Source of the DNA: a bacterium
GTDB taxonomy: Bacteria > Zhuqueibacterota > Zhuqueibacteria > Residuimicrobiales > Oceaniaggregativiventaceae
Length of the DNA: 64,000 bases
Assembly (NCBI GenBank): GCA_029565675.1
Contig: JAKQNP010000028.1
Span: 1-64,000, forward strand
Direction: 5' to 3'
The position numbers were made by a program, and so were the translations under genes. Positions 1 through 64,000 of the stretch are shown piece by piece. Every line of letters starts with the position of its first letter. Within the stretch, counting starts at the first letter, position 1. The notes under the pieces were generated by a model that was given only the letters and a program-made list of their open reading frames with translations, searched no databases and had not been told where the DNA came from.

Positions 1-38
1 GCTTGTTCGTCTGGTTCGCGATCAAGAGCCGTGACAGA

Positions 39-2060
39 TTAGTGGTCTCGCCTCACTGCTCTTAAAACCTCATACAGATCCGCCCCGATGCCGATGAACA
101 ACTGGCCGGCCCGGGTCTCCAGCAGGCCGCGGCCGAAGCTCATCGGCGGCCGGCGGTCGATCGCCTCGAATTGCTGCAGATCCGGCGAAACGCGGAAAAA
201 GAGCGTCTCGCTGTTGCCATAGATCCAGCCGTCCTGGCTGGCGACGAGGTTGAGAACCTTGCCGGCACCGGCAGAACGCTGGCCGATCGTCTGTTGTTTT
301 TCCAAATCGAAGATGAACAGATTGGAATCCGCGGCACCGATTAACCGGTTATCCGGCATCCACAGAAGGTCCCACATTTCCTGAGCGCCTGCAATCGCCT
401 GACGCTCCCAAATTTTCTCTCGTTTGACCATATCCCAGGCGAATAGCTTGGCCTCGGTCGCCGTTGGTTTGGCACCCAGTCCGCCGGTCACGCTGGTGGC
501 ACCGTACAAGGTGCCTTTGCCGTCACCGGTCAGAGCAAAAACCGCTTGATCGGGCACGATATGGCGGAAAACCGCAAATTCCTCGCTCTCCGGATCGAAC
601 ACCGTGAGCGTACCGCCGAGAATGCCATATTCGGGGGTGGTGCCGAAATAGAGTTTGCCGTCCTCACCGACGTAGGTGGCAGCGAAACGATCCTGGTCGT
701 GTCCGATCGGCCCTATGACCCGCGGATTGGCATCGGGACCGCCGCCCGGCAGCCATTCACGTGACGGATCATAGACCGATAAGCGCGCATGGGTATAGTG
801 ACCGAGGTAGTATTTGCCCTGATAAGGGGCGATAACCCGCATCTGGCCGCCGAAATTGACCGCAGCACCAAAGGAAGTGAGCCGATCGCTGGCTGGATCG
901 TAGATAAAAAAGCCCTGATTGATATAACTGCCGCCGGCCACCGCTCCGTCGACGCCCTCGTAAAGAGCAAAAATATCCATGCCCGAGCCGGTAAATATAC
1001 CTGATCTTTCCACGATCACCTCGTTGCGCTCGAGGTCAAAAACGCGATAGGTGGCAAAATAGTCGCGGCAAAAGAGAAAGCGGTCCTGCGCCAGCCCGAA
1101 CGGCACGCCCACGCCTGCAGCGACCAGGGTCATCTCATTGCGGCTATAATCATAGCGATAGAGATTGTCGCCGGGCGTGATGCCGAAATAGAGCGCCTCA
1201 CCAACCTCGACAAAATTGTCGTAATTCATCAGGCCGAAACCGGCGCCCGGTTCGGGGACATCCACTTCGCGCAGCAACTCGCAAGATTCCGGATCGAAAA
1301 AGAGCAGTTTTTCCATCGGCGAGACCACTGCCATCAGCATGTTGCCAACACGATCCGTGTGATAGACAAACGAAGTGTGCCGATATTTTTCAGGTAAAAT
1401 GGATCTTTTTTCACCGCTCTCCACATCCACACGCACCAACGCCGCATGCGCCCCCACCCCGCAAAAAATCTTGCCCGGAAAACGGGCATTTACATGGCGA
1501 ACATAGTTTTCACCCTCCACAACGGAGCCATAATTGTAAAATGAACCGTCCTGCGGATCGTAGCGCAAAAGCGCGGCTTCGGGATAGGTGCCGAAATAGA
1601 CACAGCCGTCGTCGCCGATATCCGCGCTCCAGATGAAATAAAACTCTTCGCCGTTCGGCCGGGGAATGGGGATGGGCAACAGCTTGTCCTGCTCCCCATC
1701 ATAGCGATACAGAATACCGGGCTGGTGGCTGCCGATGTAGAGCTGGTCTGCTTTTCTGACCATCGCCCAGGCGCCCATGGCACCGTCGAGGTCGAGCATC
1801 CTGGTCTTGCCGGTTGAGGGTTGAAAGTTGACCACCCATCCGTCAGCATAGTTGTGGGTGGTCTGCAGCAAAGAGGCATCGGCACCGTTTTGCGGGTCGA
1901 GCAAAACCGCATTGAGCAGGGTTAGACGCCGGTCGCCGGTGCCGATTTTGCGCAATGAGATATCGTCGATCAGGGTTTTGATGGTTTTGTTTTGCTGTTC
2001 TCCGCAGCCCTGCAGCAGCAGAGCGATGAACAGCACGGTGGTCAATATCGAACGCCGCAT
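39..2060 (-). CDS. Exported lipoprotein with beta-propeller repeats
   Basis: 673 aa. The N-terminus has two arginines, a hydrophobic stretch and a lipobox ending LLQGC with the lipidated cysteine near residue 19, so it is probably a membrane-anchored lipoprotein. The rest is a series of blade-like repeats with patterns such as LYRYD, LLRYDPQDG, LFFDPES and LTVFDPES, which suggests one or two six- to eight-bladed beta-propellers. No catalytic motif is recognisable. The start is supported by AAGGA eight bases upstream. It stands alone, divergent from the SEC-C/LysE region, with element A1 just upstream. In this carbohydrate-rich setting it could bind or cleave sugars, but that is a guess from context; a scaffold or sensor role is equally possible. 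Gene identity is secure, function unknown. Confidence 0.85.
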   Translation of the reverse strand: MRRSILTTVLFIALLLQGCGEQQNKTIKTLIDDISLRKIGTGDRRLTLLNAVLLDPQNGADASLLQTTHNYADGWVVNFQPSTGKTRMLDLDGAMGAWAMVRKADQLYIGSHQPGILYRYDGEQDKLLPIPIPRPNGEEFYFIWSADIGDDGCVYFGTYPEAALLRYDPQDGSFYNYGSVVEGENYVRHVNARFPGKIFCGVGAHAALVRVDVESGEKRSILPEKYRHTSFVYHTDRVGNMLMAVVSPMEKLLFFDPESCELLREVDVPEPGAGFGLMNYDNFVEVGEALYFGITPGDNLYRYDYSRNEMTLVAAGVGVPFGLAQDRFLFCRDYFATYRVFDLERNEVIVERSGIFTGSGMDIFALYEGVDGAVAGGSYINQGFFIYDPASDRLTSFGAAVNFGGQMRVIAPYQGKYYLGHYTHARLSVYDPSREWLPGGGPDANPRVIGPIGHDQDRFAATYVGEDGKLYFGTTPEYGILGGTLTVFDPESEEFAVFRHIVPDQAVFALTGDGKGTLYGATSVTGGLGAKPTATEAKLFAWDMVKREKIWERQAIAGAQEMWDLLWMPDNRLIGAADSNLFIFDLEKQQTIGQRSAGAGKVLNLVASQDGWIYGNSETLFFRVSPDLQQFEAIDRRPPMSFGRGLLETRAGQLFIGIGADLYEVLRAVRRDH

Positions 2061-2090
2061 GGGGTTTTCCTTTCAATGGTCAGGCGATGT

Positions 2091-2230
2091 CCCAGATTCG
2101 GTGTTAACCGAATCAAAAAACATTCAATCGCTTATTCTTGATGCGGTTGCGAAAAGGTCGCTTTTCACCCAACGCGCATTGCCAACAGATTGATTTTCTT
2201 TAAGATCCGGTGCTGCGCACCGAATCCGGG
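2091..2230 (+). repeat. Element A, copy 1 (MITE-like, 140 bp)
   Basis: Begins CCCAGATTCGGTG and ends CACCGAATCCGGG, which are inverted repeats of each other at 12 of 13 positions. Each end can also fold on itself: GATTCGG-TGTTAA-CCGAATC on the left and GATCCGGTGC-TGC-GCACCGAATC on the right. The inner segments TTCAATC and GATTGA are complementary too. Copies 2 and 3 lie at 38703-38842 and 50115-50252 in the same orientation. It carries no ORF of its own. Flanks GATGT and TATGT are a weak candidate for a 5-bp target duplication. Confidence 0.8.
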
Positions 2231-2303
2231 TATGTGTTTTGAGGGCAAGGATCTAGATTATGATAGACATTTATCGAGTCTTTTCAAAACAGAATTTCTC
2301 CGG

Positions 2304-2416
2304 GGGTCGGACCAAATTATTCTGTTGTTTATTAATTGGTTATCCGGAAAAAATGCCCAAAAATCGGCCTTAGCGAACATTTTTTAGCCTGTAATAATGC
2401 GTTTTAAGGCCGGATG
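2304..2416 (+). repeat. Element B, copy 1
   Basis: Shares GGGTCGGACCAAA and a 38-nt hairpin-like core (2348-2385) with the copy at 22622-22735. The core has AAAAAATG and CATTTTTT arms around a loop with CAAAAATCG and CCTTAGCG. It lies in the gap between element A1 and the SEC-C peptide. Function unknown; the T-run arm could act as a terminator in one orientation. Confidence 0.6.
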
Positions 2417-2535
2417 AGGATAATAAATTGATTTTTGCTTTTTTGCTTTTTTTATCTATTATTCCTTGGTTCGACAATGCGCAACCATCCGGCCGCTTTG
2501 GCCATTCACATCCATTGAACAGCCGAGAGGATATG

Positions 2536-2685
2536 ATGAGCAGCAAGATACCGCGCAACGATCCCTGCCCATGCGGCAGCGGCAAAAAATACAAAGACCG
2601 CCGTCGGTTGCGTGAGCGCAACGGACACGACTTTGCTTTGCGGCCATCGACCCGAACGCATCAGCTGTTAAGATCGCTTGATTAA
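2536..2685 (+). CDS. Short SEC-C motif peptide with two zinc ligands lost
   Basis: 49 aa. Residues 7-20 read RNDPCPCGSGKKYK, the SEC-C zinc motif found at the C-terminus of SecA and in many small proteins. The family pattern is CxC-x8-CC or CxC-x8-HC. Here the last two ligands are RR (KDRRR), so zinc should not bind normally. Both replacements fit T-to-C changes in cysteine codons. GAGAGG sits five bases before the ATG at 2536; an in-frame ATG at 2533 is too close to it. The C-terminal half matches nothing recognised. It may be a decaying remnant of a longer SEC-C gene, possibly still translated. Elements A1 and B1 lie directly upstream. Confidence 0.5.
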   Translation: MSSKIPRNDPCPCGSGKKYKDRRRLRERNGHDFALRPSTRTHQLLRSLD

Positions 2686-2772
2686 CTTTAGCGGAGCAAG
2701 GACCTGCAGTCGGCTTCTTTCCTGGACTAGGGTCCTACCCTTAAGCAAATCCCACAACAGAGGAGCTTTTGC

Positions 2773-3414
2773 TTGGATGCCCGTTATCTGCTCTATGGCA
2801 TCACCTATGCTTTTGCCTGTGCGGTGCAGCCCGGGCCGCTGCAGTCGTATCTGATTTCGCAAACCCTGAAAAACGGCTGGCGCTCCACACTGCCCGCTGC
2901 TCTGGCGCCTGTGCTCAGCGATGGACCGATTGTTCTGCTCGTCCTGTTTTTGCTCCGCACAATTCCGACAGAACTCATCATCGGTTTGAGAATCGGCGGC
3001 GGCGCGTTTCTTCTGTTCCTCGGCATGCAGGCCTTCATTGCCTGGAAAAAAGTCGAGCCGCTCAACGTTTCGGCCGACGCCAAAAAACAAACCCTTAGTC
3101 GAGCCGTGCTGGTCAACCTGATCAATCCTTCTCCCTATCTGTCGTGGAGCCTGGTCATGGGCCCGTGGTTGTTGCAGGGCTGGCAAAGCGCCCCTGTCAA
3201 TGGAATCGCCCTGATCGCCGGTTTCTATTCGACCATGATCATCATGCTGGCAGGCATCGTCATGCTTTTTTCCTTTGCCGGCAAGCTGGGGGCAAAAGTG
3301 AGCAAAACCCTGCTGTTGATCGCAGCAATCGTCTTGTTGCTGTTCGGGATCTATCAATTGTCGATCGGCATCGCCGATCTTGTGCATGGGATACCCTTGC
3401 ACGAGATGGGTTAA
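2773..3414 (+). CDS. LysE/RhtB-family amino-acid exporter-like membrane protein
   Basis: 213 aa with about six hydrophobic segments, the usual size and topology for LysE-family exporters. The N-terminal QPGPLQSYLIS matches the family's conserved first-helix region (normally xPGP), and LVNLINPSPYLSW matches the conserved NPK/NPP-type loop before helix four. The family exports amino acids or related small molecules by secondary transport; the substrate cannot be told. The start is a TTG at 2773 preceded by GAGGAG at seven bases, a better fit than any ATG nearby. It is followed by a C-family repeat and a secreted esterase on the same strand, with no sign of translational coupling. Confidence 0.8.
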   Translation: MDARYLLYGITYAFACAVQPGPLQSYLISQTLKNGWRSTLPAALAPVLSDGPIVLLVLFLLRTIPTELIIGLRIGGGAFLLFLGMQAFIAWKKVEPLNVSADAKKQTLSRAVLVNLINPSPYLSWSLVMGPWLLQGWQSAPVNGIALIAGFYSTMIIMLAGIVMLFSFAGKLGAKVSKTLLLIAAIVLLLFGIYQLSIGIADLVHGIPLHEMG

Positions 3415-3420
3415 AACAAT

Positions 3421-3546
3421 CTGGTTCCCAGGCTCTGCCTGAGAACCCACTCCCCGGGGCTCTGCCTCGTGTTCGTTGTCGCTGTTGCCACATGATGCGG
3501 CGGCAGAGCCGGCAGACGGCGTTCCCGGCCGGAGGCCGGAAACGAG
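3421..3546 (+). repeat. Element C, copy 1 (GTTCCCAGGC family)
   Basis: Starts CTGGTTCCCAGGCTCTGCCT and ends GTTCCCGGCCGGAGGCCGGA plus AACGAG, forming imperfect terminal inverted repeats. The middle has a CGGCGGCAGAGCCG palindrome. Similar sequence occurs at 4505-4785, 54667-54770 and 54818-55137. It fills most of the gap between the LysE-like gene and the esterase gene. Confidence 0.7.
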
Positions 3547-3572
3547 TACTGGATTAATATAAGGAATCAGAC

Positions 3573-4493
3573 ATGAAGCAGATCTTATATATTTTCCTGG
3601 TCGCGCTGATCCCGGACTTTTGTGCCGGACAAAATGCCGTCCTGCCGCTGTGGGAAGGGGCAATTCCCAACCAGCAACCGTCGAATGAAGTCGAAGTGAG
3701 GGACTCGACCGACATCGTCTTCATCAGCAACGTCATCAAGCCCGATATCGCTCTCTTTCTGCCATCAAAAAAGCTGGCAACCGGCCAGGCAGTGATCATC
3801 TGCCCAGGCGGCGGCTATCGCGTGGTGGCACACGATTGGGAAGGCACCGATGTCGCCAAATGGTTGAACGGCAAAGGCATCGCCGCTCTGGTGTTGAAAT
3901 ACCGTCTGCCAGTTTCGAAAAACAACATCGTGCCCCACCGATCGCCGCTGCTCGACGCCCAGCGCGCCATCCGTCTGACCCGTTTCCATGCAAACGAATG
4001 GAACATCGATGCAGACAAAATCGGCATCATGGGATTTTCTGCCGGTGGCCATCTGGCCTCGACTGCCGGCACCCATTTCGACTGTGGCGACTCGACAGCA
4101 GCCGACCCGGTCGAGAAAATGAGCTGCCGGCCCGATTTCATGATCCTGATCTATCCGGTGATCACCCTCACCCAGACAAGCAGCCGCATGCGCTCAAAAA
4201 CTTCACTGATCGGTGACCATCCGGACGACACCCTGGTGGCCGCGTTTTCCAACGAACTGCATGTCACCAACGACGCACCGCCTGCGTTTCTTGTCCATTG
4301 CGGCGATGACGAGGTGGTGCCGGTGGAAAACAGCCTGCTGTTTTACCGGGCACTGCTGAGCCAGGGAATTCCCGCCGAACTGCATCTCTATCCAACCGGG
4401 GGGCATGGCTTCTCACTTGCCGTCAACCATCCTAACCTGGAAAATTGGACGGAGTGCTGCATCGACTGGCTTAGAAACCTGCCACAACCCTAG
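3573..4493 (+). CDS. Secreted alpha/beta-hydrolase, acetyl-xylan-esterase-like (BD-FAE type)
   Basis: 306 aa with an N-terminal signal peptide (about residues 1-19). PGGGY at 78-82 is the oxyanion-hole motif. Catalytic residues are likely Ser156 in GFSAGGH, Asp245 or Asp246 in CGDDEVVP, and His278 in GGHGF. Length and motif order match carbohydrate esterases annotated as BD-FAE or acetyl-xylan esterase, which remove acetyl or feruloyl groups from plant or algal polysaccharides in the periplasm or outside. ATG 3573 is preceded by AAGGAATC. It is a single gene flanked by C-family repeats. The esterase fold is clear; the exact substrate is inferred from family membership only. Confidence 0.85.
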   Translation: MKQILYIFLVALIPDFCAGQNAVLPLWEGAIPNQQPSNEVEVRDSTDIVFISNVIKPDIALFLPSKKLATGQAVIICPGGGYRVVAHDWEGTDVAKWLNGKGIAALVLKYRLPVSKNNIVPHRSPLLDAQRAIRLTRFHANEWNIDADKIGIMGFSAGGHLASTAGTHFDCGDSTAADPVEKMSCRPDFMILIYPVITLTQTSSRMRSKTSLIGDHPDDTLVAAFSNELHVTNDAPPAFLVHCGDDEVVPVENSLLFYRALLSQGIPAELHLYPTGGHGFSLAVNHPNLENWTECCIDWLRNLPQP

Positions 4494-4504
4494 TTCAGGT
4501 TACA

Positions 4505-4785
4505 CCTGGTTCCCAGACTTTGCATCGTGTTCATTATCTGGTTCCCAGGCTCTGCCCGGGAATTCCTTACCCGAAGCTCTGCCTCGCATTCGCTGGTGTC
4601 GTTACATCTGGTTGCCAGGCTCCGCCTGGGAACCCCTTCCCCGAAGCTCTGCCTCGCATTCACTGGCGCAGTTCAATCTGGATCCCAGGCTCTGCCTCGC
4701 CTTCGCCGGCGCTGTTGCTGCATGATCCGGCGGCAGAGCCGCCAGACAGCGTTCCCAACCAGAGGCTGGGAAAGAGGGTCAATGC
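4505..4785 (+). repeat. Element C, tandem cluster
   Basis: At least three units about 70 bp long, each starting ATCTGG(T/A)T(C/G)CCAGGCTC and running to GAAGCTCTGCCTCGCATTC, followed by a full C end (GGCGGCAGAGCCGCCAGAC ... CCAGAGGCTGGGAAAGAG). It lies between convergent genes: the esterase (+) and the RND pump (-). No coding potential is convincing here. The short palindromes CCCAGGCTCCGCCTGGG could fold as hairpins in transcripts from either side. Confidence 0.75.
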
Positions 4786-4791
4786 GGGTCA

Positions 4792-7700
4792 TCAGACTTG
4801 CTCAACTTCCCTTCCCATCAACTTGAAGCGCAGAGCTTCCAGTCCATCATAGAGAATCGGAATGACCCAAAGGGTCAAAAAGGTCGAGGCAGTCATACCG
4901 CCGATCACTCCCACAGCCAGGGGCGAAAAACGCTCAGCGCCCAATGCCCACTCCATCGCCAGCGGAAGCATGCCGACGATGGTCGACAACGAAGTCATCA
5001 TGATCGGCCGAAAACGGGTGCGCACCGATTCGAGGATCGCCGCGTGCCGCTCCATGCCCTGGGCACGGCGTTGACCGATAAAATCGATGAGAATGATCGA
5101 ATTGTTGACGACGATGCCGACCAGCAGAACCAGTCCGACCATCACCGGCATCGAGACCGGCTTGCCTGCCAGCCACAGCGCCAGAGAAACGCCGATCATG
5201 CTGAGCGGGACCGCCATTAAAACGGTGATCGGATGAACAAAAGAGCGAAACTGTGCGACCAACAGCAAATAGACGGCGATAAGCGCCACACCCAAAGCCC
5301 TGACCAGTTCAGTGCGCGATTCGGCCATATCCTTGTTTTCGCCTTCCAGCATCAGCGAATATCCCTGCGGCACAGTCAGCGATTTGACCGCTTTTGCGAC
5401 ATCGGCGGTGACAAAATTCAGCGAACGCCCCTGATGCAACGCCAAAATATCCAGGGTCGGCTCGAGGTTCTGGCGGGTGACAAGACCCTGCACCCGCATC
5501 TCGTGCTCTTTAGCGATGCTGCGCAACGGCACCGCACTGCCGTCCCGCGCCGACAGCAATCGCACCGACTCGACGTCGGATCGCTGGCGACGAAACTCGG
5601 CCGCATAACGGACCCGGATGGGGGTATTCTCACCCTGCCCGCGAAAAATACCGGCGGGAATGCCATCCAGTGCGTGCACCAGCTGCCGGGCAGCCAGGGC
5701 CGGAGGAATTCCGACTTCCAGGGCTCGATCGGTGTCGATACTGATCACCCGGTTGTGCTGATCCAACCGCCAGCTGCGATACGGATTGACCACGCCGTCT
5801 ACCAAAGCGATTTTCTGTACCACCTGATCTCCCAGTCGATCCAGAACGAGCGGATCTTCTCCCCTGATCCGCACAACAATCGACGAGGCAGTGGTCGCTT
5901 TGGCGGTGCTGCCCGATTCGCGCACCACCAAATTCTGAATATTGGGGATTTGACCCAACCTTTCGCGCAGCCGCTGCTGGATTTGCCAGATCGATTCCTT
6001 TCTGTCGGTGCGCGGCGTCCAGGTGATCGAGAGATAACCCTGCGTGGGCCCCTGCACCCCGCCGCTGCCGAACGAGTGCATCCCCGGCTCGAAGCCGATC
6101 TGATCAGAAAGCCGCACCAGTTCCGCTTCCTGCAAAATAACCTGCTCGACCTGTTCCATCACCCTCTCGGTCTCGTCGAGCGATGAACCCGGATTCGTTT
6201 CAACTGCAACAAAACTCGAACCGCCGTCCATCTTGGGCAACAACTCCATGCCGCGGCTTCGCAGCAACACCAGGCTGAAGAGCAGAAGCACGACCGCTGA
6301 AACCAGCACCAGCCATCGGCGGTTCAGGGTTTTTTGCAAAAGCCGGATATACCAGTCGCGCACAGCATCCATCAGCCGGTTCCAAGGCGCGGTTAGCTTG
6401 CCGGCCAGAGCCTCCACTCTGCCCCCCTCTCCGGAGACCATCAAAGTCAGGATTGGCACCACGATCAAGGCCACCAACAGCGACGAGACAAAGGCGATGA
6501 TCAAGGTCGATGCCAGCGGCCCAAATGTTTTGCCGACAAAGCCATACAGGAAAAGCAGAGGCACCAATACGGTCAGCGTGGTCAAATTGCCGGCCAAAAC
6601 CGCGAACTGGATCTCATTGGCGCCCTGACGAGCGGCTTCCAGAGCGCTGAGATGATCCTGGCGATGGCGGCGGGTGATATTTTCCAGCACCACGACCGCA
6701 GCGTCGACCACCATGCCCACCGCCAGAATGATCGCGGTCAGGGTGACCATGTTGACTTCGATGGCGAAAAGCTTCATGCCGGCAAAGGTGAGCAAAAACG
6801 ACAGCGGCATGGAGACCAGGACCACTGCGCCGCGCCGGATGCTGCCGAGAAAGAGAAAAATCATCACCGCTGCCAGAAACAGAGCCTGCCAGACGCTGCC
6901 CAGCATATTGTCAACCACCTGGCGGGTAAAGGAGGCGGTTTCTTCGGCTTCGATCAACTCGAGGTTTGGATAACGCCGGCCGATTTCAGCGAATTTAGCC
7001 TGCAGCGCTTCGACGACGGCCACGGTATTGGCGTTGTCCTGTTTGAACACCTGCACGGCAATGGCGGCGCGGCCGTTGACGCGAAAACGCGCCTGATCCT
7101 CGCCGCTTCCCTCCCGGATCTCCGCGACGTCGCGAAGCCGCAGGCGTTTGCCGTCAGGGGCAGTCAGGGGAATTTCCTCCAGGTCGCGCAGCGTGCGGCT
7201 CTGGCCGTCGATGCGAAACGTGTATTGGCGATCGGCGCTGCGAATTTGTCCCGCCGGCAGACTGACGTTGTGGCTCTGGATGGCTTCCACAATGGCCGCA
7301 GGCTGCAGGCGGTAAGCCTCGAGACGATTGCGGTCGATCTCAACCGCAATTTCCGGCTGATGTCCGCCGAATACATCCACCAGCGCCACTCCGGGCACGC
7401 GCTGAATTTCAGGCGCCAAAACATCCTGCGCCAGCCGGCGAACCGCGGTCAAATCCTCTGCCGACAATCCCATGGTCAGCACCGGACGATCGCTGGTGGA
7501 AAACTTGAGCACCTGCGGCTCGATGATCTCGCGCGGCAGTTTTCCGCGTATGCGGGCGACGGCATTCTGCACATCGATTGCCGCCAGTTCCACCGACAAA
7601 TCATAATCGAATTCGACCGAAACCAGCGACAGGCCGTCCTGCGAAGTGGAGGAAACCTGGTAAACACCTTCCAGAGCCGCACATTCGGTTTCGATCGGAT

Positions 7701-7893
7701 CGGAAACCAGATCGGCGACATCGGCCGCAGCCGCACCGGGATAAGAGGTCAACACATTGACCAGCGGCGGAGCCGTCTCCGGAAAAAGCTGAATCGGCAG
7801 GCTGAAATAGGCTAAAAGTCCGAACACCACCGCGGCCAGGGTCAGGGCATAGACCGTGTGGCGGTTGTCGAGAGAAAAATCGGAAAGCGTCAT
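4792..7893 (-). CDS. RND efflux pump inner-membrane subunit (HAE1/AcrB-like)
   Basis: 1033 aa, the usual size of hydrophobe/amphiphile RND pumps. TM1 lies at about residues 12-32 followed by LPIQLFPETAPP, the canonical first periplasmic segment. Two homologous halves each have a porter region and a cluster of helices. In TM4 the proton-relay motif reads GMVVDAAVVVLENI, keeping the first aspartate while the second position (D408 in AcrB) is Ala. The start at 7893 has GGAGGAGGTG just upstream, and its ATG overlaps the fusion-protein stop as ATGA, indicating translational coupling. It is the last gene of a four-gene set: tetR, tolC-like, fusion protein, pump. Substrates are unknown; drugs, bile-like compounds or metals are all possible, though the sequence is closer to drug pumps. 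Confidence 0.95.
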   Translation of the reverse strand: MTLSDFSLDNRHTVYALTLAAVVFGLLAYFSLPIQLFPETAPPLVNVLTSYPGAAAADVADLVSDPIETECAALEGVYQVSSTSQDGLSLVSVEFDYDLSVELAAIDVQNAVARIRGKLPREIIEPQVLKFSTSDRPVLTMGLSAEDLTAVRRLAQDVLAPEIQRVPGVALVDVFGGHQPEIAVEIDRNRLEAYRLQPAAIVEAIQSHNVSLPAGQIRSADRQYTFRIDGQSRTLRDLEEIPLTAPDGKRLRLRDVAEIREGSGEDQARFRVNGRAAIAVQVFKQDNANTVAVVEALQAKFAEIGRRYPNLELIEAEETASFTRQVVDNMLGSVWQALFLAAVMIFLFLGSIRRGAVVLVSMPLSFLLTFAGMKLFAIEVNMVTLTAIILAVGMVVDAAVVVLENITRRHRQDHLSALEAARQGANEIQFAVLAGNLTTLTVLVPLLFLYGFVGKTFGPLASTLIIAFVSSLLVALIVVPILTLMVSGEGGRVEALAGKLTAPWNRLMDAVRDWYIRLLQKTLNRRWLVLVSAVVLLLFSLVLLRSRGMELLPKMDGGSSFVAVETNPGSSLDETERVMEQVEQVILQEAELVRLSDQIGFEPGMHSFGSGGVQGPTQGYLSITWTPRTDRKESIWQIQQRLRERLGQIPNIQNLVVRESGSTAKATTASSIVVRIRGEDPLVLDRLGDQVVQKIALVDGVVNPYRSWRLDQHNRVISIDTDRALEVGIPPALAARQLVHALDGIPAGIFRGQGENTPIRVRYAAEFRRQRSDVESVRLLSARDGSAVPLRSIAKEHEMRVQGLVTRQNLEPTLDILALHQGRSLNFVTADVAKAVKSLTVPQGYSLMLEGENKDMAESRTELVRALGVALIAVYLLLVAQFRSFVHPITVLMAVPLSMIGVSLALWLAGKPVSMPVMVGLVLLVGIVVNNSIILIDFIGQRRAQGMERHAAILESVRTRFRPIMMTSLSTIVGMLPLAMEWALGAERFSPLAVGVIGGMTASTFLTLWVIPILYDGLEALRFKLMGREVEQV

Positions 7894-8936
7894 GGTTGCA
7901 CCTCCTCCGCCGAGACGGCATAGACCGGCACGCCGTCCCGCAGAGCGTTCAAATCGGAAATCGCGACCCGATCTTCGCCGTTCCAGGCAAACTCGACCTC
8001 GATCATCCCCGCCTCTTCGATCCCAGTTGTCACCGGTTGTTTCCAAGCACGTTCATCGCGAATCACAAAAATGCTTTCATCACCGGCAAGCGCGCCAAGC
8101 GGCAAGGCCAAAACGCTGCGCGCTTCGCGCAGGACAAAATCGACCGGTACGGCCGCGCCGAGCCGGATTTCACCTGCATCCGCTTCGAGCGGATGAATCT
8201 TGATGGTGAAGGTCCGGGAAGCGCCTTCCGCGCGCACGGCCACCTCGCTCACCGCAGCGCGATGCCGCTTGCCGGCCAAATCTTCATACTCGGCCAAAGT
8301 CTTTGGTCGAATGCCGCGCTGCAGGTCGTCATCGATCACCTCGACCTGAATCTCGACTCGATTGCCGCCGATCAACAACATAGGCTGGCCGGGCATAACG
8401 TGCTGGCCGGGCTCGACCAACCACTTAAAAACCTGCCCGACGACCGGCGAATGATCAGCGGTTCTGTCCAGCCGGGATAGAGCCTCGCGATAGGCGGCGT
8501 CGGCGCTGCCGAACGCCCGCAAACTCGTCTCAACTTGTTCGGCCGGCAGCGCGTTTTGCTCCGCCAAGCGTCGATCCGCTGCGCTGCGACGCTCCCAGTA
8601 ATCGCGCTCGACGCGCAGACGATCCACCGCTGCCTGTAAATCCGGCGCATCCAGGCGCAACAACAGATCGCCCACCTGAATACGGCCGCCTTCCGGCACG
8701 GGCAGCTCCTGAACGGTCCCCTGCACCTGCGCGATGATCTGAATCTCGCGCGCCGCATGCCAGGTGCCGAGATAGGAGATGCGTTCCTGCATATCCCTTT
8801 TCACAGGCCGGATCACGCGCACCGCCGTGGGCTGCTCAACCGCTGCCGACGGCTTTTCCCGGCAGCCCTGTAGTGATAGAAAAACGAACAGCACAAGCGT
8901 TGCCAAGCTGTATCTCACCCATTGCATCGCATTCAT
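7890..8936 (-). CDS. RND periplasmic membrane fusion lipoprotein (HlyD/AcrA family)
   Basis: 348 aa. The signal peptide ends with a lipobox (LSLQGC, Cys25). An AcrA-like order follows: a beta-barrel/lipoyl half (VQGTVQELPVPEGGRIQVGDLLLRLD, about residues 70-96), a helical hairpin (about 97-145), the second lipoyl half (DHSPVVGQVFKWLVEPGQHV, about 160-180), then barrel and membrane-proximal domains. It should bridge the pump and the outer-membrane channel. AGGAGG lies a few bases before ATG 8936. Its stop overlaps the pump start by four bases. The helical hairpin is rather short, which is typical of tripartite pumps with a deep TolC partner. Confidence 0.93.
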   Translation of the reverse strand: MNAMQWVRYSLATLVLFVFLSLQGCREKPSAAVEQPTAVRVIRPVKRDMQERISYLGTWHAAREIQIIAQVQGTVQELPVPEGGRIQVGDLLLRLDAPDLQAAVDRLRVERDYWERRSAADRRLAEQNALPAEQVETSLRAFGSADAAYREALSRLDRTADHSPVVGQVFKWLVEPGQHVMPGQPMLLIGGNRVEIQVEVIDDDLQRGIRPKTLAEYEDLAGKRHRAAVSEVAVRAEGASRTFTIKIHPLEADAGEIRLGAAVPVDFVLREARSVLALPLGALAGDESIFVIRDERAWKQPVTTGIEEAGMIEVEFAWNGEDRVAISDLNALRDGVPVYAVSAEEVQP

Positions 8937-8967
8937 GTCTTTTCCTCCTGTAACAGCGGTATCCGGC

Positions 8968-10323
8968 TCATCGGTCGGACAGCGGATACCGCATCACTAC
9001 CTGCAAACTCGTTTCATCCAATCGACCGGACAGCGCTCGATAACGCATCCAGGCGCGAATCTCGTTGTATACCTGCACTCGATGTCGCAATTCCAGTTCC
9101 AGCAGCTCGGCCTCTTGCTGCAACAGCTCGCTCAAGGGCAGCCGGCCTTCTCGATAGAGATGGACTTGGGCTTGAACAACCTGTTTGACAGATTCCACAG
9201 CCCGGCCGAGGATGAGTTGGACGGCATGCGAATCGCGCATTTGCTGCAGCGCCAAATGCATCTCGGTATCTTGCAGGCGGCGCATCGCCAGGAGCGTCTG
9301 TTGTGCGCCGTCTGCTTCTGATTGCGCCGCCTGTCGGGCGGCCAGTCGTTTGCCACCCGTGAAAAGCGGAATGTTCAAATTGACTCCGATCGCCCATTCT
9401 CCCTGCGGATCCCAGCGATCGTCCCCGGAGCGATACTGATAAGCGGCAAAAGCACCCAGTTCAGGCAAAAAACTCCGGTTGGCGAGCGCCCGGCCGGCAA
9501 GGGTGCGATCGAGGCGGGCTTGTGCCTGTTTTACCGATGCCCCGTCCTGAACCGCTCCGGCAGAATCGGCTGGCAGCAGCGTTTCGACAGGCGGAACATG
9601 CAGACTGTCCTCGATCAGGGGAGCGACTGCATGGTCGGATCCCAAAAAATAGGCCAGTCGCGCCCGCACCTGGCCAATCGCTGCCGCTGCTTGCAGGCTG
9701 TCGGCGCGCTGCTCGGCGATGGCGGCATGGACGAGCGCCAGATCGGCTTCCGACAAACGGCCCTCCGACTGCAAGATCCCCATCTCGCGCCGGCGCTGCT
9801 CGAGCACCGACATGGCGCCGTCCAGCAAGAGTTGGCGGTCGCGCAACTCGGCCGCCTGTACATAGATGAGACCGATCTGTTCAATGAGCTGGGTGCGTTC
9901 AGCCTGAAGGTAGGCATCCAGCTCGGCGGCGGTCGCTTTTTCGGCGGCGACGGCGGCACCGATTCGACCGCCGCTGTAAAGGGGCAGACGCGCTTCGATG
10001 GAGCTGTGATAGATCTGGTCATCCAGCGGCGGGAAAACGCCGACTTGATGGATCGGCAAGATCATGTTCGGCTTTTCGTAACGAGTGACACCCGCGGCGG
10101 CGTTGATTTGCGGCAAGCGGTTGCTTTGGACTTCGCGGACGCGCGAGTGCGCAGCCTGATGGCGGGCTTCAGCGGCCGCAAGAACAGGATTGTTTTGCAG
10201 AGCCTGCTGCACCGCCGCAGTCAGAGAGAGATATTCGACGTCTTCCGGCGTTGGCAAGGCGCCGGGCAGCGGCGCCGAGAGAACGAACACTAAAGACAGG
10301 GCAAACCAGCAACGAATGCACAT
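8968..10323 (-). CDS. TolC-family outer-membrane efflux channel
   Basis: 451 aa with a signal peptide (about residues 1-22). Two repeated halves have the TolC pattern: LTAAVQQALQNNPVLAAAEA at 33-52, then SSIEARLPLYSGGRIGA, and later WAIGVNLNIPLFTGGKR, the standard beta-strand signature of outer-membrane efflux proteins. The helices contain long Ala/Gln/Arg/Glu-rich coiled-coil segments. It forms the outer-membrane exit duct for the adjacent fusion protein and pump. GAGG precedes ATG 10323 by seven bases. The candidate TetR site at 10342-10355 lies about 20-30 bases upstream of the start, so repression of this gene and those after it is plausible. Confidence 0.93.
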   Translation of the reverse strand: MCIRCWFALSLVFVLSAPLPGALPTPEDVEYLSLTAAVQQALQNNPVLAAAEARHQAAHSRVREVQSNRLPQINAAAGVTRYEKPNMILPIHQVGVFPPLDDQIYHSSIEARLPLYSGGRIGAAVAAEKATAAELDAYLQAERTQLIEQIGLIYVQAAELRDRQLLLDGAMSVLEQRRREMGILQSEGRLSEADLALVHAAIAEQRADSLQAAAAIGQVRARLAYFLGSDHAVAPLIEDSLHVPPVETLLPADSAGAVQDGASVKQAQARLDRTLAGRALANRSFLPELGAFAAYQYRSGDDRWDPQGEWAIGVNLNIPLFTGGKRLAARQAAQSEADGAQQTLLAMRRLQDTEMHLALQQMRDSHAVQLILGRAVESVKQVVQAQVHLYREGRLPLSELLQQEAELLELELRHRVQVYNEIRAWMRYRALSGRLDETSLQVVMRYPLSDR

Positions 10324-10341
10324 CGCAAGACCTCATTTAAT

Positions 10342-10355
10342 AGTAATTATTTACT
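10342..10355. promoter_or_regulatory. Candidate TetR operator 2 (efflux genes)
   Basis: AGTAATTATTTACT is a palindrome with the core GTAA-N4-TTAC, the same core as operator 1 at 10998-11017. It lies between the TetR stop and the TolC-like start, on the path into the efflux genes. Inference from symmetry, repetition and position. Confidence 0.6.
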
Positions 10356-10375
10356 GACTTTTGTGGATAAAAAAA

Positions 10376-10960
10376 TTATCGATACAACAAGACCTTAAGC
10401 GTTTTCCACAATTCCCCGCCTTCTTTGTTCAGATCAAAGTCAAATCCGGTCAATCGCCAGCGGGTCACCAACAGGCGCAGCGAACCCATAACCAGAATGG
10501 CGAGATTTTCCGCCGAGACATCGCGGCGCAGCAGCTCCCGGCGCTGTCCTTCGGCGACCAGCTCGACGATGGCGGCCAGATTGTCGGACATGATGGAATA
10601 GACCGTATCCGCCAGGCGACGATCGTTTTGGAAAATTTCCTCGGAAAAGATCACGGCCGCAATGGTTGGATGGTCAGCCAACTGGTGCAGGCGCTGCAAA
10701 AAAAGCGCTTCGAGCCGCTCGCCGCTTGTATCGGCGAGGGTGTTCACCTTCTGCACCGTCTGTTCGCCGCTGCGGCGGAAAAGCGCCAGGATGGCCAGCA
10801 GAATATCCATTTTGGACCGAAAGTGGCGATAAAGAGCTGCTTCGGTCACGCCGATGCGGGCGGAGAGTTTCTTGATGGTCAACTCTTGAATGCCGTTTTC
10901 CGCGATCAGATCGATCGCCGCCTGGACGATCTCCTGTTGGCGTTTGCTCAGTGTTTCCAT
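10376..10960 (-). CDS. TetR-family transcriptional repressor of the efflux operon
   Basis: 194 aa. The N-terminal helix-turn-helix is clear: RQQEIVQAAIDLIAENG (7-23) and TIKKLSARIGVTEAALYRHF (28-47), close to AcrR/TtgR-type regulators. The C-terminal ligand domain is helical and variable as usual. It reads in the same direction as, and immediately before, the TolC, fusion and pump genes, so it probably represses its own promoter and theirs until a pump substrate binds. GGAGG lies five bases before ATG 10960. Two matching palindromes flank it (10998-11017 upstream, 10342-10355 downstream). Confidence in the family is high; the link to these operators is inferred. Confidence 0.92.
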   Translation of the reverse strand: METLSKRQQEIVQAAIDLIAENGIQELTIKKLSARIGVTEAALYRHFRSKMDILLAILALFRRSGEQTVQKVNTLADTSGERLEALFLQRLHQLADHPTIAAVIFSEEIFQNDRRLADTVYSIMSDNLAAIVELVAEGQRRELLRRDVSAENLAILVMGSLRLLVTRWRLTGFDFDLNKEGGELWKTLKVLLYR

Positions 10961-10997
10961 CCGCGCCTCCGTTGATCATGTGCCGTATGCCAGCATT

Positions 10998-11017
10998 GTT
11001 TGTAAGTGTTTACTAAC
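10998..11017. promoter_or_regulatory. Candidate TetR operator 1
   Basis: GTTTGTAAGTGTTTACTAAC is an imperfect palindrome with half-sites GTTnGTAA and TTACnAAC around four bases. It lies 38 bases upstream of the tetR start, in its presumed promoter. The same GTAA-N4-TTAC core recurs in front of the tolC-like gene. Confidence 0.65.
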
Positions 11018-11220
11018 ATAAAGTACAAAAATATTTTCCTTTTGTCAACTCTTTTTTCAATCCACTCTGCCCAAAATCCAGCAAAAACCTCTTGCAAATA
11101 CACCATCCTTCATTATCTTTCACTGTATCGGGGCTTGTTCACCGTCTACTCCACGCTACCCCAAAAACATTCCGAACCCATGTCGGAGTTGTCGAATTCC
11201 AGCCTTGCGGTTGAGGGGAT

Positions 11221-14200
11221 ATGCGCGCACTGCGTCTTTTAGTTTCGAGTATCTTCCTATCGATTTTATTCCTCTGCACCAATCTCACCTGGGCGCTCGA
11301 TCCGCACAAATTGATCAGCCAATATGATATGCGCATCTATACGACCCGAGACGGCCTGCCGATGAATACCGTAAAAAAAGTCTTTCAGGATTCGCGCGGC
11401 ACCATCTGGATCGGCACCCAGGAGGGGTTGGTGCGTTTCGATGGCGTGCAATTCACTCTCTACGACAAGAATCGTTACACCGGCTTGCGCTCCCATTTTA
11501 TCCGGGATATAGCCGAAGATCAGCAGGGCAATCTTTGGCTGGCCACCCAGGGCGGCGGCATCAGCCGGTTCGACGGAACGTCGTTTGCCACCTGGGATGC
11601 CGCAAACGGCCTGGCCCACAATGTCGTCAACAAAATCCTCTGCCTGGATGACGGCAGCGTCCTGGCCGGCACCGAAAACGGTTTGTGCCGCTATGCAGAT
11701 GGTCAGCTGACCACCTGGCGATTTGCTGACTTTACCGGCTCCGAAAATATTCAGGCACTGCTGCGCGATCCGGCCGGCACCCTGCTGGTGGGGCGTTTCA
11801 ATCAAGATTTGACGTTGATATCCCTTGACAGTCTTTTGCTCGATCGAGCCAGAGATGGAGTTGTAAAGAATTTTTGTCTGGCCACAATGCCGGGGTGGCC
11901 TTCTCCGATTTATGATCGCAGCATCGGCGCCCTTTGTCGGCTTCAATCAGGCGAAGTTTTAGTCGGCTCACTCAGCGGTTATCTATACCGCTTGCTGCAA
12001 AATCCGCATTATTCGCTCGAACTCATTTGGGCGCTGAGACCGGAACGGATAGGAGCGCGGATCTGTTCCATCCTGGAAGACCGCGACGGCACCGTCTGGC
12101 TGGCCACCGACGGCCAGGGCATCGCCCGCTATTTTCAGGACCGCCCCTCCGGACTTTCAGCGCCGAGCGACTTGCTCTTCGACGGAGAGTCCTACGAGAC
12201 CATACTTGAGGATCGCGAAGGATCGCTGTGGTTCGGCGGCGACCGCCTGTTGCGGCTGTGCGACAAGGCCTTTACCGCCTGGGGGGAACCGGAAGGACTG
12301 CCCTCCGGCTACGGCCATACAGTCTGCGCAGACTCTTCCGGCACGATCTGTGCCGGCTTCAAATCCGGGCAACTGGTGTTCATCGACAGCACTGCGATTC
12401 GCAGCGTCGAAACCGTCCCGGGTTCCAGCCAGATCCTCTCGGTAATCCCCGCCGCGCGCGGCGGCTATTGGATCGGAACCCTCGCAAGCGGCGCCGGCTG
12501 GTTTTCTCCCTCAGGGCGCGTTCAATTTTTGAATCTTCCTCAGGGAATTAGTGGGCCTCTTATTCGATCCCTGGCAGAGGCGCACAATCAGGATCTGTGG
12601 GCCGGAGCCACGGGGAGCCTCTACCATTTCGACGGAACTTGCTGGAAAAATTATATCTTTGATCCGCACTACGGAGCTAAAGCTGAGGTCACGGCAATCC
12701 TCGAAATGGCGGCCGATGACATCTGGTTTGGCACTTTCGGGAGCGGGTTGCACAGATACAGCAACGGGCGTTTTCATCAAGAAGCCATACCGACCGAGCT
12801 GCAACATGACGGCATCACCCTGTTGTTCCGCGATCGCGAAGGGGCCACCTGGATCGGCTCGAATAACCACGGCCTTTTTCGTTATCGGGATGGCCTGTAC
12901 ACCCGCTTTACCGCCCGGGACGGCCTCTTTTCCGAGCGCATCTTTGCCATGCTCGAAGATGACAGCCTCAATTTTTGGTGCAGCTGCAACAAGGGGGTCT
13001 TTAAGGTCGCCAAACAGGCTTTGTCCGAATATGCCGAAGGCAAAAGCGAACGGATCAACTGCACCGTCTACGACCACCTCGACGGTATGCGTGAGGCGGA
13101 GTGCAACGGCCGGCGCCAGCCTTCGGGCTGGAAAAGCCCTGACGGCCGCCTCTGGTTCACGTCGATCGCAGGCATTATTTCGGTGGACCCCAACCGTCTG
13201 CCGCTGAATCCCGTCCCGCCGCCGGTCCTGATCGAAACCATCCGCTCATCCGACAGCCTCTATGCCGCCGGCCCGGAGTTGCTGCGTCTGGCTGCGCGCG
13301 AGCGGGATCTGCGCTTCCGTTATACAGGATTGAGCTACAAAATTCCGGAACGGGTGCGCTTTCGCACCAGGCTCGAGGGATACGATGCGGAATGGCAGGA
13401 GGCCGGCACCAACCGCGAAGCGGTCTACACCAACCTGCCACACGGCCGTTTCGCTTTTCGCGTCACCGCCTGCAACAACGACAACATCTGGAACAATGAG
13501 GGTGCTGCACAAATAGTGGTGATTCGGCCCTTCTGGTACGAGACCTGGTGGGCCTATTGCGGGTACGTTTTGCTCAGCTTGGCCTTTTTGGTCTGGGCTG
13601 TGCGCAGATATTATCGCCGCCAATTTCTCACCCAGCAGCTCAAGCTCCACACCGAACACGCGACAAAACTGGAAGAATTGAACGAGGCCAGATCGCGCTT
13701 TTTCGCCGGCATTTCGCACGAATTCCGCACCCCGCTGACCTTGATTTCCGGACCGCTCGAAGAACTGATACACCAGGAGAAAGACAAGGGCAAATCCGCC
13801 GTCTATGCCATGATGCTGCGCAATACGCGGCGACTGCTGGCATTGGTCAAACAGCTGCTGGATCTGGCGCAGATACAGTCGGGGAAAATGGCCCTGCAAG
13901 CCCAACCTTTGGAAATAGCGGTGCTGCTGAAAGAAATCATCGCTTCTTTCGAATCTCTGGCCGGCCGTCGCCATATCAAACTCTCGCTCGAGCTCGTCCC
14001 GTCGAAAGAGAGTACCGACTCCCCGCTGTTGGTCTGGGGAGATGCGGAAAAACTGGAAAAAATCTTTGTCAATCTGATCGACAACGCGGTCAAATATACC
14101 CCCCGGCGCGGCCGGGTGAAGGTGACTTTGCATGGACCCATCGCGGTGAAAAATCGGCAATGTATCCAGGTGCTGGTCGCCGATAACGGTCCGGGCATTG

Positions 14201-15309
14201 CCGCGGACGCCTTGCCGCATCTCTTTGACTATTTTTACCGATACCGGGATGAAAACCAGAACTCGGCAGAGGGAACGGGAATCGGGCTGGCGCTGAGCCG
14301 CGAGTTGGTCCATTTGCACCGCGGCGAACTCACGGTGCAAAGCACCCCGGGCAAGGGCAGCACTTTTATCGTCTCTTTGCCGACCGGCAAAAAACATCTG
14401 AAACCCGAAGAGATCGCTGACGAGTCCGAATTCGCTGGTTTTCACCTTTCAGCAAAAAAAACGGGGGATGAGGATCCTGCAATGGCACCCATGCCATTTG
14501 TTGCATCCGAAGAATCACAAGCAGAGGACACCCGCAAGACGATTCTGTTGGTCGAAGACAACCCGGACATGCGAACCCTCCTTCGCCAGCAGCTGGGCGT
14601 GGAATACCGACTGCACGAAGCCAAAGACGGAAATGAAGGCATGCGCAAAGCCCTGGTCGAGTTGCCGGATTTGATTCTCAGCGATATCATGATGCCCGGC
14701 ATGAACGGCTATGAGCTGGCACAGGCCTTGCGCGCGGATATCCGCACCAGCCACATTCCGATCCTGTTGTTGACCGCCCGCAGCAGCGGCGATGACAAAT
14801 TGAAAGGGCTGAATTTGGGCGCCTCTGACTATCTCACCAAGCCGTTCGACCGCCGGGAACTGCTCCTGCGGATCCGCAACCTCCTCCATCTGCAGGAACA
14901 GATCAAGGAGCGCGTGCAGCAGGATCTCGCCAATCTGGGCGAGCCACAGGCCGGCCACCCTGTCGCTGCGGCAGATAAAATATTTCTGCACAAAGCGATA
15001 GCCGTGGTGCAGGAGAACTGCGAGGATTCGACATTTGCCGCCGCAGCGCTTGCCCGGCAGTTGGGCGTCAGCCGCGCCCACCTGAACCGAAAACTGGTTG
15101 GGCTCTGCGGCATGAAAACCAACCAGTTCATCCGCACCCTCCGTTTGCAGCGCGCCGCCGATCTGCTGCGCGGCCAGGCCGGCTCAGTCAGCGAAATCGC
15201 CTATTCCGTGGGCTTCAACCACCTCTCCTATTTTGCCGCTTCTTTTAAAGAACAGTATGGCTGTTTGCCGTCCGAGTACAGAGAAATACCGCAAATCGGC
15301 AAGAAATAG
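11221..15309 (+). CDS. Hybrid two-component system: sensor kinase, receiver and AraC-type regulator in one protein
   Basis: 1362 aa. Signal peptide about 1-25; about fourteen propeller repeats of the form GLPMNTVKKVFQDSRGTIWI (about 40-660); Y_Y_Y domain about 695-765; one membrane helix about 776-797; histidine kinase with His833 in ISHEFRTPLT; ATPase domain with the N-box FVNLIDNAVKY near 945 and the G-boxes DNGPGI and GTGIGLAL; receiver about 1105-1220 with phosphoacceptor Asp1155 in LSDIMMPG; AraC helix-turn-helix at the C-terminus (about 1255-1355). The periplasmic half of this architecture usually senses oligosaccharides, and the cytoplasmic half binds DNA. GAGGGG precedes the ATG. The three exported-protein genes downstream on the same strand are its likely targets, after a 446-base gap. 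Confidence 0.95.
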   Translation: MRALRLLVSSIFLSILFLCTNLTWALDPHKLISQYDMRIYTTRDGLPMNTVKKVFQDSRGTIWIGTQEGLVRFDGVQFTLYDKNRYTGLRSHFIRDIAEDQQGNLWLATQGGGISRFDGTSFATWDAANGLAHNVVNKILCLDDGSVLAGTENGLCRYADGQLTTWRFADFTGSENIQALLRDPAGTLLVGRFNQDLTLISLDSLLLDRARDGVVKNFCLATMPGWPSPIYDRSIGALCRLQSGEVLVGSLSGYLYRLLQNPHYSLELIWALRPERIGARICSILEDRDGTVWLATDGQGIARYFQDRPSGLSAPSDLLFDGESYETILEDREGSLWFGGDRLLRLCDKAFTAWGEPEGLPSGYGHTVCADSSGTICAGFKSGQLVFIDSTAIRSVETVPGSSQILSVIPAARGGYWIGTLASGAGWFSPSGRVQFLNLPQGISGPLIRSLAEAHNQDLWAGATGSLYHFDGTCWKNYIFDPHYGAKAEVTAILEMAADDIWFGTFGSGLHRYSNGRFHQEAIPTELQHDGITLLFRDREGATWIGSNNHGLFRYRDGLYTRFTARDGLFSERIFAMLEDDSLNFWCSCNKGVFKVAKQALSEYAEGKSERINCTVYDHLDGMREAECNGRRQPSGWKSPDGRLWFTSIAGIISVDPNRLPLNPVPPPVLIETIRSSDSLYAAGPELLRLAARERDLRFRYTGLSYKIPERVRFRTRLEGYDAEWQEAGTNREAVYTNLPHGRFAFRVTACNNDNIWNNEGAAQIVVIRPFWYETWWAYCGYVLLSLAFLVWAVRRYYRRQFLTQQLKLHTEHATKLEELNEARSRFFAGISHEFRTPLTLISGPLEELIHQEKDKGKSAVYAMMLRNTRRLLALVKQLLDLAQIQSGKMALQAQPLEIAVLLKEIIASFESLAGRRHIKLSLELVPSKESTDSPLLVWGDAEKLEKIFVNLIDNAVKYTPRRGRVKVTLHGPIAVKNRQCIQVLVADNGPGIAADALPHLFDYFYRYRDENQNSAEGTGIGLALSRELVHLHRGELTVQSTPGKGSTFIVSLPTGKKHLKPEEIADESEFAGFHLSAKKTGDEDPAMAPMPFVASEESQAEDTRKTILLVEDNPDMRTLLRQQLGVEYRLHEAKDGNEGMRKALVELPDLILSDIMMPGMNGYELAQALRADIRTSHIPILLLTARSSGDDKLKGLNLGASDYLTKPFDRRELLLRIRNLLHLQEQIKERVQQDLANLGEPQAGHPVAAADKIFLHKAIAVVQENCEDSTFAAAALARQLGVSRAHLNRKLVGLCGMKTNQFIRTLRLQRAADLLRGQAGSVSEIAYSVGFNHLSYFAASFKEQYGCLPSEYREIPQIGKK

Positions 15310-15755
15310 TTCCATCCCGTCACTCTGCTGTTATAGATCATCACTCCTGTGTTAGCCTCATATCATGCAGCGGTTTATTTTGCATTTGATTGCCAGGGGA
15401 TGCTTTCCCTACTCTCTGGATTTAAGAGCGAGTTTTAGTGTTGTCAAGATCTGAAATCGTATAACGCGCAGGTTTTTAATAATCCTCACTGCTTCTCTGA
15501 GCATCTCTGAAGCCTCTCCGGCCTGCCAACTCGCTTTTCCATTTTAGTTGAGACAGAAGCAAATGGATTCTTAAAAATATCCTTTTTACTGAGTCCATCT
15601 TTACACGGCCGCCATGCATTACTAAATAAAGTGCTGCAGTTTCCAGATCTGATAATCTCACAGCAGTGCTGGCCTTATAATCTACACAATCAGCAGGCGT
15701 TGGGGGGCGTCTGCTGAGATGGACACATCCACGTGATTCAATCGGAGGATAATTT
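15310..15755 (+). other. Long leader/intergenic region between regulator and exported-protein genes
   Basis: No ORF here is convincing; a 124-aa reading on the minus strand has no recognisable features and overlaps the next gene. The right part holds a hairpin at 15691-15716 (CAGCAGGCG arm with CGTCTGCTG arm), 40 bases before the next ATG, then GGAGG. The region is a likely promoter and leader that could be bound by the upstream AraC-type regulator. Confidence 0.5.
15691..15716 (+). promoter_or_regulatory. Leader hairpin overlapping a 15-nt repeat
   Basis: CAGCAGGCG and CGTCTGCTG pair with one G-T, around a loop TTGGGGGG. The 3' arm is part of GCGTCTGCTGAGATG (15707-15721), which recurs exactly at 15807-15821 inside the signal-peptide codons of the next gene. 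The 5' arm could therefore pair with either copy. A regulatory switch is speculative. Confidence 0.35.
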
Positions 15756-17561
15756 ATGAAAAGGATGATTCTATTTTTAGCCGCTTGTTTTATCGCTGCC
15801 GGCGCAGCGTCTGCTGAGATGAAAAAACTCGGCGACCGCGCCCTGCTCATTTCTCGGCAAGTTGGAAGCAGAACCGACCATTCCGCTTCTCCCCGCGCGC
15901 TGTATCAGACTCGGACGGTCTCCCAATCGCCAGGTGTCTCAATCGTCGGCGATAACCCGGTAACCTTTGTTGACTGGCAGAGCAACACGGGCGGCGACGA
16001 AAAGCACCTCACTGTCATGCTCGACGGTACGGCGCATGCGGTTTTTCAGGGCGCTACAGATGAGCCCGACAATTATAATGCCTACTATTCCTATTCCACC
16101 GATTTCGGTGCAAGCTGGAATCTTCTTGGGCCTGTTGCACCGCGCAATGGACTTTTTTCATCATTGGATAACAACAGCATGGGCAATGCCGTCATTGCCA
16201 TCGAAACCAATCCGACTGGTTTAATCAGAGGCCCATCTGTCTTTATCGATGTGATGGCAGGTTTTGGTATTTTTACCGAATTTCTCGCGCCGCGCGACAG
16301 CCAAATGACCTTTATGCCACACGTTTCTGTGCCCACCGATGACTATGTCTATTTTACGAGCTATGCCATGGAAGATGACGCTCAAGATATGTGGAACTGG
16401 TGCAATCCCAACAGCGGCTTATTCGGGACACCGCAAAATCTATTCCCGCAGATTGACAATGAAATTATAGGATGCACCGTTCACAGCGAGGGCGGCAAAG
16501 TGACCACCTTGTTGACCAATAGGCTGGATGTCTCAAAATCCGACCGCTGGGGCGAAAACAACATCATCGCCATGACCTCTACCGATTATGGCCGCACTTT
16601 CGGCGATCCCTATTTGATCACAAACTTTACTGCCGACACTTCTCTGGATGTTATACCCGGGCTGTTGCTGGGCCTCAGCGCTTTGTATGTCGGCGAAGAG
16701 CTGCACGTGGTATGGGATATGGTCGATGATCATGAACCCGCAAAAGACGGCATCGATTACAACACGACCACCGTACGCATCATGCATTGGGCTGAAAACG
16801 TCAACAACGGAGAGCCGACCGTTGTCGTACGTTGGGATTCACTCCATTTTGCCGGCGATTTCGGCACCATCGGCGGCGAGCGTCCCACCGGCTGGAATCA
16901 CTGGCGTATAGGCTATCCCAAGCTCGGCATCGACGAAAACGGCACTCTGATCTGCGCCTTTGTCGGATTCAGCGGCGATTCGACTCTGCTCGACCCTGAG
17001 AGCCATATCGCATATGGCGATATCTGGGCGGTGGCTTTAGCCGACAACGGCTTGCAGTGGGGCGAGCCGGTCAACCTGACCAACAGCATCGATCGGGATG
17101 ATCGCTATCCCTATCTCTCGCAATGGAATGAGGCGGGCAAGCTCAACGTTCTTTACCAGAGCGACACGATCGCCGGATCCTTCGATACGGGCGAAGCGCC
17201 TTTGGGGAAGCCGGATCATCTTTTTCTCAAAACCGACATCCCTTCAACTGAGCCCTATACATCGCCAACCGCCGTTCAGCAGATTTCTGCGCTGCCCGGT
17301 GGCTATCATCTTGAGCAGAATTATCCCAATCCGTTCAATCCCGGCACCACCATTCGCTTCTCCTTGGCAAAGAACAGCCGGGTCAAACTGACGGTGTATA
17401 ATTTGCGCGGAGAGAAGGTGGTCGATCTGGTCGACGGCCCCATGGGTGCCGGAACACACGCAGCAACATGGCACGCCGGCTCCCAGGCCGCTGGCTTGTA
17501 TTTCTATCGCCTGCAAGCCGGCAATGTCGTCTTGACCCGCAAAATGACGCTGATGAAATAA
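15756..17561 (+). CDS. Exported BNR/sialidase-like propeller protein with T9SS sorting tail
   Basis: 601 aa. Signal peptide about 1-20 (cleavage near AASA). The body has BNR-like Asp-box repeats such as YSTDFGASW and TSTDYGRTFG, as found in sialidase-fold beta-propellers; the catalytic residues of sialidases are not evident. The last ~85 residues begin LEQNYPNPFNPGTTIRF and end with KMTLMK, the type IX secretion tail of FCB-group bacteria, so the protein is probably exported across the outer membrane and attached or released. GGAGG precedes the ATG by seven bases. It is first of three co-oriented exported proteins after the hybrid regulator. It could bind or cleave glycans; which is not evident. 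Confidence 0.85.
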   Translation: MKRMILFLAACFIAAGAASAEMKKLGDRALLISRQVGSRTDHSASPRALYQTRTVSQSPGVSIVGDNPVTFVDWQSNTGGDEKHLTVMLDGTAHAVFQGATDEPDNYNAYYSYSTDFGASWNLLGPVAPRNGLFSSLDNNSMGNAVIAIETNPTGLIRGPSVFIDVMAGFGIFTEFLAPRDSQMTFMPHVSVPTDDYVYFTSYAMEDDAQDMWNWCNPNSGLFGTPQNLFPQIDNEIIGCTVHSEGGKVTTLLTNRLDVSKSDRWGENNIIAMTSTDYGRTFGDPYLITNFTADTSLDVIPGLLLGLSALYVGEELHVVWDMVDDHEPAKDGIDYNTTTVRIMHWAENVNNGEPTVVVRWDSLHFAGDFGTIGGERPTGWNHWRIGYPKLGIDENGTLICAFVGFSGDSTLLDPESHIAYGDIWAVALADNGLQWGEPVNLTNSIDRDDRYPYLSQWNEAGKLNVLYQSDTIAGSFDTGEAPLGKPDHLFLKTDIPSTEPYTSPTAVQQISALPGGYHLEQNYPNPFNPGTTIRFSLAKNSRVKLTVYNLRGEKVVDLVDGPMGAGTHAATWHAGSQAAGLYFYRLQAGNVVLTRKMTLMK

Positions 17562-17675
17562 GCTCTGACCCATCGCAGCGATCGATCTGGAGATATTGCC
17601 GCGGATAAATTTGAGCCGCTTCGGTGGCAAGTCTTTATCAGAACAGACAAACAAAACAGCAAAAGAGGAGGCGTT

Positions 17676-19034
17676 ATGAAATTCCATCATCTTTTTTTCA
17701 TCTTTTGTTGCCTTATGGTTGTGATGGTTGCATGCCATAAGGATCCGACCGGACCGGATGAACCGCAGTATAGCGATGCCGAGATGATCGCTCTGGACCT
17801 GCTGGAAACAAGCGGTTGGGATATGGAGGATTGGGTTGCGGGCAAAAAGTACATCCCCAAGACTCTGCCTTTGTTCAATCGCGAAGTGTTGAGCGGCGAC
17901 ATTGTTCATTATTCATTCCAGGTTCCGGCCGGAACCGGACTCAATGATGTGATCGGCATTCACCGCGTCGTCAAAGAAAAAAATGAGGGCAAACCGATCA
18001 AGACGAAAACGAATATCTTTTTACAGCACGGTGACGTGAAAGACTTTACCGGCATGTTTTTGAACGGCGTGCGCACCCCTCACATCGAGGACGACTTTGG
18101 CATTGCCATCTATTTGGCCAGAAATGACATCGATGTCTGGGGCATCGATCAGAACTGGGCTCTGGTTCCACAAAGCGAAACCAATTTTTCCTATATGAAA
18201 GATTGGGGCATGGAAAATCAGGCCAAAAATTTGCGTTTTGCCCTGGAAATCGCCCATTTAGCCCGCATTTTTACCGGCTGTGGCAACAACACCCTCAATT
18301 TGTTGGGGTACAGCAGCGGCGTGTTGACCGGCTATGCCGTGCTCAATGAAGAAGCCGTGCTGCCAAAGAACAAAAGAGTGATCGGCGGATGGATCCCGGT
18401 CGATTGCGCGTTCAAATGTGATGATCCGCTCTGGAAAGAGGTTTACCTTGGATTCTACGACTATTACAAGAGCCTATGGGATGCCGGCACCTACGCAGAC
18501 ATCGATCCCTTTCCGATTTTTGGGCAACCTGCCAGGGATGATCCGGACGCGCCTTCGGCAAACATCGAAGGACTGACCAATTTACAAGCGGCTCTGGCTG
18601 TCAGTGCCCTGCCCTCCGCCCCGTTGACCTACCATTATTTCGCCGGGGTGATGGATAATGAGATGCCGATCGATTTCAAGTACGTCAGCATCGATGAGGC
18701 TCTGGATTTCATGATCGACTCGGTGCCCTACGAAGCCACACGATTTGAGGTGGATTATTGCGCAACGATCTCTGATGCGGTCGACGTGCCCTGGGATGAC
18801 AATCTCTTTCTGATCACCGTGCCGGTCTTTAACGTCGCTGCCGCCGGCGGATTCGGTGCGGTGAGCACGTTTACTCCGACTCTCCTCGGCAGTACGGACA
18901 GGCAGAATTTGCTCATCCGTCTGGAGGCTGTCGGCGAGGAAGCGCTCGATTTCGCCCATATCGATCTCTTTTTGTCCCATAACGCCGAATCCCTGGTCTG
19001 GACGCCGATTCTGAATTGGCTGCAAGCCCACTAA
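17676..19034 (+). CDS. Lipoprotein of the alpha/beta-hydrolase fold (lipase-like)
   Basis: 452 aa. Signal peptide with a lipobox-like VMVAC (Cys20), followed by HKDPTGPD, a flexible linker typical of lipoproteins in these bacteria. FLQHGD (115-120) fits the strand before the oxyanion turn, GYSSG (211-215, nucleophile Ser213) is the GxSxG elbow, and FAHIDLFLSHNAE near the end fits the catalytic-histidine region of this fold. GAGGAGG lies just before the ATG. It sits between two genes for T9SS-tailed proteins with short gaps (114 and 55 bases), so co-transcription is likely. Substrate is unknown: esters or acylated glycans are possible. Confidence 0.75.
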   Translation: MKFHHLFFIFCCLMVVMVACHKDPTGPDEPQYSDAEMIALDLLETSGWDMEDWVAGKKYIPKTLPLFNREVLSGDIVHYSFQVPAGTGLNDVIGIHRVVKEKNEGKPIKTKTNIFLQHGDVKDFTGMFLNGVRTPHIEDDFGIAIYLARNDIDVWGIDQNWALVPQSETNFSYMKDWGMENQAKNLRFALEIAHLARIFTGCGNNTLNLLGYSSGVLTGYAVLNEEAVLPKNKRVIGGWIPVDCAFKCDDPLWKEVYLGFYDYYKSLWDAGTYADIDPFPIFGQPARDDPDAPSANIEGLTNLQAALAVSALPSAPLTYHYFAGVMDNEMPIDFKYVSIDEALDFMIDSVPYEATRFEVDYCATISDAVDVPWDDNLFLITVPVFNVAAAGGFGAVSTFTPTLLGSTDRQNLLIRLEAVGEEALDFAHIDLFLSHNAESLVWTPILNWLQAH

Positions 19035-19089
19035 TTTCGGCATCGATCGCCTGGACGAAAAACGATAAATTGATACCAAGGAGAAGTCG

Positions 19090-22000
19090 ATGAAAAAAAA
19101 TACCTTGTTCCTGCTGATGTGTTTTTCTTTATTGTTGTCAACTTTTTCCGTTTTTTCTGCCGATGGCTTGTCCAAGTCCTCGCAGCTGTCGGTGAACAAC
19201 AACATCCCAGCCAAAAAACCGGGCCGTGCCGACATTTTCCGCACTCACGGAGCAGCGGAAGACTATGCCCTGCTCTGGGCAGATGATTTCGAAGGCAGCC
19301 AGCCGGTCTGGCAATCCAATCCAAATTATATGTATAACACCACTGAATATCAGCCAACCTGCAGTTGGCAGCTGGTGGAAAGCAATTTTGCCAGCCCCAC
19401 CCACAGCTGGCATGCGACCGAGACTTACAGCAGCTGGGCCGAATTTTTAATTTCGCCGATCATCACCCTTCCGGAACAGGTCGAAATCGACGGCTTTGTC
19501 AGTCCCCTGCAAAATGTGTTGATCTCCTTCAACTACGACCTGGACACGCCTCAGATTTACCCTGACGATCCTTTTGTTTTTGGCTATCTTTTATTTCGAG
19601 TCGAGCGCTACTGGCAGGTAGGCGGCGAGCATGTCGCTGCCGGCAACTCTGCCTACCATCTGGATATGCTCGCGGGCAGCACCGAAAGTCATGGCCGGCA
19701 ATGGCTGATCACCCCGCAGATCGACCTGAGCGCAGCCACCGGGCAAGTCAATCTGACCTTTAGCCATGACTATGCAACCGAAGAAGCATACGATTATCTG
19801 GTTCTGCAGGTCAGCACCGATGGCTTTGATACCTACACCTACCTCAACCACTGGGGCGATGTGGGCGCCAGCAACGGTTTTGTCGACGAGAGTTTTGATC
19901 TGTCCGCGTTTATCGGCCAGACCATTCAGATCCGCTTCGAAGCCAATACCGACCTGGCTGTGCGGCAGGGTTTCTGGGCGATCGACGAGATCAAAGTCGC
20001 GGACAGCAGCGGCAACCTTTTTTATGACGGCGCCGAAGGCGATCCGCTGATGGACAACGACGGTTTTGTTTCTATCGTTCTGGGCTATCCCGGCCTCGTT
20101 GGTAGAACCCCAAATCCCACTCCGAACTGGTCCTCTCGCCGCTTCACCGTTCCAGTTTTTAAACAAGTGTTTTTCCCCGGCGATGACATTCGCATTGGGA
20201 TTCTCTGGAGCTCCGATGGCGATGCGATCATGGGCCGCGGCCTTTTTGTCGATGATATTCAGCTGCTCGGCGAAGGCGCTTCACCAAAAGATCTGGCGAT
20301 CAGCGGCTTGTCCGGACTCAACACCATCGCCCTGCACAAAGCTTTCGCTCCCACCCTCAAAGTGACGAATACCGGCATCGAGCCAGTCAGCGGCAACGTC
20401 GCCTGGCAGGGAACGATCAAAGATGGTACAGGAAACCCGCTCGCTGTTCTGGTTGGCATGCCGAAGCGCATCACTGATTTTCCGGTCGGTGAAAGTCTGG
20501 AATTGCCGCTGCTCGCCGGCCGCGAATGGACACCCACAGTCCCGGGCACCTATGAGTTGTCCGTGCAGTTGAACTTTGCCGACGGCGATCCGGAAAACAA
20601 CACCGCCACCGTCGGTTTGCTGGTCCCGGGTGGACAGTTCGCCACCCCGCTCTATCACACCAATTTCGCGCCCTATCTGGGCGAATCATCTCTGGAGGAT
20701 TTTGGCTGGACCGTGGTCAACGACGGCGGCAACGCCATTCTCAACAGCAATGTTAACCAGTGGGAGTATGGCGGCATCGTCAACCAATTTGGCGAGGACG
20801 GGCCATTCATCGGCGCCATCCTTTCCTATGGCTGGGGCGATCTCGAGGTCGGACCTGACCAGGACGCGGTGATGGACAGCTCGGAAGTGCTGGAAGAATA
20901 CCTGATCTCCCCGCCGATCGATGTCACCGATCTCAATGCCCAAAACACCCTGGCAGTGCGCTATTATACCTATTATCGTCCGGGCTATCCGGGTTACAGC
21001 CCTCCCTTCGGCTGTCAGAAAAACGCCTTTACCGTTGACTGGAGCGTCGACGGCGGTCAGAGCTGGGTAAATGCCTTCGAGTTCGCCCAGGACGATTCAG
21101 CCGACAGCGGCAACCTCGATCGCTTGCCGCACATGGCTTATAGCGGTGATCCGCTGGTTACCAACACTCTCGCCTACATGAACACCGATTTGACCCCGGC
21201 TCTGCATGCGGCCAAAGCAAGCGGCAGCAATACGGTTTGGATCCGTTTCGGTGTCAAAAGTGAAGATTCATACATCATGGGCGCCAGTGTCGAAGACGTG
21301 ATGGTCTATGCCGGCACCAACGCGCCGGCGATCACCGAGCTGGTCGATGTGCCGCAGGACAACGGCAGGCAGCTGCAATTGACCTTCGCCGGGTCAGCCA
21401 ATGACCTGGTGTATGAATGGCCAAATTGGGCGGACATGACCGATGTCGGCGATCTGGTCGCTTTTCCGGTGACCCATTACGATATCTGGCGGGTCAACGA
21501 GCCGACAGCGGGATCCAGCTATGCCGGCGTCTACGCCGACATGAAAACGCTGGCCAAAGCCGTCAAACAGCCTGTCACGGGCGAGTTCTATTTTCTCGAA
21601 GGAGATGCGCTGGCAGTCGATTTTGTCGCTACGATTCCGGCCGCCGGTTTCCCGAGCATGGGTTTCTCGTATGGCACTGTCATCCCCACCCTGGCGAATG
21701 ATCAACAGACAGGTGTGTTCATCAACGCCTGCACGACAGATCCTGAGATCGTTGCGGTCAGCGAGCTGGTGGTCGCCATGGCCAAAGACAACCTGGCGCC
21801 GGATGCACCGGCCGGTCTGGCAATCACCACCCAGGGCAACAGCATCATTCTGAGCTGGGAAGCCGCCTGCACCCCGGTCGACGATGTCGATTTTTACAGC
21901 ATCTATCGCCGCGAACAATCCGACGACTTTGGCACCGCTCTCGCCACCACCCAAAACCTTACCTACACGGATGATGGTGTCGAAGTCGGCAAAGTCTATT

Positions 22001-22365
22001 GCTATGTCGTCACCGCAACCGACATGGCCGGCAACGAAAGCGATCGATCTGGTGAGGGGAATGTCGTTACCTCCGTGGCCATGGACAAACCCGGAGTGCC
22101 GAGTGAATTCGCGCTGGAGCAGAACTATCCGAATCCCTTCAACCCGACGACGGCCGTGGAATACGCGTTGCCACAAGCCGGTGAAGTGACGGTGTCGATC
22201 TACAACACCCAAGGCCAGCTGATTCAGACGATTCAGACCGGATATCAGGAGGCGGGTTACCATAAGGTCATGTGGGATGCGGGCGCTGCCACTGCGGGTC
22301 TCTACTTCTTGCAGTTAAAGGCGGCTGGATTTAGCAAGATGATCAAGATGATGCTGCTGAAATAG
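19090..22365 (+). CDS. Large exported adhesin-like protein with three anchor-J/MAM-like domains, Fn3 and T9SS tail
   Basis: 1091 aa. Signal peptide about 1-24. Repeated jelly-roll-like segments (e.g. WADDFEGSQPVW near 60, GRQWLITPQIDLS near 205, EEYLISPPIDVT near 600) resemble the choice-of-anchor J or MAM-type domains seen in secreted proteins of FCB bacteria; no peptidase motif is seen. A fibronectin-III domain lies at about 905-1000 (APDAPAGLAIT ... VYCYVVTATDMAGN). The T9SS tail starts LEQNYPNPFNPTTAVEY and ends KMMLLK. AAGGAG precedes the ATG. It is third of the putative operon after the hybrid regulator. It is probably a surface-binding protein; the ligand is unknown. Confidence 0.8.
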   Translation: MKKNTLFLLMCFSLLLSTFSVFSADGLSKSSQLSVNNNIPAKKPGRADIFRTHGAAEDYALLWADDFEGSQPVWQSNPNYMYNTTEYQPTCSWQLVESNFASPTHSWHATETYSSWAEFLISPIITLPEQVEIDGFVSPLQNVLISFNYDLDTPQIYPDDPFVFGYLLFRVERYWQVGGEHVAAGNSAYHLDMLAGSTESHGRQWLITPQIDLSAATGQVNLTFSHDYATEEAYDYLVLQVSTDGFDTYTYLNHWGDVGASNGFVDESFDLSAFIGQTIQIRFEANTDLAVRQGFWAIDEIKVADSSGNLFYDGAEGDPLMDNDGFVSIVLGYPGLVGRTPNPTPNWSSRRFTVPVFKQVFFPGDDIRIGILWSSDGDAIMGRGLFVDDIQLLGEGASPKDLAISGLSGLNTIALHKAFAPTLKVTNTGIEPVSGNVAWQGTIKDGTGNPLAVLVGMPKRITDFPVGESLELPLLAGREWTPTVPGTYELSVQLNFADGDPENNTATVGLLVPGGQFATPLYHTNFAPYLGESSLEDFGWTVVNDGGNAILNSNVNQWEYGGIVNQFGEDGPFIGAILSYGWGDLEVGPDQDAVMDSSEVLEEYLISPPIDVTDLNAQNTLAVRYYTYYRPGYPGYSPPFGCQKNAFTVDWSVDGGQSWVNAFEFAQDDSADSGNLDRLPHMAYSGDPLVTNTLAYMNTDLTPALHAAKASGSNTVWIRFGVKSEDSYIMGASVEDVMVYAGTNAPAITELVDVPQDNGRQLQLTFAGSANDLVYEWPNWADMTDVGDLVAFPVTHYDIWRVNEPTAGSSYAGVYADMKTLAKAVKQPVTGEFYFLEGDALAVDFVATIPAAGFPSMGFSYGTVIPTLANDQQTGVFINACTTDPEIVAVSELVVAMAKDNLAPDAPAGLAITTQGNSIILSWEAACTPVDDVDFYSIYRREQSDDFGTALATTQNLTYTDDGVEVGKVYCYVVTATDMAGNESDRSGEGNVVTSVAMDKPGVPSEFALEQNYPNPFNPTTAVEYALPQAGEVTVSIYNTQGQLIQTIQTGYQEAGYHKVMWDAGAATAGLYFLQLKAAGFSKMIKMMLLK

Positions 22366-22420
22366 AACTCTAGGCAGACCACTGAGGAAAGTTCTTCCCC
22401 GGTTGAGAGGCAAACAGTGA

Positions 22421-22453
22421 ACCGCCGTCGATAGCGTCATTTTCGATGGCGGT
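22421..22453 (+). terminator. Hairpin after the exported-protein operon
   Basis: Arms ACCGCCGTCGA and TCGATGGCGGT form an 11-bp stem with one G-T pair. There is no run of T after it, so it is either a weak or factor-dependent terminator or an mRNA 3'-end stabiliser. Confidence 0.4.
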
Positions 22454-22621
22454 ACTCGTTTCCGGCCAGACGCCGGGGATGCAGCCTTCCAGCCCTGCCG
22501 TCACAGCCGCCAAGAACTGTGATGGCTGATGGTATCGGTTGATGCTCTTTCCTGGCCTAGCGGCACAAATCCTATAACCGCCTGTTTCCCCGTTGGTTTT
22601 CTTTTTGCGCATTGGAATTTT

Positions 22622-22735
22622 CGGGTCGGACCAAAAACTATAACTGTAAAACTTGTTGTTAGCCCTAAAAAATGTTCAAAAATCGCCCTTAGCGGGCATT
22701 TTTTGTCCTTAAAAAAGGTTTTTAAGCATCGGTTT
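22622..22735 (+). repeat. Element B, copy 2
   Basis: Shares CGGGTCGGACCAAA and the 38-nt core (22667-22704) with copy 1 at 2304-2416. The stem arms differ reciprocally from copy 1: here AATGTTC...GGGCATT, there AATGCCC...GAACATT. The T-run after the stem would be terminator-like for the + strand. Confidence 0.6.
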
Positions 22736-22839
22736 GAACGGATGGGGATCCGGGAGTGAGGATTGAGCTCGCGCGGTTTGGCTGCCGCGCACGGCACAAG
22801 AACACCACTTGCGCCAGTGCATCAGCACCTTCTGGGGTA

Positions 22840-23412
22840 TCAGCACATCGCCGTCAGGGAAGACCTGCTCTTCTCCCACTCTTCTCTCAGGACGCCGTAC
22901 AGCTCGAGGTCTTCGTATCTGCCCCATTTTTCGACGTGCTGCCGCCGCGTCCCCTCGTGGCGCATGCCGAGCTTTTGCATGACGCGGCCCGAGGCGGGGT
23001 TGCGGCTGAAATGACAGGCATGCACCCGCACAAGACCAAGATCGGTAAACGCAAAGTTCAGAACCCCCTCGCCCGCTTCGGTGCAATAGCCCTGCTGCCA
23101 ATAGGGCTTGCCGATCCAGTAGCCCATCTCGGCTTGATGACCCGGCACCATCTGATGCAGACCGATGGCGCCAGCAAGAATGCTGTCTGCCTTGCGCTCG
23201 ATGGCAAAGACCAGTGCCTCGCCGCGGTCGAACTTTTCCTGATGGCTTGAAATCCATTCTTCGGCTGCTCCGTCCGGATAGGGATGCGGAAGGTTGAGCG
23301 TTGTATCGGCGATCGCCCAGTCGCCGGCCAGGCGCTGCACATCTGCGGCATCATCGAGGCAAAATGGACGCAACAGCAAGCGAGCTGTCTCGAGCGTGGG
23401 AATCTGTTTCAT
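22840..23412 (-). CDS. GNAT-family N-acetyltransferase (RimJ/RimL-like)
   Basis: 190 aa. TARLLLRPF near residue 10 is the typical N-terminal strand of the RimJ/RimL group. GYWIGKPYWQQGYCTEA at about 98-114 fits the acetyl-CoA-binding Q/RxxGxG/A region, and SGRVMQKLGMRHEG near 143-156 fits the usual motif B. It would acetylate an amino group on a protein N-terminus or small molecule in the cytoplasm. ATG 23412 (MKQIP) has GGAGTG upstream; a start ten codons earlier runs into the repeat region and lacks a ribosome site. It stands alone with the tandem D array upstream. Confidence 0.88.
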   Translation of the reverse strand: MKQIPTLETARLLLRPFCLDDAADVQRLAGDWAIADTTLNLPHPYPDGAAEEWISSHQEKFDRGEALVFAIERKADSILAGAIGLHQMVPGHQAEMGYWIGKPYWQQGYCTEAGEGVLNFAFTDLGLVRVHACHFSRNPASGRVMQKLGMRHEGTRRQHVEKWGRYEDLELYGVLREEWEKSRSSLTAMC

Positions 23413-23433
23413 TTTCACTCCGCAATAACAAAT

Positions 23434-23858
23434 CAACCACAAAGACGCAAAGGAAAAAACAAAACTGATTTTTGTTTTTTCTTTTCAATTCTTTCTCTCT
23501 TCTTTGCGTCTTGGCGTCCTTGCGGTTAATCTTTCACCGCAAAGACGCAAAGGAGAAAAGCAAATCTCAAATATCACCGCAAAGGCACAAAGACGCAAAG
23601 GAGAAAACAAAACTGATTTTTGTTTTTTCCTTTCAATTCTTTCTCTCTTCTTTGCGTCTTGGCGTCCTTGCGGTTAATCTTTCACCGCAAAGGCGCAAAG
23701 GAGAAAAACAAATCTCAAATATCACCGCAAAGGCGCAAAGACGCAAAGGAAATAACAAAACTGATTTTTTGATTTTTCCTTTCAATTCTTTCTCTCTTCT
23801 TTGCGTCTTGGCGTCCTTGCGGTTAAGCTTTCACCGCAAAGACGCAAGGAGAAAAATG
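23434..23858. repeat. Element D, tandem array of about 149-bp units
   Basis: Three units; the marker TTGCGTCTTGGCGTCCTTGC ends near 23521, 23669 and 23819, giving periods of 148 and 150. Each unit contains the inverted pair ACCGCAAAGACGCAAAGG and CTTTGCGTCTTGGCGTCCTT around an AT-rich centre with CTGATTTTTG. The units are very similar, so the array is recent or still being homogenised. It lies between the GNAT and ABC-F genes, both on the minus strand. It is not a CRISPR: units are contiguous and lack unique spacers. Confidence 0.8.
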
Positions 23859-23921
23859 AACCACAAAAATTAATTAACCGCAAAGTCCACAGAAAACAAA
23901 CCCCGATTTGACCCCGGACAA

Positions 23922-25433
23922 TTATTCCAATTTCGAAATTCGCAATTCGAAATTCGAAATGTTTCCCCCCAGCTGCCATTCCTGCCTCACCAGCGCCTGC
24001 AAAAAACGGCGGTCATGGCTGACCAGCAGCAGCGCGCAGGGACAATCCGCCAACGCGGTTTCCAGGCATTCGATCGACGGCAGATCCAGATGGTTGGTGG
24101 GCTCGTCCATGACGATGATGTGCGGCTGCCGGGTCATGCCCAACGCCAGGAGCAGTTTGCGCACTTCGCCGGGACTGGGTTCAGCGCTCTCCAACAACCG
24201 GTATGGCCGCGAACCGAGACGGCTGATGATGGTCATGACATGACCGAGCTGTTCGCGCGGCAGGGCTTGCACATCGTCGAGAATCGCGCGTGACTGCGCT
24301 GCATCGATCTCCTGCGGCAGATAGGTCAGCTGCAGCGGTGGCACATTCAATTGCGGCAGCAACCAGCGCAGCAAGGTGCTCTTGCCGGCTCCATTTGGCC
24401 CGGTGAGCGCAATCCGGTCGGTCGGCCGAATCACCAGCTGCGGAAACCGCAATTCCTTTTTTGCTCCCAACTGCAAAACCCCGGCTTCGTGCTGAAAAAG
24501 CGCGTTGCGTTTGGACACCGAACCGGGCAGCCAGATGCCCAACTCGTACTTTTTTTTCACCTGGATGTTGTCCAGCTCCTGCCGGGCGTGTTCCACCCGT
24601 CCGTCCAGTTGGCGCAGCAATTTGCCGCCGACGATATCTTTGCCCGCCAAACGCGCCGCATCGATTTTTTGCTTTGCATCATGGTCGCGGCTGGCAATGC
24701 CCTTTTTCGATCGTTTGCTCTGATATTGATTCGCCAGCTCGCGGCGACGTCCGACCTCGCGGTACAATTTCTTGAAGGCTTGTTTTTTCGCGTCGCGCTG
24801 CTTTTGCACGGCCTGTTCATCCGCCACAGCGGTTTGCGCACCTCTGGTATAGTTGCCGGGCCGCATGACCGCATGCGGAGGATCGCAGAACAGGCATTGC
24901 TGGCAAAGCACATCCAACAATTCGCGGTCGTGGCTCACCAGCAAGCCCACTCCGGCAAAACTTTGCAGACCGGCCAACAGAAATTCGCGCGCAGCGCTGT
25001 CGATATGATTGGTGGGTTCATCGATGGCCAAAACATCCGGCTCCTGCCACAAAGCGACCGCGATTTGGGCGCGTTTGCGCTCACCATGCGACAGGGTCGA
25101 CCACCGCGCCGGCCAATCAGCCTGCACTCCCAAATGACCGCGAACGATGGCCGCGGTTTTGCCGGCATCTTCGAGAAAATCGGCCAGACGAGCGGGCGGA
25201 TCATCGGTCCGCTGGGCGCAATAGATCCGGTTCGGCGGCGCCATGACAAAGCCGGCATCCGGCTGCAGCAGACCGACAGCCAACTTTAACAGGGTGGTCT
25301 TGCCCGCACCGTTGGCGCCGACAATCCCGGTCCAGCCGGGAGCAAAATGGAGCGACAGGTCGCTGAAAAGATCTTCAACAGCCGATTCATAGGCAAACGC
25401 GACTCGCTGGAATTGCACAAAAGGCAGCGGCAA
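23922..25433 (-). CDS. ABC-F family ATPase with two nucleotide-binding domains
   Basis: 503 aa. First domain: Walker A GANGAGKTT (39-47), signature LSHGERKR, Walker B DVLAIDEPTNHID. A charged Lys/Arg-rich linker follows (about 200-300). Second domain: Walker A GPNGAGKST, a divergent signature SPGEVRKL where LSGGQ is usual, Walker B IIVMDEPTNHLD and the switch His in LLVSHD. There are no membrane segments, so it is an ABC-F protein, a class that acts on ribosomes or gives antibiotic resistance. The start is TTG 25433 with GAGG about eight bases upstream; no ATG fits better. The last ~11 residues (SNFELRISKLE) are translated from an AATTCGAAATTCG repeat. Confidence 0.9.
   Translation of the reverse strand: MPLPFVQFQRVAFAYESAVEDLFSDLSLHFAPGWTGIVGANGAGKTTLLKLAVGLLQPDAGFVMAPPNRIYCAQRTDDPPARLADFLEDAGKTAAIVRGHLGVQADWPARWSTLSHGERKRAQIAVALWQEPDVLAIDEPTNHIDSAAREFLLAGLQSFAGVGLLVSHDRELLDVLCQQCLFCDPPHAVMRPGNYTRGAQTAVADEQAVQKQRDAKKQAFKKLYREVGRRRELANQYQSKRSKKGIASRDHDAKQKIDAARLAGKDIVGGKLLRQLDGRVEHARQELDNIQVKKKYELGIWLPGSVSKRNALFQHEAGVLQLGAKKELRFPQLVIRPTDRIALTGPNGAGKSTLLRWLLPQLNVPPLQLTYLPQEIDAAQSRAILDDVQALPREQLGHVMTIISRLGSRPYRLLESAEPSPGEVRKLLLALGMTRQPHIIVMDEPTNHLDLPSIECLETALADCPCALLLVSHDRRFLQALVRQEWQLGGNISNFELRISKLE
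23931..23962. repeat. AATTCGAAATTCG short repeat run
   Basis: Several overlapping copies of AATTCGAAATTCGCAATTCG-type sequence. It forms the 3' end of the ABC-F reading frame and supplies its stop codon. Confidence 0.7.
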
Positions 25434-25500
25434 AAACGGTCCCTCAACAATAGCTGTTTCATTCGATCCACATCGCTGGACAGAAATTCAGACCGACCCG

Positions 25501-25680
25501 GGGTTGGCCGGTCAGGAAAATCTCAAGCCCGCTTAAAAGTTGTAGGGCGACCACGCTGGTCGCCCTGCACGAAAACCATCTCTCGTAACCATGGTTGGCC
25601 GGCCAGAAAGACTCGAACCTGGACATTTTCGCAGGGCCACCACGCTGGTCGCCCTACAAGAAAACCAACTCTCTTCAATG
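25501..25680. repeat. Element F: two ~90-bp units each with a strong hairpin
   Basis: Both units start GGTTGGCCGG(T/C)CAG and contain a near-perfect hairpin, AGGGCGACCA-CGC-TGGTCGCCCT at 25542-25568 and GGGCCACCA-CGC-TGGTCGCCCT at 25631-25657, followed by AAGAAAACCA(T/A)CTCTC. They lie after the stop of the Tat-type lyase gene (minus strand) and before the ABC-F start, and could end or insulate transcription. The TTCGA-containing segment resembles a tRNA T-arm but no full tRNA folds. Confidence 0.7.
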
Positions 25681-25708
25681 GCAGCCGACGCGAATCGTCG
25701 GCATTCAA

Positions 25709-27736
25709 TTATACCACTTCGTACTCCGGCACCGCGCCTCGATCAAAGATTTTCACCTCGGCGCTGCGGCCCTGGCGGCTGATGCGGATGCGCCAATAAT
25801 CGCCCTTCTTTTCGATGTTGATCTCGGGTATCTTTTCATCACTTCGCAACGGACAGCCGGCCATCAGCAGCAAAGCTGATTTTGCTTTCTTTTTTGTGCC
25901 GATCTCGACAAACGGGTAAACGCCCTCTCCGACCGGGATGGGCAGAGTTTGAAGCTCGACCTGCAAATTTTCGCTGCCGGCGACCATGCCGGCAAACCTC
26001 GCCAGCGGCCGCTGAATGACGAATCGACGGCCGTCGATTTTGGCGCCACCCTCACTGTCCTGATTTTCGATGTGCCAACGCGCGCTGAACAAGGACCGAT
26101 CGTGCTTTTTGATCAATTTGTCCACAACCACTACCGCCGGCAAATCGAGCAGCACGATGACGGAACGTGTGACCGACTCGACGTCCGGATTGACCAGTGC
26201 ATAGGCCTGGGTTGCATCGCTGGCCCAGTAATGGAAAGTGCCCTGATCGTCCGTTCGCAGAATTTTCGCCTCGGCTTTGGATGGATTGGTCCCTTCCATT
26301 CCATCATGATATTGATGGCCCTGGCCGTCGATCAACACGCAGTTGTGCGCCGGCGAAGTGCGCAGCATCCAGGCCGGATGTTGATGATCATAAGGCGGAT
26401 GTTTCACATCATTGAGCAGCACCTCGCTGTAGGCTTTAAGCAGCACGGAATTGCGGTCCGCGTTTTCGTGGTTGCTGGGTTTGCCGCTGCGCATCGCCAC
26501 CACCAGGTCGTCTTTTTCAAAGCCAGTGCGGCTGATCACCCAGTCGAGATCGAGGTGGTGCAGCTGCCGTTGCGCTTTTGGCGGCTCGGGATTGACCGTG
26601 TTGTCGTACCAGATCAGAGAAAAGTGGTTGTGGCTGCGGGCAAATTTCTCCGCAACATATTGCGACAAACCATCCCGCGAGCGCGAAGCGATCCAGAACC
26701 CGATCCCGGAGTCGAAACTGGTGCCGCTGTCGCCGAAATTGACACAATAGGGATCGTGACCCTCGTGCGGCATCTGCAGCGCGAGCATAAAACGCATCAT
26801 GCCGGCATAATTGGCATCATCGAAAAGCTCGGCCAGTTTTTTGCGCTTCAGAACCTCGACACACAAGGCCATATGGCTGGCGGTATAGCTCCAATAGCCC
26901 GATCCCTCGTCATAACTGCCGTCGGGGAAGAAGAGCTTGACAAATTGCTTATAGCTGTGGGTGACCATCTCGAGCCATCGAGCGGTGCGGTCGTCTTTGC
27001 CGAGCAGAGCGGCGGTGCCGACCGCCAATGCGCCGACAGGTACCATTTTGAGGTTGGTGCGGTCGAGGATGATCGGCCATCGCCGCATGTCGCGCACGGT
27101 AAAAAAGCTGCTCTCCGGGTCATACCCCCAACCGACCACCCGGTCCGGATACCGCATGCCGTACAGCGCGTTGTAGCATGGCTCGCACCCCTTGTCAGCC
27201 ATCTGGCGCACCATCTCTTCCCTCTCATCCTTGCTGAGCAGATCGCCGAGCCAGTCGTAAGCCAGACTCATGGCGATGAGCGAACCGGGAGCGCGTTGCA
27301 GACCGATAATGTCTTTGCCCGCTTCCATGTGATAATCCCATTTCCTGAACTGCAGCAGTTTTTGCACGGCCATATGGGCCAGTTCACCGCGTTCCGGTTC
27401 CTCGGTTAGCAAATAGACAAATGCCTCGCGTTCGAGTATTTGATAGGCACGCGCGATATGATGGATATGGTTGTTGAGTTGGAGCTCCTGCAGCAAAAAT
27501 TTGCGGTCAGCAGCGATATCAGCGGCGAGCACTTCCGCCCAATACTCTTTAAACATCGGCAACTCGGTGCGTTTGCGCAGCAGCGGCACCTCCTTGCTGG
27601 TAAAAAACAGATTCAGCGGAAAAGCAGAAGCGGAATCAGAGCATGCGCTGCTGCCCAGTTGACCCAACAACGGCAATGCTCCCATGGCCAGGACACTGCG
27701 GCGGATAAAATCCCGCCGATCGATGGTGCGGTTCAT
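25709..27736 (-). CDS. Heparinase II/III-like polysaccharide lyase with twin-arginine signal
   Basis: 675 aa. The N-terminus has a Tat motif (RRDFIRRSVLAMGALPLLG, from residue 7) and a possible lipobox SSAC at about 29-32, so it is exported folded and may be membrane-anchored. Residues about 60-380 are an alpha-helical toroid (e.g. FFPDGSYDEGSGYWSYTASH), and the C-terminal half is a beta-sandwich with MRSGKPSNHENADRNS and TSPAHNCVLIDG, the place where this family carries its catalytic-region His/Asn motif. It cleaves uronic-acid-containing polysaccharides by beta-elimination if active. ATG 27736 has GGAGTGGGT upstream. It is divergent from two paralogues at 27963 and 30368. The substrate is not identifiable. 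Confidence 0.85.
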   Translation of the reverse strand: MNRTIDRRDFIRRSVLAMGALPLLGQLGSSACSDSASAFPLNLFFTSKEVPLLRKRTELPMFKEYWAEVLAADIAADRKFLLQELQLNNHIHHIARAYQILEREAFVYLLTEEPERGELAHMAVQKLLQFRKWDYHMEAGKDIIGLQRAPGSLIAMSLAYDWLGDLLSKDEREEMVRQMADKGCEPCYNALYGMRYPDRVVGWGYDPESSFFTVRDMRRWPIILDRTNLKMVPVGALAVGTAALLGKDDRTARWLEMVTHSYKQFVKLFFPDGSYDEGSGYWSYTASHMALCVEVLKRKKLAELFDDANYAGMMRFMLALQMPHEGHDPYCVNFGDSGTSFDSGIGFWIASRSRDGLSQYVAEKFARSHNHFSLIWYDNTVNPEPPKAQRQLHHLDLDWVISRTGFEKDDLVVAMRSGKPSNHENADRNSVLLKAYSEVLLNDVKHPPYDHQHPAWMLRTSPAHNCVLIDGQGHQYHDGMEGTNPSKAEAKILRTDDQGTFHYWASDATQAYALVNPDVESVTRSVIVLLDLPAVVVVDKLIKKHDRSLFSARWHIENQDSEGGAKIDGRRFVIQRPLARFAGMVAGSENLQVELQTLPIPVGEGVYPFVEIGTKKKAKSALLLMAGCPLRSDEKIPEINIEKKGDYWRIRISRQGRSAEVKIFDRGAVPEYEVV

Positions 27737-27889
27737 ACCCACTCCTTTCATGAATGCGGATCTATTTTCAATTCTCCTGAACTTGCGCATCCGGAGACCG
27801 TAAATTCTATTGTGTGTTGCTCCCTTTTCAGATTATAAACAAGATGGACTTCAAAGTCAAGATTTGCTTTGGCTGACGGCCATTTGTGC

Positions 27890-27918
27890 TTGTGTTCTCC
27901 TGCCGGATTGACTATATT
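27890..27918 (+). promoter_or_regulatory. Candidate promoter for the tandem lyases
   Basis: TTGTGT at 27890-27895 and TATATT at 27913-27918 with a 17-base spacer. The predicted transcription start falls on the palindrome at 27921-27941. Confidence 0.4.
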
Positions 27919-27920
27919 TA

Positions 27921-27941
27921 AACTCTGGCAAAACCAGAGTT
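27921..27941 (+). promoter_or_regulatory. Perfect palindrome/hairpin with T-run in the lyase leader
   Basis: AACTCTGG-CAAAA-CCAGAGTT, then GTTTTTT, then the ribosome site GGAGG and ATG 27963. It looks like an intrinsic terminator yet sits inside the leader of the gene, with no upstream + strand gene to terminate. It may be an attenuator, a 5'-stabilising stem, or a repressor operator overlapping the start of transcription. Confidence 0.6.
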
Positions 27942-27962
27942 GTTTTTTATGGAGGTTTTACC

Positions 27963-30347
27963 ATGCGCCGACCCGCGTGGATTCTTGTGCTCATTCTGAT
28001 TCATCTCTTGCCCGGCACTGCCAAACCGCAAAAAGAACCGCTGATCACCCGTTATTCCGAACTCTATCACATCGGCGAGCAGTGGTTTTGCCCTCTTTGC
28101 GACCAACCGGTCGACAACAGCGACCGGTCAGGCATCGATCCGGCGCTCTTTCTGTCCGAATGGCACGACACCTTCCTGGACAGCGCTTATTTTTCCTCAA
28201 AGATCAACCACATCAGCGATGACGAGCTGTTGCGCTCTTTGCGCTTGCCGCCGGCGACAACCGCGCTGCTCGCCAACACTCCGTCAAATGAAGCCGGCCC
28301 TTGGCTGAAGCGCCACTTTTCCCGCCGGCCCGATAACCGCCGTCTCTATGAATACGATGCCCGCCAGAACACCCCGTTTGTAACCATCGAAGAATTTCTG
28401 CAGGCTGTGCAAGGCGATTCCAGCCGCCGCCAGGCAATCATCGCGGCGGCGCGCACCGTTGCCGACCCTGACAGCGGCTTTATGATCGGCGGTTTGCGCT
28501 TTTCCAATCAAGTCGACTTAAACGCCGACTGGCCGACTGGCTCGGAATTCGGTCTTCATTACTGCCGATTTTTCACCGACCTGCTCAGCGGCTATCTGGT
28601 GACCAGCGATTCCCATTTCGGCCAGAGTTTTGAAAATCTGTTCAACCAGTGGTATGCACAACGCAATTCGGTGCAACAAAAAGAACGCGGCCCGAACATC
28701 AAATCACGCCATGTCATCTGGTATGAACTCGGCCTGGGCAATCGCCTGCCCCGCTTGATCGATTCCTATCGCGTCTACCGCAGCCGCCTGACTCCCGAAA
28801 CCCATATGCGCCTGCTCAAAACCTTTCTCGGTTCCGGCCGCTGGCTCTACGAATGCTTGCACCGCACCCCCTTTCATCCCTACAACTGGCAGGTGCAGAC
28901 AGCCATGACGCTTGCCTATCTGGCGGTGCTCTTTCCGGAATTCACCGAATCCGACGCCTGGTTGCAGGAAAGCCGGCGCAACATGGCCCTCCATTTCGAG
29001 CGCGACATCCTGGCAGACGGCGGTTATGTCGAGCGCACCGGCAGTTACACGCGTTATGCCTTTGACATGTTTTATCGCTACATGCGCCTGTTCCATCTGT
29101 TTCACAACGACACCGAGTTCTTTCGCCGTGGCTTGCCGCAGCTCGAAAAAATGATGGAATTCACCGCTCTGACCACGGCACCCACCGGCGTCAATTGTCC
29201 GTTCAACGACTCGCGGCGCGGCACGGATCTGGCCGAACTGCTGGCCGAAATGGGGCTCTTTTTCAATCGTCCCGATTTTATCGCCGCCGCCGCGCCGGCC
29301 CTTGACTCCACACAGATTCAGGCGCTGCGGATAAAACCCCAAAATCCGGTTGCAACCTCCACCCTGTTCCCGGATTCAAAATTTGCCGTCATGCGCGACA
29401 GTTGGCATCCAAACGCCTGTTTCATGCTCATCAATTATGGACCGTTTGCCAACCACGGTCATTATGACATTTTGGATTTCGAAGCGTTCGCCAATGGAGT
29501 GCCGATTGCCGTCGACGCCGGCATCGGGTCACAGGGATACAGCGATCCGCGCCATGTCGAGTGGTACAAGCACTCGCGCAGTCACAACATGGTGACCATC
29601 GATGATGCCGCCTGCGCCAAGCGCGGAATCAGCGGCCGCGATGTGGTTTGGTATGCCGGTGAGCACATCGACTATTTTGGCGCCTCCCATGACGGCTATC
29701 TCGCCTATCAGAACGCCGTCTGCCATCGCCGCATTGCTTTTGTGCACAGCGACTATTGGCTGATCCTCGATCAGGTCAACACCGCTACCCCGGATAAAAT
29801 CCTGGACTGTAATTTCCACACACCGCTGTCCATGCGCAAGAGAGCCGACGGCTTTATCTCTGTCGACCGGCCCGGCGCGGCGATTCTGCTGCCCAAAGCC
29901 GATGCCGAACAAATTGAACTCCTGCAGCAAAGCGGACCGGCAGACCTCAACGCTATCGAAGCGGTTGGCCATCGCGATATCGATTGGCTGATCTTGCGCC
30001 GCCTCTCACAGGCCGACTCCAGCCGCGATCGCTTTGCCGTGCTCATCTATCCGCTCAAGGCCGACACCACCGCCGCCGTGCCTTTGTTCGAGCAGGTGCC
30101 GGAACAGGATCCTGCGGTTTTGGCTTATAGGGTCAAAACACCGACTGGCACAGACCTGCTGCTCTTTTCCGACGGCCGGCCGCGCAGCTTCAGCTGCGGC
30201 ATCGAAGGCGATTTTCATTTTGCCTGGTTGCGGATGACCGATGACCGGCCACAAGCTCTTGCAGTCGTCGGGGCGACCCACATCAACTGGCCCGGCATCT
30301 GGCAACAGGCCTGGCCGGTCCGTAATGATTTTGAAACCGTTTTTTAA
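27963..30347 (+). CDS. Secreted heparinase II/III-like lyase A (tandem paralogue 1)
   Basis: 794 aa. Signal peptide about 1-20. The mature N-terminus has GEQWFCPLCDQPVDN with a CxxC pair. A helical domain of about 350 residues follows, including RTPFHPYNWQVQTAM and DGGYVERTGSYTRYAF (heparinase/alginate-lyase toroid), then the beta-sandwich with NYGPFANHGHYDILDFEAF and SRSHNMVTID, the family's active-site region (His/Tyr). It should act in the periplasm or outside on an acidic glycan. GGAGG lies seven bases before ATG. The next gene, 20 bases on, is a close paralogue, so the two are co-transcribed. Confidence 0.9.
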   Translation: MRRPAWILVLILIHLLPGTAKPQKEPLITRYSELYHIGEQWFCPLCDQPVDNSDRSGIDPALFLSEWHDTFLDSAYFSSKINHISDDELLRSLRLPPATTALLANTPSNEAGPWLKRHFSRRPDNRRLYEYDARQNTPFVTIEEFLQAVQGDSSRRQAIIAAARTVADPDSGFMIGGLRFSNQVDLNADWPTGSEFGLHYCRFFTDLLSGYLVTSDSHFGQSFENLFNQWYAQRNSVQQKERGPNIKSRHVIWYELGLGNRLPRLIDSYRVYRSRLTPETHMRLLKTFLGSGRWLYECLHRTPFHPYNWQVQTAMTLAYLAVLFPEFTESDAWLQESRRNMALHFERDILADGGYVERTGSYTRYAFDMFYRYMRLFHLFHNDTEFFRRGLPQLEKMMEFTALTTAPTGVNCPFNDSRRGTDLAELLAEMGLFFNRPDFIAAAAPALDSTQIQALRIKPQNPVATSTLFPDSKFAVMRDSWHPNACFMLINYGPFANHGHYDILDFEAFANGVPIAVDAGIGSQGYSDPRHVEWYKHSRSHNMVTIDDAACAKRGISGRDVVWYAGEHIDYFGASHDGYLAYQNAVCHRRIAFVHSDYWLILDQVNTATPDKILDCNFHTPLSMRKRADGFISVDRPGAAILLPKADAEQIELLQQSGPADLNAIEAVGHRDIDWLILRRLSQADSSRDRFAVLIYPLKADTTAAVPLFEQVPEQDPAVLAYRVKTPTGTDLLLFSDGRPRSFSCGIEGDFHFAWLRMTDDRPQALAVVGATHINWPGIWQQAWPVRNDFETVF

Positions 30348-30367
30348 TCCAAACAAAAGGAATGGCC

Positions 30368-32749
30368 ATGCGACGATCAGTTGTTGTGTTTATCACGCTT
30401 TTATCTCTGTTGGCGCTGATTTCCTGCAGCAAAAAAGAAACCGGCCCGGAAATCAGCCTCTATTCCGATATCTATCAGGTCGGAGAGCAATGGTTCTGCC
30501 CTCTGTGCAACCAGCCGGTGGAAAACGGCGATCGTTCCAAAATCGATCCCAACCTCTACTTGTCCGAATGGCACGACATCTTTCTGGATGCCGACACTTT
30601 CGATAAAAAAATCAATCACATTTCGGATCGCGAGCTGGTCAGTTCCTTTGCCACGGCGCTGAGCGGCCAAACCCTTGGCGACTCGCTGAAGGCGCTGCTG
30701 GACTATTTTACCCGGCGGTCCGATCTGCCGCGCTATTACTTTTACGATGCAGCCGCACAGATACCCTTTATTCCACTGGCGCAGTTTATCGAGCAAGTGA
30801 ACGGTGACTCGCTGCGCCGGGCAAAACTCATCGCCGACGCCCAGGCAGTTGCGCACCCGGACAGCGGTTATACCATCGGCGGCCATTATTTCGGTTGGAC
30901 CATCGATTTCATGCACCCCTGGCAAGGAATTTCGGATTACAGCGTGCACAGTCTGCACTTTTTGCAACCGCTGGTGGCTGCCTATCACATCACCGGAGAT
31001 GAATTCTATCTGCACAGCTTTGAGGATATTTTTAATCAGTGGTATGAACAGAAAGACCGGATCGTCCATCAATGGGGGCCGATGGATAAAAAGGTCTACG
31101 GCGTGATCTGGTATGAACTGGGTCTGGATGGCCGTATCTGCCGGCATATCGATGCATTGCGCGCTTTCGGCGACCGCCTGCAACCCGAGACACGCGTGCG
31201 CCTGTTGAAGATGATCCTCGGCTCGGCGCGCTGGCTGCAAGAATGCCTATCGCGCACTCCCTTTCACCCCTACAATTGGCAGGTGCACACCGCCACTTCT
31301 TTGACCTATGCGGGCTTGGCCTTTCTCGAATTTACCGAAGCGCCCATTTGGCTTACAACTGCAAAAGAAAACATGGAAAAACACTTTGTCAACGATATCC
31401 TGGGCGACGGCGGCCACAACGAGCGCAGCGGCGGTTATACCCAGTACACCTTTGGCATGCTGCACCGCTATCTGCTCATCCGCCAATATTTCGCCGGCGA
31501 CCAGGATTCTTATGACCGCTGGATGCCGCGGCTGGAAAAGTTGATGGAGTTTACCGCCCTCAATCTGGCGCCCACTGGCGTCAATTGCCCGTTTAACGAC
31601 TGTGGCCGCGGTACTTCCCTGGCAAACCTGCTGCTCGGCATGGGAGAGTTGTTCAACCGGGGCGACTTTGTCGGCGCCGCATCGCCGGCGCTGGATCCGG
31701 CAAAGGTTGCTGCCGCGCAAGTGCGGCCGCGCACCCCCGAGACGAAGTCCAAACTCTTTCCCGACTCCAAATATGCGGTCATGCGCACCGGCTGGAACCC
31801 GGAAAGCTATTTCATGATGATCAATTACGGACCGTTCGCCAACCACGCGCACTATGATATCCTCGATTTTGAAATCTTTGCCAACGGCATCCCCCTGGCT
31901 GTCGATGCCGGCATCGGCGTCAAGGGCTACAGCGATCCCATCCACGTCTCCTGGTATAAAGGCTCAGAATCGCACAACATGCTGACCGTGGACGAAGCCA
32001 TCTGCGTCAAACGCGATATCGAAGGCGAAGGAGTGGTCTGGGCGGCGCAGGACTTTTGCGACTATTTTCGCGCCTCCCATAGAGGCTATCAGCGCTACCA
32101 CAGCGCCGTTTGCCGGCGGGATTTTGCTTTTGTGCGCGACGCGTACTGGTTGATCATTGATCAGGTCAGCACGCCGAAAAGCGGGCAAAAGCTCGATTGG
32201 CACCTGCATTCGCCCCTGACGCTGAAACAAGACGGCGCGGCATTTGTGTCTGAACAACGCCCCGGCGCGCTCTTTTTATTGACCCCGGAAGGCGCCCAAA
32301 CGTGCCGGATTCTCCACCGCCAGGCCCCGGCGGATCTGCGCGGCATCGAGGGTGAACCGGACAACCGCGAGATCGACTGGTTGACCTTGCGCAAGCAGTC
32401 GAAAGCCGACTCAACCCAGGACCGTTTTGCTGTGCTGATCTTTCCGCTGGCTGCTTCGGCCGGTCCAGATCCGGAGGACCAGGTCGATTTCCAGGAACTG
32501 CAATCGCCTGACCCGTCGGTGCGGATGTTCCAGGTCACCACTGCTGATTTCCAGGATCTGTTGATCTTCAGCGACGGCAAAATACGCCGCTTTGCGCCAA
32601 ACATCGAAAGCGATTTCCTGTTCGCCTGGCTTCGCTCGGTCGCAGATGCACCTGCTCAGGTCAGCGCCGTCGGAATGACCCAATTGAAATGGGGTGAACA
32701 GCTCGATATCCGGTTGGCCGGCCGCAGCGATTTCGAACAAAAATTCTAG
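30368..32749 (+). CDS. Heparinase II/III-like lipoprotein lyase B (tandem paralogue 2)
   Basis: 793 aa. The signal peptide ends in LLALISC (lipobox, Cys20), so unlike its neighbour it is likely anchored to a membrane. After this the sequence runs parallel to lyase A: GEQWFCPLCNQPVEN, SEWHDIFLDA, RTPFHPYNWQVHTA, NYGPFANHAHYDILDFEIF (HAHYD where A has HGHYD) and SESHNMLTVD. ATG 30368 has AAAAGGA seven bases upstream; the in-frame ATG at 30362 is too close to it. The shared layout shows a tandem duplication followed by divergence in localisation. Possibly one enzyme is secreted and the other surface- or periplasm-bound on the same substrate. Confidence 0.9.
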   Translation: MRRSVVVFITLLSLLALISCSKKETGPEISLYSDIYQVGEQWFCPLCNQPVENGDRSKIDPNLYLSEWHDIFLDADTFDKKINHISDRELVSSFATALSGQTLGDSLKALLDYFTRRSDLPRYYFYDAAAQIPFIPLAQFIEQVNGDSLRRAKLIADAQAVAHPDSGYTIGGHYFGWTIDFMHPWQGISDYSVHSLHFLQPLVAAYHITGDEFYLHSFEDIFNQWYEQKDRIVHQWGPMDKKVYGVIWYELGLDGRICRHIDALRAFGDRLQPETRVRLLKMILGSARWLQECLSRTPFHPYNWQVHTATSLTYAGLAFLEFTEAPIWLTTAKENMEKHFVNDILGDGGHNERSGGYTQYTFGMLHRYLLIRQYFAGDQDSYDRWMPRLEKLMEFTALNLAPTGVNCPFNDCGRGTSLANLLLGMGELFNRGDFVGAASPALDPAKVAAAQVRPRTPETKSKLFPDSKYAVMRTGWNPESYFMMINYGPFANHAHYDILDFEIFANGIPLAVDAGIGVKGYSDPIHVSWYKGSESHNMLTVDEAICVKRDIEGEGVVWAAQDFCDYFRASHRGYQRYHSAVCRRDFAFVRDAYWLIIDQVSTPKSGQKLDWHLHSPLTLKQDGAAFVSEQRPGALFLLTPEGAQTCRILHRQAPADLRGIEGEPDNREIDWLTLRKQSKADSTQDRFAVLIFPLAASAGPDPEDQVDFQELQSPDPSVRMFQVTTADFQDLLIFSDGKIRRFAPNIESDFLFAWLRSVADAPAQVSAVGMTQLKWGEQLDIRLAGRSDFEQKF

Positions 32750-32899
32750 CAGCTGCCACAAGGAACAAACCGGCAACAGATTGAAACTGCAATTCGCAGA
32801 CCGGAACAGAATCGGCTGTAGCTCAGTCGCTCAATATTCTGAGCAAAAACGAGACAAAAAGCGGCATCACTCATGGGTTTGAACAGAGGAGAATAAAAA

Positions 32900-33889
32900 A
32901 TGCAAGTTGTCCGACTGGGACAAACCGATCTGAAGGTTTCGCGTATCGGGCTGGGCTGCTGGGCGTTTTCCGGTGTCGACACCTGGGGTGAGCAGGATCG
33001 ATCTGATGCGATCCGAACCGTGCACGCCGCCCTGGATGCAGGGATCAATTTCTTCGATACAGCCGAAGCGTATGGAGATGGTGAATCGGAACAGGTGCTT
33101 GGGCAAGCCCTGGCCGGCCGGCGGCACGAAGCGATCATCGCTTCCAAGGTGCGATTCGCCAACCTCAGGCGCGCGGATCTCATCGCCGCCTGCGAGCGCA
33201 GTTTGCGCAATCTGCGCACAGATGTCATCGATCTCTATCAGGTCCATTGGCCCAATCGCGAAGTCGATATCGCCGAAACTGGTGCAGCGCTCCTGGAACT
33301 GCAAAAACAGGGCAAAATCCGTTTCATCGGTGTTTCCAATTTTGGCATGCAGGACCTGCAGGAATTCATCGAGCACTGCCCCTGCGCAACCGATCAAGTT
33401 CCCTACAATTTGCTCTGGCGGGCGATCGAGTACCGCATATTGCCCGCCTGCCTCGAGCACAACATCGGTGTATTGGCCTACAGCCCGTTGGCGCAGGGAT
33501 TGTTGACGGGCAAGTTTTTTTCTGCGGAAGATGTGCCTGAAGAGCGTCGAAGGACGAGGTTTTTTTCACCTGACCGGCCGCTGGCCAGACATGGGGATCA
33601 AGGATGCGAGAAAGAGGTCTTTGCGGCGATCGATCGACTTCGCCGGATCTGTGACGAAATCGGTCAACCCATGGCAAAAACAGCGTTGGCCTGGCTCTTG
33701 TATCAACCGGGAGTCACCGCGGTGTTGGCCGGCGCCCGCAAACCCGAACAACTGCGGCTGAATGCCGACGCAGATGCGTTGCAGCTGGACAAAGAGCTTC
33801 TCGATCAAATGGATCGAGCCACGCAAGAGATCAAGATCACCATTGGTGACAACCCGGATATGTGGGAATCCGAATCGCGCTATCGATAA
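32900..33889 (+). CDS. Aldo/keto reductase
   Basis: 329 aa. The TIM-barrel family motifs are intact: Asp53 and Tyr58 in FFDTAEAYGD, Lys83 in ASKV, and His116 in YQVHWPN make the catalytic tetrad, and YSPLAQGLLTGKF and AGARKPEQL belong to the NADPH-binding part. It lacks a signal peptide, so it is cytoplasmic and NADP(H)-dependent. GAGGAG lies eight bases before ATG. It is the third + strand gene after the two lyases (150-base gap) and faces a sodium/solute symporter gene. It may reduce an unsaturated or keto sugar released from lyase products; that is inferred from context. Confidence 0.92.
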   Translation: MQVVRLGQTDLKVSRIGLGCWAFSGVDTWGEQDRSDAIRTVHAALDAGINFFDTAEAYGDGESEQVLGQALAGRRHEAIIASKVRFANLRRADLIAACERSLRNLRTDVIDLYQVHWPNREVDIAETGAALLELQKQGKIRFIGVSNFGMQDLQEFIEHCPCATDQVPYNLLWRAIEYRILPACLEHNIGVLAYSPLAQGLLTGKFFSAEDVPEERRRTRFFSPDRPLARHGDQGCEKEVFAAIDRLRRICDEIGQPMAKTALAWLLYQPGVTAVLAGARKPEQLRLNADADALQLDKELLDQMDRATQEIKITIGDNPDMWESESRYR

Positions 33890-33897
33890 TCCGCCAA

Positions 33898-33932
33898 GGG
33901 GCGATGGCTGCACAAGCGATCATCGCCCCTTT
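33898..33932. terminator. Bidirectional terminator between reductase and symporter
   Basis: GGGGCGAT (33898-33905) pairs with ATCGCCCC (33922-33929), followed by TTT. It lies between convergent genes and could end both transcripts. Confidence 0.7.
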
Positions 33933-33938
33933 ATGGGA

Positions 33939-35858
33939 TTAATTTTCGGATCCGCGCTTGGCCAATTCCTCTTGCATCGCCTTGACAAAAGTGCGTTCGC
34001 TGCGCCCGCCAAAGTAATACATCAGCCCCCCCAACAGGATCAACAAGGCCCCCATCGCCATGGTCATCTGCCGATCCTGAGCCGACATCGGCACCAGAGC
34101 GATGAGAAAAACCACCACCCCAATCAGCACGCAGATGATTCCGACAATCGGAAAGTTCGAGACCGGTTTGCTGCCCGCGCCGTACACTTCACGCGCCACA
34201 TCAATCGGTTTGTTGAGGCGTTCGAAAAAGCGTTCGACGATCATGCGATCCTGGTGATCTTCGCCGGCAAAGAGCCGGGAAAAAAGCGCAGAACCCAACG
34301 CGTAGGCGACAGCGCAAAGAATGATGAGCAGCAAGGTCATGCCCTGCGGCGCGATATTGCTCAGGGAATAGAAAACGAGAAAAACAGCGAGACCGATTGC
34401 CAGCGAGACGAAGCGGCTCAGCCAACTGTTGCGGCGATAGATTCTGCCAAGAGGTTCTGCCAGCAACAAACCACCCAATGAGGCGATGATCGAAGCATAG
34501 ACCTGCGGGCCGACGCTCCAACCGAGCAAAAATTTGGCGGCAATGCTGGCAAGCAGTCCATATGTGATGGCAGAAACAGCCGACCAGCGCGGCATGTGCT
34601 TGAACACCAGGCCAAACGCCATGGGAACCGAAACCGGGATGGAAAACAACGCACTGACGATGACCATGAGATTGAAAATTCCCATCCTGCTGTTGGCATA
34701 AATCAGCCCGGTGATGATGGTGACCACTCCAAGAAAAACCGTCGCGATTTTACCCACTTTGAGCAAGCGCTCATCGGACGCCCCCGGATTGATGAGCTTG
34801 CCATAAAGATCCTTGGAAATAATCGATGAATCGATATTGTAGGTCGCATCCAATGCGCTCATGGTCGCGGCGAACATGGCGGCAAGGAAAAAACCGATCA
34901 AACCGTTGGGAACGAGTTTGAGCACCATTCCCACATAGATCAGATCTTCCGGTACAACATCGCCCTGGAAAAAGGGCACAGCGGCGAGATTCGGCCAAAG
35001 CATGCGCGCGACCAACGGCGGAATACCGAACAGCAGCGGCACGGTCAGGAAAAGCAGACTGCAGGTCAAGCCGACGCGTTTGGCGTCGCGTTCGTCTTTA
35101 ACGCTGTAATAGCGCTGCGCCGCACCCCAGTTGGATACCATAAAATTGATGATTGTGACGGCGATGAGATAATGGATATCGTATTTCATGCCTTTATAGA
35201 CATGGTCAAACTTGAGCGAAGGGAGGTTGTCGATGAAATTGCCGAATCCACCGATCGCATGCAGGCTGATCGGCACCACCAAAACGGTAATCACCAAAAG
35301 GATGGTGAATTGCACCACATTGGTGATGGTCACCGCCCTGAGCCCGCCGAGCAACGTATAACTGAGGATCACCAGACCGGCAACGATGATAACGATTTCA
35401 ATCGGCATATTGATCGCCGAAGCGACGATTTTGGACACGGCGGTCAGGGCTATACCCCGGGTCAGCAATCCGGTAACGACGGTCACCAGAGCGACCAACT
35501 GCTGGGTGGTGACGTTGTAGCGCGTCTGCGTGTATTCGACCGGCGACAGCACCCGGGAGCGCCGCCAGCGGCCCGCTGTGAGGCGATGGCCAAAACCAAA
35601 AGCGATTGCCCAGGTGACGAAATAGAGCACTCCATACAAACCGGTATGGTAGACAAACCCGGAAGCCCCGGTAAAAGTCCAGGCGGAAAAATTGCTCATA
35701 TAGAGCGAAATGCCGGCCACCCACCACGGGATCATGTTGCCGCCGGCAAAATAATCCTTCGCACTTTTGAGAAATTTGCTGAAATAGACTCCCACACCCA
35801 GTATGAGCAGCACATAAAAAATCAGCACAGCATAGTCGATTGGCGCAACCGTGTTCAT
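33939..35858 (-). CDS. Sodium/solute symporter, SGLT-like (SSS family)
   Basis: 639 aa with about 14-15 hydrophobic helices and a C-terminal extension, the usual size for sugar-type SSS carriers. WWVAGISLYMSNFSAWTFTGASG near 45-67 is the conserved first-helices region, and SALDATYNIDSSIISKDLYGK near 345 is the family signature. It probably imports a mono- or oligosaccharide or uronate with sodium. The start at 35858 (MNTVAPIDYAV) has AGAGGAAA upstream. It follows the 36070 lyase on the same strand (211-base gap), a pairing that suggests uptake of that enzyme's products. Substrate unconfirmed. Confidence 0.9.
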   Translation of the reverse strand: MNTVAPIDYAVLIFYVLLILGVGVYFSKFLKSAKDYFAGGNMIPWWVAGISLYMSNFSAWTFTGASGFVYHTGLYGVLYFVTWAIAFGFGHRLTAGRWRRSRVLSPVEYTQTRYNVTTQQLVALVTVVTGLLTRGIALTAVSKIVASAINMPIEIVIIVAGLVILSYTLLGGLRAVTITNVVQFTILLVITVLVVPISLHAIGGFGNFIDNLPSLKFDHVYKGMKYDIHYLIAVTIINFMVSNWGAAQRYYSVKDERDAKRVGLTCSLLFLTVPLLFGIPPLVARMLWPNLAAVPFFQGDVVPEDLIYVGMVLKLVPNGLIGFFLAAMFAATMSALDATYNIDSSIISKDLYGKLINPGASDERLLKVGKIATVFLGVVTIITGLIYANSRMGIFNLMVIVSALFSIPVSVPMAFGLVFKHMPRWSAVSAITYGLLASIAAKFLLGWSVGPQVYASIIASLGGLLLAEPLGRIYRRNSWLSRFVSLAIGLAVFLVFYSLSNIAPQGMTLLLIILCAVAYALGSALFSRLFAGEDHQDRMIVERFFERLNKPIDVAREVYGAGSKPVSNFPIVGIICVLIGVVVFLIALVPMSAQDRQMTMAMGALLILLGGLMYYFGGRSERTFVKAMQEELAKRGSEN

Positions 35859-36069
35859 CTTCTCTATTTCCTCTCCAGTGTGTTGCGTGTTCTTTTTCTT
35901 GCGGCCGGCTGAACGTTGGTTCGCCTTCTTCGCCCCAGTCGGTCGAGTTTACATGCGCATTTTCAGTTCGAAGGATCCTCCAGCAAAACGATCGACAGCA
36001 GATCAAGACAAGGTTCTGGACAAAAACCACAGCCTTGCAAACAGGGTCTTTCGCGAAGGTGTTTGGGCA

Positions 36070-38496
36070 TCATTCTGGCCCGGCCTGCAACCACTTTTCA
36101 TATTCTATCCTGCCCATGCGGCTGCGCACCATCCCGATGCGGCCGTGCCAGGGTGTATCATTGCGGGCAATATGGGTGATGACCGGAGGTCTGTCATGCA
36201 AAGCACAGGCCAGCCAATCCTGGGTGCCGTCCAGCCAGGTGACCTGGATCTGCACTGGCCAGGAGTCGTCTGACTCATCGATATAATCGAGTTCGACGGT
36301 CAGCAAATTCGATAAGGTGCCAGTCGGTTCCCAGACCGCGACGAAAGTGGATGCGGGGCGATCCTCACTGCGCACGATCAGATAAGGCAATGTTCGGCCT
36401 TCCTGATCGATCTTGCGCTGTGCCGGTGCAGTGGCCAGATAGACAGAGCCGCGGTGCGGGCTGAGCAAATACAGGTGCAAAGAAGCCCCTGGATTCTCGG
36501 CCCAGTTCCAAACCGCGCGCAATCCCGATTGCATTTGAGCGAGGCGCACATTTTTCAGCTGGTTATAAGCTTCATCGCGGCCTTTCAATTCGCCAACCTC
36601 CCGCCACGACAAATCGGGGATCTGCAGATCGACGCTCTCTGCATGCGCAGACCAATCGTGTTTATCGCCGCCGCGGATACGAAAAATATCGACGGTATAA
36701 TCGCCTTCCGGCCTCTCGACGAGCAGCAACTGCCGGTTGTAGATTTGGGTAATCGGGCTGTAAGCCTCGTCGCTGCTCATTTCGATTGCATGCAAGAGGT
36801 GATCGCTGTAAAAAAGGTGGCATTCGCCTTCCGCCAGCCGCTGGTTCTGAGTATTGACCGTCACCGTATTGTGCGCGAGGCTGCGCATCATCCAGCGTGT
36901 GCGCAGTGGATGGTTGGCATAGACATAACCGAGATCTGACACCATTTGCCGGCCATGCGCAAAGAGGGTGAAATCGAGTTTATCCATATGATCATGGCCG
37001 CCATAGACACCGCCATAGTCTGCGGTGACCATGACCTCGGGCTCTTGTTGTTGTGAACGCAAAACAGCAAGGCCCAAATCGCCCGGATTGCTGCTGGTGC
37101 GTTCGAACAAGCGGCCGCTCTGGCGGAATCGATTCAACTGCTGTGGCGCCTGCGCCGGACGATTGAACAGCGAAAAGAGATCGCCTTTGCTCAAAGTCAG
37201 GTCGCCATACACTTCCGCGAGGTAGTGCAGAGCGTCCGCCGACTGAAACCAGGCGAATGCTGCATCGGCGAGCAGAGGTTGGGGTCGGTCATCGGTGTGC
37301 GAATCGTTGATCGGCGGCAAGGTACCGTCTGGATAGGTCAGAGTAAAAAGATTTTCATAAATCCGCTGCAGTCGGCTAAAGTCCTGCAGTCGAAACTGGT
37401 CAAAACGGCCGTCGTTGCCGCTATAGGAAGAAGGATCGCTGTAGCCGTACAGAGCATCGACTGCCTGATGGAATTCGCGCAGCGCCATCATGTGATAGCT
37501 CGGACTGCGCTCGCACCAACTGCCATCGTAAAAAAAATAACGCAAAAGGAAAGCGACCACTCCCGATTCGCGATTGAGCACCCATCTCATCACCTCAGGG
37601 TCCTGCAACAAACGGCCGCACACTGCCACGCCGGCATAGCGAAACGGCGTGTCATTGATGACCTGACTCTCCGGCGGGATGGCGGTGAGCAGATCGGCGG
37701 CGGTGCGAAAAACTCCCTGCAAAACCAGCTCACGGTCAGCTGGAGTCCAGAAGCTGCTGTTGCGGGTGGCATCATAAGCCTTGCCGCAGGCGACGATCAA
37801 CACCGCATCTTCATAATTCCAACCGGAGATTTTGCCCGCCAGCGGCCACGGGTGTCGTCGGTAGCGCTCCCAATCGTGCAAGGCATAGCCGGGATAGACC
37901 TGAGCCAGGCGGGTGAGAATCCTGCCAATTGCCCGGCCATGGATTTCCTTGCCGTCCAGCACATAGACCGCAGCCAGGGCATCGAGCCATTTGCCGATGT
38001 GCATCAGTTTTTCATAAGCGATCCGTTCGCGAAACTGATAGATCTTGCCGTCATTGGCCCGATGGACAGGCAAGAGCTGGCTGTTGCCGCGCGGATCAGG
38101 GACACTGATGGTGTGGTTGTCTGGATAGTTTTCAGCAGTGATGCGGGTGCTGCAAGTTTGGCAGAACAACACCTCGGGACTATCCGGCGACCACAGCCAA
38201 TTGTAAGAACTCCAACTTGCCTTGCAAACCGGACAATCCACAACCCGGGTGGGTGTATACTCTGGAATCCAGCCTTGCCACTGTTTGTCGTCAAAAGCGG
38301 CGGCTAGGTCGGCCTCACGGCGCAGTGAATCCGTTAAAGCCTGCGCCCACTTGTGCTGCTTGATATTGGCCCTGGCAATCTTTAGCCGCTCCTCAGGAAA
38401 CATAAAGCGCTTTTCATTGGCTGAAGAAACAGCGAAAGACAGACACAGCAAAAAAACCATCAGAATGATCGGCAAATAAGAGCGTTTGAAGTTCAT
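36070..38496 (-). CDS. Secreted heparinase II/III-like lyase C with zinc-ribbon motif
   Basis: 808 aa. Signal peptide about 1-25. VVDCPVCKASWSS and LFCQTCSTRI (about residues 72-105) give two CxxC pairs about 24 residues apart, a likely structural zinc ribbon in the mature N-terminus. A helical toroid follows and then a beta-sandwich with VYGGHDHMDKLDFTLFAHG and SLAHNTVTVN, the heparinase catalytic region. ATG 38496 has GGAGG six bases upstream; the longer reading upstream lacks a signal sequence. It precedes the symporter gene on the same strand and is divergent from lyase D, with element A2 between them. Substrate unknown; uronate-containing glycan expected. Confidence 0.9.
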   Translation of the reverse strand: MNFKRSYLPIILMVFLLCLSFAVSSANEKRFMFPEERLKIARANIKQHKWAQALTDSLRREADLAAAFDDKQWQGWIPEYTPTRVVDCPVCKASWSSYNWLWSPDSPEVLFCQTCSTRITAENYPDNHTISVPDPRGNSQLLPVHRANDGKIYQFRERIAYEKLMHIGKWLDALAAVYVLDGKEIHGRAIGRILTRLAQVYPGYALHDWERYRRHPWPLAGKISGWNYEDAVLIVACGKAYDATRNSSFWTPADRELVLQGVFRTAADLLTAIPPESQVINDTPFRYAGVAVCGRLLQDPEVMRWVLNRESGVVAFLLRYFFYDGSWCERSPSYHMMALREFHQAVDALYGYSDPSSYSGNDGRFDQFRLQDFSRLQRIYENLFTLTYPDGTLPPINDSHTDDRPQPLLADAAFAWFQSADALHYLAEVYGDLTLSKGDLFSLFNRPAQAPQQLNRFRQSGRLFERTSSNPGDLGLAVLRSQQQEPEVMVTADYGGVYGGHDHMDKLDFTLFAHGRQMVSDLGYVYANHPLRTRWMMRSLAHNTVTVNTQNQRLAEGECHLFYSDHLLHAIEMSSDEAYSPITQIYNRQLLLVERPEGDYTVDIFRIRGGDKHDWSAHAESVDLQIPDLSWREVGELKGRDEAYNQLKNVRLAQMQSGLRAVWNWAENPGASLHLYLLSPHRGSVYLATAPAQRKIDQEGRTLPYLIVRSEDRPASTFVAVWEPTGTLSNLLTVELDYIDESDDSWPVQIQVTWLDGTQDWLACALHDRPPVITHIARNDTPWHGRIGMVRSRMGRIEYEKWLQAGPE

Positions 38497-38702
38497 GACT
38501 TCCTCCAGATATCTCAGCGCTTGATCGGGACAAAACAAGAGCGATCCTGCTAGAGGGTGGGGGAATCGCTGGTTCTGTTGATACAGTATAGCAGAATCCT
38601 GCAATTTTCCAACAAAAAATCCACATTTGCCCCTATGCACAGATCCATTCATCGAAAGCAAGGTATTGGATCTTTCGGCAGAATTGTCTATCTTTTTTTA
38701 TA

Positions 38703-38842
38703 CCCAGATTCGGTGTTAACCGAATCAAAAAACATTCAATCTCTTGTTCTTTATGCGGTTGTGAAATGGGCACTTGTCACCCTCTGTGCATTGCTATCAG
38801 ATTGATTTTATATGAGATCCGGTGCTGCGCACCGGATCCGGG
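38703..38842 (+). repeat. Element A, copy 2 (MITE-like, 140 bp)
   Basis: CCCAGATTCGGTG ... CACCGGATCCGGG. The right-end hairpin GATCCGGTGC-TGC-GCACCGGATC is perfect in this copy. It is directly flanked by TTATA on both sides (38698-38702 and 38843-38847), a good candidate target-site duplication. It lies in the promoter region of two divergent lyase genes. Confidence 0.85.
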
Positions 38843-38883
38843 TTATAATCCTGAAATCGAAAGGCGGTCGTACAGGAGGCCAG

Positions 38884-41691
38884 ATGAAGAAGACTCTAAT
38901 TTTTCTGTGCCAGGTTGGCTTAATTTCTGCCGCAAGTGCCAGCGGTTTGGGCACTTGCCTCTACAGTGAAAAAGAAATCCAACAGGCCCGGCAGAACATC
39001 GAACAAATGCCCGCTGCACGGGCTGTCCAGGAGCGCCTGCTGTCGGATGTAAAACCGTGGCTGGCTCTGGATGACACCCGAATCAGCAGCGTCGCCGCAA
39101 GCGCGAAAAGCAGCGATCTCTTGTCACTGGCACAGGCTTACCTTTTGACCGCCGATCCAATCTACGCCCACAAGGCAGCGATTCTGCTCGACCGCTTTGC
39201 TGAACTCTATCTCAAAGACAATGAATCTCGGGTGGACAGCCATTTGCCGGGCAAAGAAAGAGATGCGAATTTTGGTTCACTTTCTGAACCCGGGCAGATC
39301 CGCGATTTGATCGAAGCCTTTTCCCATATCCTGCCGGCCCTGGCATCCATCGAATCTGCGCTTCCCGATGGGCATTCCGGTAAACAGCTCGAAACCCTTG
39401 TCCGCACCGATCTGCTGACAAAGATATCCATTGATTTGCTCGATGGCAGCATGCAAAGCCCGTGCGGTGAACACCTGCGCACCGCCCTGACGCTGGCTCT
39501 GCTGATCCAGGATCCCCATCAGCGCCAGGCCTTGATCGATTTAGCCCGGCGCGGGCTGCAGGAAATCCTGGAAAACCGGATCAGCTCTGATGGAATCGCG
39601 TGCGAATGGTCGCTGCAGCACAGCGGGCTTGGCGCTGAATCTCTGATCGCTTGCCAGACACTGTTGGCCAAATTGGGACAACCGGCATTCGAGAATCCCA
39701 AGTTGCTCGACCTGGTGCGCTTCCCGCAGCGCTTGCTGCTCATCGACCGTTTTCATCCGGCTATCGGCGATTTCGGTTCGCTGAATGCGAGCCGGGTACA
39801 ACTGCCGCTGTGGACACTGCGCGCAGCATTCGATGCCTTTGCAGACCCCCAGCTGGCAGCTGAATTGTGGACCCGACAAGCTGCCCACGAAGGCGCATTT
39901 GTCGATTTTAACGATTTGTTTTTAATCCCGCTGGACGGTTCGCGATTGCAGTCGCTCGCCGCTCAATCGCAAACAGCGCCAAGGAGCGCGGTGCTGGATG
40001 GCTATGGGGTCGGGATTCTGCGCGATCAGCATCAGTCAGCGCGGCTGGCGGCCACGCTCTATTACGGCCGGGCCGGCGATGAACACGGACACCATGACCG
40101 TCTGAACATCGAGCTGTTCGGGTGTGGAAAAAAATTGATGCCGGATTTCGGCTGTCCATCGCCGGACCGCCAGTCACCCGCTTCCGCTGCCTGGGAAAGA
40201 AATACGCTGAGCCACAACACCGTGATGGTCGATCAGCGAAGACAGACCAATCGGTTCGGCGGTCGTCTGGAGGCTTTTGCGGTTACTCCGACCGTACAGT
40301 GGATCAGCGCCAGCGCCCCGGCTGTCTATCCGGATACCGTCACCCATTACAAACGCCGCCTGGCGCTGATCGAGCCGCCTGACGGCCATCCCTTCTTCGT
40401 TGATCTTTTTTCGGTTGCCGGTGGGCAGACTCACGACTATTCTCTGCACGGTTTTGCCGGCAAGGCCAAATCGAACAAAATCTTGTGGGACAAACAACGA
40501 GGCGGCAGCCTGGCCGGCATTGAAGTCCCATATGGTACCCTCACCGACGACCCGGCGTTTAGAGGAAAAAACCCGCCGCCCATCGATGACTATCGCGGCG
40601 GCGGCACTGCATTTCTCACTGATGTCCGGCGAGGGTATCCAGAGGGCGACTGGTCGTTTCGCTGGAGCGCCGGCGATACCACACTGTCGGCGTTCGTGCC
40701 GTACAGCGATGAAATGCAGCCCTACTGGTGCAAAGGCAGGCCGCCTGACCGGCCCGGCAATCCTGCAGAAATCGATTTTCTCATCATCCGCCGCCAGACA
40801 GCCGCGCTGTCATCGACCAGCCTGTTTGCAACGGTGTTGCAGAGTGCGCTCAAGGAACCGGACATCACCGGGGTCAGCGAGCTGCCATACGCCGGCAATC
40901 GACCGCCCTTCTCGATCGCTCTTGAAATTCAGCGCCGTAACCGCGGCAAAATCGTCGTGCTGGCCAACGAGAACCTCAGCTCCTGGGTGCGCACTCGGGA
41001 CCATGCCTTTCGCGGTGCATTGGCGGTGCTTTTCTATGACCAACAGGGGCAAGTGGAGGCGGTGGATTTTATCAATCCGATGAATTTTATCGCTGACTAT
41101 ACCGCTCTGGAAGCGAGCGGAGCATTTGGCGGCCGAATTGCCGAGTGCGACTACAGCCGCCGAGTCTTGACAGTGATTCCGAACGATTCGCTGCTGCGCG
41201 GCAAGACAGCCGGAACCACCGCGATTGCGGGCAACGATTTCAACCAGTCAGCAGTGCAGATCGAAACTGGTGAGTGGCAAAACGGTAAGTTGCAGCTGCG
41301 CTTGTCGCCGAACAGCCTGTCTTGCGGCCGGCTGTTTCTGCCGCCGGATACCACCCGGCAGGGCTACACCACGAGCCGTTTGTGCCCGGAGTTCTACGAC
41401 AACCGCGGCAATCGGCTGCGGGGAATACGTTTGACCGACGATAAAATGGAACGCGAATGGTCGATCGACTGGATAGACGGCTACGGCAAGCTTTACTTTC
41501 AGCCGCCTGACCAGCCGTTGCCGCGATTCAGCGAGGGACCGCTGCGGATGTTCCATGTGGGTGCCGGTGATCGCCTGCAGATCGATTCCTGGGTGCGTCT
41601 GCAAAGGCAAACCGACGGCCGCTGGCAGGCTTTATCCAGCCTGAACCGCATGCGCGGGGTCTTTGGCGGTCAACCGATTCAGGTGGATTAA
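38884..41691 (+). CDS. Secreted heparinase II/III-like lyase D (large)
   Basis: 935 aa. Signal peptide about 1-19. Residues about 25-400 are a helical toroid (e.g. LYSEKEIQQARQNIEQ), then a beta-sandwich with GDEHGHHDRLNIELFG and TLSHNTVMVD, equivalent to the active-site motifs of lyases A-C. The C-terminal ~250 residues (with KLQLRLSPNSL) form an extra beta-rich region not present in the others. No CxxC ribbon. ATG 38884 has AGGAGG four bases upstream; starts further up run through element A2. It diverges from lyase C. Another chain-cleaving activity on the same polysaccharide is plausible. Confidence 0.87.
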   Translation: MKKTLIFLCQVGLISAASASGLGTCLYSEKEIQQARQNIEQMPAARAVQERLLSDVKPWLALDDTRISSVAASAKSSDLLSLAQAYLLTADPIYAHKAAILLDRFAELYLKDNESRVDSHLPGKERDANFGSLSEPGQIRDLIEAFSHILPALASIESALPDGHSGKQLETLVRTDLLTKISIDLLDGSMQSPCGEHLRTALTLALLIQDPHQRQALIDLARRGLQEILENRISSDGIACEWSLQHSGLGAESLIACQTLLAKLGQPAFENPKLLDLVRFPQRLLLIDRFHPAIGDFGSLNASRVQLPLWTLRAAFDAFADPQLAAELWTRQAAHEGAFVDFNDLFLIPLDGSRLQSLAAQSQTAPRSAVLDGYGVGILRDQHQSARLAATLYYGRAGDEHGHHDRLNIELFGCGKKLMPDFGCPSPDRQSPASAAWERNTLSHNTVMVDQRRQTNRFGGRLEAFAVTPTVQWISASAPAVYPDTVTHYKRRLALIEPPDGHPFFVDLFSVAGGQTHDYSLHGFAGKAKSNKILWDKQRGGSLAGIEVPYGTLTDDPAFRGKNPPPIDDYRGGGTAFLTDVRRGYPEGDWSFRWSAGDTTLSAFVPYSDEMQPYWCKGRPPDRPGNPAEIDFLIIRRQTAALSSTSLFATVLQSALKEPDITGVSELPYAGNRPPFSIALEIQRRNRGKIVVLANENLSSWVRTRDHAFRGALAVLFYDQQGQVEAVDFINPMNFIADYTALEASGAFGGRIAECDYSRRVLTVIPNDSLLRGKTAGTTAIAGNDFNQSAVQIETGEWQNGKLQLRLSPNSLSCGRLFLPPDTTRQGYTTSRLCPEFYDNRGNRLRGIRLTDDKMEREWSIDWIDGYGKLYFQPPDQPLPRFSEGPLRMFHVGAGDRLQIDSWVRLQRQTDGRWQALSSLNRMRGVFGGQPIQVD

Positions 41692-41846
41692 ATCTTTTTA
41701 ACCTGAGATGAGATAAATCGCGGCGCGGTTGGCGCTCAACAAAACGAAGAAAAGCAGATGAATTCGAACGTTTTCACCCGCCGCAATTTTTAACAGGTGG
41801 GGGTCGTCGTTGTGGAACAAAACTTTGCGAGCTGTTGGGCGTTTGA

Positions 41847-42173
41847 TCAACCCGCCGCTGAAAGCAAACGGAGTCCAACGATACCGACGATAATGAGAAC
41901 GATACAGAGCAAACGCAAGGGAGCTGTTGATTCCGCAAAGAGCAACATGCCCAAAAGAGCAGTGCCGACGGCGCCGATGCCTGTCCAAACCGCATAGGCG
42001 GTGCCGATCGGCAGCGTGCGCACGGCGCGGGCGAGAAAGATGAAACTCAGCAGAAAGGCGATGACCAAAATCACATTAGGCCAAAATCTGCGCAGTCCCT
42101 CTGAATATTTCAAGGCAATCGCCCAGGTGATTTCGAATACGGACGCGATCAGCAAGTCAATCCAAACCTTCAA
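41847..42173 (-). CDS. gdx: Small multidrug resistance family exporter, Gdx/SugE-type
   Basis: 108 aa with four membrane helices. Glu14 in VFEITWAIALKY is the essential SMR glutamate, and LPIGTAYAVWTGIGAVGTA matches the SugE/Gdx group better than EmrE. Gdx proteins export guanidinium by proton antiport. The start is TTG 42173 with GGGGAGG six bases upstream and gives the standard family length; longer readings add an unrelated 57 residues that come from the older gene remnant. No guanidine riboswitch is obvious upstream. The symbol is given for the subgroup; specificity is inferred. Confidence 0.85.
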   Translation of the reverse strand: MKVWIDLLIASVFEITWAIALKYSEGLRRFWPNVILVIAFLLSFIFLARAVRTLPIGTAYAVWTGIGAVGTALLGMLLFAESTAPLRLLCIVLIIVGIVGLRLLSAAG

Positions 42174-42246
42174 ATCGACACCTCCCCAATTCCGCCGGAT
42201 AAATTGCCATTTCCACCAATCATCTCTGCGCGAGCATGGGATATCT

Positions 42247-42470
42247 TCACCATCTGGCGCGAAATCCGCGCACATCGACGTGGATAAAGGGGCCGTGCGA
42301 TGCGTTGGCCCGATATTTCCCCAATCCGCCGATAAATCGTTCATAGCCGGGTTGCACGCTCATATCGTCGAAAAGATCAAAAAGAACTGGTGCGTCTTCG
42401 CTATCACTCTGGCCGTCAGGGTCAATCCAGACCGTCCAATAGAGCAGATGAATGGGAATGCGACGAACGA
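42247..42470 (-). pseudogene. Remnant of cell-wall enzyme genes (L,D-transpeptidase-like end joined to an M15/DUF882-like end)
   Basis: The frame reads RRIPIHLLYWTVWIDPDG, which resembles the end of YcbB-type L,D-transpeptidases, then about 45 residues on GPFIHVDVRGFRARW and a stop, which resembles the end of M15/DUF882 murein peptidases. The intact proteins are several times longer, and no start or ribosome site is found; the apparent upstream start lies inside the neighbouring hydrolase gene. It is best explained as the joined 3' ends of two genes after a deletion. Recognition is by eye. Confidence 0.4.
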
Positions 42471-42473
42471 GAT

Positions 42474-43463
42474 TCAGTCGCGGTTCCGTTTTTTCCAGCG
42501 GCGGTATAAAGAAATCACCAGACGATCGAACCAACGCGCCAATGGTCCCTGATCGCTGCGCAAAAACTCATCCACCAGCATGGCGAATTCCGGAGTCTGC
42601 AAATAGCCATATACCTTGTGCGGGTTGGAAGTTTCAGCGTATTTGTAGGTATTTTCGACGATGTAATCCACTGCATAAAGACCGCGGGAATTGGCGGCAT
42701 AATCGTCACCGAGATCGAAATTCAAAGCGACCTGGTCATCGAGATCCGAAAGATTGAACCAATATCTGCGCACATTCTCAGGGGTGGTCAGATGTTCGAC
42801 CTGCGGATTCTCGGCCTTGAGTTCTGCTAAAAATTTGCCGGCAATCGCCGGCAATCCCAAAGGTGATCCCATGGTTACCAGGGTGTCGATCGGCACGTGA
42901 GCAGCCGACAGGTTGAGAACATCATAGGCGATGATCGATCCCATCGAATGGCCGATCAACATGATCCTCTTGCGGCGATGGCGGTGCAGCACACCCGCCA
43001 GCTCTTCGCGGATAATCTCTTTGGCCGGACGCTCCTGGCCGCGGCGATCAACCAGGGTGCCGCTGTAATAAATATGCAGATCGTTGAAGAAACGCTGCAG
43101 AATCAGATCGGTGATGTTGCTGAGATTGACGGACATCTCTTTTTTTGAAAACATCCATTCGGAAAGTTGGTTAAAGCGGCGCAACATTCGATGCCGAAAA
43201 CGCGAAACTTTTTTCCCCGTCCGAACATCAGTCTTGATAAACGGAAATTCGACATAAAGCGGATCGTTCGGATCTGTGGCGTTTGGATTTAAAGGTTTTG
43301 GATAGAGCCAGTTGGCCCAGTAGACCATCACAAAGCGGAAAAACGGCCGTGGTCGGCCGATCGCTTCGAGACCGAGGTGAATCGACTTTTTCCACCAGCG
43401 GCTGAGCACCCGCTTGTCCGGTTTGTTGCGCATGCCGTGAACGGAGATGATGATCTTTTTCAC
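42474..43463 (-). CDS. Cytosolic alpha/beta-hydrolase, lipase-like
   Basis: 329 aa without signal peptide. IIISVHGMRNKPDKR near residue 4 is the first strand and oxyanion turn (HGM), and LIGHSMGS at 169-176 is the nucleophile elbow with Ser173. The lysine/arginine-rich C-terminus (YRRWKKRNRD) and the WWKKSIHLGLE segment suggest membrane association. It resembles proteins annotated as alpha/beta hydrolase or PGAP1-like esterase; the substrate is unknown. The start is GTG 43463 with only a weak GAAAGA upstream. The remnant and gdx follow it on the same strand. Confidence 0.75.
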   Translation of the reverse strand: MKKIIISVHGMRNKPDKRVLSRWWKKSIHLGLEAIGRPRPFFRFVMVYWANWLYPKPLNPNATDPNDPLYVEFPFIKTDVRTGKKVSRFRHRMLRRFNQLSEWMFSKKEMSVNLSNITDLILQRFFNDLHIYYSGTLVDRRGQERPAKEIIREELAGVLHRHRRKRIMLIGHSMGSIIAYDVLNLSAAHVPIDTLVTMGSPLGLPAIAGKFLAELKAENPQVEHLTTPENVRRYWFNLSDLDDQVALNFDLGDDYAANSRGLYAVDYIVENTYKYAETSNPHKVYGYLQTPEFAMLVDEFLRSDQGPLARWFDRLVISLYRRWKKRNRD

Positions 43464-43520
43464 TGATCTTTCACTGTTCGTTTGGATTGTTCTGCAAAAG
43501 CACCTGTTTGAAAACGATCC

Positions 43521-45665
43521 TCATTTGATCAAGAGCATTTTTCGGCGAAAGATCTGATCCCCTGCTTCCATCTGCAGCAGATAGACACCGCTGACGACCC
43601 TGTTGCCGCGATCGCAGCGACCGTCCCAGGTGGCGCTATAGGTGCCGGGCAAGCGTTCGCCGGCGAACAGGTTGCGGACCAATTGGCCGTTGAGGCTATA
43701 GACCGATACAGACACCTTGCTGACTGCCGGCACGTGATAATCGAAACGCGTCGCCGGATTGAACGGATTGGGATAATTGGCTGATAGGGCAAATTTATCT
43801 GGAGGCGCCGCTGCAAAATCTCCGTCAACAGCGGTCGGCGCATCGAAATGAACGATATACAGCCCAACCTCATAGTCAAGAATATAAACCAGATTCTCGC
43901 GCACGGCCACATCGTAAGCCGCATCTCCCGTTTGGTAAAAACCGATTCGCACGGGCGCCTGCAGATTCGAGATGTCGAAAATGGCCAATCCCGCCCAGGA
44001 ATTGGCCACGAAAGCATAATTACCGGCCACTTTGATTTCCACTGCAGAGCCATGGCTTCGACAGGCTCCGATTCTTTGCGGATTATATATATTTGAAATA
44101 TCGTATATTTTGATCGAATCGCCGTCGGCGACAAACAGATGGTCATCCTGAACGGCAACACCTCGAGTGCGATTCGTCGAGGATATTTGGCCGATCACCG
44201 CAGGATTTGCCGGGTCTGCTATGTCGATGATACACAACCCGCTGTCATCAACAGCGACAAAGGCGTGGGGATCCTGTATGGCCACCCCATACGCTCTGCC
44301 CGGGGCCTTGCAGCTGCCAACAACGGCGGGCAGGTACGGGTTGGAAATGTCGACAATCTGCAAACCTTCCTCATAATCCGCCAGATAGGCATACTCACCG
44401 CTCAAAGCCAAACCATGCAGCCAGTTAAAGGTTCCGATTTGTCCCGCAATAACCGGATTGGTTGGCGAGGCAAGATCGATGACTTCAAAATGGTTTCCCG
44501 CGCTGATGAACGCGTAATGATCGCGGACCTGCACGTCACGGCAATCGTAATTGCCTGCATCAAGGTAGCCGACAGAATAAGGATTTGACGGTTCCGCGCA
44601 ATCGATGATGCGGAGATTTTCGCCGCCGGTCAGATAGGCACGATCCCCGTCTACATCCAGACCGTAACAATAACTGCTGCTTTTGGTGGTGTGCAGTGTG
44701 ACAGGAGAACCAACTGCAGAAATGTCGATTACCGATATTCCCTTGCTGGACCTGGCGACATACGCCCGATTTGTTCCGATGGCAAGGGAATAACCATACA
44801 CGATATCCTCAAGAGACGCCACTTCTGCCGGATTGGACACCACCGTTGCATCCAAAACTTTCAATCCCGCCTGATAACAGAGAACATAAGCGCTGCTGTT
44901 GATGATTTTAACATCATGTACTTGTTTGTTCTCCAGTCCAAAATAAACCTCAACCGGATTGGCGGGAACGGCAACATCGATGATGCGCAGTCCGCCGTTT
45001 CCACAGGCCGCATAAACCTGGTTTCCATCAATCGCCATATTCCACATCGCTTCAGGAATAGCGATTTTGGCGATTTCAGCCGGCTCTGTGCGATTCGTGA
45101 TATCCAGCACGACAAGAAAGTAGCCAATACTCGCATAGAGAGTGTTGCCGCTGACCGCTACTGCCTGTGAATAGCCCGATCGAATGGAATTGACTTCGGT
45201 TGGGTTGCCTGGATCAGATATATCAACAATAACCAAACCAGAGCTTCCCGCCGCAACATAGGCTGTGCTGCCTTCGACTGCTACACCATAGGCTTGCCCC
45301 AAATTCTCCAGTGCGCCGATCTCTGCCGGAGCAGTTGGATCGGAAACATCCACAATCCGCAACCCGCGGCTGTAGTCAGCGACATAAATCAGAGGCCAGT
45401 CAAGAGCCAAGCCTTTGACCATTGTGGGCAAAGCGATTCTCCCCAATACAACCGGACTAGGGGGATCAGTGAAATCCATAATCTGCAGATAGGCACCATT
45501 GCCGCAATAGACCGTGTTGCCGTCAGCCACTACCGTAAAACTTCGCCCTTCTGCCCAACGGCCGACAAGGGTGCAATTTTGAATTTCCTGGGCCTGCGCA
45601 GGTCGCAGCATGGCAAAAAATGCCAGCATCAATGCCAATAAAGCCGGATTCCCAAAGCGCTTCAT
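43521..45665 (-). CDS. Exported LVIVD-repeat beta-propeller protein with T9SS tail
   Basis: 714 aa. Signal peptide about 1-25 (cleaved near AQAQ). About thirteen repeats of roughly 45 residues follow, each with a pattern such as YVADYSRGLRIVDVSDPTAP (LVIVD family), which would form one or two propellers on the cell surface. The tail starts LSANYPNPFNPATRFDY and ends KMLLIK, a T9SS sorting signal. ATG 45665 has GAGGAGGGGACC upstream; an ATG nine codons earlier lacks one. The next gene upstream on the same strand encodes an M14 peptidase. It likely binds proteins or glycans; no enzyme motif is seen. Confidence 0.88.
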   Translation of the reverse strand: MKRFGNPALLALMLAFFAMLRPAQAQEIQNCTLVGRWAEGRSFTVVADGNTVYCGNGAYLQIMDFTDPPSPVVLGRIALPTMVKGLALDWPLIYVADYSRGLRIVDVSDPTAPAEIGALENLGQAYGVAVEGSTAYVAAGSSGLVIVDISDPGNPTEVNSIRSGYSQAVAVSGNTLYASIGYFLVVLDITNRTEPAEIAKIAIPEAMWNMAIDGNQVYAACGNGGLRIIDVAVPANPVEVYFGLENKQVHDVKIINSSAYVLCYQAGLKVLDATVVSNPAEVASLEDIVYGYSLAIGTNRAYVARSSKGISVIDISAVGSPVTLHTTKSSSYCYGLDVDGDRAYLTGGENLRIIDCAEPSNPYSVGYLDAGNYDCRDVQVRDHYAFISAGNHFEVIDLASPTNPVIAGQIGTFNWLHGLALSGEYAYLADYEEGLQIVDISNPYLPAVVGSCKAPGRAYGVAIQDPHAFVAVDDSGLCIIDIADPANPAVIGQISSTNRTRGVAVQDDHLFVADGDSIKIYDISNIYNPQRIGACRSHGSAVEIKVAGNYAFVANSWAGLAIFDISNLQAPVRIGFYQTGDAAYDVAVRENLVYILDYEVGLYIVHFDAPTAVDGDFAAAPPDKFALSANYPNPFNPATRFDYHVPAVSKVSVSVYSLNGQLVRNLFAGERLPGTYSATWDGRCDRGNRVVSGVYLLQMEAGDQIFRRKMLLIK

Positions 45666-45810
45666 GGTCCCCTCCTCTTTTGGTTTTATCAATCAAATTT
45701 GCACAGGTGTTGATTGAAAACCTCGACTCTTTCAGTGACCTGAAAGCAGAAAAACTGAAACTTGGGAGATTTGCAGCATGCCGCAGTTCATCCGGGCCAT
45801 ACGACGGCAA

Positions 45811-47292
45811 CTATTTTTTTCGAACCGGCTGCAGTCGCACATCGAACCCGGTCCAGCCCGATTCGGATACTTGAGCGTTTTTAACAACTAGCGGTTGATA
45901 ACCAGGCGCGCTCACGAGCATGCGGTGGCTGCCGGGCGGTAAAAAGCGATAAAAACGGCCATAGCGGGAATCGGCCCGGCGGCGGTCGATTTGCTCGTTA
46001 TCCAGATTCGGGAACACAATATCGGCGGCAATCGGTTTGCCGGTCTTGGCGTCCAAAACCTGTCCGGTCAATCCCGGGCCGGCGAGCAGCTGATCGAGCA
46101 TATAGTAGGCGCCGGGCAGGTTGCAATCGATGATTTTCTGCAAGTCGCTGTCGGAAAAGATGTGGCGGCCGCGGCCGGTCTCGACGACAAAATCCAGGGT
46201 TCCCAGGCGGCCATAGAGCCAGGGATAGGTTTGTCCCACCGTGCCGGCACCGTATTCGGCTTTGTAGGTGGTATCGCCCTTCAGGGTGCAGATGCTGCCA
46301 GCCAGGCCTTGTGCCAGGCGCGTGAGCACCGCGTCGTCCGGCGCTTTGTGGCCGCGCCAGTCCCAGGGATAATAGATTACCTGGCCCTGGCTGTGATAGG
46401 TGACCGAGAGGACGAATTTCTGCGCGATAGCCAGGTCGCGCACCGCCCGGCATTCGGCTTCGGAGAATGGAAATTCACCGCGATAACGGCCGCTGAGACT
46501 GTCTTCGCTGCCGCCGTGCGCCCAATTGAAATCGAAATTGCGGTTCAGATCGATGCCGTCGCCTGCATCGAGAACACCGTTGCCGTTGACATCGCGGGTG
46601 TTTTTGCGCCAGCGCGGATCGATGCTTTCGGTGACGATGCGATGGCCGTCGACATTGATAACCGGAATGAACCAGATCGCCGACTGGTCGAGCCAGCGCT
46701 GCACCGCGGCATCGCTGTCTGCCTGCTCCAGCAACCGGTGAATCAGGGTCATGCAGATTTCCGTGCCCGCCAGCTCATCGGCATGAATGGCGCCGCTGAA
46801 AAGAATTGTCGGCTCGTCCTCTTCGCGGTCGACCCGCTCAGAAATCTTGACCGCCAGAATATCCCGCCCTTCCTGGCTGGTGCGGCCGATGGGCAAAACG
46901 CGTATACGGCCTGGATAGCGGCGCTGCAACTCTTTGAGTTCCGCCTTGATCTCGTCATAGGTGTGATAGACACCCGAGATCTGCAGGGAAGGTCCATAAA
47001 TCGCGCGTTTGATCAGGGTCAGTTCGTCATCGCTCTGCATGATCTCTTCGAAATCATACCCTCTTTCCTGCAGCAAACCCATCTCTGCCGGCGTGACCAA
47101 CGCCAGGGTGGAATCGCTTTCCGAACCGCCGACAAAGCGGATTTTCCAGGAAGCGATATCGCGAATTTGTTTTCGGTCCAGCTTGAGAGAGACCAGATGG
47201 GTGCGCTTGCTGGTTTCGGTCTGGGCACCGGCCCAGGAGAACGCCATGGAGACGATCAAGGACAATAAAAAAATACAGCGGGAGAGCAGCAT
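45811..47292 (-). CDS. Secreted M14 zinc carboxypeptidase
   Basis: 493 aa. Signal peptide about 1-23. Zinc ligands His170, Glu173 (HADE) and His300 (TYHSQG), Arg251 (DLNRNF) and catalytic Glu371 (VETGRG) are all in place, so the enzyme should be active. The C-terminal ~90 residues (from LTGQVLDAKTGKPI) form a carboxypeptidase-regulatory-like beta domain ending in a basic tail. It would trim C-terminal residues from peptides outside the cytoplasm. ATG 47292 has AAAGGA upstream. It is divergent from a secreted nitrilase-family gene with a 337-base gap. Confidence 0.92.
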   Translation of the reverse strand: MLLSRCIFLLSLIVSMAFSWAGAQTETSKRTHLVSLKLDRKQIRDIASWKIRFVGGSESDSTLALVTPAEMGLLQERGYDFEEIMQSDDELTLIKRAIYGPSLQISGVYHTYDEIKAELKELQRRYPGRIRVLPIGRTSQEGRDILAVKISERVDREEDEPTILFSGAIHADELAGTEICMTLIHRLLEQADSDAAVQRWLDQSAIWFIPVINVDGHRIVTESIDPRWRKNTRDVNGNGVLDAGDGIDLNRNFDFNWAHGGSEDSLSGRYRGEFPFSEAECRAVRDLAIAQKFVLSVTYHSQGQVIYYPWDWRGHKAPDDAVLTRLAQGLAGSICTLKGDTTYKAEYGAGTVGQTYPWLYGRLGTLDFVVETGRGRHIFSDSDLQKIIDCNLPGAYYMLDQLLAGPGLTGQVLDAKTGKPIAADIVFPNLDNEQIDRRRADSRYGRFYRFLPPGSHRMLVSAPGYQPLVVKNAQVSESGWTGFDVRLQPVRKK

Positions 47293-47499
47293 GAGGAGTC
47301 CTTTCGATTTGTAAGGTTCGGCTGGATTCTGACAGATTTGCAGTTTGAAACCGTTAAAAAAATATACAAGCTTGCAAGCGCAAAGTCAAGCTCGGTATGG
47401 CAAAAACGGCGCATTTTTTGTTTGCCAAGGCGGAACAAAGCGCAGTGGGGAAAGTTGCAGAGCCTCAACGGCGCCTCATTCCACCAAATAAAACAATTG

Positions 47500-47527
47500 T
47501 TGCTTTGTAGCGTATAAAAAGTATATT
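47500..47527 (+). promoter_or_regulatory. Candidate promoter for the exported nitrilase-like gene
   Basis: TTGCTT (47500-47505), 16-base spacer, TATATT (47522-47527). The same form TTGCAT-N16-TATATT occurs at 54195-54222 and 54779-54806. It lies about 100 bases before ATG 47630. Confidence 0.45.
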
Positions 47528-47544
47528 TTATCACACCTTCGCAA

Positions 47545-47568
47545 CCAGATTCGGTGCCAGCAGAATCC
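47545..47568 (+). repeat. Possible element A relic
   Basis: CCAGATTCGGTG matches 12 bases of the element A terminal repeat exactly, followed after a few bases by CAGAATCCG. The body of the element is absent. It sits in the leader of the nitrilase-like gene, as the full copies sit in other gene leaders. Confidence 0.3.
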
Positions 47569-47629
47569 GCGTCGCATCCTGCGGCCTCGGCGAATCGGCA
47601 AAGACAATCGTTTAGAAAGGGAACAGAAC

Positions 47630-48574
47630 ATGGGAAACCGTTTTTTCTGGGTGATTCTTTTGATCACCTTGACAGCAGTTTTTGCACCAGCGCAACCCGC
47701 GCGGATCGCCCTGATCCAGTTGGAAGGCGCCGCGGTCCAATCTAGCGAACCGTTTCTCGCCAGCGCTCTGGCAGCTATCGATGCCGCCGGCAAGATGCGA
47801 CCCGACCTGATTGTGTTGCCGGAAGCGATCAATTTGGGACCTGGGCTCGATCTGACCTATGCCGAAGTGGCTCTGGACCTGGAAAGCGAATGGCTGCAGT
47901 GGGTCAGCCACAAAGCAGCCGAGTACAACAGCTACATTGTCTTCCCGATCATCGAAAAACGAGACGGCAAGCTGTACAATTCCGCACCGGTCTTCGGCCG
48001 CTCCGGAGAATTGGTCGGGGTCTATCGCAAGACTCATGAGCCGCGCGTCGTCATCGAAGAACAGCAGGTGACGGTGGGCAACGAATGGCCGGTCTTTGAC
48101 CTCGATATCGGCCGCGTCGGCATCCTGATCTGCTACGACACCATCACCCCGGAACCGGCGCAGGTCTATGGATTGTTGGACGTCGATCTGATTCTGTTTC
48201 CGCACCTGATCGGCATCAAGAGCAACGGCGACCAATTCGACCTGCGCACCCGTGCACGCGCCCTCGACGCTTGTGTGCATCTGGCCTCGGTGGGCTGGGC
48301 ACGGCCGCAGGATGCAGGCGAACTCGGGCCGCTGTCAGCGACCTGCTGGATCGACTATGAAGGCCGGGCGACCGCGCAAGCGGCCAAAGATACAGCAGAC
48401 ATGGTCATTCTCGACATCGATTTGCGCCAACCGCGCATCACCGAAAATCTCGGTGTCTGGGGCAAAGCCGAATGGAAGAAAGTCTATTGGGGCGAACGGC
48501 GGCCGCATCTCTATCGGATCCTGTGCGAGGACAACACCGAGTGGCGCAGCTGGGCGCCGGAAGAGAGTTTTTGA
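47630..48574 (+). CDS. Exported nitrilase-superfamily (carbon-nitrogen hydrolase) protein
   Basis: 314 aa. The triad Glu65 (LPEAIN), Lys134 (YRKTH) and Cys168 (LICYDT) of the C-N hydrolase fold is intact. Unusually it begins with a signal peptide (FWVILLITLTAVFAPAQ, about 5-22), so it should act outside the cytoplasm. Most nitrilase-family amidases are cytoplasmic; extracytoplasmic branches include the apolipoprotein N-acyltransferase domain and biotinidase/vanin-type enzymes, but this protein lacks the Lnt membrane part. The substrate is unknown, with peptide amides or acyl-sugars possible. AAAGGG lies before ATG 47630. It converges with the pyruvate kinase-like gene. Confidence 0.85.
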   Translation: MGNRFFWVILLITLTAVFAPAQPARIALIQLEGAAVQSSEPFLASALAAIDAAGKMRPDLIVLPEAINLGPGLDLTYAEVALDLESEWLQWVSHKAAEYNSYIVFPIIEKRDGKLYNSAPVFGRSGELVGVYRKTHEPRVVIEEQQVTVGNEWPVFDLDIGRVGILICYDTITPEPAQVYGLLDVDLILFPHLIGIKSNGDQFDLRTRARALDACVHLASVGWARPQDAGELGPLSATCWIDYEGRATAQAAKDTADMVILDIDLRQPRITENLGVWGKAEWKKVYWGERRPHLYRILCEDNTEWRSWAPEESF

Positions 48575-48635
48575 CAAGAAATTGAGCCGGGAACGACAGC
48601 CCGGGCATCTCCCGATCTTGCCCTGAAAGAGCCGT

Positions 48636-49703
48636 TTATTTTTTCTTCAGCAAAGAGCGCAGGCCGTTGACCTGCGCTTTTTTATTGCGATAGCGCGCCG
48701 TCAATTCGACGAACGAGCAGATACGCCGCATCATGCGAACGCATTCGACCGGGTAGCTGCCGATCGAGGTTTCGCCGGACAGCATGACGATATCACTGCC
48801 GTCATACAGGGCGTTGGCCACATCGCTGACATCTGCACGGCTCGGATGGGGATTGTCGATCATCGATTCGAGCATCTGGGTGGCGGTGATGACCGGCTTG
48901 CATGCGCGGTTGCATTTTTCGATCATGACTTTTTGATGTTCAGGCAGTTCCCATGGATCGATCTCAACCCCCAAATCACCGCGCGCGATCATCACCGCAT
49001 CGGTCTCCGCCAAAATTTCATCGAAATGCGCCAGCCCTTCAGGGTTCTCGATTTTCGAGATAATGCCGATACCGCTGCCCTGCAAATGGTGGCGCAGCTC
49101 TCGCACATCCGCACCGTTGCGGGTAAAAGAATCCGCAATAAAATCGACGCCGTGTTGCATCGCAAAATCGATATAGGGCTGATCCGCAGGCATGGTATAG
49201 GGATAGTCCACCACTGTATCCGGATGATTCAAGCCTTTGCGCGAACGCAAAAGGTCACCGTAGAGAACCTGACAGATTATTTTACCTTCCTCGACGTGTT
49301 TGACTTGCAGCCCGATAGTGCCGTCGTCGATAAACAAACGGTGACCCGGTCGAATCGTGCGATCCAGATCCGGATAGGTGATCGGGATTCCCTCGTCAAA
49401 TGAATGGATCAGGGGATATTCCGAGTTCTCGGGATGCGGCAGATCGGTGCGCAGCACCAGTTCCTGGCCAGCAATCAAACGCAGCGGTTCGGGCAAATCG
49501 CCGATGCGGATCTTGGGCCCTTTGATATCATAAACGATCATGCCGCTGGGCAAATGTTCGCGCGCCGCCAGGATGATCTGCAAATGAGAGTCGGGATCGC
49601 CGTGCGAGCTGTTGATGCGAACACCGGTCAAGCCGGCAGCCGCCATTTGCGGCAAATGAGCGACCGAGGCCGGCGACAGGGTGGCGAGAATTTCGGTTTG
49701 CAT
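48636..49703 (-). CDS. Pyruvate kinase lacking the C-terminal regulatory domain
   Basis: 355 aa. The catalytic core is present: [11 protein letters not shown] near 31-41, [29 protein letters not shown] with the active-site lysine, [12 protein letters not shown] and [10 protein letters not shown], all in the usual order, and the small B domain lies between (about 70-165). The allosteric C-terminal domain of standard ~470-residue enzymes is absent; the protein ends after [13 protein letters not shown] in a short basic tail. ATG 49703 has GAGGAG upstream; an ATG eight codons earlier lacks this. It should still convert phosphoenolpyruvate to pyruvate, but without the usual effector site. The substitution SS for FS in the RxNFSHG motif is notable. 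Confidence 0.85.
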
Positions 49704-50365
49704 AGCACTCCTCATGCACTTGAACATCGCACAACTGTTCCATCGTGACGCAATTTAATCAAAAGCCCTGCGAAGTCAAATTCCTTTTTTCACCTCCCGC
49801 ACAAATAAAGCGAAATAAACACCCTGAACCGATTTTAAGTGCCGGCTCCCTATCGTTTGGAGCAACCAAACGGCAAGGACAAGACAAATGGACTATCATA
49901 AAAATGTAATTTACCTACCAAATCGAACTTGTGTGGCATAAAGGCAACAACAGGAAGACAATTGCCACCCTCTCGAGGACAAAAGAGCCTTTCTATCTGC
50001 AATAAAAAACAGAAAATTAATAGAATCAGTGGTGTTCCCACGCAGGACATCGCATTACCTAACCAGTATAATATCAATAACATTAATCATGTTTTCCTGA
50101 TAAATCGATTCTCTCCCAGATTCGATGTTAATCGAATCAAAAACATTCAATCGCTTATTTATTAAATATTTATAAAAAAAGTACTTTTCACCTTTTGTTT
50201 ATCGCTATCAGATTGATTTTCTGTGAGATCCGGTGCTGCGCACCGAATCCGGAAAATTGTTTAATCAAAGGCAGGTGGCATAAAAATTGCTGAGAAGAGC
50301 TGAGGAATATAGTGAATAGATTAGAAGCGATGCCACCCTGTCATGAAAACCAAAGGAGCCGAGAG
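49704..50365. other. AT-rich gap with element A copy 3
   Basis: No gene is supported; small ORFs here have no ribosome site or recognisable sequence. TATAAT at 50067-50072 lacks a good -35 partner. Element A3 occupies 50115-50252, leaving 113 bases to the next start. The divergent genes on either side must have their promoters here. Confidence 0.5.
50115..50252 (+). repeat. Element A, copy 3 (MITE-like, 138 bp)
   Basis: CCCAGATTCGATG ... CACCGAATCCGG. In the left hairpin the closing pair changes on both sides (GATTCGA...TCGAATC against GATTCGG...CCGAATC), a compensated change that keeps the stem. No clear target duplication. The middle is more diverged than between copies 1 and 2, so it is probably older. 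Confidence 0.8.
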
Positions 50366-53300
50366 ATGTTTTCCCGCCTGATTCACGGTATCATACTGCT
50401 GCTATTGCTTATCGGCTGGAGGATAGAATTTTCATGGGCACAAATACAAAGCAGCCTTGTAATCGATGATCCCTTGACCGGATCCAGTATTAGCCAGCGG
50501 GTCAATGGTGGGGTGTTTTCCCAGGAAGGTTGGAAGACGACCACTCGAAATGATTGCATCCGCTATGATATCGAAACCTGTCCTTATGGTATGGTCGAGT
50601 TCGATGTAAAAGGCCTATACGAGAGCAATGTGGTCTTTCCCAATATCCAGTATGACAGACAGGGCATGCCTACCGGGCAGGAAGATATGCATTATACCCT
50701 CTTCAATATGTATGACAGGGACGAGGATAGAAGCTGGTTCGGCCAGGCCATGCCTTCTGGCATCGTGCAGTGGCACAATCCCTACAAAGTTGTCATGCAC
50801 CTTTTCGGCTATGTGGCGGGGGATCAGTACAAGTGGCGCCACGGAAGGTTTCGCGCCAATGTCGCCGCTTTTAACGGTGGTTATGAAGACGATCCGCATG
50901 CATTCGAGATCGAATATGGCCCGGTGTTCTGGCAAAGGGAAAAAACTTTTCATATGAAAGTGGAATGGGGAAACGGTCTGATCAAATATTATGCAGACGA
51001 TACCCTGCGGGCGACGTGTGATTACAGCGCATTCGGAGAAGAATACGCTCCCCCTGACCATTCCCTGATGCTCGGGAGCGCAAACAGCGCACTTGGAATT
51101 ACTTCGCAAGTTCCGATAAATGTTACTTTTTCCAACTTTAAGTTTTACCGTTTTACAGACAGCATTGCCCCGCAAGTCGTCAGCAGCACGCCGATTCACA
51201 ATACGACGGATGCCTCAGTCGACAGCTATGTTTCGATCCGATTCGATGAACCGATTGACCTGGCCAGCGCGACGCAGGCGTTTGGCATCAATCCGAGTCT
51301 TCCCGGTGAATTGAAACAGACCGGCAATGTGTTGTACTATCAATTCAACGGTTTCTTGCAGGAAGGGACGACCTATACCATCACTCTGTCGACGGCTTTG
51401 AAAGACAAGGCCGGCAACGCCATGCAGTCGCCCTATACCTTTAGTTTTACAACCGGCCAGCAAGTGCCTGCGACTGTCGCGAAATACGACATCATCGAAG
51501 TTCCGGTCACGGTTTCCGGCATCACCAACAACAAGTACACGACCGTTGCAGTCAAAGGTGTCTTTCAGGGACCGACCCGGAGAATCGAAATCGGCGGGTT
51601 TTGGGACGGCGGCGATGTCTGGAAAGTCCGCATGGCACCCACGGAAGTCGGCCAATGGAACTATACCATCACTGGCCCGACCAGCGCGTTTTCGAAAAGC
51701 GGCTCATTCAACTGTGTCGACTCGGATGCAAAAGGATTTATCGTCGTCAATCCGGACTATCCCTATACGTTTATGTATGAGGATGGCACACCTTTCATGT
51801 GGAAAGGGGAGACATCCTGGCGGGCGATGCTGAATTCAGTTCCCTACGAGAGCAGATTCAAGGATTACATCGATCTGCGCTCCAGCCAGGGCTACAATGT
51901 GGTGCAGAGTATTCTGGTCAGCTACATCAACGGCGACGGCTTTTGGGCCAACGAGGGCGGACCGGTTTTTGCTTTGACCCCCGAAGGAAAAGACTATGAA
52001 AGGTTAAACCCGGAGTATTTCAAATGGGTGGATCGCCGCATCGAATACATGCTGAGCAAAGGGATGCATCCCTGTCTTCTTTTCACCTGGGCGCAAGAAT
52101 TTGCCAAATTTTCCTCCACCCAGTTCGCTCGGTATGCCAAATACCTGGTTGCTCGTTATGCGGCTTATCCTGTCTTTTGGAACATCTGCGGCGAATACAA
52201 CGAGGTCTATACGGATTATGGAATGTCGCCCAACGTTTTTCGCGACCATGGCGGAACCATCCGGGCAGCCGATCCCTATGATCATCCAATCACGCTCCAC
52301 CCGACCGGCCGCTCGAGCAGCGCAGAGTATGCCTCCGATGCCTGGTTCAGTTTTATCATGCAACAAACACCCTATTGGCATCAGGATATCTTGCGCGACC
52401 GCGTTTCCAACAAGCCGGTGGTCAATGGCGAATATGGATACGCCGGCTGGAACACCGACGATGACGTGCGGATCGGCGCATGGGAAGTATTGACTGCCGG
52501 CGGCTACATCACAGCCGGATTTTTCACCACCTTCGCGCCGGACAAAGGCGGCTGGGATCTCAACGCCAACTTGCAACAACAGCTCGAGCTTCAATTCATC
52601 AACTCCTTCTTCGATGACACCCACTGGTGGGAGATGAATCCACACGACGAACTGACCAACAACGGCACTTGTCTGGCAGCTCCAGGCAAAGAATACATCA
52701 TTTATTCGAGATATGGAGGGCCGGTCGCTGTCAATCTCTCGCATGTCAACAGCACGAGCACTATCCAGGTGGAATGGCTCAACCCCAGAGAACTGACCTA
52801 CTCTGAACGGTTCGAAGTTCAGGGAGGAGCTTCAAGGAGTTTTACTCCGCCGTTCAGCGGCGACTGGGTTTTGCATATCGGCCAAGGCGTGCCGCGCGAC
52901 TCTGTCCCGCCGTTGGCGCCAAATGAGCTGGTGTTGGACAACCGTTCGCTCAACTCGATCTCCTTCTCCTGGCTGCCGCCGTTGCCGGCTGCCGATGGGG
53001 AAACCGCATCGTCCTATCGCATCCTGCGGAACGGCAATTTCGTCGCCAGCGTGACCGAAACCCACTATACCGACAGTGGATTGGATGCGGAGACATCCTA
53101 CCAGTATGAAGTCTATGCTGTTGACTCCAAACGCAACATCAGCGAGTCGGCTGCCACCGCGACATTTGCCACCCTGTCCGATACCCAACCTCCCTATCTG
53201 GTCAATGTCACCATCGATAAATTGACCGAAGTGGTCGTGGTCTTTAATGAACCCGTGGACAGCCTCTCCGCGCAGAATGCCGCCAATTACCGCATTTCGC

Positions 53301-53944
53301 CGTCTGTGCTGATCAACAGCGCCACGCTGCAATCAGACGGCCGCAGTGTGGTGTTGGCCACGGCAGGCCACCAGGCTGGAACGATGTACACTCTGTTTGT
53401 CAGCAATATCAAAGATCGGGCTTCGTCTCCCAACACGATTCTGCCGAACTCGTTGCATAGTTATCGATTCAATCCGAGTCTGCAAGTCACCAACCTCACA
53501 CCAGCTCGATATCGAATAGACACATTGAGAGTCATGGGCCAATACTATATCGATCGCAATTTCGTCATCAAGAATGTACCCTCCGGGTACGAAAACGCCT
53601 TGTTGATCTGCACAGCCAATGAAGATAAAACCCAAACCGCCATGCCGTTTCTGACCTTTCATATCAATGTGGCGTGCAAAATCAGTGTCGCCTATGAACG
53701 AGGCAAAAGCCTGCCCGCCTGGTTGGCGGAAGGTTGGCAGAAGAACGGACAAACTCTGTTCAACGACGACGATACGCCTCTTGACCTCTATGTGAAGGAA
53801 TACAACCCGGGCACCATCGGCTTAGGGGGAAATGAAGGAGACTCTTCCTCCAGCATGTACGTCGTGCTCGTGCAACCATCAACAACCCAGGACAGCACCC
53901 CACCGGCACCGCCGACCGGTCTGGTCATCGAACCCATCTACTGA
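50366..53944 (+). CDS. Secreted multidomain glycosidase-like protein (apiosidase/DUF4038 core)
   Basis: 1192 aa. Signal peptide about 1-26. Order by eye: a lectin-like beta-sandwich (about 30-265), a Big_5 Ig-like domain (DSIAPQVVSSTPIHNTT, about 270-375), a DUF5060-type domain (about 380-465), a DUF4038/GH140-like TIM barrel (about 470-790) with NICGEYNEV (probable acid/base Glu) and VVNGEYGYAG (probable nucleophile Glu), a collagen-binding-like domain (KEYIIYSRYGG), an Fn3 domain, another Big_5-like domain and a C-terminal beta region. It ends in DSTPPAPPTGLVIEPIY, the beginning of an Fn3 that is cut off, and has no T9SS tail. ATG 50366 has AAAGGAG upstream. It probably acts on an external glycan. 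Confidence 0.8.
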   Translation: MFSRLIHGIILLLLLIGWRIEFSWAQIQSSLVIDDPLTGSSISQRVNGGVFSQEGWKTTTRNDCIRYDIETCPYGMVEFDVKGLYESNVVFPNIQYDRQGMPTGQEDMHYTLFNMYDRDEDRSWFGQAMPSGIVQWHNPYKVVMHLFGYVAGDQYKWRHGRFRANVAAFNGGYEDDPHAFEIEYGPVFWQREKTFHMKVEWGNGLIKYYADDTLRATCDYSAFGEEYAPPDHSLMLGSANSALGITSQVPINVTFSNFKFYRFTDSIAPQVVSSTPIHNTTDASVDSYVSIRFDEPIDLASATQAFGINPSLPGELKQTGNVLYYQFNGFLQEGTTYTITLSTALKDKAGNAMQSPYTFSFTTGQQVPATVAKYDIIEVPVTVSGITNNKYTTVAVKGVFQGPTRRIEIGGFWDGGDVWKVRMAPTEVGQWNYTITGPTSAFSKSGSFNCVDSDAKGFIVVNPDYPYTFMYEDGTPFMWKGETSWRAMLNSVPYESRFKDYIDLRSSQGYNVVQSILVSYINGDGFWANEGGPVFALTPEGKDYERLNPEYFKWVDRRIEYMLSKGMHPCLLFTWAQEFAKFSSTQFARYAKYLVARYAAYPVFWNICGEYNEVYTDYGMSPNVFRDHGGTIRAADPYDHPITLHPTGRSSSAEYASDAWFSFIMQQTPYWHQDILRDRVSNKPVVNGEYGYAGWNTDDDVRIGAWEVLTAGGYITAGFFTTFAPDKGGWDLNANLQQQLELQFINSFFDDTHWWEMNPHDELTNNGTCLAAPGKEYIIYSRYGGPVAVNLSHVNSTSTIQVEWLNPRELTYSERFEVQGGASRSFTPPFSGDWVLHIGQGVPRDSVPPLAPNELVLDNRSLNSISFSWLPPLPAADGETASSYRILRNGNFVASVTETHYTDSGLDAETSYQYEVYAVDSKRNISESAATATFATLSDTQPPYLVNVTIDKLTEVVVVFNEPVDSLSAQNAANYRISPSVLINSATLQSDGRSVVLATAGHQAGTMYTLFVSNIKDRASSPNTILPNSLHSYRFNPSLQVTNLTPARYRIDTLRVMGQYYIDRNFVIKNVPSGYENALLICTANEDKTQTAMPFLTFHINVACKISVAYERGKSLPAWLAEGWQKNGQTLFNDDDTPLDLYVKEYNPGTIGLGGNEGDSSSSMYVVLVQPSTTQDSTPPAPPTGLVIEPIY

Positions 53945-53952
53945 CGAGCCTC

Positions 53953-53985
53953 GCCCGGGTTCGGTTCGATCGAACCGACCCGGGC
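53953..53985 (+). terminator. GC-rich palindrome after the multidomain gene
   Basis: GCCCGGGTTCGGTTCGAT pairs with ATCGAACCGACCCGGGC with one unpaired base; it starts nine bases after the stop codon and is followed by TAAAAATT. A stable 3' hairpin, probably a terminator though the T-run is poor. Confidence 0.6.
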
Positions 53986-54194
53986 TAAAAATTCATCTAT
54001 TGCAATCAAAATACCCATCTCAGACGAAAACCCTTTTCGCTCGCCATTATAGCCAGTTTCAAGTCTGCGTGACCTTAAAAATGCATTGATCGCTGTAAAA
54101 AATCAGCTTACTAATTCTGCCGCAGACAAGTCTTGTGATATTGCGGGAACGACTTCTGACCCCAAAATAACCACATCTAAAGTCGCAAAACGCG

Positions 54195-54222
54195 TTGCAT
54201 CAAGCCGAAATATTGTTATATT
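54195..54222 (+). promoter_or_regulatory. Candidate promoter, copy 1
   Basis: TTGCAT-N16-TATATT within TCGCAAAACGCGTTGCAT ... TATATTCGA. A near-identical stretch is at 54771-54808. It lies about 105 bases before the DUF6150-like ATG. Confidence 0.5.
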
Positions 54223-54327
54223 CGATTGGATCGCATTCCTCTAAGAAGCTGCGGTCGATACCTGTCGCTTCTGAATCCGCGCCAGGTGGAAACAACTCTT
54301 CTTTATCCCATGCAAAGGAGAAACGCC

Positions 54328-54603
54328 ATGCCGGTGCTCTACAAAACCGATATCGCCTCGGAAGCCGATGTGAAAATCCATTTCACCACGATTCGTTCTG
54401 AAGCAGATGTGGTCATTTTCGAGACCACCAGCCAATGGGAAGCGACCAGCGGAGCGATCTGGTGCTACACCGACATCCGCGGCGAAGCGGCCAAGACGAT
54501 CACTATCACCGACTCGGCCTGGGAAGCCGACCTGATCGCTTTCAAGACCGATGTGCAGTCCGATGCGCAATGGCTGAACAGCGGCAAATCCGGATTGCTG
54601 TAA
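54328..54603 (+). CDS. Small repeat protein, DUF6150-like
   Basis: 91 aa, no signal peptide. It consists of about seven short units with a small-residue turn and alternating strand residues: SEADVKIHFTTI, SEADVVIFETT, GEAAKTITITD, WEADLIAFKTD. Repeats of (S/G)xAD followed by about 8 strand residues are the mark of DUF6150 proteins and suggest a narrow beta-solenoid or sheet. No function is known. AAGGAG lies seven bases before ATG 54328; longer readings lack this. It is preceded by a sigma70-like promoter copy and followed by repeat elements. Family assignment is from pattern recall. Confidence 0.6.
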   Translation: MPVLYKTDIASEADVKIHFTTIRSEADVVIFETTSQWEATSGAIWCYTDIRGEAAKTITITDSAWEADLIAFKTDVQSDAQWLNSGKSGLL

Positions 54604-54666
54604 AAAATCCCCGATTCACCCCGGGCATGCAAACCCGGGACATCGCCTTGTTCCGATTATTTGATC

Positions 54667-54770
54667 TGGGTCCCAGGCTCCGCCTCATACAGTCTGCTGC
54701 AATTGCCTGCAAGTGGCGGCAAAGCCGCAGCGATGCATTTCCGGACGAAGGCTGGTAAAGAGATACTCGC
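54667..54770 (+). repeat. Element C, diverged copy
   Basis: GGTCCCAGGCTCCGCCTCATAC ... GGCAAAGCCG ... CGAAGGCTGGTAAAGAGA, the C plan with wear at both ends. It shares its inner sequence (CGCAG..ATGCATT) with 55062-55137. Confidence 0.55.
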
Positions 54771-54778
54771 AAAACTCG

Positions 54779-54806
54779 TTGCATAAACCCGAATTATTTC
54801 TATATT
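54779..54806 (+). promoter_or_regulatory. Candidate promoter, copy 2 (towards the GHL10 operon)
   Basis: TTGCAT-N16-TATATT, duplicate of 54195-54222 with surrounding sequence. If active it would give a leader of about 430 bases containing nested palindromes before ATG 55243. Confidence 0.45.
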
Positions 54807-54817
54807 GGACTTTTATT

Positions 54818-55051
54818 GGGTTCCCAGGCCCCGAGGGTGTGTAAAAACGGATTTTTTCAAGATGCTGTGTTTTATCTGGCAAGGAATAACCACGAAGCAC
54901 ACGAAGGTAAGAGCGTTAATGTTTTGTTTTTAATTTTTTCCCTGATTTTTTGCTTCGTGCCCTTCGAGAGCTTCGTGGTTCATATTAATTCTCATCTGGT
55001 CCTCTTCATTTAACGCTTTAGTTTTTACACACTCTATCTGCCCGGGAACCC
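54818..55051. repeat. Nested palindromic elements (C broken by a GTGTGTAAAAAC element that holds element E)
   Basis: Three sets of inverted repeats lie one inside another: GGGTTCCCAGGC (54818) with GCCCGGGAACCC (55040-55051); GTGTGTAAAAAC (54837-54848) with GTTTTTACACAC (55021-55032), a perfect 12-bp match; and AACCACGAAG (from 54888) with CTTCGTGGTT (to 54980). This order fits successive insertions. Confidence 0.65.
54888..54980. repeat. Element E (AACCACGAAG inverted repeat)
   Basis: Begins AACCACGAAGCACACGAAGG and ends CTTCGTGCCCTTCGAGAGCTTCGTGGTT, with an AT-rich centre. The plan resembles element D (CACAAAGACGCAAAGG type). It is the innermost of the nested set. Confidence 0.6.
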
Positions 55052-55137
55052 GTAATGAGACTCCGCCTCATTCAATCTGGTGCAATGATCTGTAATCAGC
55101 GGGAAAGTCGCAGAAATGCATTCATGGCCAGAGGCCG
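55052..55137 (+). repeat. Element C, right part
   Basis: GAGACTCCGCCTCATTCAATCTGG ... GCCAGAGGCCGGGAACGAG continues the C element interrupted at 54830-55040. It shares its middle with 54667-54770. Confidence 0.5.
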
Positions 55138-55242
55138 GGAACGAGATAAAATCTGCAAACTCGATTCTTCCGCACTGCCTTACTCTTCGCATGTATGCGA
55201 AAAATACGATTATTGCTTTGCCTGTTACAGGAGAAATGCATC

Positions 55243-56838
55243 ATGACCCGTCGTACCGCCAGCGTATTCGCCCTTTGCCTCGGAACATTTCTGCTCTTTT
55301 CCGGCTGCTCGGATGATCACCCTTCCCTGCACCTCGATGCGCATCTTTCTCCAGCCCTGCTCCTCAATCTCGATTGCACCAATTTCTTTTACAAAAAATC
55401 CCCGGAACTGATGACCGGCGAAAAACTCGACGCCTATGCCGATTCCATCCTTGCCAGCGGGGCGACCATCGTGCTGATCAACACGCAGGCGCAGCGCACC
55501 AACTATGCCAGCGAGGCTTTCGAGCCTTTTTGGCAGGGCTATGAGCCCGCTGCCGGCGACGATCAGCCGTTTCTCGCCGGCATCCCACCCGAAGGCCGGA
55601 CCGGTTATCGGCGCATGGTCGAATGCATGCTCGCTTTACACGAACAGGGCGTTGATTATCCAGGCCGTCTGATCGATCGCTTTCGACAAAAAGGCGTCTC
55701 GCCCTGGATCAGCTTGCGCATGAACGATACCCACAACAACGACAATCTCCATCACCCCATTCACAGCACCTTTTGGCGGGAGAACCCGGATTGCTGGCGG
55801 GTCAGGGATCGCCAGGTCGACTATTACGACCGCACGCTGGACTATTCCTGCCCTGCCGTGCGCGCCCGCTATCTGGGGCTGATCGACGAGACGCTGCAGC
55901 GCTATGACATCGACGGCCTGGAACTCGATTTTCTCCGCGAGCCCTATGTCTTTCCCATCGGCCGCGAAGCGGAAAACCGCGATCTGTTGACCGCCTGGAT
56001 CGATACCGTGCACCAGCGGATCTCGGCAGCCGAGCGGAAACTCGGCCATCCCATCCATCTCGGGGTGCGGGTGCCGGCGGATCCGGAAATCGCCCGGCAA
56101 CTGGGTCTGGATGCAGTGACCTGGGCGCACCAGGGATTGGTGGATCTGATCGTCGCTTCGCCGCGCTGGGCAACCATCGACAACGACGTTCCCGTGCACA
56201 CCTGGAAATCCCTGCTCAGAGGAACAGACGTGCCTCTGGCTTGCGGTCTGGAGGTGCGCTATCAGCCATACGAAAACGGGCCTGCCGCCATGGCATCGCC
56301 GGATGTGGCCGGCGGAGCGGCAATGGCCGCGCTCGCTGCCGGTGCGGATGCGATCTATTTGTTCAACTATTTCTTTATGCATTTCCCGGGCACGGAATGG
56401 ACCTTTCAGGCTTTTTCCGAGCGTCTGCAAGCCATGGCAGAACCTCAGAAACTCGAGCAGCTCTCGCGCCGGCATGGGGTCACCTGGACCGATGTCACTG
56501 CGCACGGCACCGCCATTTCCCGGCCGCTGCCGTCGCATGCGGCGCGCCATTTCTTCCGCCTCAACACCGGGCCGCGGCCGGACAACCGCGACTGTTCGGT
56601 GCTGATCACGACCACACGCGATCATGGCCGCATACCGGAATTGCGCGTCAACAACGTCATTTGTCCCTTGCAAAGCAGCCGCAACGACACCCTGATCTAC
56701 AGCATCCCCGAAGCCGCCAAAGCGTCGGAACGCCAGGTGATCGAAGCGGCGAGCGCCGATAGCCGGCCGTTCACCATCACGCGGGTCGAATATTACATCG
56801 CCGCGCTGCCTGCGGTCAAGGACCAGAACCTGCGATAG
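55243..56838 (+). CDS. GH10-like (GHL10) glycosidase-like lipoprotein
   Basis: 531 aa. Signal peptide with lipobox FSGC (Cys22). A TIM barrel follows with HLGVRVPADPE, SPWISLRMNDTHN and DGLELDFLREPYVF (about 225-240), matching GHL10/DUF4015-type glycosyl-hydrolase-like proteins; LELDF is a likely active-site strand. AGGAG lies before ATG 55243 (the previous ATG is out of frame). It heads an operon with a symporter 21 bases on. It probably acts at the cell surface or in the periplasm to release sugars for that symporter. The glycosidase function is inferred from fold; no activity is known. Confidence 0.8.
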   Translation: MTRRTASVFALCLGTFLLFSGCSDDHPSLHLDAHLSPALLLNLDCTNFFYKKSPELMTGEKLDAYADSILASGATIVLINTQAQRTNYASEAFEPFWQGYEPAAGDDQPFLAGIPPEGRTGYRRMVECMLALHEQGVDYPGRLIDRFRQKGVSPWISLRMNDTHNNDNLHHPIHSTFWRENPDCWRVRDRQVDYYDRTLDYSCPAVRARYLGLIDETLQRYDIDGLELDFLREPYVFPIGREAENRDLLTAWIDTVHQRISAAERKLGHPIHLGVRVPADPEIARQLGLDAVTWAHQGLVDLIVASPRWATIDNDVPVHTWKSLLRGTDVPLACGLEVRYQPYENGPAAMASPDVAGGAAMAALAAGADAIYLFNYFFMHFPGTEWTFQAFSERLQAMAEPQKLEQLSRRHGVTWTDVTAHGTAISRPLPSHAARHFFRLNTGPRPDNRDCSVLITTTRDHGRIPELRVNNVICPLQSSRNDTLIYSIPEAAKASERQVIEAASADSRPFTITRVEYYIAALPAVKDQNLR

Positions 56839-56859
56839 ATCACTGCCAACGGAGCCGTT

Positions 56860-58692
56860 ATGTCGAACACTGCGAATCTTGTCCTGATCGATTGGATCGC
56901 TATCGCCGTTTTCTTGCTCGCCATCGTCGCCATCGGTTTATCATTCATCCGCCGGGGCAGCCAGAACATGCAGTCGTTTTTTATCTCTGACCGCAGACTC
57001 ACCTGGCCGATCGCCGGCATCTCGATCATCGCCACCAGCTTCGCCTCGGACACGCCCCTGTGGGTATCGAGTCTGGTGCGGCGGTTCGGCATCCAGACCA
57101 TCTGGCAATACTGGGTGCCTTTTCTCGGCTTCAGCCTGTCGGTGGCGCTTTTTGCCCGGCTCTGGCGACGGCTGGAAGTGGTGACCGACATCGAATTTAT
57201 CGAGTTGCGCTACTCGGGCAAGTCCGCTTCGGTGCTGCGTTTCTATTCCGGTTTTTCCGGCGCCATTCTGATCTGCCCGCTGATCATCAGTTGGGTGACC
57301 AAAGCGATGGAAACCATCACCCGCGAAGCGATCGGTTTGCCGCCTGGCTACCAGGGATGGACCATCGCTGCCGTGCTCGGCATCGCCTTGATCACCTGCA
57401 CCTTTTCCGGCTTGTGGGGTGTGGTCTATACCGATTTGCTGCAGTTCACGGTAGCGACAATCGGCACCTTGTTGCTGGCCATCTTTTCGGTGCAACGGGT
57501 CGGCGGCCTGCAGGAAATGGTCACCCAGCTCAGGGCTTTGCCGGAGTGGTCTGGACAGTCGCTGTCGATTTTGCCTAAAGTCGGACCTGCATCCCAGGGA
57601 GCGATGTCGATCTGGAACATGATCGGCTATTTCGGTCTGATGTGGATCGGCGGCTCGCTGGCCGAGGGTTATACAGCGCAACGGCTGTTGGCCTGCAAGG
57701 ATGAAAAACACGCCACCTATGCCCAGATGCTCAATACCGTCGTTTATTGGGGAGTATTGGCCTGGCCGTGGATCATCGTCGCGCTTTGTTCGCTGATCCT
57801 GTTGCCCGATCTCGGCGCCGATGTCTCGCACGATTCGGCCTATCCTCGCATGATTTTGCTCATTCTGCCCTACGGCCTGCGCGGGCTGCTGATCGCCGCG
57901 CTGATCGCCGCCTTTATTTCCACCATCAACACACTGTTCAATTGGGGCTCGTCTTACCTGGTCAATGACGTCTACAAGCGCTTCTTTCGCCGGCAGGCAT
58001 CCGACCGCCATTATGTGGTGGTGGCGAAATTGTTTACGGTTTTTTTGGCGGTGTTCGGCGGTTATATTGCCACGCAAGCCGACAGCATTCAACAGCTTCT
58101 GGAAGTCAGCTATGTGCTCGGCTCCAATCTGGCGATCATCCATTTCCTGCGCTGGTTTTGGCCGCGCCTCAACGCAGCCGGCGAATTGATCGCTTCGATC
58201 ACCGCCTATATTCTGGTATCCTTGCTGCTCGCCGGCAAACTGGATTCGCTGGCCGGCGCCATTTTTAATACGCCGGCGGGAGTCGCCTTTCACCAGGAAT
58301 ACGATTACCTCGGCGCCCGCATGATACTGGTGATCGCCGTGATCTCACTGGCCGCCGTCATCGGCTCAGTCCTGACCCGTCCAACAGACGAAAAGGTGCT
58401 CGCCGAATTTGTCCGCCGCGCTCAACCTCTGGCTTTTTTCTGGAAAAGAATCATCCGCAGCCATAAAATCGAATACCGGGCCCACGAAAGTGTGCGCAGC
58501 ACCCTGGCCACCTGGGTGGTTTTCAGCTTTTGTGTTTTCTCGCTCATCATGGGTTTTTACGAGCTGTTGCTGGGCACGGCATCGATGGGAGTTCTTTGGA
58601 TGATCGCCTTTGTCACGGCCCTGTTGCTCAGCATTCAACGGGTCAACCGCGAATTGAATAGAAATCACGAGGCCGCTGATGTCCACAAATGA
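56860..58692 (+). CDS. Sodium/solute symporter (SSS family), second copy
   Basis: 610 aa with about 14 helices. FFISDRRLTWPIAGISIIATSFAS (about 40-63) matches the first sodium-site helices, and IAAFISTINTLFNWGSSYLVNDVYK (near 345-370) the signature region. It differs clearly from the copy at 33939, so the two likely carry different solutes. GGAG precedes the ATG. Its end overlaps the next gene by 14 bases, showing tight coupling to a GH151-like enzyme. Deoxysugar or sugar uptake is the likely role given the neighbours. Confidence 0.9.
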   Translation: MSNTANLVLIDWIAIAVFLLAIVAIGLSFIRRGSQNMQSFFISDRRLTWPIAGISIIATSFASDTPLWVSSLVRRFGIQTIWQYWVPFLGFSLSVALFARLWRRLEVVTDIEFIELRYSGKSASVLRFYSGFSGAILICPLIISWVTKAMETITREAIGLPPGYQGWTIAAVLGIALITCTFSGLWGVVYTDLLQFTVATIGTLLLAIFSVQRVGGLQEMVTQLRALPEWSGQSLSILPKVGPASQGAMSIWNMIGYFGLMWIGGSLAEGYTAQRLLACKDEKHATYAQMLNTVVYWGVLAWPWIIVALCSLILLPDLGADVSHDSAYPRMILLILPYGLRGLLIAALIAAFISTINTLFNWGSSYLVNDVYKRFFRRQASDRHYVVVAKLFTVFLAVFGGYIATQADSIQQLLEVSYVLGSNLAIIHFLRWFWPRLNAAGELIASITAYILVSLLLAGKLDSLAGAIFNTPAGVAFHQEYDYLGARMILVIAVISLAAVIGSVLTRPTDEKVLAEFVRRAQPLAFFWKRIIRSHKIEYRAHESVRSTLATWVVFSFCVFSLIMGFYELLLGTASMGVLWMIAFVTALLLSIQRVNRELNRNHEAADVHK

Positions 58693-60718
58693 ACTTCGTT
58701 TTCGCCAAATCCATCTCGACTTTCACACCAGCGAAGCCATTCCGCAGGTCGGTGCGCGCTTTGACCCTGAAACCTTTGCCCGCACCCTGCAAAAGGCGCA
58801 TGTCAATTCGATCACCTGTTTTGCCCGTTGTCACCACGGTTGGCTCTATTACGATTCGAAACGGTTTCCCCAATTGGTGCATCCAAACCTGATGCGGCGC
58901 GACCTCTTGCGCGAACAGATCGACGCCTGTCATCGCTGCGATATCCGCGTACCTGTCTATATCACGGTGCAATGGGACCTGCTGACGGCAAAAAACCATC
59001 CCGAATGGACGGTGCTGGAACCCGACGGCCGCCTCGCCGGCACACCGCCCTTTGAAGCCGGATTTTACCGCATCCTGTGCGTGAACACGCCATACCGCGA
59101 ATATCTCAAAGAGATCACCCGGGAGGTGTTGGAAAATCTGCCGGCTGACGGCGTGTTCTTCGATATCGTCAGCGTCCGATCGTGCTGTTGTCGAGCCTGC
59201 CAGGCGGGGATGACCGCGCAGGGGCTCGATCCGGCGAACCAGTCGGATCGCTTGCTCTATGGACAACAGATGCTCGATGGATTCAAAGCCGAAATGAGCA
59301 GCTTTGTGCATGATCTCAAACCCGGCTGCTCGATTTTCTACAACTGCGGACACATCGGACCGGCGCACCGCTCTTCCATCCACAGCTTTACCCATCTGGA
59401 ACTCGAATCGCTGCCGTCCGGGGATTATTGGGGCTATCTGCACTTTCCCTATACGATCCGGTTTGCCAGACAACTCGGCCACCGATGTTTGGGTATGACC
59501 GGCAAGTTTCACACCGATTGGGGTGATTTTCATTCCTTCAAGAACCAGGCGGCCCTCGAATTCGAATGCTTTCGCATGCTGGCCCTGGGCGCCGGCTGCA
59601 GCATCGGCGACCAGCTTCACCCCGAAGGCGCGCTGTGCCCACAGGTCTATGATCTCGTGGGCAAGGTTTATTCGCAAGTCGAGGCGGTGGAACCCTGGTG
59701 CCGCGGCGCCCGGCCGATGACCGAAATCGGCGTTTTCACGCCGGAAGAGCAAAACGGCGACCGCATGCCGACAGCTGTGCTGGGAGCCGTGCGAATGTTG
59801 CAGGAGGCGGCGCTGCAATTCGATGTCATCGATTCCCAAAGCGATTTCGAACGCTATGCGTTGCTGATCCTGCCGGACCGCATCGCCGTCGATCCCCAGC
59901 TGGCGAGCAAACTTGCCGCTTATTTTGCCGGCGGCGGCAAGACATTGCTCACTTTTGAATCCGGCCTCGATCCCGCCGGAAATGGCTTTGCAATGGCCGA
60001 TTTCGGCGCAGAGCTGCAAACCGAACAGGTATGCGATGCAACCGGCCAACCCGTGCGGGGCCGCCAATATCGATTGAACGATTACCTCGACTATATCAAA
60101 CCGCGGCCGGTCAGCAGCGCCGGTCTGGCCGAAACCGAATATGCCCTCTACACTGTCGGATTGCGCGTCACACCGTTGCCGAACACGACGGTGCTGGCGG
60201 ATACGGTCATCCCCTATTTCCCCCGCCTTTGGCGTCATTTTTGTTCGCACCGTCAGACACCCTCTTCGGGCCAAATCAGCGGCGCTGCGATCATTGCGGC
60301 AGACCATGTCGTCTATTTCTCCCATCCGATGTTCGAGATCTATCACCACTGGGCGCCGCGCTGGTGCAAAGCCCTGCTTCTCGATGGGATCGACCGGCTT
60401 TTGGGCGAACGTCTGGTCCGCCACAACGGGCCGTCCACTCTGCAGATTTCGCTCACCCAACAACCCGGGCGCTGCAATGTGCACCTGCTGCATTATATCC
60501 CCGAACGCCGCTGCGAAATGATCGATATCATCGAAGACGTGATTCCCCTGCACGACCTCGAGATTTCGCTGCGCGTCGATCGGCCGGTGCAGAGTGTGAC
60601 CGCGGTTCCACAACAGCAAACGCTGGCATTTAAAAACAATGCGAAAAGAATCGAGTTTACCCTGCCGCGATTGAACGGCCATCAAATCGTGCAGGTGGCT
60701 TTTGAGGAGTCTGAGTGA
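58679..60718 (+). CDS. GH151/GHL6-like glycosidase (alpha-L-fucosidase-like), copy 1
   Basis: 679 aa, no signal peptide, so cytoplasmic. The first ~340 residues are a TIM barrel beginning RQIHLDFHTSEAIP with CFARCHHGWLYYD and GVFFDIVSVRSCCCRACQ (cysteine-rich strand end), which fits the hypothetical glycosyl hydrolase 6 domain of GH151; a trimerisation-type domain as in GH42 and GH151 follows (GVFTPEEQNG, LLILPDRIAVDPQLA). Known GH151 enzymes are alpha-L-fucosidases, so fucose-like sugars are the most likely substrates. It overlaps the symporter stop and the next start (TGATG), indicating translational coupling. A paralogue lies two genes on. Confidence 0.85.
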   Translation: MSTNELRFRQIHLDFHTSEAIPQVGARFDPETFARTLQKAHVNSITCFARCHHGWLYYDSKRFPQLVHPNLMRRDLLREQIDACHRCDIRVPVYITVQWDLLTAKNHPEWTVLEPDGRLAGTPPFEAGFYRILCVNTPYREYLKEITREVLENLPADGVFFDIVSVRSCCCRACQAGMTAQGLDPANQSDRLLYGQQMLDGFKAEMSSFVHDLKPGCSIFYNCGHIGPAHRSSIHSFTHLELESLPSGDYWGYLHFPYTIRFARQLGHRCLGMTGKFHTDWGDFHSFKNQAALEFECFRMLALGAGCSIGDQLHPEGALCPQVYDLVGKVYSQVEAVEPWCRGARPMTEIGVFTPEEQNGDRMPTAVLGAVRMLQEAALQFDVIDSQSDFERYALLILPDRIAVDPQLASKLAAYFAGGGKTLLTFESGLDPAGNGFAMADFGAELQTEQVCDATGQPVRGRQYRLNDYLDYIKPRPVSSAGLAETEYALYTVGLRVTPLPNTTVLADTVIPYFPRLWRHFCSHRQTPSSGQISGAAIIAADHVVYFSHPMFEIYHHWAPRWCKALLLDGIDRLLGERLVRHNGPSTLQISLTQQPGRCNVHLLHYIPERRCEMIDIIEDVIPLHDLEISLRVDRPVQSVTAVPQQQTLAFKNNAKRIEFTLPRLNGHQIVQVAFEESE

Positions 60719-61959
60719 TGAAGGGTTCCGCCGCTGACCGCCAAATTCTCCTGCGACTGGCCGCTGAGGTGATGGAGATCGCCCGGCTGGACGAACAAAA
60801 CGAACGCCGATCGCGCTGGGAGCGCCTCAACAGCCTGGAGGCAGAACGGCCATTGGTCTGGATCAATGAAATTCCCTGGCATGAATTGCAGGGCGATGAA
60901 TTGCGCTGTACCTGTATCGACCCGTTCTGCCGCGACATAGAAAGCCGTCTGCGCACCACGCTCTACCTCTGGCGCCACATGCGCACCGATATGGTGGTGG
61001 ATCCGGTTTTCTATACCCCGAAAATTTACAGCGACAGCGGCTTCGGCATTGCGGTGCACGCCCCGCGCGGCGTCAGCGAATACGGCCGCGGTTCGGATGA
61101 CTATGTGCCGTTGATCCGCAGCGAGGCGGACATCGACAAAATCAAAATCCCGCAGATCGCTGCAGATCCGCAGGCGACTGAACGCATCGCTGCGCAGACC
61201 GCTGACTTGATCGGTTCGGTGCTGCCGGTGCAAAGCCGCGGTGTCACCCACATGTGGAATGCGCCGTGGGATGTGCTGATCACCTGGTGGGGTGTGACCG
61301 AGCTATTTATGGATATGGTCGAACGGCCCAATTTCGTTCACCTCGGCATCAGCCGGATGATGGATGCCCTGCTCGGCCGCCTCGATCAGCTGGAGGCGCT
61401 GGGATTGCTGGCAGCCGGCGATTACAACCACCGCGTCGGGTCGGGCGGATTGGGGATCACCCGGGAATTGCCGCAACCCGATTTCGACGGCATCCATGCG
61501 CGGCCGATCGATCAATGGGGCACCTCCACCGGACAGATTTTCAGCGACGTGTCGCCGGCCATGCACGACGAGTTTTGTCTGCAGCACGAGCTGCGCTGGC
61601 TGGAGCGCTTCGGCCTCAACGCCTATGGCTGTTGCGAGCCGCTGCATCACAAGGGTGAGATGCTGAAAAAAATACCCCGCCTGCGGCGGGTATCGATGAG
61701 CCGGTGGATTGATCTCGACAGAGGCGTCGAAACCATTGGCGATCGATGGACATTTTCCTACAAGCCCAATCCCGCCGTCTTTGCCGAAACCCGCTGGGAT
61801 CCGGAACCGGCGCGACAGGAATTGCAGCGCATGCTGGAACGGACGCGCGGATGCCGGGTCGAAATCATCATGAAGGATATCACCACCTGCCGCAGCGATT
61901 CGCAGCGGCTGTGGGACTGGTGCCGAATGGCCACCGAGATGGCCGAATCGGTTGCTTGA
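60718..61959 (+). CDS. Uroporphyrinogen-decarboxylase-like protein
   Basis: 413 aa, cytoplasmic. The C-terminal TIM-barrel part has HMWNAPWDVLITWWGVTELFMDM, GLLAAGDYNHRVGSGGLG and NAYGCCEPLHHKGEMLKKIPRLR, as in URO-D-superfamily proteins related to corrinoid methyltransferases; the conserved N-terminal RxPD...R segment of true heme-pathway UroD is not seen, and the N-terminal 90 residues are unlike it. The GCCEPLHHK stretch could bind zinc or a thiol. ATG 60718 overlaps the GH151 stop (TGATG) with GAGGAG eight bases upstream. Flanked by two GH151-like genes, it probably works on a sugar or methylated compound, not on heme. Function unknown. Confidence 0.7.
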   Translation: MKGSAADRQILLRLAAEVMEIARLDEQNERRSRWERLNSLEAERPLVWINEIPWHELQGDELRCTCIDPFCRDIESRLRTTLYLWRHMRTDMVVDPVFYTPKIYSDSGFGIAVHAPRGVSEYGRGSDDYVPLIRSEADIDKIKIPQIAADPQATERIAAQTADLIGSVLPVQSRGVTHMWNAPWDVLITWWGVTELFMDMVERPNFVHLGISRMMDALLGRLDQLEALGLLAAGDYNHRVGSGGLGITRELPQPDFDGIHARPIDQWGTSTGQIFSDVSPAMHDEFCLQHELRWLERFGLNAYGCCEPLHHKGEMLKKIPRLRRVSMSRWIDLDRGVETIGDRWTFSYKPNPAVFAETRWDPEPARQELQRMLERTRGCRVEIIMKDITTCRSDSQRLWDWCRMATEMAESVA

Positions 61960-62018
61960 CAGAGGCAATCCATTACTCGACGATAAAGAGAACCAACCGG
62001 GAAAAAGGAGAAGCGGTG

Positions 62019-64000
62019 ATGCAGAAATCCTGGTTCCGCGATTGTTTTCATCAGGTTCACATGGATTTTCACATACCCGAATTTCCGCCCGAGGCGCTGG
62101 ATCGCCTCGATGTCGGGGCGTTTGTCGATCAATTGCAGCGCGCCGGGGTGGATCTGGTCGCGCTGTTTGCCAAATGCCATTTCGGCAACAGCTATTACCA
62201 GACCCGCGTCGGCCATATCCACCGGGCGCTGAAAGGCGATTTTCTCCTCGAAGCGGCGGGCGAGTGCCGGCGCCGCGGCATTCGCACCCTGGCCTACTAT
62301 TCCCTGTGCGTCGACAAACACGCCTATGACGAGAATCCGGATTGGCGCTATCGGGACGAAACCGGCCAAACCTATGCCGGTGTCTTTGGCTCGGTTTGCA
62401 TGAACACGCCATACAAAGACGAACTGGCCATGCCGCAGCTGGAAGAAATCGCCGCCGGCTATCCGGTGGACGGGTTTTTCATCGACATTCCCTTTCCCTG
62501 GGGCGCAAAGGATTATTTCTGTTTTTGTCCCTCTTGCCGCCGGCGCTGGAAGACCGAATACGGCATCGAAATCGATGCTAATCTGCCGGCAGTCGAACGC
62601 CAGCGCCTCAATATGCGAACAGCCGAATCGTGGCTGCTGCAGATCCGCGAACTCATCGACCGGCGCAATCCCGAATTGCTGATCTGCAGCAACATCGCCG
62701 GCACTGCGGCGGTCAATCGCCGCATCAAGGAACTGTGCGATATCGGCGTGTGGGAGAGCCAGCCCCGACCCGGCGACTATCTCGGCCACAGTCTGGCGAC
62801 ACGGCTGGGGCGCAACGATATTCTCGACGTCCAGGTGATGACCGTGCGATTTTATGAAGGCTGGGGGGATCTGTCGCTCAAGCCCGAGGCTCAACTCACC
62901 ACCGAGTGCGCCGCCATCCTGGGCAACGGCATGCGCCCCTGCGTAGGCGACCAGGCCAATCTCGACGGCACCCTGCAGGAAGCGGTCTATGACGTGCTGG
63001 GCACGAGTTTTGCTTTTGTCTCCCGTTACCGTCCGCTTCTGGATCGGGCAACGACTGTGCCCCATACCGCGGTGCTGTTGCCGACCCCGGATGCGGAGCT
63101 GCCCTTTGTGGCCGGAGCGGGCGCTCGGGATCCCGAGTTGAACTGGAAGGAAATGCCGGCCGCCTGGCGCGGGGTGCACAAGATGCTGGTGGAGAGCCAT
63201 ATCCACACCGACCTCTTTTACAGCGCTCTGGAAACCGATTTGTCTCGCCATCCTCTGATCATCCTGCCCGAACCCGGCAGTTATTCGCACAAGACCCTGG
63301 AACAGCTGCGCGCCTATGTGGCCGGCGGCGGCAAGCTGCTGGCGGTGGGCGAATCGATTCTGCAGGACGGACGCGCGGTGTTGAGCGATGTGTTCGGCAT
63401 TCGCTATATCGAACCTCTGGCGTTCAGCACGGCCAATTTCATCCCTGATGAGCGGGTCAAAGGCGAAACCGCCGATCTGGCGCTGCAGGTTCGCGGGCAG
63501 GTGTTCAAGGTGCTCGCCGACGGCGCGCAACCGCTGGCGCGGTTGGTCTATCCGGCCGGCGAGACCCAGCCGCCTGTCAAGGGATTCCGCCATCCCTGTC
63601 CGCCTCCGGCCCGCGGGGCATCGCCGTTCCCCTTTGCCACTCTCCACACCTATGGCCAGGGAACAGCCGTCTATATCGCCGCCTCGATTTTCGCCGTCTA
63701 TTGGCGCACCAACCATCACTGGCTGCGGCAGTTTGTCGAGGCCGTCATCCGCTTTGTCGATCCCGAGCAGCCCGTGCAGATCGATGCCTCGGGCCGCATC
63801 GAGGCCAACCTGATGCGCTGCGATGACGATTTGCTGCTCAATCTGATTCATTATTCGCTCGGCCATCAGGGCGGACAAAATGCAATCGCCGGCATCGAGC
63901 GGATGGAGCCGGTGCACGAGATCCGCTGCCGGGTGAGATGCAACCGGGTGGATGCGGTGGTACTGGAGCCGGAGAATCAAGAGTTGCCTTTTGAGCACCG
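62019..64000 (+). CDS. GH151/GHL6-like glycosidase, copy 2 (runs off the window)
   Basis: At least 660 residues; no stop before the window end. It opens MQKSWFRDCFHQVHMDFHIP, parallel to RQIHLDFHTSEAIP of the first copy, then VDGFFIDIPFPWGAKDYFC and FCPSCRRRW as the counterpart of its cysteine-rich strand, and later LIILPEPGSYSHKTLEQLR with AGGGKLLAVGE of the trimerisation domain. ATG 62019 has AAAAGGAG eight bases upstream; GTG 62016 is possible. It is 59 bases after the UroD-like gene, so part of the same operon. Divergence from copy 1 is large, suggesting a different sugar. Confidence 0.85.
   Translation, partial: MQKSWFRDCFHQVHMDFHIPEFPPEALDRLDVGAFVDQLQRAGVDLVALFAKCHFGNSYYQTRVGHIHRALKGDFLLEAAGECRRRGIRTLAYYSLCVDKHAYDENPDWRYRDETGQTYAGVFGSVCMNTPYKDELAMPQLEEIAAGYPVDGFFIDIPFPWGAKDYFCFCPSCRRRWKTEYGIEIDANLPAVERQRLNMRTAESWLLQIRELIDRRNPELLICSNIAGTAAVNRRIKELCDIGVWESQPRPGDYLGHSLATRLGRNDILDVQVMTVRFYEGWGDLSLKPEAQLTTECAAILGNGMRPCVGDQANLDGTLQEAVYDVLGTSFAFVSRYRPLLDRATTVPHTAVLLPTPDAELPFVAGAGARDPELNWKEMPAAWRGVHKMLVESHIHTDLFYSALETDLSRHPLIILPEPGSYSHKTLEQLRAYVAGGGKLLAVGESILQDGRAVLSDVFGIRYIEPLAFSTANFIPDERVKGETADLALQVRGQVFKVLADGAQPLARLVYPAGETQPPVKGFRHPCPPPARGASPFPFATLHTYGQGTAVYIAASIFAVYWRTNHHWLRQFVEAVIRFVDPEQPVQIDASGRIEANLMRCDDDLLLNLIHYSLGHQGGQNAIAGIERMEPVHEIRCRVRCNRVDAVVLEPENQELPFEH

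Follow-up and report, generated by a model that had tools for sequence, protein, structure and literature searches.

Do five heparinase-like proteins, a sodium:solute symporter and an aldo/keto reductase that share 16 kb of bacterial DNA work as one catabolic unit, and on which polysaccharide would they act? The locus lies at 25709-41691 of the window, by which we mean the whole 64,000-nucleotide stretch analysed. The genome carrying it (G000; 4.43 Mb, 95% complete) belongs to candidate division KSB1, as do the MAGs that are its close relatives. We favour, with somewhat better than even confidence, a family-specific catabolism of an unsulfated, non-alginate, uronic-acid-containing polysaccharide, in which lyases cut the polymer, the symporter (SSS) imports the product and the reductase (AKR) reduces it.

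Gene content and layout

Coordinates and Pfam searches agreed with the initial annotation on the presence of five heparinase-like proteins, an SSS symporter and an aldo/keto reductase (Table 1). Hepar_II_III_C scored above its cut-off in all five PL proteins, and Hepar_II_III_N additionally in PL_B and PL_C. Genome-wide, G000 had 13 Hepar_II_III_C matches, five of them within the 16-kb locus; such a concentration was reached in 0 of 200,000 random placements, so the clustering is not due to chance. The symporter exceeded both cut-offs (SSF, 150 vs 22.8 bits; TIGR00813, 187.8 vs 184 bits), and its closest solved relative was 5nv9, a putative sodium:solute symporter.

Table 1 Features of the locus, in window coordinates
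Feature	Position	Strand	Basis
PL_A, Tat-signal PL15/PL35-like heparinase-superfamily lyase (putative)	25709..27790	-	Pfam, conserved triad, model
Divergent intergenic region PL_A/PL_B	27791..27962		sigma-70-like promoter on -, hairpin on +
PL_B, Sec-exported PL12-like lyase (putative)	27963..30347	+	Pfam, profile, invariant N-W, Y, H
PL_C, lipoprotein (LISC) PL12-like lyase (putative)	30362..32749	+	Pfam, profile, N305-W306, Y359, H495
AKR, aldo/keto reductase	32900..33889	+	Pfam above cut-off; D53, Y58, K83, H116
SSS, sodium:solute symporter	33939..35858	-	SSF Pfam and TIGR00813 above cut-off
PL_D, Sec-exported PL17-like lyase (putative), zinc-ribbon-like N-terminus	36070..38496	-	Pfam, profile, N336, Y389, H556, Y579
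PL_E, Sec-exported divergent heparinase-fold protein (PL40/PL17-like)	38812..41691	+	Pfam, Foldseek, alignment

Judged from this layout, the transcription units would be PL_A alone, PL_B-PL_C-AKR (with 14 bp between PL_B and PL_C), PL_D-SSS, and PL_E. The start of PL_D is probably the ATG at 38496, which stands behind GGAGG, and not the TTG at 38661, up to which the frame stays open; PL_E likely starts at 38884. Between PL_A and PL_B, a region of which one block is conserved in the genus relative G001, a sigma-70-like promoter for PL_A (TTGACT-17-TATAAT, - strand, 27860..27832) matched at 11 of 12 positions. On the + strand a terminator-like hairpin with a T-run (27921-27941) directly precedes the PL_B ribosome-binding site and is possibly an attenuator; it had no Rfam match, and the Rfam scan of the whole window gave 0 matches. 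The tRNA scan of the window also found none, and there is therefore no hint of a tRNA-borne island.

The varied localisation proposed earlier (Tat, Sec, lipoprotein) was recovered by inspection: PL_A has a twin-arginine signal (RRDF at residue 25; RRxF in most orthologues), PL_C a lipobox, and PL_B, PL_D and PL_E Sec-like signals. The extra domains proposed with it were not found, as the search returned 0 additional Pfam domains; outside Pfam, PL_D has only a four-Cys N-terminus resembling a zinc ribbon, PL_B and PL_C share a CPLC motif, and the C-terminus of PL_E is unmodelled. The initial annotation had also described the locus as free of SusC/SusD, sulfatase and uronate-catabolic genes. This holds for the cluster itself, but uronate-catabolic genes are present elsewhere in G000, and a sulfatase adjoins the corresponding cluster of G003, a genome of the same family but another genus. 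A SusD-family search of G000, G001 and G003 gave 0 matches while a control genome was positive, so no SusC/SusD pair of the Bacteroidetes PUL type was found; the cluster also contains no outer-membrane importer.

Several other features of the window were recorded. A hybrid two-component regulator (11221-15309; Reg_prop, Y_Y_Y, HisKA, HATPase, response regulator and AraC-type HTH) is of the type controlling Bacteroidetes PULs and is separated from PL_A by 10 kb of unrelated genes. A second carbohydrate locus (50312-61959) has an apiosidase-like gene (with DUF5060), GHL10, a second SSS symporter and a GHL6/GH42M-like gene. The pyruvate kinase at 48636-49727 is only 363 aa long, with the barrel domain alone and the C-terminal domain absent. 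Several large secreted proteins (15756-22365 and 43521-45692) end in FlgD_ig or Por_Secre_tail domains (type IX-like sorting), and none of them is a lyase of the locus.

Catalytic residues and the nature of the substrate

Active-site residues of the superfamily are known for PL12 (N240/Y294/H424) and PL35 (N192/Y246/H401), for PL17 (N201 with a neighbouring His, Y258, H413), for PL15 alginate lyase (H311/R314/Y365/H531) and PL15 exoheparinase (N336/H337/Y390/H555; PMC12088678), and for PL40 ulvan lyase (N245-W246, Y305, H485; PMC12915356). PL_A to PL_D keep the Asn/Tyr/His machinery and PL_E does not, so that of the five lyases originally proposed, four are probable by their residues and one, PL_E, is doubtful.

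In PL_A, N246, Y299 and H441 were invariant across 17 orthologues. The predicted model (17 sequences; pLDDT 85.7) matched PL15 alginate lyase Atu3025 best (VIA Z 31.5 over 585 residues), and heparinase II (PL21), PL35, PL39, dermatan sulfate epimerase and PL17 at Z 27-29; the matches to PL15, PL21, PL35, PL39 and PL17 lyases extend over the full length (Z 25-31). PL_A has the same fold as Atu3025, PL35 GAGases and human dermatan sulfate epimerase over about 530-585 residues (Z 28-31.5), but with only 15-18% identity to them. Its Tyr and His are those of PL15 and PL35 and its Asn is that of PL35, whereas at the PL15 neutralisers His311/Arg314 the alignment places N246-L247 and M249, which match neither this His/Arg pair nor the Asn-His of PL15 exoheparinase. 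Profile matches to PL35 GAG lyases (E 5e-19, with the triad present) and PL21 heparinase II were significant. In the PL35 HxHxD metal site, the second His is Asn443 in PL_A, though it is His in most relatives.

PL_B and PL_C are tandem paralogues with 51% identity, and their closest profile matches were PL12 heparan lyases (E about 4e-33). They align across both domains of the heparan-sulfate lyase HepC (4MMH, 5JMD) and keep its Asn240, Tyr294 and His424; N305-W306, Y359 and H495 of PL_C were invariant in nine PL_B/C relatives. However, similarity to HepC is low (NCBIfam HepC score 55-66 bits vs a cut-off of 600-700), the N-terminus has the CPLC motif, and the neutralising pair is Asn-Trp, as in PL40 ulvan lyase, not the Asn-His of 4MMH.

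PL_D aligns over nearly its full length with PL17 alginate lyases (Alg17c 4NEI, AlgL17 9IRQ) and keeps Asn201, Tyr258, Tyr450 and the HxH motif. It differs from them in the zinc-ribbon-like N-terminus and in having Asp337 for His202, an Asp shared by all six sequences spanning that site. Its closest NCBIfam model was oligoalginate lyase, at 64.9 bits vs a cut-off of 1400; since this model is a strict equivalog, the low score shows only that PL_D is not a close orthologue.

PL_E keeps His427 and His468 but lacks the Asn and the Tyr: by a shallow alignment, the catalytic Tyr site reads HS in PL_E and AF in its sole orthologue, with no Tyr nearby. The best Foldseek matches were PL40 Uly1040 (9VTK), which shares its Asn-Trp pair with PL_B/C, and PL17 lyases. 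Because the alignment is shallow and the model poor (mean pLDDT 57.5), this fold match shows the superfamily fold only. Uly1040 requires Tyr305, which PL_E lacks, and ulvan is sulfated whereas G000 has no sulfatase. Going by its residues, PL_E may be an inactive, non-catalytic partner.

Could the locus be one for alginate, with PL15/PL17-like exolyases and endolyases making DEH, a ToaA-like symporter importing it and the AKR acting as DEH reductase? The best structural match of PL_A (Atu3025), the closest NCBIfam model of PL_D, and an operon of PL15, PL39, PL29 and SSF genes in Verruconatronum that is induced by alginate all point this way. But the alginate-lyase carboxylate-neutralising residues of the nearest family were absent from all four intact lyases (compared with PMC12088678, Table 4). 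The evidence against alginate lies in the missing His/Arg of PL_A and PL_D, as inferred from GAGase III, in which a His next to the Asn permits alginate cleavage (PMC12088678); in addition, the entry Alg17c H202L marks His202 as an active-site target, and PL_D is far under its family cut-off. We therefore consider an alginate locus unlikely, and an unsulfated, non-alginate uronan the most likely substrate.

Conservation of the linkage in relatives

In G003, one contig (C144) carries PL_D (51%)-abhydrolase-SSS (60%)-PL_B-PL_C-AKR (63%), with a sulfatase upstream. In G001, which is of the same genus as G000, one contig carries PL_A (75%)-PL_B (67%)-PL_C (71%), with PL_A and PL_B in the head-to-head arrangement of the window, and another carries PL_C (68%)-AKR (69%)-SSS (73%); both contigs break inside PL_C. 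The linked orthologues in these two genomes thus span 63-69% for AKR and 60-73% for SSS. SSS, PL_B, PL_C and AKR were together in all three genomes of the family (f1) having them, and PL_D was near SSS in G000 and G003. This conserved linkage bears out the earlier proposal that lyases, symporter and reductase are a unit. When unlinked homologues were looked for in relatives, those four genes had stayed together, whereas PL_A lay elsewhere in G003 and PL_E was confined to the genus (G000 and, at 47-51%, only G001).

The two exceptions would fit a composite, in which an old module of PL_A and SSS has recently gained PL_B/PL_C with AKR, PL_D and PL_E as separate neighbours, each with different glycans as targets; PL_B/C relatives that in other genomes stand alone or next to a LarA-type racemase would fit it too. 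Against this stand the four-gene linkage in the family, the position of PL_D near SSS in both genomes and the head-to-head PL_A and PL_B of G001, and we regard a composite as very improbable. PL_C groups with one of the G003 copies, which dates the duplication behind PL_B and PL_C to before, or close to, the divergence of G003 from G000/G001.

Relatives of PL_B/C at 39-44% were found by the named-genome scan in Opitutaceae, Ignavibacteria and Bacteroidota, and outside the family of the window none of them had SSS, AKR or other lyases adjoining. Their neighbours in Opitutaceae (four-carbon acid kinase, RuBisCO-like, GH127, alkaline ceramidase, amidohydrolase) vary between lineages and were discounted. 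Solitary relatives in KSB1, Ignavibacteria and Bacteroidota MAGs (L066, L053, L069, L076) are closely followed by a gene of the LarA type (lactate racemase family); those compared were at least 70% identical, hinting at a hydroxy-acid product needing epimerisation.

PL_A orthologues were close to single-copy and occurred in 27 of the 63 genomes of the class. Of 17 genomes compared, 6 had an SSS gene immediately next to PL_A and on its strand (gaps of 33-134 bp; expected 0.13, P about 2e-9); once near relatives were dropped, 4 of 14 did (P about 3e-6). Three of the six adjacent symporters (G022, G027, G032) were 55-56% identical to the SSS of the window, and the other three were closer (56-58%) to a symporter on contig C43 of G000. 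Together with the linkage in G001 and G003, this adjacency indicates that the lyase-plus-symporter link is real and ancient. The breadth of PL_A exceeds what is expected of a dietary enzyme and, like the lack of an outer-membrane importer in the cluster, would suit a role in recycling or reshaping the capsule or matrix of the cell itself, with salvage of the product. But no glycosyltransferase or polysaccharide export gene was among the scanned window proteins, and five paralogues with differing signals fit an external polymer better, which leaves this reading improbable.

A second locus with PL and SSS was present in each of the three genomes: on C242 of G003, with AKR (62% identical), PL_E-like, PL_D-like and SSS (41%) genes, and on C26 of G001 and C43 of G000, with heparinase-like, SSS and carbon-nitrogen hydrolase genes. 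The C43 locus (14000-33900; L150) further has a HemL-like aminotransferase, an amidohydrolase and a URO-D-like methyltransferase. Two of its flanking genes (DEAD helicase, T9SS-type protein) adjoin PL_A in G001 (81% and 64%). Some PL_A-SSS loci of the class add a methyltransferase-like URO-D gene, a glycyl-radical-activase-like gene, a HemL-like aminotransferase and an amidohydrolase, and the G000 orthologues of these are at C43 (56-66%). In L155 (6544-12625) and L156 the putative operon is SSS, PL_A, URO-D-like methyltransferase and glycyl-radical enzyme activase; no glycyl radical enzyme was recognised among its scanned neighbours. The methyltransferase of such operons in other families of the class is MtaA/CmuA-like. 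It is a long shot that the PL_A-SSS pair serves an uncharacterised class-wide pathway whose uronic polymer bears nitrogen and/or O-methyl groups; under this reading, the C43 flanking genes found next to PL_A in G001 would suggest that the window locus and C43 are parts of one system. Our literature search found no paper on a heparinase-SSS-methyltransferase locus.

Fate of the product and known systems

In the catabolism of a non-alginate uronan that we prefer, exported PL_A, PL_B, PL_C and PL_D would cut at uronate residues by beta-elimination, with Asn neutralising the carboxylate, His or Tyr as base and Tyr as acid, and would release 4,5-unsaturated oligo- or monosaccharides; PL_E would be a divergent, possibly non-catalytic partner. 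The small unsaturated product would then be imported with Na+ by SSS, the AKR would reduce 4-deoxy-5-keto-uronate or a related keto-sugar, and KDG kinase and KDPG aldolase encoded elsewhere would complete the pathway. In G000, Eda adjoins a KDG-kinase-like gene on contig C32, and one GH88, KduI and KduD are on contig C36.

The catalytic tetrad of the AKR is complete, and the nearer relatives of the protein are generic reductases of the stress and methylglyoxal types. The DEH reductases so far reported from bacteria belong to the SDR or beta-HAD class, and the AKR-type ones are eukaryotic (PMC8778563). Since G000 has KduI and KduD, the AKR is not needed for that step there. The draft genomes G001 and G003 have no GH88 and no KduI but keep the cassette, the AKR and KDPG aldolase, which speaks for small products and for the AKR serving as a reductase, fitting a substitute reductase where GH88/KduI are missing. 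Counted against our reading are the AKR class, the lack of a close homologue of known activity and of an outer-membrane importer, the PL_B/C relatives beyond the family without SSS/AKR, and the separate PL_A of G003.

Sulfatase-family matches within one KSB1 family numbered 0 in G000, 36 in G003 and 84 in G002, so the polymer is probably unsulfated, at least in G000. This also bears on a glycosaminoglycan of the heparosan, chondroitin, hyaluronan or heparan type, for which the PL12 affinity of PL_B/C and the PL35 and PL21 matches of PL_A would speak. However, G000 lacks sulfatase, the GH88 required for glycosaminoglycan disaccharides is missing from G001 and G003, both of which retain the core, and PL_B/C have the Asn-Trp of PL40; a glycosaminoglycan locus is thus decidedly unlikely.

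If our reading is true, the locus adds to the few uronan-degrading loci with a sodium symporter and without SusC/D and extends them to an uncultured phylum, KSB1. Its four lyases with intact machinery and unusual neutralisers (Asn-Trp, Asn-Asp, Asn-Leu) would be candidates for new specificities, and the recurring lyase-symporter pairing would help in tracing what the many unassigned heparinase-like proteins act on.

The initial annotation had proposed a candidate new polysaccharide-lyase system, but operons that combine lyases and an SSF symporter and lack SusC/D are already known (PMC13274419, PMC8286568). The operon pgaptmp_000046-60 of Verruconatronum alginivorum has PL15, PL39, two PL29 and an SSF 'ToaA-like' symporter and is alginate-induced (PMC13274419). 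Like our locus, it groups several exported lyases of the heparinase fold with an SSF symporter outside a SusC/D PUL, with later steps encoded elsewhere; unlike it, it responds to alginate and has no PL12- or PL17-like genes. Its DehR, an NADPH-dependent oxidoreductase, is encoded outside the operon, and the table of key proteins contains no AKR (PMC13274419). The 'scattered' alginate system of Vibrio has KdgMN porins, ToaABC symporters and PL15/PL17 oligoalginate lyases (PMC8286568). It shares with our locus the import of lyase products by sodium symport, PL15/PL17-type enzymes and the absence of TonB/SusD, but it has alginate-type active sites, a non-AKR DEH reductase (VsRed-1, beta-HAD) and no single compact cluster. 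With these lyase-SSF precedents the locus is not a new kind of system; its enzyme folds are known, and it is the combination of genes that is unusual.
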